Assembly: GCA_020348905.1 (NCBI GenBank)
Contig: CP070756.1
Coordinates: 1,945,123-1,978,066, forward strand
DNA length: 32,944 nucleotides
Direction of reading: 5' to 3'
Origin: Candidatus Zixiibacteriota bacterium
GTDB lineage: Bacteria > Zixibacteria > MSB-5A5 > GN15 > FEB-12
The notes beneath the pieces are model-generated. The model was not told the DNA's origin and did no database searches. It saw nothing but the letters and a program-made list of their open reading frames with translations. A program made the position numbers and the translations under genes. Each line of letters begins with the position of its first letter. Position 1 is the first letter of the stretch. Below are positions 1 through 32,944 of this stretch, piece after piece.

Positions 1-746
1 CATTCCGTACCTGCGGCAGCAGCGGCATTACGCATGTTAGCGTCTGCCGAAGTTCCGTGGAAGTTGGTATGACAGCCCTGACACCACGCGCCGTAGGCGG
101 AAGCCGTCTGACTCGGTTCGTTGAAGTGCACGTTCTGGATGTCATAGTGATCACCACCGTACGCGGCGGAGTTCTCAAAGACATCTGTAGTCAGTACGTT
201 CGTTCCAATCGAGTAGCTGAGGCCAGGCCCAGCCACGCCACCAGCATTGTACAACAGGTTGCGATAGGGATTGTTGCCGGCGGCAACAAAACCACCGTAA
301 CCATGCTGTTGGTGACAGTTGGTGCAGTTCAGACCATCGGCGTTCGACCAGGTGCCTCCCGGGGCAGCATCGGTCGTATTAAGCGTATGACCGGTCTCGT
401 TGAAATACGGGGCCACGTCATCACGGTTGAGGGCGCCAGCCTGACGACCGTTGGTCGGCGTATTACCACCATTTGCCGCCAGCACGTCGGGAGCAAACGT
501 CTGGCCGTCGTGACACGACAGGCACAGAGCATTGATCTCGTTGCGAAGCAGGAAATGGTAAGGTCCGGATGCACCCAGCGGGGTCGTTATACCACCACCG
601 TCACTGTTGTAACCGTGGGTCTGACTGTAGTGCATCACATGGCACTCAGCGCAATTAAGTGACGCACCCGTATGGTAGTCACCGGCAATTGCGCCGCCAG
701 CGAGAAGCGCTATGGCCGCGATTCCCACCAGGGTTAGTTTCTTCAT
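1..746 (-). CDS. OmcS-like multiheme c-type cytochrome, C-terminus cut by window edge
   Basis: Exported electron-transfer protein. ATG start preceded by GGAGG; signal peptide in residues 1-21 with likely cleavage AIA|GDY. Four CXXCH heme sites are visible (CAECH, CLSCH, CTNCH, CQGCH), the first written CAECHVMH. The motif order (CxxCHxMH near the N-terminus, LCLSCHDG, GHTL, CTNCHQQHG, NPYRNLLY, AWCQGCHT) matches the hexaheme protein encoded at 7167-8153, so two further hemes probably lie beyond the left edge. The order also recalls OmcS of Geobacter sulfurreducens (mature N-terminus HSGG..CEGCHTMH, later CSSCHDPHG and WCANCHT), a hexaheme protein that polymerises into extracellular wires; that likeness is from memory and short motifs, so filament formation is an inference. 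It lies 391 bases after the nine-gene cytochrome operon and has its own promoter region. About 248 codons are present. Confidence 0.9.
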   Translation of the reverse strand, partial: MKKLTLVGIAAIALLAGGAIAGDYHTGASLNCAECHVMHYSQTHGYNSDGGGITTPLGASGPYHFLLRNEINALCLSCHDGQTFAPDVLAANGGNTPTNGRQAGALNRDDVAPYFNETGHTLNTTDAAPGGTWSNADGLNCTNCHQQHGYGGFVAAGNNPYRNLLYNAGGVAGPGLSYSIGTNVLTTDVFENSAAYGGDHYDIQNVHFNEPSQTASAYGAWCQGCHTNFHGTSADANMRNAAAAAGTE

Positions 747-862
747 GAGTTTAACCTCCATACCTTTACTTTGGGTTTCTAGAAACTCACACGGTATAGT
801 TAAAGATTTCTTCATTTATGGCTCTTTTGGGGAGGCCGGATCAACAATGTTTGAGTATTGTA

Positions 863-878
863 TGTGACAAATTTCACA
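863..878. promoter_or_regulatory. CRP/FNR-family-type palindrome TGTGA-N6-TCACA
   Basis: The sequence TGTGACAAATTTCACA is a perfect match to the TGTGA-N6-TCACA half-site arrangement bound by CRP-type regulators in other bacteria. It lies in the leader of the truncated cytochrome gene, about 117 bases before its start. On the minus strand a TACAAT box (857-862) follows directly, so the palindrome would sit inside a promoter spacer, where it could act as an operator. Which protein binds is unknown. Confidence 0.5.
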
Positions 879-1008
879 AGCAACACTCTTTCTTTTCTCG
901 ATCTCGCCCCTTTTTGTTTAAAATTGCTGTCCTTCTGTCGTTTCCTAGCCCACCAGTGCTGTAAATAACCTCTAAGACTTTGTGAAAAATGTATCTTTAT
1001 CTGAGCAA

Positions 1009-1037
1009 ATGCTAACCAGGTTAGTCCTGTTTGTCAA
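1009..1037 (-). promoter_or_regulatory. Sigma70-type promoter with palindromic operator for the left-edge cytochrome
   Basis: On the minus strand TTGACA (1032-1037) is followed after 17 bases by TAGCAT (1009-1014). The spacer and -10 are overlaid by a perfect inverted repeat CTAACC-A-GGTTAG (1012-1024), the place where a repressor would block polymerase. Transcription from here would give a leader of about 255 bases before the ATG. I looked for a GEMM/c-di-GMP-type riboswitch in that leader and did not see its conserved blocks. Confidence 0.5.
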
Positions 1038-1137
1038 GCGATTTTTTGAAAAAAAAGGATAATTTTTGTGCTTTTTATAGTACCTAATACGCCTCACAAG
1101 TGTGCTTCTTTAAAAAGAATACGTAATTAGTGGGGAT

Positions 1138-2145
1138 TTATTTGAAATCGAAGCGCTGAATTCGGTTACCTACCCGCTCGACTATATAGATTACCGAATC
1201 ACCCTGAACCGCCAGATCAGCTGGATATCGGAACTCGCCTGGCCTAAAACCAAAACCACCAACAGTTTGGAGAAATTCACCGGAGTCATCGTAAACCTTT
1301 ATCACCTGCCGGAGACCATCGGCAACCCAGATCGTGACAACCCCCGGATCAACCTCCAAAATGGCTAACCCCGATGGAAAGGAAAGGTCGTCCCTTTCAA
1401 CGTCGTGGCCGCCAAAGCCAAAGAGGTAGGCACCCGAGGTATCGAATACCTTCACGGCTGGTTGGGCGTACAGGTCAGTCGCGTAGATCCTGCCGTCATG
1501 AACCTGTAGCGTCAGGATCGTATTAAAGTCTTCCTCGCCGCTGCCCCGCTTGCCAATAGTCCTCTCCAGACTGTAATAATCATCCAACACCATGATGGTG
1601 ATTAGATCGCCGCCGGTGGCTACATACAATCTATCGGAGCGATCGATTGCCAGACGCTGCGGCTTGATGGTCAGGGTCGTATCTCCATAGAGCTTATTCG
1701 GCTCCACTATCTCCAGCAGCTTGCCACGAAAATCCAGCACCTCGATCTGGTTGGTCAAGTTATCGACCAGGATTATCTCACCACGGCTGTTTACGACCAC
1801 ATCCCTCGGCTCTCCCTTCAAGGAGCGCCCGGTGCGGGGATCGGCCACATAATGGTCAAAGACGAATTTGGACTGAAGCTTTTCGTCGAGGATCACAATC
1901 CGACTATTGCCGCCGTCGGCAACAAACAGCTCCCCGGCTCGCTCATCAGCGAATAGGGCTGAGGCACCTCTGAATTTGGTCTGCCAGCCGTCATCGAACG
2001 CTATTTCAGTGATCGTAATTCTCTCTTCGAGATTGGCAGGCTGGGCGATGGCCAGTGGCGGACACGCGGTCAGAGCCGCCGAGATGATCAGAGTTGCCAA
2101 TAGACCGGGAGTGCTATTGTTTGGAGAACAGGCCGGCAAGTTCAT
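1138..2145 (-). CDS. NHL-repeat beta-propeller protein, exported
   Basis: Probable six-bladed propeller working in the periplasm or outside the cell, last gene of the cytochrome operon. Blades are marked by repeats of the type GELFVADGGNSRIVILD, GEIILVDNLTNQIEVLD, IYATDLYAQPAVKVFD and IWVADGLRQVIKVYD. The ATG chosen has GAGGA eight bases upstream and lies inside the end of the preceding lipoprotein gene; a TTG five codons earlier would add RKR to the signal peptide and cannot be excluded. The signal peptide ends either at a lipobox-like LTAC or at AIA|Q. NHL proteins often sit beside multiheme cytochrome genes in metal-reducing bacteria (one is, as I recall, next to omcS); their exact role is unknown, perhaps assembly or binding. 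A second NHL gene lies in the same operon. Confidence 0.85.
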   Translation of the reverse strand: MNLPACSPNNSTPGLLATLIISAALTACPPLAIAQPANLEERITITEIAFDDGWQTKFRGASALFADERAGELFVADGGNSRIVILDEKLQSKFVFDHYVADPRTGRSLKGEPRDVVVNSRGEIILVDNLTNQIEVLDFRGKLLEIVEPNKLYGDTTLTIKPQRLAIDRSDRLYVATGGDLITIMVLDDYYSLERTIGKRGSGEEDFNTILTLQVHDGRIYATDLYAQPAVKVFDTSGAYLFGFGGHDVERDDLSFPSGLAILEVDPGVVTIWVADGLRQVIKVYDDSGEFLQTVGGFGFRPGEFRYPADLAVQGDSVIYIVERVGNRIQRFDFK

Positions 2146-2701
2146 TGACCGTTTCCTCAACCATTTTGCGGGCCAACTTGTCCGCCGATTTCACCGTACC
2201 GATACCAAAGGCTATCTCACCTTTGTCTCCCCGCCCGTTAGAACTGGCCACCCATATTGTTTTTTTGGAGTGACAATCTATCAATTTGCAGTTGAAGGAT
2301 ACCTGAGGCACCCGGCCCAGAAAATTGTTGTCGAATTCTTCGTACTCAAGAGTGGCGCCCGTCACAATGTAATCCAGACCCATGCCTGACGCCAGGCTGT
2401 CGATCTGCTCATTGGTGAGCGTCGACGACGACCTGATCCGGAAACGGCGCATGTGTTCATATAACTGGCCGAACTCCACCGCCTCGAACCGATTATAACC
2501 CGACATAGTCGAAACAAAATACTCGGTCAGCTTCTCGGCTGCTTTTTCCCGGCCGCTCAGGTTTTCAAAGGGCAGGACAGCCACCCGGGAGGCAGCGGGC
2601 AGAGACTCCTTTATTCGCTTTCGGGTAGACAGACTTGAAGAACACCCCAAGCCCAGGGATACCAGCATCAACACTGTCAAGATGATCAAACGGCGTATCA
2701 T
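2114..2701 (-). CDS. CsgG/TolB-N-like periplasmic lipoprotein (paralogue 1)
   Basis: Small exported protein with the core RVAVLPFENLSG followed by AAEKLTEYF and, later, GLDYIVTGATLEYEEF. This is the layout of the CsgG/FlgO/GNA1162-type fold, whose members are outer-membrane-facing lipoproteins that build or support secretion structures. Start chosen at the ATG giving MIRRLIILTVLML, with GAGG eight bases upstream and four bases after the previous stop. The lipid box GLGC is atypical at its first position. It is a paralogue of the gene just upstream (shared V.V(I/L)PF.NLS..+.AAEK.T). At about 195 residues it is shorter than the curli exporter CsgG (about 270) and lacks an obvious pore-forming segment, so a channel role is not supported; an assembly or accessory role is a guess. 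Confidence 0.75.
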   Translation of the reverse strand: MIRRLIILTVLMLVSLGLGCSSSLSTRKRIKESLPAASRVAVLPFENLSGREKAAEKLTEYFVSTMSGYNRFEAVEFGQLYEHMRRFRIRSSSTLTNEQIDSLASGMGLDYIVTGATLEYEEFDNNFLGRVPQVSFNCKLIDCHSKKTIWVASSNGRGDKGEIAFGIGTVKSADKLARKMVEETVNELAGLFSKQ

Positions 2702-2705
2702 CGTA

Positions 2706-3311
2706 TTACCTCGAGACTTTTCCGAAAGACTGTGCAACCTCACGGCAGACCTTGGTGGTCATCTCGCCCAGGGTGTGCGTTTCACCAAAAGAAAAAATGG
2801 GAAACTTGGGGCCGCCCTTGCGGCTGGTTTCGTAACTCCACACCACCCGGCCGGTCTGGCAATCAATGAAGCGGACAATCAAAGCTACCAGCGGGAACTC
2901 GTCCTGACCGGACCGCACCATGCCGAAGTCCTTGACAGCACCTACGAAAATCCCTTCCACCTGGGACTGTTCGCCGATTGCCACAGCCTGCTCGCTGGTA
3001 AGCTCATCGACTACATTAACCATTGCCTGCGTCACAACCCCGTTAAACACCAGCTCAATGTCACCCTGATTGGCCAGTTCAACCGACTTCAGCATCAGCA
3101 GTTCCGTCATGAAACTGGAGGTAACCTTCTCCGCCGCGTTTCGGTCACTGCTCAGGTTGGAGAACGGTATGACACCTACCCGGGAGTAAAAGCCAAAATC
3201 GGCTTCGTCGTTGACGTACATTCTACCGCCGGCACAGGACACAAGCAAAAGAGCTGAAACGATGATTATCGCACTCTTGATTCTAAACATAGTTCTTCCC
3301 GTAGTCTTCAT
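2706..3311 (-). CDS. CsgG/TolB-N-like periplasmic lipoprotein (paralogue 2)
   Basis: Lipoprotein with a good lipobox (LVSC) after the hydrophobic stretch IKSAIIIVSALL. The mature part carries RVGVIPFSNLSSDRNAAEKVT, then EGIFVGAVKDFG and VRFIDCQTGRVVWSYE, matching its downstream paralogue. The start overlaps the stop of the beta-barrel gene as ATGA, which implies translational coupling; an ATG seven codons later (MFRIK, preceded by GGGAAG) would give a more usual signal peptide. Position between an outer-membrane barrel and a second lipoprotein suggests a job in building or anchoring the cytochrome-porin complex. Function is inferred only from fold-level motifs and neighbours. Confidence 0.75.
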   Translation of the reverse strand: MKTTGRTMFRIKSAIIIVSALLLVSCAGGRMYVNDEADFGFYSRVGVIPFSNLSSDRNAAEKVTSSFMTELLMLKSVELANQGDIELVFNGVVTQAMVNVVDELTSEQAVAIGEQSQVEGIFVGAVKDFGMVRSGQDEFPLVALIVRFIDCQTGRVVWSYETSRKGGPKFPIFSFGETHTLGEMTTKVCREVAQSFGKVSR

Positions 3312-5029
3312 ATTTGTATACTTAACACTCCCTGGACTGATTCGTTTATGATTTTTTCGCCCGCCGCGTTCTGGGTTCGGCTGCGCAGATATCCCAGAGA
3401 TAAGGTAACCTTCCGGCTCAAATACATCAGCAACTGGCCGTTCACGCTTCGAGGCCTTGTTTCTGTCTCTGTGAATTCGTCATCGCCCGTCGCCACTTCT
3501 CGCTTCTGGATCTGGTCATTGACCGATATGTAAAACGTAAAGGCTCGACGAAAGGAATAGCTGAAATAGCCACTGACGGAACTTAAGCTCGACCGTGCGG
3601 CAGTTTTGAAATCAGTATAGATGTAGGTGGCGTTGAGATTGATGTTTCCTCGCGGGATAAAGGTCAAGCCGAGGTTGTAGTTGTCGGAAAAAGAACGGTC
3701 CAGCCGAAGTTTCTCGCCCAGGTACTGCGTCGTCAACCTGAAACGGCCTTCCAGTTTGCGGGAGAAATCAAAACGCATATCGACTGACCGGGTCAACTGG
3801 TAACGACGCTGCTCGTCAAGCGGGTCGCTGTCCCGGGTGAGCCCCAGATCGAGATAGGTTTTAATATACGGTCGCGGAGAGAAATTGAGCGAGGCCTGGT
3901 AGGTATCGAGGTTGTACTTACCGGCATCCACGGTTCCGATTATCACCCCGGCCGTATCGGTAACAGGGGCGACCCTTGGCGATCGCTGAAAAAAGGTTCG
4001 GTTGTAGGTAAGGCGAGTGTCTACCCCATTGCGAAAATACCTGGTGACAGTCACTCCCACGTTCAGATATTCAGTGACACTCCTGTCCTGTTGCCTTTCC
4101 GACTCCTGATACCCTTTGCTGGTTTGAAAACTCAGATAACCGGTCGGTGTGAATTCAAGCAACGCTGAGATATTTTGATTAGTGTTCTCCGATGTCTGGG
4201 CTTGCTGTTCGGCACTGGTAAACATCCCGGAATAGCTCACATTGGCGCTGAGTTTCTCGATAGCGTCGATTATGGCGATCGAGTTCAGCGAGTGGGTATT
4301 CGAGTTCTGACTGAAGGCGGCCCCGGTTTCCCGGCGCGTGTCATAATAGTTATAGGTGACGCTCAAGAAACCCAGGCCGGATACAGCCTCGTTGAAGCCG
4401 AATGTTCCGCTGTAACTTTCTGTCAGGGTTTCACTGCCACCAGCGAGGTTGTTGACCTGTTTCAGGTTGCTGTAATTCGCTCGCAGTGAAACCGGGTCAA
4501 CACGGTGGGAGCTCTCCAGAACCCAGTTGCGGTTATAGCCGTCAAATCGCCTCACTGCCTCCCGGTCAAAATTAGATAGACGTGAGTAGACCATGTTGAA
4601 TGTCGGATAACCGGTATAGTTCAACTGGGTGGTAACTCTCCAGTCTCGATAATAAACATCTATGACGTCAACGCCACCAACCGTGATACCCCGCCGCTTG
4701 TATGGAGAATACCTGACGTTGACGGCGTAACCGTAACTCTTGAGATCAAGATAGTAGATCGGTATAAACTCGTGATAATCCGAGAAAGACTCTTCGCGAC
4801 GCTGAAGATTGGCGGTGAGACGAATATGGTTTTTGTAGAACAGGACGTCCTCGTAATTGAGAATGGCCGTCTCCCTGGTTACATCATCGGTCACCCCATC
4901 ATCACCGTCCTGCGAGATTCGCTCGTATGACAGAGTGGCGTTGCCAAACAGCCTGCCTGCCACCGCCTCACCGGCGAACAAACAAACCGCCGCCAAAACC
5001 AAACAGACTGATCTCTCGATAGTCGACAT
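3308..5029 (-). CDS. Outer-membrane beta-barrel, candidate porin of a porin-cytochrome conduit
   Basis: Protein of 573 residues with signal peptide (MSTIERSVCLVL ... AVA|GRLF) and then, over its whole length, alternating amphipathic strands rich in Tyr, Phe, Arg and Ser, for example VRYSPYKRR, FNMVYSRLSNF, LSANVSYSGMF, VTLSLGYLRSR, which is how large outer-membrane barrels read. Around two dozen strands look possible, comparable to MtrB/PioB-type porins that wrap a cytochrome, although no N-terminal CXXC as in MtrB is present and the last residue is Ile rather than Phe. Its ATG overlaps the stop of the upstream multiheme cytochrome gene as TGATG, so both are made together. That coupling is the main reason for proposing a conduit. 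A general porin or exopolysaccharide-type barrel is the alternative. Confidence 0.8.
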   Translation of the reverse strand: MSTIERSVCLVLAAVCLFAGEAVAGRLFGNATLSYERISQDGDDGVTDDVTRETAILNYEDVLFYKNHIRLTANLQRREESFSDYHEFIPIYYLDLKSYGYAVNVRYSPYKRRGITVGGVDVIDVYYRDWRVTTQLNYTGYPTFNMVYSRLSNFDREAVRRFDGYNRNWVLESSHRVDPVSLRANYSNLKQVNNLAGGSETLTESYSGTFGFNEAVSGLGFLSVTYNYYDTRRETGAAFSQNSNTHSLNSIAIIDAIEKLSANVSYSGMFTSAEQQAQTSENTNQNISALLEFTPTGYLSFQTSKGYQESERQQDRSVTEYLNVGVTVTRYFRNGVDTRLTYNRTFFQRSPRVAPVTDTAGVIIGTVDAGKYNLDTYQASLNFSPRPYIKTYLDLGLTRDSDPLDEQRRYQLTRSVDMRFDFSRKLEGRFRLTTQYLGEKLRLDRSFSDNYNLGLTFIPRGNINLNATYIYTDFKTAARSSLSSVSGYFSYSFRRAFTFYISVNDQIQKREVATGDDEFTETETRPRSVNGQLLMYLSRKVTLSLGYLRSRTQNAAGEKIINESVQGVLSIQI

Positions 5030-7182
5030 CAGTAGGTCTTTCCGTTGGGATGGTGGCAGTTGGCGTAACACTGGTTTTCGGTCGCACTCAGTTGTTCCCA
5101 TCCTTTCAAGTGTCCACCGAACAGAAATGCAGCGGGAAATTCTCCCGGCGTTGCCGCACAGGCCAGGTAGCTGAAATTCGAGCCGTGAATATTGCCAATG
5201 CCGCTGCCATTGGCACAGGTTGGCTCTTCATCGGCATCATAAATTCCGGCGTGACAGCCCCTGCATGATTGACCGTTACGCCCTGAACCACCGGGCTCGG
5301 TGTGGGAGCGACGATCATGATTCTCGAAGCGGGTGCCGGTTCGGGAATCGAGAACGTAATAATTCTCGTTGTGGCAACGCGTACAGAATGCCCTCTGCGC
5401 CGATGGGAAGAGAGTCCCCGGTACCGGCTCTCGAAAATAGGTCTCAATTAAGAGCATGCCGCTGTTGGCGCTGCCATGACCGCTGGTTTCATGACAATCG
5501 AAACAACTTATCAGGTCATGAGCGGCGGTCTGGTTGAACGGCGGCAACATGGTAGTGACAAAGTTGTTCTCTGAACTGGGAACCGTATACGGATTGTTGC
5601 CGACCGCCCGGACGGGATGGTAATTGCTGTTAAGCGGGTCAAATTGCGAGTTGACATCGATCACCGTTGCATTCGGGTCTGAAAACGGGGTCAGAGAAGT
5701 TCCCCCGGGAACCCTGGCATCGAGCGAGAGTGCTCCGTTGGCGTCATGACACTTCAGGCAAAATGAATTCTGAACATCGAGTACCCAGCTTTCAAGCAAA
5801 ACTGAATTAAGATCGCGGGTGAATACCGCAAAGCCCGGCAAGGCCAGACCGTTGTCCGGGTCCCTCAATTCTACCAATCCGTTGGCATGATAAGAGACGT
5901 CAATACTGCCGGTAAGAGCGGTACCTTCCATGTGACAGACGCCGCAATCGTTGTTCGTCACTGACCCGGTATCGCCGACCGCGATGACATGGTGCGCATT
6001 GAGTGAAAATTCACCAACGATCGGCCGGCGGGTTCCCTTAACACTGGAATGACAGGCAACACAATCGCCGCCCGGCGACGGATTGTGAACATTGTTGGAG
6101 GTCGGCGATGAATAATCACGGCCGTGGCAGTCGTAGCAGTGCTCGGCAGCGCCAGCCGCGTGAGCCGTAACCGTGGCCGGAAGAGGCGCCAACGTCAGCC
6201 CCTCGACTGTTCCCCCCAGAGCCAAGCCGTCAGAAGATGTATGACAGCCGAAACAGAACCGGCGCACCTGGGTATTATCATTGCGAATATCGGTTAAATT
6301 ATACCAACCGGAGCGCTGGTCACTGAGCAGGTAGGCATTGCCGCCCAGACTGCCGTTACCGGCTGACCCATGCGGATTATGGCAATCGTAACAGGGTAGT
6401 CGCGCTCCCGATGGAACATAACCGCCACCGGTAGATATTCCGTGGCCGCTGTTATTGCCGGGATTCACCGACCGGTCATAATAATACGCTATCGTTCGAG
6501 AGGTATCGTCCATTCCCACTGGACCGTCGATGCGATGGCATCTTAAACACAGGGCATAATTCTCAGGCTCGAATCCTGATTCCGATCCGGTTATCCCGCT
6601 GTACGTTGTATCCAGCATGTCATGAGGAAAGACCGTACCGTGAACGTTGTGACAGTTATCGCAGGCGCCGTTACCAAACCAGTCCTTGACCGGCATGTCG
6701 GCGTCGGAATAGTGCGGCGAAAAAAGCGGTGTCTCCCAGATGAGTCTTCCCGGCCAGCGTACTCTATTCTCCAGGCCAGGGAGCCTCACACCCCCGGCGT
6801 TGAATTCAAAGTAGCCGGGATCGCTGGAGCCAACCGGCATCCGGTCGGATTCCTGAGCCGGGTAACCCGCCGTACCCCCTGCCGGCTGGTCGGCATGACA
6901 ACCTCCGGCCGAAGCAGAAAAGCAAAGTTCGTTCGAGTTGTAGGTGAACAAGCCGAAAGGAAAAGCGTTGTCGGGATCGTGAGCAACATGACACTGGGCA
7001 CAACTGCCCTGAGGATAATCGACCGTACGCAACACCCCGTTGTCGACCGAACCGTGCGGCGAAAGCCGATACTGCCCGTCATCAGCCAGAACAGCAACCA
7101 CTACTGCCAGACTGATTACCGCTACCGAGGCAGTAGCCATCACCGGATTCCTTCGCCATGAGCGACCTACTTGTTGTGACAT
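5029..7182 (-). CDS. Exported multiheme c-type cytochrome, 12 CXXCH plus CX7CH and CX3CH sites
   Basis: Large exported cytochrome. Twelve canonical heme sites are readable (CAQCH, CDNCH, CLRCH, CYDCH, CFGCH, CYDCH, CVACH, CGVCH, CLKCH, CFDCH, CTRCH, CRGCH). Two further CH-ending motifs have non-standard spacing: CFSASAGGCH after NSNEL, exactly where relatives have LCLSCHDG, and CYANCH near the C-terminus. Signal peptide: the n-region contains GRSWRR and cleavage is likely near VLA|DDG. Start taken at the ATG giving MSQQ (GGGA eight bases upstream), which overlaps the end of the hexaheme gene; an ATG three codons earlier, or one fourteen codons later with AAGGA, is possible. Stop overlaps the beta-barrel start. 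Probably the cytochrome that spans or docks to the barrel, carrying electrons across the outer membrane. Confidence 0.88.
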   Translation of the reverse strand: MSQQVGRSWRRNPVMATASVAVISLAVVVAVLADDGQYRLSPHGSVDNGVLRTVDYPQGSCAQCHVAHDPDNAFPFGLFTYNSNELCFSASAGGCHADQPAGGTAGYPAQESDRMPVGSSDPGYFEFNAGGVRLPGLENRVRWPGRLIWETPLFSPHYSDADMPVKDWFGNGACDNCHNVHGTVFPHDMLDTTYSGITGSESGFEPENYALCLRCHRIDGPVGMDDTSRTIAYYYDRSVNPGNNSGHGISTGGGYVPSGARLPCYDCHNPHGSAGNGSLGGNAYLLSDQRSGWYNLTDIRNDNTQVRRFCFGCHTSSDGLALGGTVEGLTLAPLPATVTAHAAGAAEHCYDCHGRDYSSPTSNNVHNPSPGGDCVACHSSVKGTRRPIVGEFSLNAHHVIAVGDTGSVTNNDCGVCHMEGTALTGSIDVSYHANGLVELRDPDNGLALPGFAVFTRDLNSVLLESWVLDVQNSFCLKCHDANGALSLDARVPGGTSLTPFSDPNATVIDVNSQFDPLNSNYHPVRAVGNNPYTVPSSENNFVTTMLPPFNQTAAHDLISCFDCHETSGHGSANSGMLLIETYFREPVPGTLFPSAQRAFCTRCHNENYYVLDSRTGTRFENHDRRSHTEPGGSGRNGQSCRGCHAGIYDADEEPTCANGSGIGNIHGSNFSYLACAATPGEFPAAFLFGGHLKGWEQLSATENQCYANCHHPNGKTY

Positions 7183-8153
7183 TGCTGGCATCCCGCTATA
7201 AAATTCAAATCTCCTTCAAGATACGACCACAAAAGCGATTTCTCGTTTTGCCCTCCGTGAGCCTTGTGGCAACTGCCGCAAAAAATCCGGTTGGTTTCGG
7301 CCGGCACGCGTGAACTGAGAAAATCAACGGCCGCCGGCACCTCAAACGGTACCCTTTCTATCCCGGACGGATCGTCGGCAAAACCCTCACCGGTGCCACC
7401 GGTCCAGTGAACCGGGTCAGTATGTAAATCCAGCGGAAACTCGTTGATGGTTACATCAACCGGGTGGCTGTTGAAATGTGCCGGAGGTGAAGCCGTGCTG
7501 TTAGCTGACAACTGGTTATGACATGTCACACACCAGGCCGAATAGGCTTGTTTATATCCGATGTTATCACGGCTGTAGGCAATAATACTTCCGGCTGTTG
7601 TTGGAGGTACGTCAGGCGCGAACTGGGCGAACAGATCGCTTCCCTCGGCCAACACGGCCGAATCGCCGACCGCCCGCGGATCGTACAGCAAGTTCCGATA
7701 ATTACCGTTACCATGGACGGCATGGCAACTGGCGCAACTGAGCTCAACATACTCGGCTTCCACCTGAAGGGGTGTAACGCTGCCCAATCCCAGGCTGTGG
7801 CCGGCTATGTTGTCAGCACCTATCAGGCCGAAATATCCCGCCGCACTCTCACCGGAAGCCGTGGCATCGTACATTTGAACCGGCTGCTGCACATCGGGAG
7901 CAGTCGGATCAGAGCCGTCGTGACATGACAGGCAGAGCTCGTTTACGGTATTTTTCAACAGCAGAGTCGAAAAGGGACCGCCCGGAAGCGGCTGCCCATC
8001 CTCCGAAGCATGCTGGATATGACAGTTCTCACAGGCGAGATACGGTTCGATATGCCACTCGCCGGCCCGGCTCGGCGCGCAGACCAGCACCAGTACGAAC
8101 AGTAACACTGTCACGCAGTATGTCTTCACCCGGTAACACCTACTCAAGGGCAT
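7167..8153 (-). CDS. Hexaheme c-type cytochrome, OmcS-like motif order
   Basis: Exported protein of 328 residues with exactly six CXXCH motifs: CENCH, CLSCH, CASCH, CVTCH, CGSCH, CQQCH, the last four residues from the C-terminus. Signal peptide with hydrophobic core VTVLLFVLVLVC and likely cleavage SRA|GEW. ATG start preceded by GGGAGG ten bases away; a GTG eight codons later with AGGTG upstream is an alternative. The order of motifs parallels the cytochrome at the left edge (CxxCHxxH, LCLSCHDG, GHSL, YRNLLY, AWCVTCH). Six hemes, the CxxCHxxH start and a CH-containing C-terminal tail resemble OmcS, but it is about 100 residues shorter. It may be a wire subunit or a soluble electron carrier. 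It lies between an NHL gene and the conduit genes, overlapping both neighbours. Confidence 0.88.
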   Translation of the reverse strand: MPLSRCYRVKTYCVTVLLFVLVLVCAPSRAGEWHIEPYLACENCHIQHASEDGQPLPGGPFSTLLLKNTVNELCLSCHDGSDPTAPDVQQPVQMYDATASGESAAGYFGLIGADNIAGHSLGLGSVTPLQVEAEYVELSCASCHAVHGNGNYRNLLYDPRAVGDSAVLAEGSDLFAQFAPDVPPTTAGSIIAYSRDNIGYKQAYSAWCVTCHNQLSANSTASPPAHFNSHPVDVTINEFPLDLHTDPVHWTGGTGEGFADDPSGIERVPFEVPAAVDFLSSRVPAETNRIFCGSCHKAHGGQNEKSLLWSYLEGDLNFIAGCQQCHNK

Positions 8154-9027
8154 AGAATAACAACCTCCCGGTTTCCTCCAGAACGGCCACGCGGTTATCG
8201 ATAGTACCGGCTAACGCCGCCGGGCTGACAGCCGGATTGAGAAACGGCATTGTGGAAACCTGGTTTCCGGTTGGGTCGAAAATACGAAACTGGCCATTGG
8301 TCTCATCGGCCACCCACAAAAAGTCGCGGCTGTCGACGGCGACGGCCACAGCTTCCCAGCCCCGTTGCTGCGAGGGTTGGTTCCAGCCGGCGTAAAAAAG
8401 GAACTTCCCGTCCGGCGCAAACACCTGAACAGGGAAATTCTTACGATCAGCCGCAACGATCCTGCCCGAAGCCGTAACGGCCAGGTCTGCCGGTGCGAGG
8501 AGTTTTCCTTTACCCGTCCCTTGGCCAACGAGAAAACCTTCAAATTGCCAGTCAGAGCCAAAGGCGGCGATTTTTCCCCTTGCCCCATTCATCAGGAGGT
8601 ATCCAGATTTGGTGCGCGGCGTGATCCGGTCAATGTGATGCCAGTCAGCCAGATCATCTGACAGATTCTTGACGGTATCAACCCTGTCCGGCCTGTCCTT
8701 ATGTATCCGAAGCAAAAGCAGGCTATTGGTTGGCACGAAGATAATATGGGATTCTGACTCAAAGCATATCGCACCGGGCTGATCCAGCCTGGCCTGCTCT
8801 CCGGCCACCCACAGAAGCCGCCCAAAGAGATCGATCACCAAAATCCTGTTGGTGCTCAGATCGCTCACCGCAATACTCTCGCCACCTGGCGACACTGCCA
8901 TGGTTGACGGTCGCCTCAACCGGTACGCATCGCCGAAAACGGTGTATTCAGTATCCAACTGCTGGGTATAACCGGACATGGTGCCCAGGACCATTCCGGT
9001 CAGCAACATGTAACGCAGGATGCGCAA
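8140..9027 (-). CDS. NHL-repeat beta-propeller protein, exported (second copy in operon)
   Basis: Propeller protein with blade motifs such as STMAVSPGGESIAVSD, NRILVIDLFGRLLWVAG, ADLAVTASGRIVAADR, VQVFAPDGKFLFYAG and DFLWVADETNGQFRIFD. Start is uncertain: the chosen TTG gives a good signal peptide (LRILRYMLLTGMVLG) and has GGGGG ten bases upstream; a TTG fourteen codons earlier, overlapping the end of the 42-heme gene, has no clear ribosome site, and no ATG is well placed. Its 3' end overlaps the hexaheme gene by 14 bases. Like the other NHL protein of this operon it is probably periplasmic or extracellular and may help assemble or hold the cytochromes; no enzymatic residues are recognisable. 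Confidence 0.82.
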   Translation of the reverse strand: MRILRYMLLTGMVLGTMSGYTQQLDTEYTVFGDAYRLRRPSTMAVSPGGESIAVSDLSTNRILVIDLFGRLLWVAGEQARLDQPGAICFESESHIIFVPTNSLLLLRIHKDRPDRVDTVKNLSDDLADWHHIDRITPRTKSGYLLMNGARGKIAAFGSDWQFEGFLVGQGTGKGKLLAPADLAVTASGRIVAADRKNFPVQVFAPDGKFLFYAGWNQPSQQRGWEAVAVAVDSRDFLWVADETNGQFRIFDPTGNQVSTMPFLNPAVSPAALAGTIDNRVAVLEETGRLLFYALE

Positions 9028-9058
9028 TGCTGTCGTGCCCCCGTTTGTTCGCCAACCG

Positions 9059-12000
9059 CTATCCCGCAACGGTATGGCAGATTATGCAAAGCTTCCTATC
9101 TTTTTCGGCCACCAGTATCGCCGCATGGTCGGACGAGTGGGCGGAGTGGCAGCCGACACAACTCAACGGTTCTTTTGTCCGCGGATCGGTTACACCGACG
9201 CCCATTGGATGGTAATGCGTCTCCACGGCGTCATCGTGACAGGAGATGCACAGTTCCATAACATCCCCGGTCGTTAACAATCCCTTATCAGCGCTGGTGT
9301 GCGGCAGGTGACAGTTGCCGCAGTCCTCGAACGCCACGTCGTGCTTCACGCTACCGCGAAACTCATCACTATCATGACATCCGAGACAGAGTTGAGGACC
9401 CTGCTTGAGCAAAAGGCTCGTCCCGTACCCCACATGCGGCCCATGGCAGCCGACGCAGCCCTCATCCTGCTGGAGAGGCGCATGAACAAAGGCACTTGTA
9501 CCCTCACTGACAAAATCCTCGTGACAGGTAAAGCAGAGTTGATTTACGCTTGTCACCAGTTGGTGTGGCTGCAGTCCCTCGTGACATGAGGTGCAATCAC
9601 CCTCGGCAAAAGGACCATGCATGTCGGGCAGCAAAAGCCCCTTGGAACCGGCGGGACTGGCGTGTGCGGCATGGCAGTTCTGGCAGTCAACACCTTCGAG
9701 CGGGAATCCTTTGTGGGCGGTTCGTAATTCCCTGGCTTCCAGGTCGTGGCACTGTCCGCACAGCTCAAGTTTGCTGTCGGTCAGAAGGGCCGATTCCGTT
9801 CCTGCATGAGGCAGGTGACAGGAACCACACTCGCCTCCCGCCGCCGGAGCGTGTGGCTCACCTTGCGCAATCTCCTGTTCCAGATCCTTATGGCAGGAAA
9901 AACAGAAACTCTCGGCTGGCTTCGTTGTCAGGGCCGCATAGGGTGAGGCATGTGGTCGGTGGCACTCAAGACAGGCCCCGTCATCGAAAGGCTGGTGTAC
10001 CACAGGGAGCCCCTGCATCTCTTTTACCTCATCATGACACGATAGGCACAGAAGTGCTCCTTCTGCTTTCAATAGATTTTCGCTATCAGCCGCGTGCAGC
10101 CGGTGACAGCCGCCGCAATCGTCCCCGGCGAACGGGGCGTGCACATGAGCCATCTCCAGTCCTTCCGTGACAGACTCATGGCAGGCCGAACACAGGTCGG
10201 TCACTCCGGCAGCCAGGACAACCTTTCCGTCAGGACCCTTTTCATGGCAATCCTCGCAACTCTGCTCGGCGAACGGCGGGTGAGAGATATTCCTGACCAG
10301 CTTGGGCTGCTCCGATACGTGAGGGTTGTGACAGCCAAGACAGTCGGACTCACTGAGGTCATAGCCACCGTGGGTGACAAACAACGAATCATCGAGCTCA
10401 TGACAGGAACCACAAAGTTCCGGCGCGGCGGCGATCACAAACCCGGGATGCTCCGAACCATGAGCTGCATGGCAGGCGTCACAATTCCCCTCGGCAACCG
10501 GTGAATGAGTATTTTGCTTACGGAAAGCCTCGACCAGATCATCGTGGCAGGTATAGCACAGATCGGCACTAATACCGGTAAGTTTCGGCAGTTGGCCAAC
10601 GCTCAATCCACCCACATCTATCTTTTTCATGCGACCAGTTACCAGTTTCGGTTCAGGGCCACCGTGAGGATTGTGGCAACCGGTGCAGTCGCCTTCCCCG
10701 GCGGCGGTGTGTACAAACGCCTGGGTGAGATTCAGCTCCTCATAATCATGACAGGATGAGCAGAGCTCGTTGTTCGATGATGTCAACAGGTGAAGATTTT
10801 CACTATAGTGAGGTGCATGGCAGCTCTGACACTCATCGACCGCCGGAGCATGAGGTACATCCATTTCAACCCGCTTGGCAACATCGACATGGCAGGTCAG
10901 ACACAACTCCGCTCCGCCCTTCACCAGGTGCGCAGCGTCGCTGTAGTGGGGTTCATGACAGTCACTGCAATCACCTGTCAGGTACGGCTGATGGCCTGAA
11001 ACTGCACCGATTGCCTGCCGGTCCACCTCGTGACATTCGGAACACAGGTCTTTTGGCTCACTGCGGAGGATCCCGGCCTGATAACCTTCGTGCGGACGGT
11101 GGCAACCCAGGCAGTCGTCCACCGCTGCGTGCACCACAGCCGCCGAATCCTTCATCCCGGCAAAATCCTCATGGCAGTCCAGACAAAGACCGGCATCGTC
11201 GGTTCTTATCAAACCGGCCCTGGTCGAACCATGAACCTCGTGACAACTGCTGCAGTCACCCAACACCACAGGCATATGAGGCGTCAAACCGGTTCCGGTC
11301 AACACGTCATCGTGACACTCACCGCACAACGTCAACTGATCACTTTTCAGCAGACTGCCGTATCGCGACGAGTGTGAGTTGTGGCAATTGTCGCAGTTTT
11401 CTTCTTCCACGGCGGCGTGAGGAAACGCCGCCGAAGTCATTTCAACAATATCGTCGTGACAGGCGGCACAAATCTGACCCGCCGTGGTCCCCTCTTCAAA
11501 TGCTACTTTGCCATCGGCATCGGGCAGGGAGTGGCAGATTTCACAGTCGCCGCCGGCAAACGGCGCGTGTGTGTCTTCGGCCAGAAGCCCTTTGCTGTCC
11601 GATGAGTGACCTGAGTGACAGTCGCTGCATGGAAGCCCCACGGCGTTCCGGCTGCGGTGTGTCTCCAGCCAGGTATCCTCAGAAATATCATGACACGAGC
11701 CACAGAGATCATTCAGCTCACCCGTGAGAAGTCCGCCGTGCAGACTGTTGTGCGAGGTGTGACAGGTCAGACACTCCATTCCTTCGTAGGGAGCGTGCAC
11801 AAAACCGCGGCCAAGGTCAGATCTAACCGATTCCTCGTGGCAGACCTCGCACAGTGTTTGCCAGTCCCTATCGGCCGGGAGCGATCTTATCATGCCCGCA
11901 TTATCCGACCCGTGCGGATTATGACAATCCCAGCACTTGCCCTGAGCCACCGGGAAATGGACGTCTCCCTGGCCATATTTGATTTCCAGATCAGGGTGAC

Positions 12001-12253
12001 AGCTGTAACACAGCCCCGAGGTAACATCTTTGAGAATGAGCTCTTGCGCAAAACCATGCCGTTTGTGGCAACTTTCGCATTCCTGGTCCACCACCGGCTT
12101 GTGCTTGTATTCGAACTTCGAATACCTGTCTTTAGCATCCTGGTGGCAGTCATAACAGGCCTTTACGGCCCAAGCTGATTTCGGCCATGCAGTTAGCCCC
12201 ACAAAAAATAATATGGAAACGGCAAAAATCCAGTTAGCACGTGTCTTGCGCAC
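9059..12253 (-). CDS. Giant multiheme c-type cytochrome with 42 CXXCH motifs
   Basis: Exported cytochrome of 1064 residues. I count 42 canonical CXXCH sites, first CYDCH near residue 33 and last CIICH at the C-terminus, about one heme per 25 residues. The chain is a tandem array of roughly 50-residue units of the form HAPF-x-G-x-CxxCHxPH ... glL ... LCxxCHD, the doubled-CXXCH pattern. Many extra His residues (HAP, PHA, CHxxH) are available as sixth ligands. Signal peptide ends AWA|VKA. Start is GTG with GAGAG about seven bases upstream. No membrane anchor is visible after the signal, so it could fill the periplasm as a wire or lie on the cell surface. It is the second gene of the operon and by far its largest source of heme. 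Confidence 0.93.
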   Translation of the reverse strand: MRKTRANWIFAVSILFFVGLTAWPKSAWAVKACYDCHQDAKDRYSKFEYKHKPVVDQECESCHKRHGFAQELILKDVTSGLCYSCHPDLEIKYGQGDVHFPVAQGKCWDCHNPHGSDNAGMIRSLPADRDWQTLCEVCHEESVRSDLGRGFVHAPYEGMECLTCHTSHNSLHGGLLTGELNDLCGSCHDISEDTWLETHRSRNAVGLPCSDCHSGHSSDSKGLLAEDTHAPFAGGDCEICHSLPDADGKVAFEEGTTAGQICAACHDDIVEMTSAAFPHAAVEEENCDNCHNSHSSRYGSLLKSDQLTLCGECHDDVLTGTGLTPHMPVVLGDCSSCHEVHGSTRAGLIRTDDAGLCLDCHEDFAGMKDSAAVVHAAVDDCLGCHRPHEGYQAGILRSEPKDLCSECHEVDRQAIGAVSGHQPYLTGDCSDCHEPHYSDAAHLVKGGAELCLTCHVDVAKRVEMDVPHAPAVDECQSCHAPHYSENLHLLTSSNNELCSSCHDYEELNLTQAFVHTAAGEGDCTGCHNPHGGPEPKLVTGRMKKIDVGGLSVGQLPKLTGISADLCYTCHDDLVEAFRKQNTHSPVAEGNCDACHAAHGSEHPGFVIAAAPELCGSCHELDDSLFVTHGGYDLSESDCLGCHNPHVSEQPKLVRNISHPPFAEQSCEDCHEKGPDGKVVLAAGVTDLCSACHESVTEGLEMAHVHAPFAGDDCGGCHRLHAADSENLLKAEGALLCLSCHDEVKEMQGLPVVHQPFDDGACLECHRPHASPYAALTTKPAESFCFSCHKDLEQEIAQGEPHAPAAGGECGSCHLPHAGTESALLTDSKLELCGQCHDLEARELRTAHKGFPLEGVDCQNCHAAHASPAGSKGLLLPDMHGPFAEGDCTSCHEGLQPHQLVTSVNQLCFTCHEDFVSEGTSAFVHAPLQQDEGCVGCHGPHVGYGTSLLLKQGPQLCLGCHDSDEFRGSVKHDVAFEDCGNCHLPHTSADKGLLTTGDVMELCISCHDDAVETHYHPMGVGVTDPRTKEPLSCVGCHSAHSSDHAAILVAEKDRKLCIICHTVAG

Positions 12254-12262
12254 AATACACTC

Positions 12263-12721
12263 TCACTTTCTGGCTGGTGCCTTGATATATTTCTCACCCA
12301 CTCTAAAGTCGACGAGTCGAAAAGCCAGCAAGTCCTCGCGACGAAAATGAGGCGACGATAGAACACTGAATCCCCAGCTTTCCTGCTGGATTTCATCGTC
12401 GAGTGAAACCCGGATTCGCACCGCCGGGTTGTAAAGGGTGTCGGACATCTGAAGTGCTTCGCCTTCCATGGTTATACCCAGATGTGGATTGAAAGCAATC
12501 AGTTCACCTTTGTATTCTTCCTCACCAATGTAAAAGACCCCGTTCATCGCTACTGTATCGATCTGAGAAAACTTGGGGTGAAGCCGGTGGCGAGTCTCTA
12601 TCACAAAGTACTGCTCTTCCTTGCTTTCTTTGGTGGAATCGGCTTGATCAGCGCAAACTTGAGAGGCGACCAACAGGATCAGAACGAGGCTGGCAGTCAC
12701 GGGTGTCTTCATGGTGTTCAT
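12263..12721 (-). CDS. Small exported protein of unknown function, first gene of the cytochrome operon
   Basis: Protein of 152 residues with a signal peptide (TPVTASLVLILLVASQVCA|DQ). The mature part is mostly beta-type with ITMEGEALQMSDTLYNPAVRIRVSLDDEIQQESWGF cut here into NPAVRIRV and QESWGFSV as its most distinctive segments, and a basic C-terminus KYIKAPARK. I do not recognise the family. The NPAVRIRV...WGF...F..VDF pattern faintly recalls the periplasmic part of ResB-type cytochrome c maturation proteins, but it is too weak to name it. No CXXCH. It precedes the 42-heme gene by nine bases and therefore may assist that cytochrome. Either of two ATGs three codons apart could start it. Confidence 0.75.
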   Translation of the reverse strand: MNTMKTPVTASLVLILLVASQVCADQADSTKESKEEQYFVIETRHRLHPKFSQIDTVAMNGVFYIGEEEYKGELIAFNPHLGITMEGEALQMSDTLYNPAVRIRVSLDDEIQQESWGFSVLSSPHFRREDLLAFRLVDFRVGEKYIKAPARK

Positions 12722-12767
12722 AGGCTTTGTAGGTCTTCCTTGTAATCTTTATACAATCTTTGTGAAT

Positions 12768-12795
12768 AAAATAACAAATTTTGTCTTGTTGTCAA
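12768..12795 (-). promoter_or_regulatory. Promoter of the nine-gene cytochrome operon
   Basis: Minus-strand TTGACA (12790-12795), 16-base spacer, TATTTT (12768-12773), in an AT-rich stretch about 45 bases before the first gene. A nine-base word TTCACAAAG (12758-12766) overlaps the expected start site and recurs just downstream of the left-edge cytochrome promoter (978-986). Confidence 0.5.
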
Positions 12796-12883
12796 CTTTT
12801 TCTTACTTTTGGCCGATCCTTTCATGTATTTTCGGTCAAGGGCCAAGTTACTTGTTTTACGCAGGTTACAGGCCAAACGATGG

Positions 12884-12902
12884 CCTCAGATGTTACCTGA
12901 GG
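12884..12902. terminator. Possible weak terminator after the ABC exporter gene
   Basis: Perfect six-base inverted repeat CCTCAG ... CTGAGG with a seven-base loop, about 50 bases past the stop of the ABC gene, next to a second short repeat GGCC-N7-GGCC (12871-12885). No run of T follows on the minus strand, so intrinsic termination is doubtful. Confidence 0.3.
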
Positions 12903-12952
12903 GGTTTGCGGGTCTTTTTGATGATTATTTCAAAAACTGTGGAAAATGCGGT

Positions 12953-14719
12953 TCACAGCATAAGCTGTTTGCTGGCAAGGTCTCTATACAGGGCGGAACT
13001 GTTCAGAAGTCCGTCGTGAGTCCCCTCATCAACAATCCGCCCTCTGTCCATCACGATAATTCGGTCGGCATGCCGGACGGTCGCAAGACGGTGGGCTACA
13101 ATAACGGCCGTCTTGTTAGTCAGAAGTTCCTTTAACGCCTGTTGTATCAACTCTTCGGACTTGGAATCGAGCGACGAGGTTGCCTCATCGAGAATAATTA
13201 CCGGCGGATCTCTCAGAACGGCCCGTGCCAGGCAAAGCCGCTGCTTCTCGCCACCAGATACGGTCACTCCACGTTCACCTACTTCGGTGTCGTACCCGTT
13301 TTTGAGCCCGATGACAAAATCGTGAATGTTAGCTATCCGGGCCGCTCGCTCAACGGTATCGGTGGTGGCGTTCTGATCGGAATAGGCAATGTTATCAAAA
13401 ACAGACATCTTGAAAAGCGTCGGATCCTGATCCACCAGACTGATGCTTCGCCGCAACGACTTGAGTTCGATCCTCTTTAGATCGATCTCATCAACGGTGA
13501 TTCGTCCGGAATCGGGATCGAAAAAGCGAAGGATAAGATTAATGACGGTGGTCTTCCCGGACCCCGAGGGTCCCACGATTGCCACTGTCTCACCGGGCTT
13601 GATATCCAGATTGAGATCGCTGACCTCGAACCCGGAGTCGTCATACCGGAAATGGACGTTTTCCATTCGAAGGGCCCCACGCACGTCCTGAAGAACCACC
13701 GGTTGCGGGTCCTCATCAATGGCCGGCGGCAGGTCCAGGTATTCGAAAACCCGGTTGACCGATGCCATAGCCGCCTGCACATCTACATTAATAGACGCCA
13801 GGTCCTGAACGGGTCCGTAAAGATAAGTCAGAAGCATATAGAACGCCACGAGAGCACCCAGCTTCATACTTCCGCCCGCGATAAGATAGGTTCCCCAGGC
13901 CAGCACCACAACCGGTCCCAGCATATTAACAAAGTGAACCAGGTTGTATGCCAGCGAAGTGACAATGCTGTTTTTGATATAGAGGCTCCTGAGAAGATCC
14001 AGCACACCGTCGACCTTCTTCTTTTCGGTTTTTTCCTGGCCGAAAGCGCGGACGGTCCTCAGTCCGGTAAGAGATTCCTGAAATCGTCCCTGAAGACGGG
14101 CAACGGTTTCCTGCAAACGTTTGGTCACATCGTGAGCCTTAACTCCAAAGAAATTGGAGAGTATTATGGTGAGGGGTACCGGAATCATGGCCACCAGGGT
14201 CATCTTCCAGTTCACATTAAGAAGATAAATCAGAATACCGATTAGCAACAGGGCGTTCTGGAGGAAGGTCAAGACCGTAACGGCCAGAAGATTCTGTATC
14301 CTGGATACGTCGGAGAGCATGCGGGAGATTATCTCGCCGGTCTGGTGGCGCTGATAAAATCGGAATGAAACCGTTTCGAGATGTTCAAACAGTTCCGAAC
14401 GCATGTCGCTGATTATGGAGGCCCCGATGCGAGTGGCCAGATAGTCCTGGGCCAGTGAGAAGACGACCCGGAAGAAATATATTCCGACCAGCAGAGCCCC
14501 GAACCAGAGGGCGGGCGTCCAGTCAATCCCGTTTTGTGAGGTTTCTATAAGGTGAGGAATCAAGTCATCGATCATGTACTGCACCGCCGCCGGCAATGCC
14601 AGGGCCAGGGCGGCCATGATCATCATGACTATGAATGTGGCGGCTTGAAGGTGCCAGTAAGGACGCAGGTAACCCCACAGTCGCTTGATGACTTTTCCAC
14701 TAAGACGCATCTTAAACAC
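12953..14719 (-). CDS. MsbA-like ABC exporter (fused membrane and ATPase domains), likely RiPP exporter
   Basis: Half-transporter of 588 residues: six-helix membrane domain about 1-330, ATPase domain about 345-588. Walker A GPSGSGKTT (383-391), signature VSGGEKQRL (487-495), Walker B VIILDE (507-512), H-loop His543 in VAHRL are all intact, so it should be active as a homodimer. There is no N-terminal C39 peptidase domain, which distinguishes it from bacteriocin exporters that cut double-Gly leaders. GTG start with GGGA close upstream, or ATG three codons later. It follows the second radical SAM gene by 50 bases and ends the peptide cluster. By sequence alone it could be a lipid or drug exporter; export of the modified peptide is inferred from position. 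Confidence 0.9.
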   Translation of the reverse strand: MFKMRLSGKVIKRLWGYLRPYWHLQAATFIVMMIMAALALALPAAVQYMIDDLIPHLIETSQNGIDWTPALWFGALLVGIYFFRVVFSLAQDYLATRIGASIISDMRSELFEHLETVSFRFYQRHQTGEIISRMLSDVSRIQNLLAVTVLTFLQNALLLIGILIYLLNVNWKMTLVAMIPVPLTIILSNFFGVKAHDVTKRLQETVARLQGRFQESLTGLRTVRAFGQEKTEKKKVDGVLDLLRSLYIKNSIVTSLAYNLVHFVNMLGPVVVLAWGTYLIAGGSMKLGALVAFYMLLTYLYGPVQDLASINVDVQAAMASVNRVFEYLDLPPAIDEDPQPVVLQDVRGALRMENVHFRYDDSGFEVSDLNLDIKPGETVAIVGPSGSGKTTVINLILRFFDPDSGRITVDEIDLKRIELKSLRRSISLVDQDPTLFKMSVFDNIAYSDQNATTDTVERAARIANIHDFVIGLKNGYDTEVGERGVTVSGGEKQRLCLARAVLRDPPVIILDEATSSLDSKSEELIQQALKELLTNKTAVIVAHRLATVRHADRIIVMDRGRIVDEGTHDGLLNSSALYRDLASKQLML

Positions 14720-14769
14720 TGTTCCCGGAAAACGCGGTGAGGGTCCTGGGTGCAGCCGTTGCCGTCAGT

Positions 14770-15852
14770 TCAGACCTGAAACCTGGCAAGAAGCTTCGAG
14801 ACAACTTCGGAATCCACCGATTTAATTCCCTGCTTTTTCTCCATCTGGTAGATGCAGTAAGGGTTGTTGGCCCTTTCACCGGTAGCGGAAACTGACGTCG
14901 TGGCGCACCCGCCGCGACATAGCGGTAGATACCGGCATTCTCGGCATTCCCCGCTGGCCGTTTCCCGCGTGAACTGGCGGTTGTAAAGAAACCCGGTAGG
15001 GTTGTTCCATATTTCCTTGAAAGACGAGTCGCGGACATTCCCCTCGACAAACTCCTCCTGCATTGAAAGACACCCTTTAACCTTGCCATCCGATTCGATA
15101 CCGGCAACCCGGGTGCCGGCATAACACCCCAGGTACGGCTCTCCGCCCCAGAGCTTGGTGCCTTTGCATCCATAGTAACCAATATTCTCGCCAACATCAA
15201 TCTCGATTTCGCTTTCGCGTTCTTGATATTCCAGCAGCTTGTCGATCAGTTTGGGATAGTTGTCCAGACTGAGTACGAAATCACGCGGCATCCGGCCGGT
15301 ACAGGTCGTCATCTGTATCCGCCACTGGGGACAACCAACTTCGATCAGCAACTGACGCATGTCATCAAGCTCGCTCAGATTTATGTTGGAGATCTGACTG
15401 ACAGCGCAGAAAGACATCTCGTTCTTATTCATCAGTCTCATGGCATTGAGGGCCCGTTCCCAGCTCTCGTCGTTTTGACGGATGTAGTTGTGCGTCTTCT
15501 CAATCCCGTCAAAGCTGACGCCGACGTTTGCCATCCCTATTTCCTTGAAGTCACGTACGATTTCATCTGTCATGGCATAGCCATTGCTGATCAGTGCTAC
15601 CCGCACTCCTCTCTTCTTGATGTGCCGGGCCAGGTCTCTCCAATCTTTGCGCAGGAGAGGCTCACCGCCGGATAGCGTTATGGCGGTGCAACCCAGCTCG
15701 GCCAGCTCGTCAATCAGCGCCAGGGCTTCGTCGGTACTCAATTCTTCAGGTCGCACTGTCCCCGCCGAGGTCCCGCAGTGCAAGCAGCGCATGTTGCAGG
15801 CAAAAGTAATCTCCCACACCACCATATAAGGGTAAAACTTGAAGCTATTCAT
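14770..15852 (-). CDS. Radical SAM/SPASM enzyme, second RiPP maturase
   Basis: Iron-sulfur enzyme of 360 residues. The SAM-binding cluster motif CNMRCLHC is at residues 19-26, the GGEP motif at 62-65, and a SPASM-type auxiliary-cluster Cys set is present in the second half (C229, C243, C261, C303, C306, C312, C316, C333, the last part as CRECRYLPLCRGGC). SPASM enzymes mostly modify peptides: thioether, C-C or C-O links, epimerisation, or heme and PQQ-related steps. Its ATG overlaps the stop of the first radical SAM gene as ATGA, so the two are made in concert. No N-terminal leader-binding domain is apparent, unlike its partner. A role on the peptides encoded at 17332-17712 is inferred from operon structure; a heme-modifying role is an alternative. 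Confidence 0.88.
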   Translation of the reverse strand: MNSFKFYPYMVVWEITFACNMRCLHCGTSAGTVRPEELSTDEALALIDELAELGCTAITLSGGEPLLRKDWRDLARHIKKRGVRVALISNGYAMTDEIVRDFKEIGMANVGVSFDGIEKTHNYIRQNDESWERALNAMRLMNKNEMSFCAVSQISNINLSELDDMRQLLIEVGCPQWRIQMTTCTGRMPRDFVLSLDNYPKLIDKLLEYQERESEIEIDVGENIGYYGCKGTKLWGGEPYLGCYAGTRVAGIESDGKVKGCLSMQEEFVEGNVRDSSFKEIWNNPTGFLYNRQFTRETASGECRECRYLPLCRGGCATTSVSATGERANNPYCIYQMEKKQGIKSVDSEVVSKLLARFQV

Positions 15853-17195
15853 GATTGCTCCTTAGCCCGCCTCCTGGCTTCTTGTTGCCTGGAGGCGGCA
15901 ATTATCTCCAGCATCGGTTCCAGATTATATTTCCAGGTTTCACAGACCTGCTCGCTGGACAGTCCACGGCTGACGCGACGGTCCGGGCACCCACCCATGC
16001 AGATAGGAAGCAGATTACACTCGCGGCAGGTTTCATATTCGAAAGGATCTACAGAAAAGAGCTTTAGGAAATTGGGGTGCTGGTAATTGTGAACGTCGGC
16101 GATATTACCCATTGAATGGGATACGTCACCTACGTAGTTCCAGCACCGGTACAACTCGCCCTGCGGATCAACAACAAACGAGTTCACTATTTGCGACATG
16201 CAGCAGACGGCCGAGGGCGCCGGCAACTTGTCGATCCTGAATCCTTTCTCCAAAAGCAGCTTAAAGAAGTCCGATTCGACTTTAGAAAAAGCCAGCGTCT
16301 CAAAGCAGGATTCCGAGATGTTCGAGCAGACCTGTGTGGCCGGCTCCAGATGGCCAAAGTTGATTGACACTTTTTCACGAAGGCCGGCCTGCTCCAGCTC
16401 ATCGAGCAGTTGTCCGATAGTCTCCACCGAAAAACTCTGATCGACATTGACTCGAACCGAAACGGCCATCTTTCCGAGTACATAATTCAGGTTTCTTATT
16501 ATCGTAGCAAAACTGTCTTTGCCGTTCTTTAAAGGCCGTTTTTTATTGTGTACGGAAGCGGGGCCATCCAGAGTTACCTGGCAAGCCTTCACTCTCAGCT
16601 CGCAAAGCCTGTCCACCACCTCGGGTGTAAGAAGATAGCCGTTGGTGACAATGGATGCACCATACTCGTAATGATACTTCTCAGACAGACTGATAAATCT
16701 GCCCGACAGCTCTTCTATCATATCCATTGCCAGCAACGGCTCACCGCCGTACCAGGTGATATCCAGACTGGTCAGTCCCTGGGCCCGTACTTCAACGTAA
16801 TCGGCCATAGCATCTATCAACTCTTTGCTCATTCGACCCGTCTTATTACTCTCGTAGCAATACTCACACGCCATGTTACAAGCCATCGTCGGGGCGATCA
16901 CCAGCGACAGATTCGAACAACTGTACCTGGCGATATTGTGCTTAAACTGAAGATCCTGTAACTCGCTATGGGTATCCGGACAGACGAAACCACCGTACTC
17001 CAGCTGCTTGAGAAGCTCGGCCTCTTTCTCGTTGAATCCATCCTTTTGACCGGCATTGAGCTTAACTACCAGCGCCTCGTATGTCGCATAGTGCTCAGGT
17101 GTCATGAGCGCCACGGCGCCCGAGCAGGCATTGTATGCTATGTAGTAGTCATCGGTCCACTTCTGAAAGTGATTATAAAAAGATTGTTTGGGCAT
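15849..17195 (-). CDS. Radical SAM/SPASM peptide maturase with N-terminal extension
   Basis: Enzyme of 448 residues. The first 90 residues (YNACSGAVALMTPEHYATYEALV ... LLKQLEYGGFVC as landmarks) form an extension like those that bind leader peptides in SCIFF-type maturases and anaerobic sulfatase-maturase relatives. The core has CNMACEYC at 106-113 followed by YE, and WYGGEPL at 148-154. The SPASM region carries C331, C332, C351, C390, C393, C399, C403 and C418, with CRECNLLPICMGGC. This is the usual layout of enzymes that install thioether or carbon links on RiPP precursors. ATG preceded by GGAAA. It is the first enzyme gene after the two tiny peptide genes, 136 bases downstream of the second, separated by two strong hairpins. 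Confidence 0.9.
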   Translation of the reverse strand: MPKQSFYNHFQKWTDDYYIAYNACSGAVALMTPEHYATYEALVVKLNAGQKDGFNEKEAELLKQLEYGGFVCPDTHSELQDLQFKHNIARYSCSNLSLVIAPTMACNMACEYCYESNKTGRMSKELIDAMADYVEVRAQGLTSLDITWYGGEPLLAMDMIEELSGRFISLSEKYHYEYGASIVTNGYLLTPEVVDRLCELRVKACQVTLDGPASVHNKKRPLKNGKDSFATIIRNLNYVLGKMAVSVRVNVDQSFSVETIGQLLDELEQAGLREKVSINFGHLEPATQVCSNISESCFETLAFSKVESDFFKLLLEKGFRIDKLPAPSAVCCMSQIVNSFVVDPQGELYRCWNYVGDVSHSMGNIADVHNYQHPNFLKLFSVDPFEYETCRECNLLPICMGGCPDRRVSRGLSSEQVCETWKYNLEPMLEIIAASRQQEARRRAKEQS

Positions 17196-17225
17196 TTTTA
17201 GTTTCCATTATCGATTAGCCACAAT

Positions 17226-17252
17226 TGTGGGGCGGAACAGATCCGCCCCACA
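17226..17252. terminator. Strong intercistronic hairpin, 11-bp perfect stem, between peptide genes and maturase
   Basis: TGTGGGGCGGA and its exact complement flank a five-base loop, so the RNA stem would be very stable. No T-run follows on the minus strand, so it is more likely a partial terminator or an RNA-stability element than a full stop. Such a structure would let the peptide mRNA exceed the enzyme mRNA, a common arrangement in RiPP operons. Confidence 0.5.
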
Positions 17253-17269
17253 CAGTACAAGCAATATCG

Positions 17270-17299
17270 TGGAGAAGCAGGCCTGTGCTGTCTTCTCCA
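17270..17299. other. Second intercistronic hairpin downstream of the 33-residue peptide gene
   Basis: TGGAGAAG pairs perfectly with CTTCTCCA, and three more pairs (CAG/CTG) follow after a single bulged A, leaving a seven-base loop. It lies about 33 bases past the stop codon of the smaller peptide gene and 18 bases before the 11-bp hairpin, making a double-hairpin 3' end for the peptide transcript. Confidence 0.45.
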
Positions 17300-17331
17300 G
17301 TTCTTTAATTCCTTTCAGGCAGTACCGACAA

Positions 17332-17433
17332 CTATATTATAATCGGAATACCGTACATCGGCTTAATCTTACAGGTTTTATGGGGGCACTTTCCCGAAGC
17401 TGATACCTCATTGGGATCGATTAAGAAGACCAT
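17332..17433 (-). CDS. Putative RiPP precursor peptide, 33 residues, two Cys
   Basis: Tiny gene with an ATG start and a near-perfect ribosome site GGAGAGGAGGTG. The product begins MVFLIDPNEVSASG, has Cys16 and Cys21 (KCPHKTCK), then KPMYGIP and a run of Ile at the end. The first seven residues are identical to those of the 46-residue peptide upstream, residues 8-14 are conservative replacements (NEVSASG against HDLTAGG), and KP-x-Y-x-x-P is shared near the C-terminus. Conserved ends and a variable Cys-containing middle, next to two radical SAM/SPASM genes, are the hallmarks of a precursor. The putative leader is very short, about 14 residues. No known precursor family is recognised. A non-modified small metal-binding peptide is an alternative. 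Confidence 0.75.
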   Translation of the reverse strand: MVFLIDPNEVSASGKCPHKTCKIKPMYGIPIII

Positions 17434-17452
17434 CAAATCACCTCCTCTCCTT

Positions 17453-17482
17453 CGCATAAGGGTTTCAGAGCTTACTATCCAG
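17453..17482. repeat. Imperfect copy of part of the 46-residue peptide gene (copy A)
   Basis: On the minus strand this stretch reads GATAGT, then AAGCTCTG, then CCCTTATGCG, ending just before the ribosome site of the smaller peptide gene. The same three blocks in the same order occur inside the larger peptide gene (17613-17646), where they encode its Cys-rich core. It looks like the remnant of a duplicated or deleted precursor gene; I could not align the sequence further upstream convincingly. Confidence 0.45.
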
Positions 17483-17571
17483 AAATGTCTCAATTGTAAA
17501 TCCTAATGCGAGGCCGTCATCACAGTGGTTCGACCGCGCAGGAATCTCTCGGTCAATCTTCTTTCTCAATC

Positions 17572-17712
17572 TTATGTGAGTGGTGTGCTGTAGATAGGCT
17601 TATACTTGTCTACGCATAAGGGCGTACAGAGCTTACAGACTATCTGACAACCTTTTCTCTTACATCCGTTACCACCTGCAGTCAGATCGTGCGGGTCAAT
17701 AAGAAAGACCAC
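17572..17712 (-). CDS. Putative RiPP precursor peptide, 46 residues, five Cys
   Basis: Tiny gene starting with GTG, preceded by GAAGGAGGTG at ideal spacing; ribosome site and start align base for base with those of the smaller peptide gene. The product begins MVFLIDPHDLTAGG, followed by a basic core with Cys at 17, 22, 26, 29 and 33 (CKRKGC, CKLC, CTPLC) and a tail containing KPIYSTP. The GG at 13-14 could mark leader removal. Cys residues are the usual targets of SPASM enzymes (thioether links), and Tyr/Lys in the tail are possible targets too. It is the first gene of the peptide operon. A small zinc- or iron-sulfur-binding peptide is the main alternative. Confidence 0.75.
   Translation of the reverse strand: MVFLIDPHDLTAGGNGCKRKGCQIVCKLCTPLCVDKYKPIYSTPLT
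17613..17646. repeat. Segment repeated downstream of the larger peptide gene (copy B)
   Basis: Minus-strand blocks GATAGT, AAGCTCTG and CCCTTATGCG inside the peptide reading frame, here encoding the Cys26-Cys33 region. The same blocks recur at 17453-17482 with a three-base gap difference, outside any frame. Confidence 0.45.
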
Positions 17713-17725
17713 TTTTTCACCTCCT

Positions 17726-17758
17726 TCAGGTCTGTTTTAATGCTTCAAAGGGACCTGA
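17726..17758. promoter_or_regulatory. Inverted repeat touching the ribosome site of the 46-residue peptide gene
   Basis: TCAGGTC and GACCTGA (seven-base perfect arms, 19-base loop) lie directly before the AAGGAGGTG ribosome site on the minus strand. In RNA the stem would border the ribosome site, so it could tune translation. A further compound stem (CTGGT/ACCAG with TAGAT/ATCTA, 17823-17856) lies upstream in the same leader. Confidence 0.35.
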
Positions 17759-17976
17759 GGCTGTATAACAATATGCCAACCCTCGACGACGTCAGCCCGC
17801 TCCCGAACGAATTACTTTCCGACTGGTTAGATATCCCCCCCTAATCTACTGACCAGATAAATGCTGCTCCTACCAACAATAATGCTGGTGTCTGCATCAC
17901 CAAGTGTGACAACTTAAGTTAGTGTGAGGTTTGTTCTTGAGCCTATCTCAAGAGTCCCAATGACGGGATTTTCCTT

Positions 17977-18004
17977 AATTTACCGAAAACTTCAAGATTG
18001 TCAA
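17977..18004 (-). promoter_or_regulatory. Promoter of the RiPP operon
   Basis: Minus-strand TTGACA (17999-18004), 16-base spacer, TAAATT (17977-17982). Start would fall near 17970, giving an untranslated leader of about 258 bases. Within the first 40 transcribed bases is an inverted repeat TCTTGAG-N5-CTCAAGA (17935-17953), and farther on a ten-base palindrome AACTTAAGTT. The leader of about 260 bases holds no convincing gene. Confidence 0.5.
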
Positions 18005-18061
18005 GAACATTTGCCCGTGCCACCCCGCAACTCAGGCCATCAATCGCATGCCGCTGGACCC

Positions 18062-18841
18062 TCACTGCCCCATCTCGGTCACATCGACCTTTTTATAGCC
18101 TTCCGGAATGTCATAAGTCCCGGCCGGGGCATCCTTTTCGACATGTTCCAGCAGTTCCATCGTCGACGTGACCGCAGTGCCCATTACCTGCGCCTCGGTA
18201 ACACTATATACGGTAATGCCTTCGACCTTGTTCATCTCCTCGAGCACCTTCTCGTATCCGGGCATCAGCGCCATCGAACCGCTGGCCACGGCCTTGAAGG
18301 CTTCGTAGTCGATGTCAATATCCTTGGTCATCCACATATCGGAGGTCGTCTTCCCCATCGGCATCGTCATCTCCATGATGTACTTGGAAGTGCTCCAGCT
18401 CTTTATTTTCTTCGACTCATCCGTTGGGGTCACTGTGATTTCCATCGATCCCATCATCGCCTCGGCCATTGCCTTCATCATCTCTTCACTCTGGGCCTTC
18501 TCCTCGTCGGTCGCATCGCCCATCATTTCATCCATCATCTTGGACCAATCCGCTGACATTTCAGCGTATGTCTTCTTGTTGTGGTCGATCATGTAAAACA
18601 TGTTGGTTTCAGCCACGTAAATGAACGACTGCCCGGTACCGGCATTCATACAGGACTTTCCCTCCGACAGCCAGATACTCGAAGTGTCATCGGTAGCCGG
18701 CTGTACCTGACCCATCATCTCCACCGCGTCGGTATGAGAGGCCTGCTTGAAGTAGTGATCGGCATTGACCGGCCAGGCCAGGCCAACAACAGAGGCCGCG
18801 GCGACGACCAGGATTAACTTCGAAACGATTGAGAACTTCAT
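18062..18841 (-). CDS. Secreted DUF4412-like protein, Met-rich
   Basis: Exported protein of 259 residues. ATG chosen because AGGAGGAG lies five bases upstream and the product starts with a clear signal peptide (MKFSIVSKLILVVAAASVVGLA, cleavage near VNA|DHY). The mature part has SFIYVAETNMFYMIDHNKKTYAEM, the theme 'reads out a stored value, prints Tyr-rich strand, then kKtY.em' seen in DUF4412 proteins, then a charged Met-rich helix (KMMDEMMGDAT, EEMMKAMAEAMMG) and a C-terminal PEGYKKVDV. Function of the family is unknown; it is probably periplasmic or outer-membrane associated. It precedes the peptide operon by about 90 bases but has its own upstream region, so a link to the peptide system is not shown. 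Confidence 0.75.
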   Translation of the reverse strand: MKFSIVSKLILVVAAASVVGLAWPVNADHYFKQASHTDAVEMMGQVQPATDDTSSIWLSEGKSCMNAGTGQSFIYVAETNMFYMIDHNKKTYAEMSADWSKMMDEMMGDATDEEKAQSEEMMKAMAEAMMGSMEITVTPTDESKKIKSWSTSKYIMEMTMPMGKTTSDMWMTKDIDIDYEAFKAVASGSMALMPGYEKVLEEMNKVEGITVYSVTEAQVMGTAVTSTMELLEHVEKDAPAGTYDIPEGYKKVDVTEMGQ

Positions 18842-18982
18842 TCTACTCCTCCTAACTTCACTTAACTCGATTGGCCAATTTTTCAACTGTCCTCGCCGCA
18901 ACAATTGCGCATCGAACAGTTGTCCCGGTACTCCAAAACTTACGATCATCCAATGGTTTCGCTGATGACTTCACCCCTGCGT

Positions 18983-19015
18983 CCCATTAATGGGGGCTTT
19001 AAATCCGTCTGTCAA
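18983..19015 (-). promoter_or_regulatory. Possible promoter and 12-base palindrome for the DUF4412-like gene
   Basis: Minus-strand TTGACA (19010-19015) is followed by a perfect palindrome CCCATTAATGGG (18983-18994) that covers where a weak -10 (CATTAA) would be. The rest of the 389-base region between the divergent genes (18842-19230) shows no gene; the AAGGAA ribosome site of the tricorn gene is at its right end. Confidence 0.35.
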
Positions 19016-19230
19016 TGAAAACAACTCAAAACTGCAATTTGCGGGGCATGGTTGGGGTCGGCGGAGAACCTTGCGTAGTTGCGATTTGACTGTAACCCGT
19101 TCAGCGCCATTGCGTATCATTAAGATTATAGAACAGCATTGATTGTGTCTCGTGATTATCTTATTATTTAACAACATACTCGCGTTCAATCCAACCTCCC
19201 GAGTGGGACGAAAAGATAAGGAATGCTCCT

Positions 19231-22200
19231 ATGAAACGGCTTCTTTCTGCTCTTCTCTTTTCTGTCTGTTCATCGTTGGTAAATCTGCCGATATCGGCCA
19301 CAGGAACAGATGAAAATTCGGACTATCATATAGGATATTACCGCCAACCGACCGTGCGCGGTGAAACTATCGTATTCGTGGCGGAAGGAGATCTGTGGAA
19401 GGTCGATGTGTCGGGCGGACAGGCCCAGCGGCTCACCTCCCATCCCGGCCTTGAATCGCATCCGGCCATATCGAATGATGGCCGACAGGTAGCCTTCAGC
19501 GCCCAATACGAGGGTCCCACCGAGGCCTGGGTGATGCCGATTGACGGCGGTCTGCCCAGGCGGCTGACGTACTTTGGCCGTCGCGCATATGTAGTCGGCT
19601 GGACACCTCAGGGCGAAGTTCTTTGCGCTACCAGCCATTACTCAACCTTACCGGCCAGGCAACTGGTCAAGATCGATCCGGCGACCGGCAATCACAGTGT
19701 GATACCGCTCTACCAGGCCGCCGACGGCAGTTATGACGAATCGGGTAAAACCCTGTTTTTCTGCCGCTTTCCTTTCCAGGGAAGTTACACCAAAAGATAC
19801 AAGGGCGGAGCCGCACAGAAGCTGTGGAAATTCGTCGAGGGACAGCCGGAGGCTGTCGAGCTGACCGGTGACTATGCCGGAATAAGCAACTCGCCGATGT
19901 GGCACGACGGCCGAGTCTATTTCTCAAGCGACCGCGATGGAACCTTGAATATCTGGTCCATGGACGGGGATGGCGGAAGTCTGCGCCAGGAAACATCTCA
20001 CGTGGGCTGGGACGCCAAAACGCCGTCACTGTCAGGCGACAGGATCGTCTACCAGCTCGGAGCCGATATCTACCTCTACAACATTGCCGGCAAAACGAGC
20101 CGGAAGGTTCCAATCACGCTGACTTCCGACCTCGACCAGCTGCGCGACAAGTGGGTGAAAGATCCTCTTGATTATATGACGGCTGCCCATCTTTCTCATG
20201 ATGGTGATCGGGTTGTGATAACTGCCAGGGGCGATCTGTTCGTAGTTCCACGTAAAGGCGGGCGCCTGGTGGAAGCTACTCACCACAGCCTTGTGCGCTA
20301 CCGGAGCGGTCGGTTTATGCCGGATGGTGAATCGCTGCTTGCCCTGAGTGACTCCACCGGTGAGCTCGAATTCTGGCGCATTCCCGCCAACGGCGTGGGA
20401 CAACCCGAGCAACTTACCAGCAATGGCACCGTCTTCCGCTACGACGGCGTACCCTCACCTGATGGCAAGCTTATCGCGTACACCGACAAGAACCACCGGC
20501 TCTGGATTCACGACATCGAACGTGGCATATCGACGCTGGCCGACTCGTCTGACAACTTTGCACATTCCGGCCTGACCTGGTCGCCGGACGGCCGCTGGCT
20601 GGCTTTTGCCAAAGATGCCGCCAATTTCCTGGGAAGAATCTGTATCTACGGCATTGAAGACCGAGGGGTAATTCCGGTGACAACCGGCCGCTATCTCGAC
20701 CATAGTCCGGCCTGGAGCCCCGACGGCAAATGGCTGTATTTCCTGTCCAACCGTGATGTATCCGACGTGTACCCGGGAGTCTGGACCCTCAACCAACCTT
20801 ACCCGCTCATTGACAAGATGACCAGAATCTACATGATACCCCTCATACCTGCTGTGCGCTCGCCGTTTGAACCCGATGATGAGCTTACCAGCGAGGACAA
20901 GAACGACGATGAAAAAGACGATGAAGAAAAGGCGGCCGACGTTGCCCTGGATATCGACTTCGACAATATCCAGCAACGCGTGATGGAGGTCCCGGTTCCG
21001 GACGGCAATTACGGCAGTCTTCAGGCAACCGGAAAGCAGCTGCTATGGCTGTCGTGGGATGCCGAGTCAAATCGCAAACGAACCCTTCAGACGATCGAGA
21101 TAAAAAGCGATGACGCTGAGGTCAAGGATCTTACCGAGGACGTCACCTCCTTTGAAGTGTCCGGTGACAGTAAGAAAATTCTTATCCGGAAAGACAAGGC
21201 CCTGTACATCGCTGACCTTCCGGCCTCCTCGTCGCTGGATCTGGGTAAGTCGGCGGTCGATCTCTCAAACTGGACGTTCTTTGTCGTCCCCGCCCACGAG
21301 TGGCACCAGATGTTCATCGATGCCTGGAGACTCGAGCGGGATTACTTCTATGATACCGACATGCACGGCCTTGACTGGGAGGCTATCCGCGACAAGTATC
21401 TGCCGCTTGTTGACCGCGTTACAGATCGCCACGAGCTGAGTGACTTATTGGGTGAAATGGTCAGCGAATTGTCATCGCTTCACATTTACGTCACCGGGGG
21501 CGACCGACGAAGCGGACCGGATAACATTGGGGTCGCGTCCCTGGGTGCCGTCCTGACTCTTGATGAGCCTGCCGGCGGTTACCGGGTCGATCACATTTAC
21601 CGCACCGACCCCGATGAACCCCAGCACCTCTCTCCCCTGGCCAGACCGGGCGTGGACATATCGGAGGGTGACATAATCACCCATGTAAACGGCACTCCCA
21701 CCGTCTCTGAGCCGGCTGTGGAGATGCTGCTGCGTCGTATGGCCGGTAACCAGGTGCTTCTTACGGTTGAAACTTCAGATTCGCCGGAGCCGCGAGACGT
21801 AATAGTGAAACCTATCTCCATTTCACGGGCACGCGACCTGCGGTATCGCAGCTGGGAGTACACCCGGCGCCTGACGGTTGAACAAGAGAGCGGAGAAGAG
21901 ATCGGCTATGTTCATCTGCGCGCAACCAGTTCCGGGGATTGGGGCCAATGGGTACGCGACTTTTTTCCCATCTGGAATCGGAAAGGTCTCATTGTCGATC
22001 TTCGGCATAACAATGGCGGCAATGTTGACAGCTGGATTCTCACCACACTGCTCAGGCGCCCCTGGGCCTACTGGCAACCGCGACTTGGTCAACCCTGGCG
22101 GAACATGCAGTTGTCATTCAACGGACACATTGCTGTTCTGTGTAACGAGTGGACCGTCTCCGATGGAGAACTGTTAACGGAAGGTATTCGCCGTCTGGGG

Positions 22201-22536
22201 CTCGGCAAGGTAATAGGAACCCGAACTCTGGGGGGTGAGATCTGGCTCACCTACAGCAACACTCTGGTGGATAGAGGAATCGCCACCGCAGCAGAAGTTG
22301 GTGTTTACGGCCCCGGAGGTGTGTGGCTGATTGAGGGCCACGGCGTTGAACCTGATACCGTGGTGGATAACATGCCTCACGCCACCTTTAACGGCAAAGA
22401 CGCCCAGCTTGAGGCAGCGATTGAATACTTGAAGGAACAGATCCGGGTGAATCCTCCGCCCGATCCCGCCCATCCCGGCTATCCGGATAAATCGTTCTCG
22501 CCGGGACAGTACGAAGGGTTACCCGGCTCAGACTAA
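19231..22536 (+). CDS. Tricorn-like serine protease (peptidase S41 family)
   Basis: Exported peptidase of 1101 residues. Signal peptide 1-23; beta-propeller repeats about 35-545 (SPDGRWLAFAKD, SPDGKWLYFLSNRD); acidic linker 548-572 (EDKNDDEKDDEEK); a second propeller part; core and PDZ-like domain about 690-860 (ISEGDIITHVNG); catalytic S41 domain to the end. By comparison with archaeal tricorn, His751 (SSLHIY), Ser977 (WTVSDGE) and Glu1003 (GGE) are the expected catalytic residues. The residue before the His is Leu where tricorn has Ser. ATG preceded by AAGGAA. It would degrade peptides from other proteases. Related peptide genes (OPT transporter, S9 peptidase) occur 7 kb away. Confidence 0.92.
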   Translation: MKRLLSALLFSVCSSLVNLPISATGTDENSDYHIGYYRQPTVRGETIVFVAEGDLWKVDVSGGQAQRLTSHPGLESHPAISNDGRQVAFSAQYEGPTEAWVMPIDGGLPRRLTYFGRRAYVVGWTPQGEVLCATSHYSTLPARQLVKIDPATGNHSVIPLYQAADGSYDESGKTLFFCRFPFQGSYTKRYKGGAAQKLWKFVEGQPEAVELTGDYAGISNSPMWHDGRVYFSSDRDGTLNIWSMDGDGGSLRQETSHVGWDAKTPSLSGDRIVYQLGADIYLYNIAGKTSRKVPITLTSDLDQLRDKWVKDPLDYMTAAHLSHDGDRVVITARGDLFVVPRKGGRLVEATHHSLVRYRSGRFMPDGESLLALSDSTGELEFWRIPANGVGQPEQLTSNGTVFRYDGVPSPDGKLIAYTDKNHRLWIHDIERGISTLADSSDNFAHSGLTWSPDGRWLAFAKDAANFLGRICIYGIEDRGVIPVTTGRYLDHSPAWSPDGKWLYFLSNRDVSDVYPGVWTLNQPYPLIDKMTRIYMIPLIPAVRSPFEPDDELTSEDKNDDEKDDEEKAADVALDIDFDNIQQRVMEVPVPDGNYGSLQATGKQLLWLSWDAESNRKRTLQTIEIKSDDAEVKDLTEDVTSFEVSGDSKKILIRKDKALYIADLPASSSLDLGKSAVDLSNWTFFVVPAHEWHQMFIDAWRLERDYFYDTDMHGLDWEAIRDKYLPLVDRVTDRHELSDLLGEMVSELSSLHIYVTGGDRRSGPDNIGVASLGAVLTLDEPAGGYRVDHIYRTDPDEPQHLSPLARPGVDISEGDIITHVNGTPTVSEPAVEMLLRRMAGNQVLLTVETSDSPEPRDVIVKPISISRARDLRYRSWEYTRRLTVEQESGEEIGYVHLRATSSGDWGQWVRDFFPIWNRKGLIVDLRHNNGGNVDSWILTTLLRRPWAYWQPRLGQPWRNMQLSFNGHIAVLCNEWTVSDGELLTEGIRRLGLGKVIGTRTLGGEIWLTYSNTLVDRGIATAAEVGVYGPGGVWLIEGHGVEPDTVVDNMPHATFNGKDAQLEAAIEYLKEQIRVNPPPDPAHPGYPDKSFSPGQYEGLPGSD

Positions 22537-22788
22537 TTTGAACAGGTAAACGACACCGCCGACAATCAACGCGATAATGACCAACGGGGCGGCCAGAGCC
22601 AGAACAGCCGCAATAACACCGACTGCCGCCCCTAAAAGCCCTGCCACCACACCAATGACGGCTCCGGCCAAACCCACCACGATGCCGATAACGCCCCCTA
22701 TTACCCCCAAAATCAGCTCCAGACCCACGTCTACAAGCGCTATCAGCAGAAAAATTATCAGAGCGGTTATCAAGATGGTCTTTCCCAT
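22528..22788 (-). CDS. Small Gly/Val/Ala-rich membrane protein
   Basis: Product of 86 residues that is almost entirely hydrophobic: an N-terminal helix (ILITALIIFLLIALV), a central stretch of repeating G-(V/I)-(V/I)-G-(L/A) steps, and a C-terminal helix (LVIIALIVGGVVYLF). Two to three membrane passes are likely, the Gly-rich part allowing tight helix packing. ATG with AAGGA ten bases upstream. It converges on the tricorn gene and overlaps its last nine bases. No family recognised; low-complexity composition makes chance reading possible, but start, ribosome site and uninterrupted membrane pattern favour a real gene. Confidence 0.6.
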   Translation of the reverse strand: MGKTILITALIIFLLIALVDVGLELILGVIGGVIGIVVGLAGAVIGVVAGLLGAAVGVIAAVLALAAPLVIIALIVGGVVYLFKLV

Positions 22789-23101
22789 AATGAAACCATC
22801 CTTCTTCTCACCCCCAATGTGAAATAGATATTCTTACCCCTGTCTACGAAAATACGGCGTCAAGGTTTGCGGTGCGGACACTATTAATACCGTTACCTCG
22901 CCCGAATATTCGATCAGGCTCACTGAACCAATTGACCCGGGCATACCGTCCAAATGACCCCTGTAAGACCCGAAAGCCGCGAAAGATAGGTGTTTTTAAT
23001 GTGCTTTGCAATCTGAAGATGCCCTCGTTTCAGGCATCGTATGGTGCCAATAGCAGATCAAGTAGAACCGACCTTACTCAGACCAGATAATCCGGGCATG
23101 A
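22789..23101. other. Intergenic stretch, no gene seen
   Basis: Nothing coding is supported. A six-base perfect inverted repeat GATGCC-N9-GGCATC (23018-23038) lies about 65 bases past the stop of the minus-strand gene to its right and might mark its transcript end, but no T-run follows. Confidence 0.4.
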
Positions 23102-23575
23102 TTACATCGTAAAATAGCGTTCACCGCTAAGTATCAGTTGCAGTATCTTCATCGATTTTTCCGTCGGAGCCTGCATTATATCTGACGCATGAAAAGTCTC
23201 CCGAACGGGCTCGCGCAGGCCGTCGGCCCCGGCCAAACGCCCGGCCATCCGTACTTTCTTTTTATGCATCAGGTTGTAGCGCCTCTGGTATTCTCTGGCC
23301 TTCTCCTTATTGGCTTCATAGTAACGTCTCAAGTAGGCACGACGCGCCTCACTGATCCTTCGCACCGGCCTGTTGCCGGTTGACCTGTCAGTTCGACCGC
23401 TCTGATCCGTGATGAATGTCATCTGAAGCTGGTGCATACTTTCCTCGCTTCCAATGTTGTTGTGCTCGCTCATGCCAGCAGTCCTGGCGTCGATCCTCAT
23501 AATCCAATTCACTGTGTTGTCGCACAAACCCGATTGGCCGGGTCGATGCGCGATACCACAATTTTCCCCGCTCAT
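23102..23575 (-). CDS. Small basic protein of unknown function, coupled to coiled-coil gene
   Basis: Product of 157 residues with a strongly basic helical centre (RRAYLRRYYEANKEKAREY followed by QRRYNLMHKKK), the type seen in many phage- and plasmid-encoded nucleic-acid-binding proteins, and uncharacteristic flanks. No signal peptide or membrane segment. Its ATG overlaps the stop of the preceding gene as ATGA, so the pair is co-translated. DNA or RNA binding is a guess from charge only. Confidence 0.55.
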   Translation of the reverse strand: MSGENCGIAHRPGQSGLCDNTVNWIMRIDARTAGMSEHNNIGSEESMHQLQMTFITDQSGRTDRSTGNRPVRRISEARRAYLRRYYEANKEKAREYQRRYNLMHKKKVRMAGRLAGADGLREPVRETFHASDIMQAPTEKSMKILQLILSGERYFTM

Positions 23576-23973
23576 AACATCATTGAACTTCCATCCAGTT
23601 TTGGGTGGAAACAGCCTCGGCTTCCGCCGTCGGTAGCGGGATTCGGGTCGCCCGGCTGCACCGTCCCTTCGGCCCGGGATGGTTCATCCCCGGCAGTATC
23701 TCCTCTTGCCGCTGTTATGTTTCCCCACTGGTGCTCCTGACCGGCAATCGTCGGGTTTTGGTAGATGTGGGTCTTGAGAATCTCTCCCAACACCTCGACC
23801 GACCGTATCTTGGCAGTCATACGGTCGCGTTCCAGGGTGAGATCCTCATTCAGGCTGTCAATCTTTTCAGAAAGTCGAATCACCTCCGGCAGCAACTGAT
23901 TGAGCTTCACGATATGCCCGCTCAGCACCGCCATCTTCTGGATGACTCTTCTGATTTCGTGAAAAGTAATCAC
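23572..23973 (-). CDS. Small coiled-coil protein of unknown function
   Basis: Product of 133 residues starting at GTG, with AGGAG seven bases upstream. The first 70 residues form a heptad-rich helix (IRRVIQKMAVLSGHIVKLN, then LSEKIDSLNEDLTLERDRM); the rest is Gly/Pro/Asp-rich and probably disordered. Cytoplasmic by sequence. Coupled by ATGA to the basic protein downstream, suggesting the two act together. No family recognised. Confidence 0.6.
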   Translation of the reverse strand: MITFHEIRRVIQKMAVLSGHIVKLNQLLPEVIRLSEKIDSLNEDLTLERDRMTAKIRSVEVLGEILKTHIYQNPTIAGQEHQWGNITAARGDTAGDEPSRAEGTVQPGDPNPATDGGSRGCFHPKLDGSSMML

Positions 23974-24012
23974 GGTTGTTCTCCTACCCTAAGTATCCTT
24001 GTCAAAGTTCCT

Positions 24013-24222
24013 TCAGCCCAATCCCTCTCCCTGCCCCCGAATCTTCGGCCAAATACGCATAACCCTCAAGTTGCGAACTGATAACCTTCCTTCGGCAGTG
24101 ACCACGCGATATACTACCTCCTTTCCATGTCGATTGTCTAACTCCTGGTTGGTTTCCGGTACCGACTGTCTGCCGCAGTCGCAACGGAAAACATATATTC
24201 TGATTCGCTCCACGAATTTCAT
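24013..24222 (-). CDS. Possible small hypothetical protein with CDCG motif
   Basis: About 69 residues starting MKFVERIRIYVFRCDCGRQS, basic, with a single CDCG that could be half of a metal site. Ribosome site weak (GTGGGTAAG). It ends 39 bases before the coiled-coil gene and might be the first gene of that small operon. Could equally be chance; neither family nor domain recognised. Confidence 0.3.
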   Translation of the reverse strand: MKFVERIRIYVFRCDCGRQSVPETNQELDNRHGKEVVYRVVTAEGRLSVRNLRVMRIWPKIRGQGEGLG

Positions 24223-25193
24223 CTTACCCACTCGGGATTCGGTCCAGGTACGTGGCCAGCCACGTGCCTTCCGCGATCGTAACAACTATTGTTTTTCAAG
24301 AAGGTGCTTAATGTGGAAGTGAAACAAGATCCGAACCGAAAAAGCGGTAGCTTGGGCAGTTCTGTCTTTTAATGGGAAACTGTGGAAGTAGCTTGGGTCG
24401 AGCTACATACTTGCGAAACTAACTTACATGCCTATTAAAATAATTGTGGTCCATTCGGTCAACATCGGGATGCGGGTAAACTGGATATTTTTTGAATTGT
24501 TTGTCAGTGAAGCTGTTACACCCACGAGAATACCCCGATTGTCCGACACCGTCACGAGGAAAAGCGCAAAACAAAAAATCGAATCGTGTAATGCGCTCTT
24601 TGTCATGCCCTTACAATAATAACGCAAGAACAAAGCTTTCGAATACGATCAGTATATGTCAGAGCAACGTTGAACATATTCATGGAACGGCGCAAGCGGT
24701 CCATTGTCCACTCACGCCGTCTAGAGGGGAGGCATAGTGTAGCCGGGAGTGTCTATATTCTACGGCATCGGATAGACTCATTTAAGCTGTGATGTGTCTA
24801 TCAACGAAGCGATGTGCTCGATGTCGTTTCAGATGATTGTCGATGTCAATGATGCGATCGTCTACCCGATGCGCATCTTTTCGCGAACACCACTGGCCCC
24901 TGAGCGGTGTTCAACAAAAAAGTGTATCAACTGAGTATGCCCCTCTATTTTCCTTTCATGTTTGGAACCGACCCCTATCGGGTCGGAATCCGATTAATCC
25001 GCGAGGCAAAACCTGCCCGGTTTCACCTCGCTGTGACCCAAACTACTTCCACGTTGTCGGCCAACCGCGCTCGCTGTGAACGACCATCCTCTCGTGCGAC
25101 AATTGACTTCACAACTTCCACACCGCAATGTAACCCATATAATGTGGGTGTCAATGAGGGGAATATGCGTATTTAATGCGTATGAAGGGGAGT
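24223..25193. other. About 0.97 kb with no convincing gene
   Basis: Both strands carry only short frames without ribosome sites. Visible structure: inverted repeat GTAGCT-N7-AGCTAC (24388-24406); a seven-base perfect stem CCGACCC-N5-GGGTCGG (24968-24986); a direct repeat ATGCGTAT near 25165-25185; and a minus-strand promoter-like pair TTGACA (25149-25154), 16 bases, TACATT (25127-25132), whose spacer is an ACCCA...TGGGT inverted repeat. A small RNA or a decayed gene is possible. Confidence 0.4.
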
Positions 25194-28100
25194 TCAGTGC
25201 GACTGAAGGTATGTACTCAGGTTGATACCTTTGCTGGTGATGCCCAATTTCTTGCGTATTTGCTCCCGATGCTTGTGCACCGTCAATAAGGATAGATTGA
25301 GACGCTCCGATATCTCCTTGGATGACATATTGGCCTTGATAAGGTCACACACCTCCAGTTCGCGCGGACTGAGCCTGGAATAGCGATCGCGAAAAACATC
25401 TATGTCCTTGGCCAGTATAGCGTCCAGTTGGGTCTCCAGAGTCTCGATGTCGCGTGCCCGACTCTCTTCGGCGAACATCTTCAGGCGAACAAGAAACGGT
25501 TCTAAAGCCTGCTCGACATCTCTGCAAATACTCTGTTTGTAGTCCTGGCGTTCTTTTTCAATATGATCCAGAACTTCCTTTAAGGCGATATTCTTCTGTG
25601 TCAGGGCGCCCCGTTCCAAACGAAGCAGCTCGGTGGCCTGCCTCAGTCTGTCCTCGGCCCGCTTTCGCTCGGATATGTCAGTGATCACCGAGAGCGAACC
25701 AACCACTGCGTCGGAGGCATCGCGCAGCGGTTCCGGTGACACAATGGCCGTCATCTCACTACCGTCTTTACACACGACCGTCAATTCATAGGATTCGGCC
25801 GACCCGCATAGGCGGGCCGCCAGTTGCCGATCGAGCACCTTCAGGTTCTCTTCATCAACAAAGTCGGACAGCTCCATACCCACCAATTCCTCGATGGCGT
25901 AGCCGGTCATTTCACACAACTTCTTGTTGGCGAAGGTGATTACATTTTTGTTGTCACGCACTACCAGGCCCTCGTTCATAGTCTCTACCAGCCTGCGATA
26001 GTGTTCCTCACTCTGGCGAAGCGCTTCCTCGGCCAATTTCCGTTCGATAGCCATACAAATGTGACGGGACACAAATGTCATCAGATCCAGGTCGCTTTCT
26101 TTGTACAGCGAGGCATCGGTGTAACTCTGAACGGCCACCACACCAATGACACCCTGGGAAGTCTCCAGAGGTACGCCCATCCACACCTTCGACGGTTGGC
26201 CCACGACCTCCACCTCGCCCCGGGAGCGAAGTTCCATATCCTTTTTGTCGTCAGCCAGCAGAGGCTTGCCTGTTCTTCTGACATAATCAGTGAACGATCT
26301 TCTCAATTCCTCTGGAGCCACATCGGCGCTCTTATGATAGCGATCGACCAGATAGGGAAAGGTATAGACACCCTTGCGGTCGTCGTACAGCGCCACGTAG
26401 AAATTGGTAGTATCTATCAGTTTTCCGAGAATCTTGCGGATAGTAGCAAGCAGTTCCTCAAGACTCCCGGCCAGGTTCGCAGCCTCGGAAATATCGAACA
26501 GCACTGACTGCACTCTTTCCATATGCTTGCGCTCGGTAATATCAGAACCGGAGCTTAATGTTCCTGTGGTACAACCTGATTCGTCTCTCACGACGGTATT
26601 GTACCAGGCAATTAGTCTTTCTTCTCCGCGAGTATTCAGGATTGGATACTCAAAATATGCCGAAGAATCCGATCGACCTGATAGGAGCTTGCGAAAGGTC
26701 TTCCGAACCTCTTCCCTGTGCGAGATCGGCACGTATCTGTTAAACCAGTTCGAACCGATTATTTCCGGCTCCTTCCGGCCGAGTATGTGACAGCCTTTTC
26801 GGTTTACCATTACCACCCGCTCATCGGTATTTATCGCCAGAAGCACGGTTCCGGCAACATCGAGATAGCGCTGAGCTCGATCGCGCTCGCGACGGAGCGC
26901 TTCTTCGGCGTGTTTGCGATCGGTGATGTCGCGGTTGGAGGCTCGCTTGCCCAGAAAGGTTCCGTCATCAGTGTAGACCGGTTGGCATACGTGGTTGATC
27001 CACCGTTCCTCGCCGTAGCGGGTGGTGATCCGGAAGTCGATCGAGGTCACCCGAGCGACTTCGTCTTCGTCGTTAAGATGCCGATCCAGAACATGCAGGT
27101 CGTCGGGATGAGTTATCCGTCTGAGAATTCCAAAGTCCTGCTGAAATTCGGACGCCTTATAGCCGGTAGTGCTTTCACAGGAAGGGGACACGTAAACACA
27201 TTGCCCATTGGTTCCCAGCCAGTACTCCCAGTCGTAAGTGAAGTCAGCCATGGTTCTGAATCGCTGCTCGCTCTTTTCAAGGGCCGCGGCGGCGGCTTTC
27301 CGGTCAGTAATATCATAAAGAGCACCCTGCACCAATAGCGGCTGGCCATGCTCATCAGAGGTGTTTTGTGATTGCTCATGCACCCATCTCACGGAACCAT
27401 CTTTTCGCACTATCCGATATTCCCGCTCCGTCGAATAACCCGGTACCGTAGCCATCTTTGTGGCCGAGTCCTCTAGAACATCCCAATCCTCGGGATGAAT
27501 GATTTCATCCCACCGCGGATTGCCCGAAATGAAATCCTGCTCGGTGTAGCCTGTTATCTCTTCCACCGCACCGTGAAAGAAGAGCGGGATCCAGTCCATC
27601 CGTGACTGAAACGCGATTCCCTGGAAATTCTGGACAAAAGACCGATACTTTTCCTCGCTGATCCGCAGAGCACGGTCGGCCCGCTCGCGCTCCAGTGCTG
27701 TCATGACCATCTCAGTCACGATTTTCAGAAGGCTGATTTCATCGGCTGACCAGACTTTTTCATGTTTCACTGAGTCGAGACCCAGAAATCCCACCAGTTG
27801 ACCTCGACGGGCCATAGGCAGACAGATGACGGAGCGTATACCTTCACGCTCAAATTCGGCTCGCTCCGCCGACGCCTCATCCGGGAGGTCGGCCACCCGG
27901 GGGACATGAAACACCTCTCCATCGGCCATTCTCTTGAGTGAATATGAAAAAACCTCAATGGGTATGTTCTTCAGTTCGTCTATTTGAGGTTCAATGCCAG
28001 CGGCACACCACTCGTGAGTGTTGTCCATCGTCTTGCGGTCATCGGATACCATAAAGACATAGCAGCGATCGGCCCGTGTAAAACTACCTACCGCTCTGAT

Positions 28101-29456
28101 TACCTCCACGATGTTGGAGCCTATCTCGTCAGGCTCGAGAGAGATGAATTTCGATGAAAGCGATGTAATCAGCCGCTCTATTTCAAGCCGGTACTTAAGC
28201 GCTTCCTCTGCCAGCTTAAGCTGCGTTATATCACTGCCCACCGACTGAAACTCTACTATTCGGCCGTTTGGGTCAAAAATGGCGCGATTGGTCCACTGCT
28301 GCCAGTGTATTTCGCCATCTGCCGCCAGTACCCGGTGCTGGTGGGTTTGCACCGGAGCATCTGGCTCAAACGACTCAAAGTGCGATTCTACCTCTTCATG
28401 ATCCGAGTCCGGGATCAGTGGCATGAAACTCCGCCCCACCAGTTCCTCGCTCTTTTTGCCGAAGTACCGGCAGTAAGCATCGTTGACAAAAGTGAGAGTA
28501 CCGTCAGGCGTCCATCGACACACCAGCTCAGTTTGATCTTTTACAATCGTCCGATAACGCTGCTCACTCTGTGACAGCATCGTCTCAATCCGCTTTCGCG
28601 CGCTGATATCATGGAAAACGCACTGCGTATGCTCAAACCTGCCGTCGTCTCCATAGACTGCGCGGCATTCAAAGGAGGCCATCAGCTGGGTGCCATTCTT
28701 CTTGAGCATCTCCACTTCGACGTTACTGAAGTGCCCCCGTTCTTTCAATCGCGGAAAGTTCTCCTGAAACGACTGACCGTGCCTATCAGACAAGAAATCG
28801 GCAAAAGACCGACCTATAACCTCGTTACGGCGGTAACCAAGACTGTCAAGCCAGGTGCGATTGACGTCAATTAAACACCCCGCCTCGTCAAGGGCATGAT
28901 AGCCCAATGGCGAATCGTCCATAAGTCGGTTGGTTTCGGTAACGGAAGGAACACCGCGCTCTTGAACCGGTGTCTCGGCGCGTAACGTCATAACCGTGAT
29001 TGTGCTGTCGCCAACGCCAACAGCGCCTGAAACAGCTATGACCGTCAGTGGCTGGCCGGTCTTGCACCTTACAGAATATGCTAAGGGCTCTTTCCTGTCG
29101 TCACCTTTCGCCATACTCAATCGCGATGCGAGACGCGATCCGGACTTTTTGACGAAGATTTCGCGGAAGGACCGGCCGGTTAACTCTGACCCGGAATAGC
29201 CCGTAAGCTTCTGAACCGAAGGATTGGCGTGGACGATGGAACCCCGGTCATCAAGCATCAGCACAGGGTCTGATAACGAATCTATAAATCGCTCAATTGG
29301 CAATGATTCAGTGGAAGATTTGACCGCACCGGAATCTGGCGATTTGGTGCCACGTTGATGCAGCCTGAGTTTTCTCGATGAACCCATGTTGTCGGCCTGT
29401 TGCTTCTGCTTCGGAGAATTCCCGGCTCGATTACCAGTAATCGAACACTCATTCAC
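25194..29456 (-). CDS. Giant PAS/GAF one-component regulator with LuxR-type DNA-binding domain
   Basis: Cytoplasmic protein of 1420 residues. Order by eye: PAS 55-160, PAS 175-290, PAS 297-415, GAF 430-592, PAS 600-720, PAS 730-848, PAS 860-978, GAF 985-1140, PAS 1150-1265, coiled coil 1265-1350, LuxR-type helix-turn-helix 1358-1418 (LSPRELEVCDLIKANMSSKEISERL, shown here in part as LSPRELEVC and VHKHREQIRKKLGI). PAS ends carry the usual DITDRK/DISERK linkers. No His-kinase, GGDEF or EAL domain and no membrane helices are present, so input domains feed the DNA-binding end directly. GTG start with AGGAAGG upstream. Ligands could be heme, flavin or small molecules; none is indicated by a clear motif. 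Targets unknown. Confidence 0.9.
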   Translation of the reverse strand: MNECSITGNRAGNSPKQKQQADNMGSSRKLRLHQRGTKSPDSGAVKSSTESLPIERFIDSLSDPVLMLDDRGSIVHANPSVQKLTGYSGSELTGRSFREIFVKKSGSRLASRLSMAKGDDRKEPLAYSVRCKTGQPLTVIAVSGAVGVGDSTITVMTLRAETPVQERGVPSVTETNRLMDDSPLGYHALDEAGCLIDVNRTWLDSLGYRRNEVIGRSFADFLSDRHGQSFQENFPRLKERGHFSNVEVEMLKKNGTQLMASFECRAVYGDDGRFEHTQCVFHDISARKRIETMLSQSEQRYRTIVKDQTELVCRWTPDGTLTFVNDAYCRYFGKKSEELVGRSFMPLIPDSDHEEVESHFESFEPDAPVQTHQHRVLAADGEIHWQQWTNRAIFDPNGRIVEFQSVGSDITQLKLAEEALKYRLEIERLITSLSSKFISLEPDEIGSNIVEVIRAVGSFTRADRCYVFMVSDDRKTMDNTHEWCAAGIEPQIDELKNIPIEVFSYSLKRMADGEVFHVPRVADLPDEASAERAEFEREGIRSVICLPMARRGQLVGFLGLDSVKHEKVWSADEISLLKIVTEMVMTALERERADRALRISEEKYRSFVQNFQGIAFQSRMDWIPLFFHGAVEEITGYTEQDFISGNPRWDEIIHPEDWDVLEDSATKMATVPGYSTEREYRIVRKDGSVRWVHEQSQNTSDEHGQPLLVQGALYDITDRKAAAAALEKSEQRFRTMADFTYDWEYWLGTNGQCVYVSPSCESTTGYKASEFQQDFGILRRITHPDDLHVLDRHLNDEDEVARVTSIDFRITTRYGEERWINHVCQPVYTDDGTFLGKRASNRDITDRKHAEEALRRERDRAQRYLDVAGTVLLAINTDERVVMVNRKGCHILGRKEPEIIGSNWFNRYVPISHREEVRKTFRKLLSGRSDSSAYFEYPILNTRGEERLIAWYNTVVRDESGCTTGTLSSGSDITERKHMERVQSVLFDISEAANLAGSLEELLATIRKILGKLIDTTNFYVALYDDRKGVYTFPYLVDRYHKSADVAPEELRRSFTDYVRRTGKPLLADDKKDMELRSRGEVEVVGQPSKVWMGVPLETSQGVIGVVAVQSYTDASLYKESDLDLMTFVSRHICMAIERKLAEEALRQSEEHYRRLVETMNEGLVVRDNKNVITFANKKLCEMTGYAIEELVGMELSDFVDEENLKVLDRQLAARLCGSAESYELTVVCKDGSEMTAIVSPEPLRDASDAVVGSLSVITDISERKRAEDRLRQATELLRLERGALTQKNIALKEVLDHIEKERQDYKQSICRDVEQALEPFLVRLKMFAEESRARDIETLETQLDAILAKDIDVFRDRYSRLSPRELEVCDLIKANMSSKEISERLNLSLLTVHKHREQIRKKLGITSKGINLSTYLQSH

Positions 29457-29774
29457 CGGCCTTCCTGTCGAAGCCTGTGCAGGGCTCTGGCGTTGCCCGT
29501 ATCTAGCCCCCTGTAACTCGCCAACGCGTCACTACAAGAAATCAAAATTACTTCGGAAGCAGACTCAAACTAAAGATGCCAGCCCTGGCAATCAGAAAAC
29601 CATGATGAAAATCAGTGTCGTTAATCAGTTGCCTTACTGATCTCCCTTTCGATAATTCCAGAGAGAAGTAGAATCGGATATATACGTAAAATATCCCCAC
29701 CCATTTTGAATGTCAACAAAGAAAGTCGTTCTGGTCCTTTTTGTGGGGCGATCGAAACCCTCACTCGCGCCCCC

Positions 29775-29801
29775 TTGTCTGACAAATTAAGTCGTTATAA
29801 T
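29775..29801 (+). promoter_or_regulatory. Probable promoter of the OPT transporter gene
   Basis: A perfect TATAAT (29796-29801) with TTGTCT 15 bases upstream, about 110 bases before the transporter start, in the 453-base region between the divergent regulator and transporter genes. The spacing is short. The rest of that region shows no gene. Confidence 0.4.
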
Positions 29802-29909
29802 ATAGTTGCTTACGGCCTGTGTGCCTTCCCCGGCGAGGAGCGATCTCTCCAACACAAGAAAAAAGGCTTGAATGAATATGACCGCGATGCTATGTTCCCT
29901 TAGCGTTGA

Positions 29910-31880
29910 TTGGGAAAGGAACCGGACATCTCGAACGAATCTCCTGCGAAATCGAACGAAGAGTTCAAGCCGTATATTTCGCGTGAAGAAAGCGTCGCCG
30001 AGTTCACTATCAAGGCGGTGCTTATCGGTGCCATCTTTGGAATACTCTTCGGCGCTGCCAATGCTTACCTCGGACTTCTTGCCGGCATAACCGTATCAAC
30101 TTCGATCCCTGTTGCGGTGATGACCGTCGGTTTCTTTCGCCTCACCCGAAGGTTCTTCGGACCGGCTTCAATCCTCGAAAGCAACATGTCCCAGACCACT
30201 GGTTCGGCAAGTTCGTCACTCGCATCGGGCGTCATTTTCACCATCCCGGCTCTGTACTTATGGGGGATGGATCCCTCCGTTTTCCAGGTTGCCGGGCTGG
30301 CTGTTCTCGGCGGGTTGCTGGGGATCCTGTTCATGATTCCCCTTCGACGGCTGCTGATCAAACACGAACACGGCAAACTTCCCTATCCCGAGGGTACCGC
30401 CTGTGCAAAAGTCCTGGTAGCTGCTGAGAAAGGCGGCGCCGGCGCCGGAAACGTTTTTCTCGGACTTGGAATCGGTGTCATCTACAAACTGTGCATTGGC
30501 TTTTTGTATCTCTGGAAAGATACCGTTTATGCCTACGTACCATTGGTGAACAAAGCGCAGCTCGGTATAAAAGCTACTCCCGCTCTCCTGGCGGTCGGAT
30601 ATATTCTCGGTTACCGCGTGGCGGCGATCATGGTGGCTGGCAGCCTGATCTCGTGGGTGGTGTTGATTCCACTCATGGCCTATGCCGGTGAACACCTGTC
30701 AGTGCCACTTTTCCCGGAGTCGGTCAGCACTATCGGCGACATGACCCCCTCGCAGATCTGGAATCGCTATATACGCTATATCGGGGCCGGAGCCGTAGCC
30801 TTCGGCGGCATCATTACCATTATTCGTTCGGCACCCACAATGGTCAAGTCGTTTAAGATTGGTGTCGATGAAGTGCGGTCGAGACTTGCCAGGAAGAATG
30901 CCATCGGGCCGGTCGATGCACCGGCGGAAGACAGAACTGACAAAGATCTGTCGCTGCGAACGGTAGTGATTGGAGTCGTCATCATCATTGCCGTGCTGGC
31001 CCTGGTGCCCAGCCTGCTGGGCGGCACTGCCTCACTGACAATGCGCCTGGTGGCAGCACCGGCCATCGCCATCTTCGCTTTTTTGTTTGTTACGGTATCT
31101 TCACGAATCGTGGGCCTGGTGGGTGTTTCCAGCAACCCGACTTCCGGCATGACTATCGTCACCCTGCTTGGCGTCAGCATGATATTCGTGTACCTGGGCT
31201 GGACCGATGCCGTCGGCAAGTTGACCGCTTTGACGGTGGGCACGGTCGTCTGTGTGGCGGCATCCATCGCAGGCGATACTTCACAGGACCTCAAGACCGG
31301 CTTTCTTCTCGGGGCCACCCCTTACAAACAACAGATTGGTGAATTGATCGGAGCAGCCTCGTCCGCGTTGGCGGTAGCCACTGCGATCGTCATTTTGAAC
31401 AACGCTTACCAGTTCGGCTCGGCGGAACTGCCCGCTCCCCAGGCTACCCTGATGAAAACCATTGTCGAAGGGGTCCTTGAATCAGGTGTGCCCTGGCGGC
31501 TGGTCCTGATCGGTGTCTTCCTTGGTGCCGTCGCCGAATTATGCTCACTACCGTCTCTGCCGTTTGCCGTTGGTCTTTATCTGCCGGTGTCGACCATGAC
31601 GCCCATCTTTGTCGGAGGATGTATCAGGTACTTCATCGAGAAAAAACACCAGGGTGATACCAGGACCCTTGAGGCACGATGCGAACGAGGTATTCTGTTC
31701 AGCTCCGGTTTGATTGGTGGCGAGGGATTGCTTAGCGTGGGTATCGCGCTGTATGCCTTCTACTGGGGCAAGCCGCAGGGACTCGGAATAGTATGGCCCT
31801 CCCCCTGGGGCGAACTGTTTTCCCTTGTAATCTTCGGCCTTTTGGGTTTCTTACTTCTGAAGAGAACTAAACTTAAATAG
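29910..31880 (+). CDS. OPT-family oligopeptide transporter
   Basis: Inner-membrane importer of 656 residues with about 15 membrane helices. Family landmarks: EFTIKAVLIGAIFGILFGAANAYLGL near the N-terminus (here in part), PYPEGTACAKVL, GDTSQDLKTGFLLGATP and LPFAVGLYLPVSTMTP. Bacterial OPT proteins take up small peptides or metal chelates using the proton gradient. The start is unusual: two in-frame stops (TAG, TGA) sit just before a TTG that has no clear ribosome site, while an out-of-frame ATG with AAAAAGG upstream (29872) reads through the start as a short frame. The protein's N-terminus has normal length, so TTG is kept. An S9 peptidase follows after 91 bases, supporting a peptide-use role. 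Confidence 0.9.
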   Translation: MGKEPDISNESPAKSNEEFKPYISREESVAEFTIKAVLIGAIFGILFGAANAYLGLLAGITVSTSIPVAVMTVGFFRLTRRFFGPASILESNMSQTTGSASSSLASGVIFTIPALYLWGMDPSVFQVAGLAVLGGLLGILFMIPLRRLLIKHEHGKLPYPEGTACAKVLVAAEKGGAGAGNVFLGLGIGVIYKLCIGFLYLWKDTVYAYVPLVNKAQLGIKATPALLAVGYILGYRVAAIMVAGSLISWVVLIPLMAYAGEHLSVPLFPESVSTIGDMTPSQIWNRYIRYIGAGAVAFGGIITIIRSAPTMVKSFKIGVDEVRSRLARKNAIGPVDAPAEDRTDKDLSLRTVVIGVVIIIAVLALVPSLLGGTASLTMRLVAAPAIAIFAFLFVTVSSRIVGLVGVSSNPTSGMTIVTLLGVSMIFVYLGWTDAVGKLTALTVGTVVCVAASIAGDTSQDLKTGFLLGATPYKQQIGELIGAASSALAVATAIVILNNAYQFGSAELPAPQATLMKTIVEGVLESGVPWRLVLIGVFLGAVAELCSLPSLPFAVGLYLPVSTMTPIFVGGCIRYFIEKKHQGDTRTLEARCERGILFSSGLIGGEGLLSVGIALYAFYWGKPQGLGIVWPSPWGELFSLVIFGLLGFLLLKRTKLK

Positions 31881-31971
31881 AACAATCCGCCGATAGGGGC
31901 AGCATCCGTCTACCTCGACACGCGGATGAATCGAAAACAAATGCACAAGTATACAGAACAGGGGTCTAATC

Positions 31972-32944
31972 ATGGCTTTGCGTAGCCGCCCATCAAATTT
32001 CCTCCAAAAAATGAGCGTCGCACCAACACTCTTCTTCGCCGTGTTGATTGCTCTCGTCGTGCCGCCAACCATGTCGGCCGACCTGATGACACTGGAGGAC
32101 CTTGCCTTAATGAAGTATGTCAATGAAGTAACCGTTTCACCTGATGGTAATACCTTTGCTTACACGCTCCGGGTGCAGCGAAATCCTTTCCAGGAGAAGG
32201 ACGGATCAGCCTGGCTGGAACTTCATGTCGCTGATAGGACCGGGCGATCGCGACCATTCGTAACGGGTCACGTCAAGGTATCAAGAATTGGATGGACGCC
32301 CGACGGGAAGCACATCACCTATCTGGCCGAACGCGGCGAAGATACCGTCAAATCCATCTACACCATACCTCTCGACGGCGGCGAGTCCAGAAAGATCACT
32401 GATAACTGCCAGACCATCAAGGAATACACCTGGGCATCGGATGGCCGATATATAGCCTTCCTGGCGAGGGATACCCTGGCTACAGCAGTTTCCAAGCTGC
32501 GTAAGAAAGGGTTCAACCAGGAGGTTTACGAGGAAGACTGGCGACAGGTTCAGGTGTGGATACACGACACCGAGAGCGAGAAATACGAACCACGTCCGAT
32601 AGGGCTGGATGGTACCGCTTCTAATATATCCTGGAGCCCGGACGGAAAGCTAATCGCCATGGCCCTGGTCCCCACGCCACTGATTGACGATCGCTATATG
32701 GCCAGAAAAGTCTGCCTGGTCGACCCCGGCGATGGCACGGTAGCGAAGAAGTACGATAACCCGGGCAAACTCGGCGACTTCGCCTGGAGCCCCGATTCAA
32801 AGCACCTGGCTTTTATCTCTGGCGCCGACATCAATGATCCCTCGGCCGGTGAAATCCATGCCGTGGCCGCAGATGGCGACATGTTCCCCGTGCTGGCGAA
32901 TTTCGATGGCCACGTGCGCGAAATCGCCTGGCTGGATAACAACA
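31972..32944 (+). CDS. S9-family peptidase (prolyl oligopeptidase/DPP IV type), truncated by window end
   Basis: Only the N-terminal 324 codons are present. The ATG follows GGGG at eight bases. Signal peptide (VAPTLFFAVLIALVVPP, cleavage near MSA|DLM). The visible part is the beta-propeller of S9 enzymes: LALMKYVNEVTVSPDGNTFAYTL (in part), WTPDGKHITYLAERG, WSPDGKLIAMAL, WSPDSKHLAFISG, each one blade. The catalytic alpha/beta-hydrolase domain would lie beyond the right edge. Probably secreted to the periplasm, where it trims peptides that the OPT transporter imports; likely the same operon. Confidence 0.88.
   Translation, partial: MALRSRPSNFLQKMSVAPTLFFAVLIALVVPPTMSADLMTLEDLALMKYVNEVTVSPDGNTFAYTLRVQRNPFQEKDGSAWLELHVADRTGRSRPFVTGHVKVSRIGWTPDGKHITYLAERGEDTVKSIYTIPLDGGESRKITDNCQTIKEYTWASDGRYIAFLARDTLATAVSKLRKKGFNQEVYEEDWRQVQVWIHDTESEKYEPRPIGLDGTASNISWSPDGKLIAMALVPTPLIDDRYMARKVCLVDPGDGTVAKKYDNPGKLGDFAWSPDSKHLAFISGADINDPSAGEIHAVAADGDMFPVLANFDGHVREIAWLDNN

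Follow-up and report, generated by a model that had tools for sequence, protein, structure and literature searches.

The window, by which we mean the whole 32,944-nucleotide stretch of DNA analysed (1945123-1978066 on a 3.27-Mb scaffold of a Zixibacteria genome, GN15), holds on its minus strand a run of nine genes, g1 to g9, read from 12721 down to 1138, in which neighbours overlap or lie no more than 9 bases apart. A sequence-only reading had proposed nine same-strand genes with overlaps or tiny gaps, and all nine open reading frames, their coordinates and their junctions were confirmed (+9, -11, -14, -25, -73, -4, -38 and -47 bases between the longest frames), with several of the overlaps becoming smaller when likely starts are adopted (g6 at TGATG 5029, g8 at 2701). 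The single promoter it had placed before g1 was found by consensus scan as TTGACA-16-TATTTT (12768..12795, minus strand) and is kept in seven of nine loci, while its figure of at least 60 canonical hemes agrees with our count of 60 CXXCH motifs, 42 in g2, six in g4 and 12 in g5. The nine genes are thus all real, but as a set they are incomplete: the minus-strand frame that runs from 746 to 1 and off the left edge of the window encodes a hexaheme cytochrome, and this tenth gene, g10 (1..746), belongs with the others. Its 3' end is lost at a 100-N scaffold gap adjoining the left edge, and intact homologs lie 3' of g9 in most relatives. A survey of 132 genomes of the phylum found g5 in 19 and g10 in 22, and every one of the 19 genomes that carry g5 also has g10 (Fisher p ~4e-20, genomes being treated as independent and kinship uncorrected).

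Loss of gene order in relatives had been named as the observation that would count against an operon, and the opposite was found, as the order is kept in relatives from several families. Within the family and the order, every complete locus has g1 to g9 in one and the same succession, at 31-81% identity. Elsewhere in the class, other families keep a core of g2, the N-terminal half of g5, g6, g7, g8, g9 and g10 at ~20-57% identity, with g1, g3 and g4, a further heptaheme gene and the C-terminal half of g5 present in some loci and missing from others. An exception is genome G003, where parts of the set lie at three places in what looks like rearrangement or misassembly. The locus is also patchy, since a genome of the same genus, 96% complete, is without the set. 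The 262-aa heptaheme protein that adjoins the cluster in some relatives was considered as a part of the core and rejected because the window's own genome does not encode it and many genomes that lack the cluster do. A plasmid location of the locus found no match.

The product of g2 (9059..12253, minus strand) is a 42-heme c-type cytochrome of 1064 aa with a signal peptide and no lipobox. Its CXXCH motifs, of which shuffling of the same residues yields a mean of 0.6, are arranged as heme pairs in 21 Paired_CXXCH stretches, with triple units that break the phase at hemes 8-10, 25-27 and 34-36 (as read from the segment list) and self-similarity maxima at shifts of 2, 9 and 17 hemes. Exactly 42 motifs are present in each of 14 homologs, 13 of which share 35-66% identity with the window's protein, and all 42 alignment columns coincide. 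Pieces of g2 match MtrA (6r2q_A, a chain whose deposited name is wrong; E 2.9e-20) and DmsE-family models, and a literature search for a 42-heme cytochrome returned nothing relevant. The constant size of g2 would fit a part that spans a fixed distance, an argument weakened by the fact that heme number is often constant among orthologous cytochromes.

Directly 5' of the porin gene g6 in every readable locus lies g5 (5029..7191, minus strand), a cytochrome with 12 CXXCH motifs and a CX3CH at residue 708 that is seen in all six readable long-form copies and may be a 61st heme site. It is the N-terminal hexaheme half of this protein that forms its conserved core, because this half alone is carried by four relatives at family or order level and by the genomes of L078 to L083; in the still more distant genomes of L084 and L085, g5 has diverged to ~520 residues with seven motifs. 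Against the MtrA/DmsE model g5 scores 22 bits, where the cut-off is 192, and it has no PDB profile match, so that the plug of the barrel could be g2 instead of g5. The product of g6 itself (3308..5029, minus strand, with a likely start at ATG 5029 in a frame that reaches 5101) found no sequence match in Pfam, NCBIfam or the PDB and shows no significant homology to two other barrel-like proteins of its own genome. Its AF2 model, of middling confidence (pLDDT 77.4), has 28 long strands, and MtrB (6r2q_B) ranks first among 741 PDB fold matches to it (E 1.5e-8, TM 0.45). The pair has the make-up of the porin-cytochrome conduit class: g6 is modelled as an outer-membrane beta-barrel, and the multiheme gene adjoins the porin gene and is conserved together with it.

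The two genes that follow, g7 (2706..3311) and g8 (2114..2743, likely start 2701), both on the minus strand, encode heme-free lipoproteins that are paralogs of one another (hhalign 99.9%). They are the only lipobox proteins of the set and neither contains a CXXCH motif; the lipobox cysteine is invariant in both, as Cys26 in the g7 alignment and in a g8 alignment covering the family and the order. The sequence-only reading had recognized the lipoprotein pair correctly and likened it to CsgG/TolB-N, yet the closest solved relatives of both proteins are PelC-type structures. Profile matches of g7 are to 5t11 (E 2.6e-7) and PelC 9h80 (E 1.6e-5) and that of g8 is to 9h80 (E 2.8e-9). The deposited name of 9h80 is PelC; the entries of 5t10 and 5t11 call their proteins uncharacterized, and we take these also to be PelC proteins. 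Assignment to CsgG or LpoB was rejected, as the Pfam CsgG match reaches only E 0.052 and LpoB E 0.27 (for g7), and CsgG is absent from the structure-profile matches of either protein. Twelve copies of PelC assemble into a ring that sits against the export barrel PelB from the periplasm, with Trp-149 embedded in the membrane and Asp-119 serving in docking (PMC12141448). Neither residue is conserved in g7 and g8, where the aligned columns are variable and hold Gly/Pro or Asp/Lys, and for this reason we call the two proteins PelC-like without counting them as PelC proper. They share with PelC an outer-membrane-type lipoprotein character, the matching domain and a gene beside that of an outer-membrane barrel, but differ in being two paralogs instead of one protein and in the absence of PelB or any other pel gene from the g1-g9 operon. 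A literature search for a link of PelC or CsgG to electron transfer returned nothing relevant.

A second cytochrome type is represented by g4 (7167..8153, minus strand) and g10, which are clearly related to each other and for both of which OmcS is the best PDB profile match (6ef8, E 4.5e-9 for g4; E 0.0045 for g10). Six CXXCH motifs are present in g4 and its homologs, g10 is likewise hexaheme, and on these six hemes and the sequence relationship both may be classed as OmcS-like; the similarity is distant, however, and filament formation by g4 and g10 is hypothetical. OmcS polymerises with heme ligation between subunits; an N-terminal CxxCHxxH is invariant in 11 copies of g4 and 14 of g10, but such a motif is common in paired-heme proteins. 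The two differ in their distribution, with g4 being absent in family f19. They also differ in context, as g10 has a promoter-like element of its own, TTGACA-17-TAGCAT (1037-1009, that is 1009..1037 on the minus strand), found by scan, whose TTGACA is invariant ~280-390 bases 5' of g10 in eight aligned leaders. Between this element and the gene lies a palindrome of the CRP-family site form, TGTGA-N6-TCACA (863..878, no strand), a CRP/FNR-like sequence of which 0.05 copies are expected in the whole 33-kb window and which occurs in perfect form in 7 of 14 leaders. A riboswitch in this long leader was considered and rejected, since neither the window nor seven relatives gave an Rfam match that reached the gathering threshold and the leader itself gave only chance-level ones.

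Of the remaining products, g1 (12263..12721, minus strand) is a 152-aa exported protein of no assigned family, without a Pfam or NCBIfam match, whose gene lies directly 5' of g2 in relatives. The core of its AF2 model is confident and its fold matches are not significant; CcsBA structures rank 2 and 16 among these and are taken as a lead only. A ResB-like heme-handling domain was rejected for g1, which a ResB scan of its own genome does not pick. Two NHL beta-propellers, g3 (8140..9069; Pfam NHL E 2e-11) and g9 (1138..2160; E 4e-12), are also encoded on the minus strand, the first being variable outside the family and order and the second being kept beside the core in nearly all loci.

Other multiheme clusters are present in the same genome, comprising a decaheme cluster of the GSU2203/GSU2204 family, a DmsE-like decaheme adjoining a second barrel-like protein, and an inner-membrane multiheme cluster that encodes cytochrome b561 as well as a 13-heme NapC-like protein and could link to the quinone pool. 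Given these other conduit-like clusters, the g1-g10 set need not be the main route.

Comparison with described systems places the set among known conduits without assigning it to any of them. With MtrCAB it shares a large outer-membrane barrel, as the best fold match of g6, and the coupling of a cytochrome gene to a porin gene. It differs in having no MtrA/DmsE-family decaheme, since g5 carries 12 or six CXXCH motifs and falls far below the family cut-off, in having no MtrC-type surface decaheme lipoprotein, and in the ~28 strands of the g6 model. The OmbB-OmaB-OmcB and Ext conduits include an outer-membrane lipoprotein with a redox cofactor (PMC6148476), whereas g7 and g8 are heme-free, a separation made on the descriptions of those systems. 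The view that the locus matches none of Mtr, Omb/Oma/Omc and Ext as defined therefore stands, there being no lipoprotein cytochrome in the set. The PCC3 clusters likewise combine a porin with very heme-rich cytochromes, but they include an inner-membrane five-helix protein and their cytochromes vary widely in heme number (PMC5566968), while g1-g10 contain no such gene and the heme number of g2 is constant.

Two published systems come closest: the Oet cassette and an operon of 16-heme and 26-heme cytochromes with propellers. The first, known from syntrophic sulfate reducers, Desulfuromonadales and Geobacterales, consists of OetA, the porin OetI and OetB with OmcX, an OmcS-like protein and Apc2a (PMC10553843), and so also groups porin-cytochrome conduit genes with OmcS-like and other hexaheme genes; compared by description only, it differs in that OetB is a lipoprotein cytochrome. 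The second encodes a 16-heme and a 26-heme cytochrome, a six-bladed propeller and a PPIase (PMC5539420) and again joins very large cytochromes to beta-propeller proteins, but by its description has two such cytochromes where g2 is one and no recognised porin, and no PPIase family match occurs among g1-g10. The sum of 16 and 26 happens to equal the heme count of g2. NHL genes also lie near cytochrome clusters in Desulfovibrio ferrophilus (PMC9769857) and Geoalkalibacter (PMC12016550). The claim that the combination is unlike anything known was accordingly too strong, as these four reports provide precedents, and Desulfobacterota are already known to have both cassettes that join a conduit to OmcS-like genes and operons with propellers. 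What is new is a protein with a fixed number of 42 hemes, along with the PelC-like pair, the family of the porin and the phylum itself.

The set is real, conserved and of the conduit type, and relatives of nanowire cytochromes appear to be among its parts. We consider it reasonably probable that the set serves Zixibacteria as a trans-envelope electron conduit that works as follows, the steps being listed from inside to outside as a layout and not as a direction of flow. Quinol cytochromes of the inner membrane, whose genes lie at other places in the genome, would exchange electrons with g2, a 42-heme wire of probably periplasmic scale that could be long enough to span the periplasm. From g2 the path would lead to the N-terminal hexaheme half of g5, seated in g6 as MtrA is in MtrB, with g7 and g8 forming a putative collar at the periplasmic face of the barrel that would hold or align the cytochromes. 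Outside, g10, together with g4 where present, would pass electrons on, perhaps as filaments, possibly joined by the C-terminal half of g5, and the NHL propellers would act as scaffolds.

The same parts could be run inward, with Fe(II), minerals or partner cells as the source of electrons, and we regard this as a real possibility, if somewhat less likely than not. The homologous-looking Oet and 16/26-heme cassettes have been proposed for uptake (PMC5539420, PMC10553843), and Zixibacteria in mine fluids carry marker genes of both iron oxidation and iron reduction (PMC8478452), but no heme-copper oxidase scored over the cut-off in the window's own assembly, which is 81% complete. Rather unlikely, in our judgement, is a change in one part of the conduit, with g2 being an extracellular wire or electron store like a large extracellular PCC3 cytochrome; large PCC3 cytochromes have been assigned to either side (PMC5566968) and g2 carries a signal peptide and lacks a membrane anchor, yet the retention of 42 sites and of length across the phylum would fit a fixed span better than a store. 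That g6 and a g7/g8 ring are instead a secretion gate exporting the OmcS-like hexahemes, and perhaps g2, with electron crossing being secondary or left to another conduit, is improbable, for although PelC rings sit on an export barrel, PelC-PelB exporting a polymer (PMC12141448), g10 always accompanies the set and the exit route of nanowire cytochromes, like their link to the periplasm, is described as unresolved (PMC12307469), the best fold match of g6 is MtrB and not an 18- or 16-strand export barrel, and a g5 cytochrome gene is always coupled to the porin gene.

A further reading, speculative and quite unlikely, would have a PelC-type hetero-ring of g7 and g8 under the 28-strand barrel act as a dedicated gate, joining the fixed-length 42-heme periplasmic wire to OmcS-type filaments, so that a single gene set would dock the cytochrome nanowire at the outer membrane and also release it there. 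To a specialist, the unexpected features would be the invariant 42-heme g2, the pair of PelC-like lipoproteins and the constant presence of an OmcS-like companion. As a compact and conserved set in which this companion goes with a conduit that has ring-type lipoproteins, the locus specifies which proteins to express together for imaging, and the invariance of g2 offers a test of the idea that cytochrome wires act as gauges of the periplasm. The set also offers a specific marker of extracellular electron transfer in Zixibacteria, a phylum without cultured members to which a part in the iron cycle of the subsurface has been ascribed (PMC8478452). A scan of contigs with two short peptide patterns, limited in its sensitivity for spread beyond Zixibacteria, recovered four loci, all apparently from Zixibacteria and one of them mislabelled as Ignavibacterium.

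The source genome of the window is presented as a single contig but is a scaffold with gaps, as two runs of exactly 100 N occur within the locus read around the window start (L023, genome positions 1932000-1946500), at locus positions 2091-2190 and 13024-13123. The second run adjoins the start of the window and truncates both g10, the OmcS-like hexaheme gene, and a menaquinone-pathway gene on the opposite side of the gap. In the same-genus relative G003, parts of the cluster are found at three places on contig C1, at 0.50, 1.23 and 1.61 Mb (L014 and L022), and the porin gene is in two pieces, the halves of which overlap by about 70 residues. This three-way break of the cluster, together with the split porin gene, probably reflects either rearrangement or misassembly.

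Beyond the operon, the source genome encodes two additional decaheme clusters with barrel-like proteins at 1.10 and 2.31 Mb (L087 and L088, respectively), and one decaheme protein from these clusters and its neighbor score above the GSU2203 and GSU2204 family cut-offs. In a further cluster at 382-394 kb (L090), a 10-heme cytochrome b561 fusion is encoded along with a NapC-like protein of 13 hemes and another protein of 8 hemes; this cluster may provide a connection with the quinone pool at the inner membrane. A 262-residue heptaheme protein adjoins the cluster in several relatives (L013, 14859-15647; L020, 17927-18715; L021, 17684-18466) and is also present in many Zixibacteria that do not harbor the cluster; it was not found in the source genome.

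In a row of consecutive minus-strand genes immediately upstream of the operon (window 12953-17195), an ABC transporter is encoded together with two radical SAM proteins, of which one carries a SPASM domain; this row could constitute a peptide-modification cluster. Elsewhere in the window, a conserved-looking exported protein of 295 residues with no Pfam match (18062-18949, minus strand) adjoins a tricorn-type protease of 1101 residues (19231-22536, plus strand), and a protein of 1420 residues carries numerous PAS and GAF domains with a LuxR-type DNA-binding domain at its end (25194-29456, minus strand).
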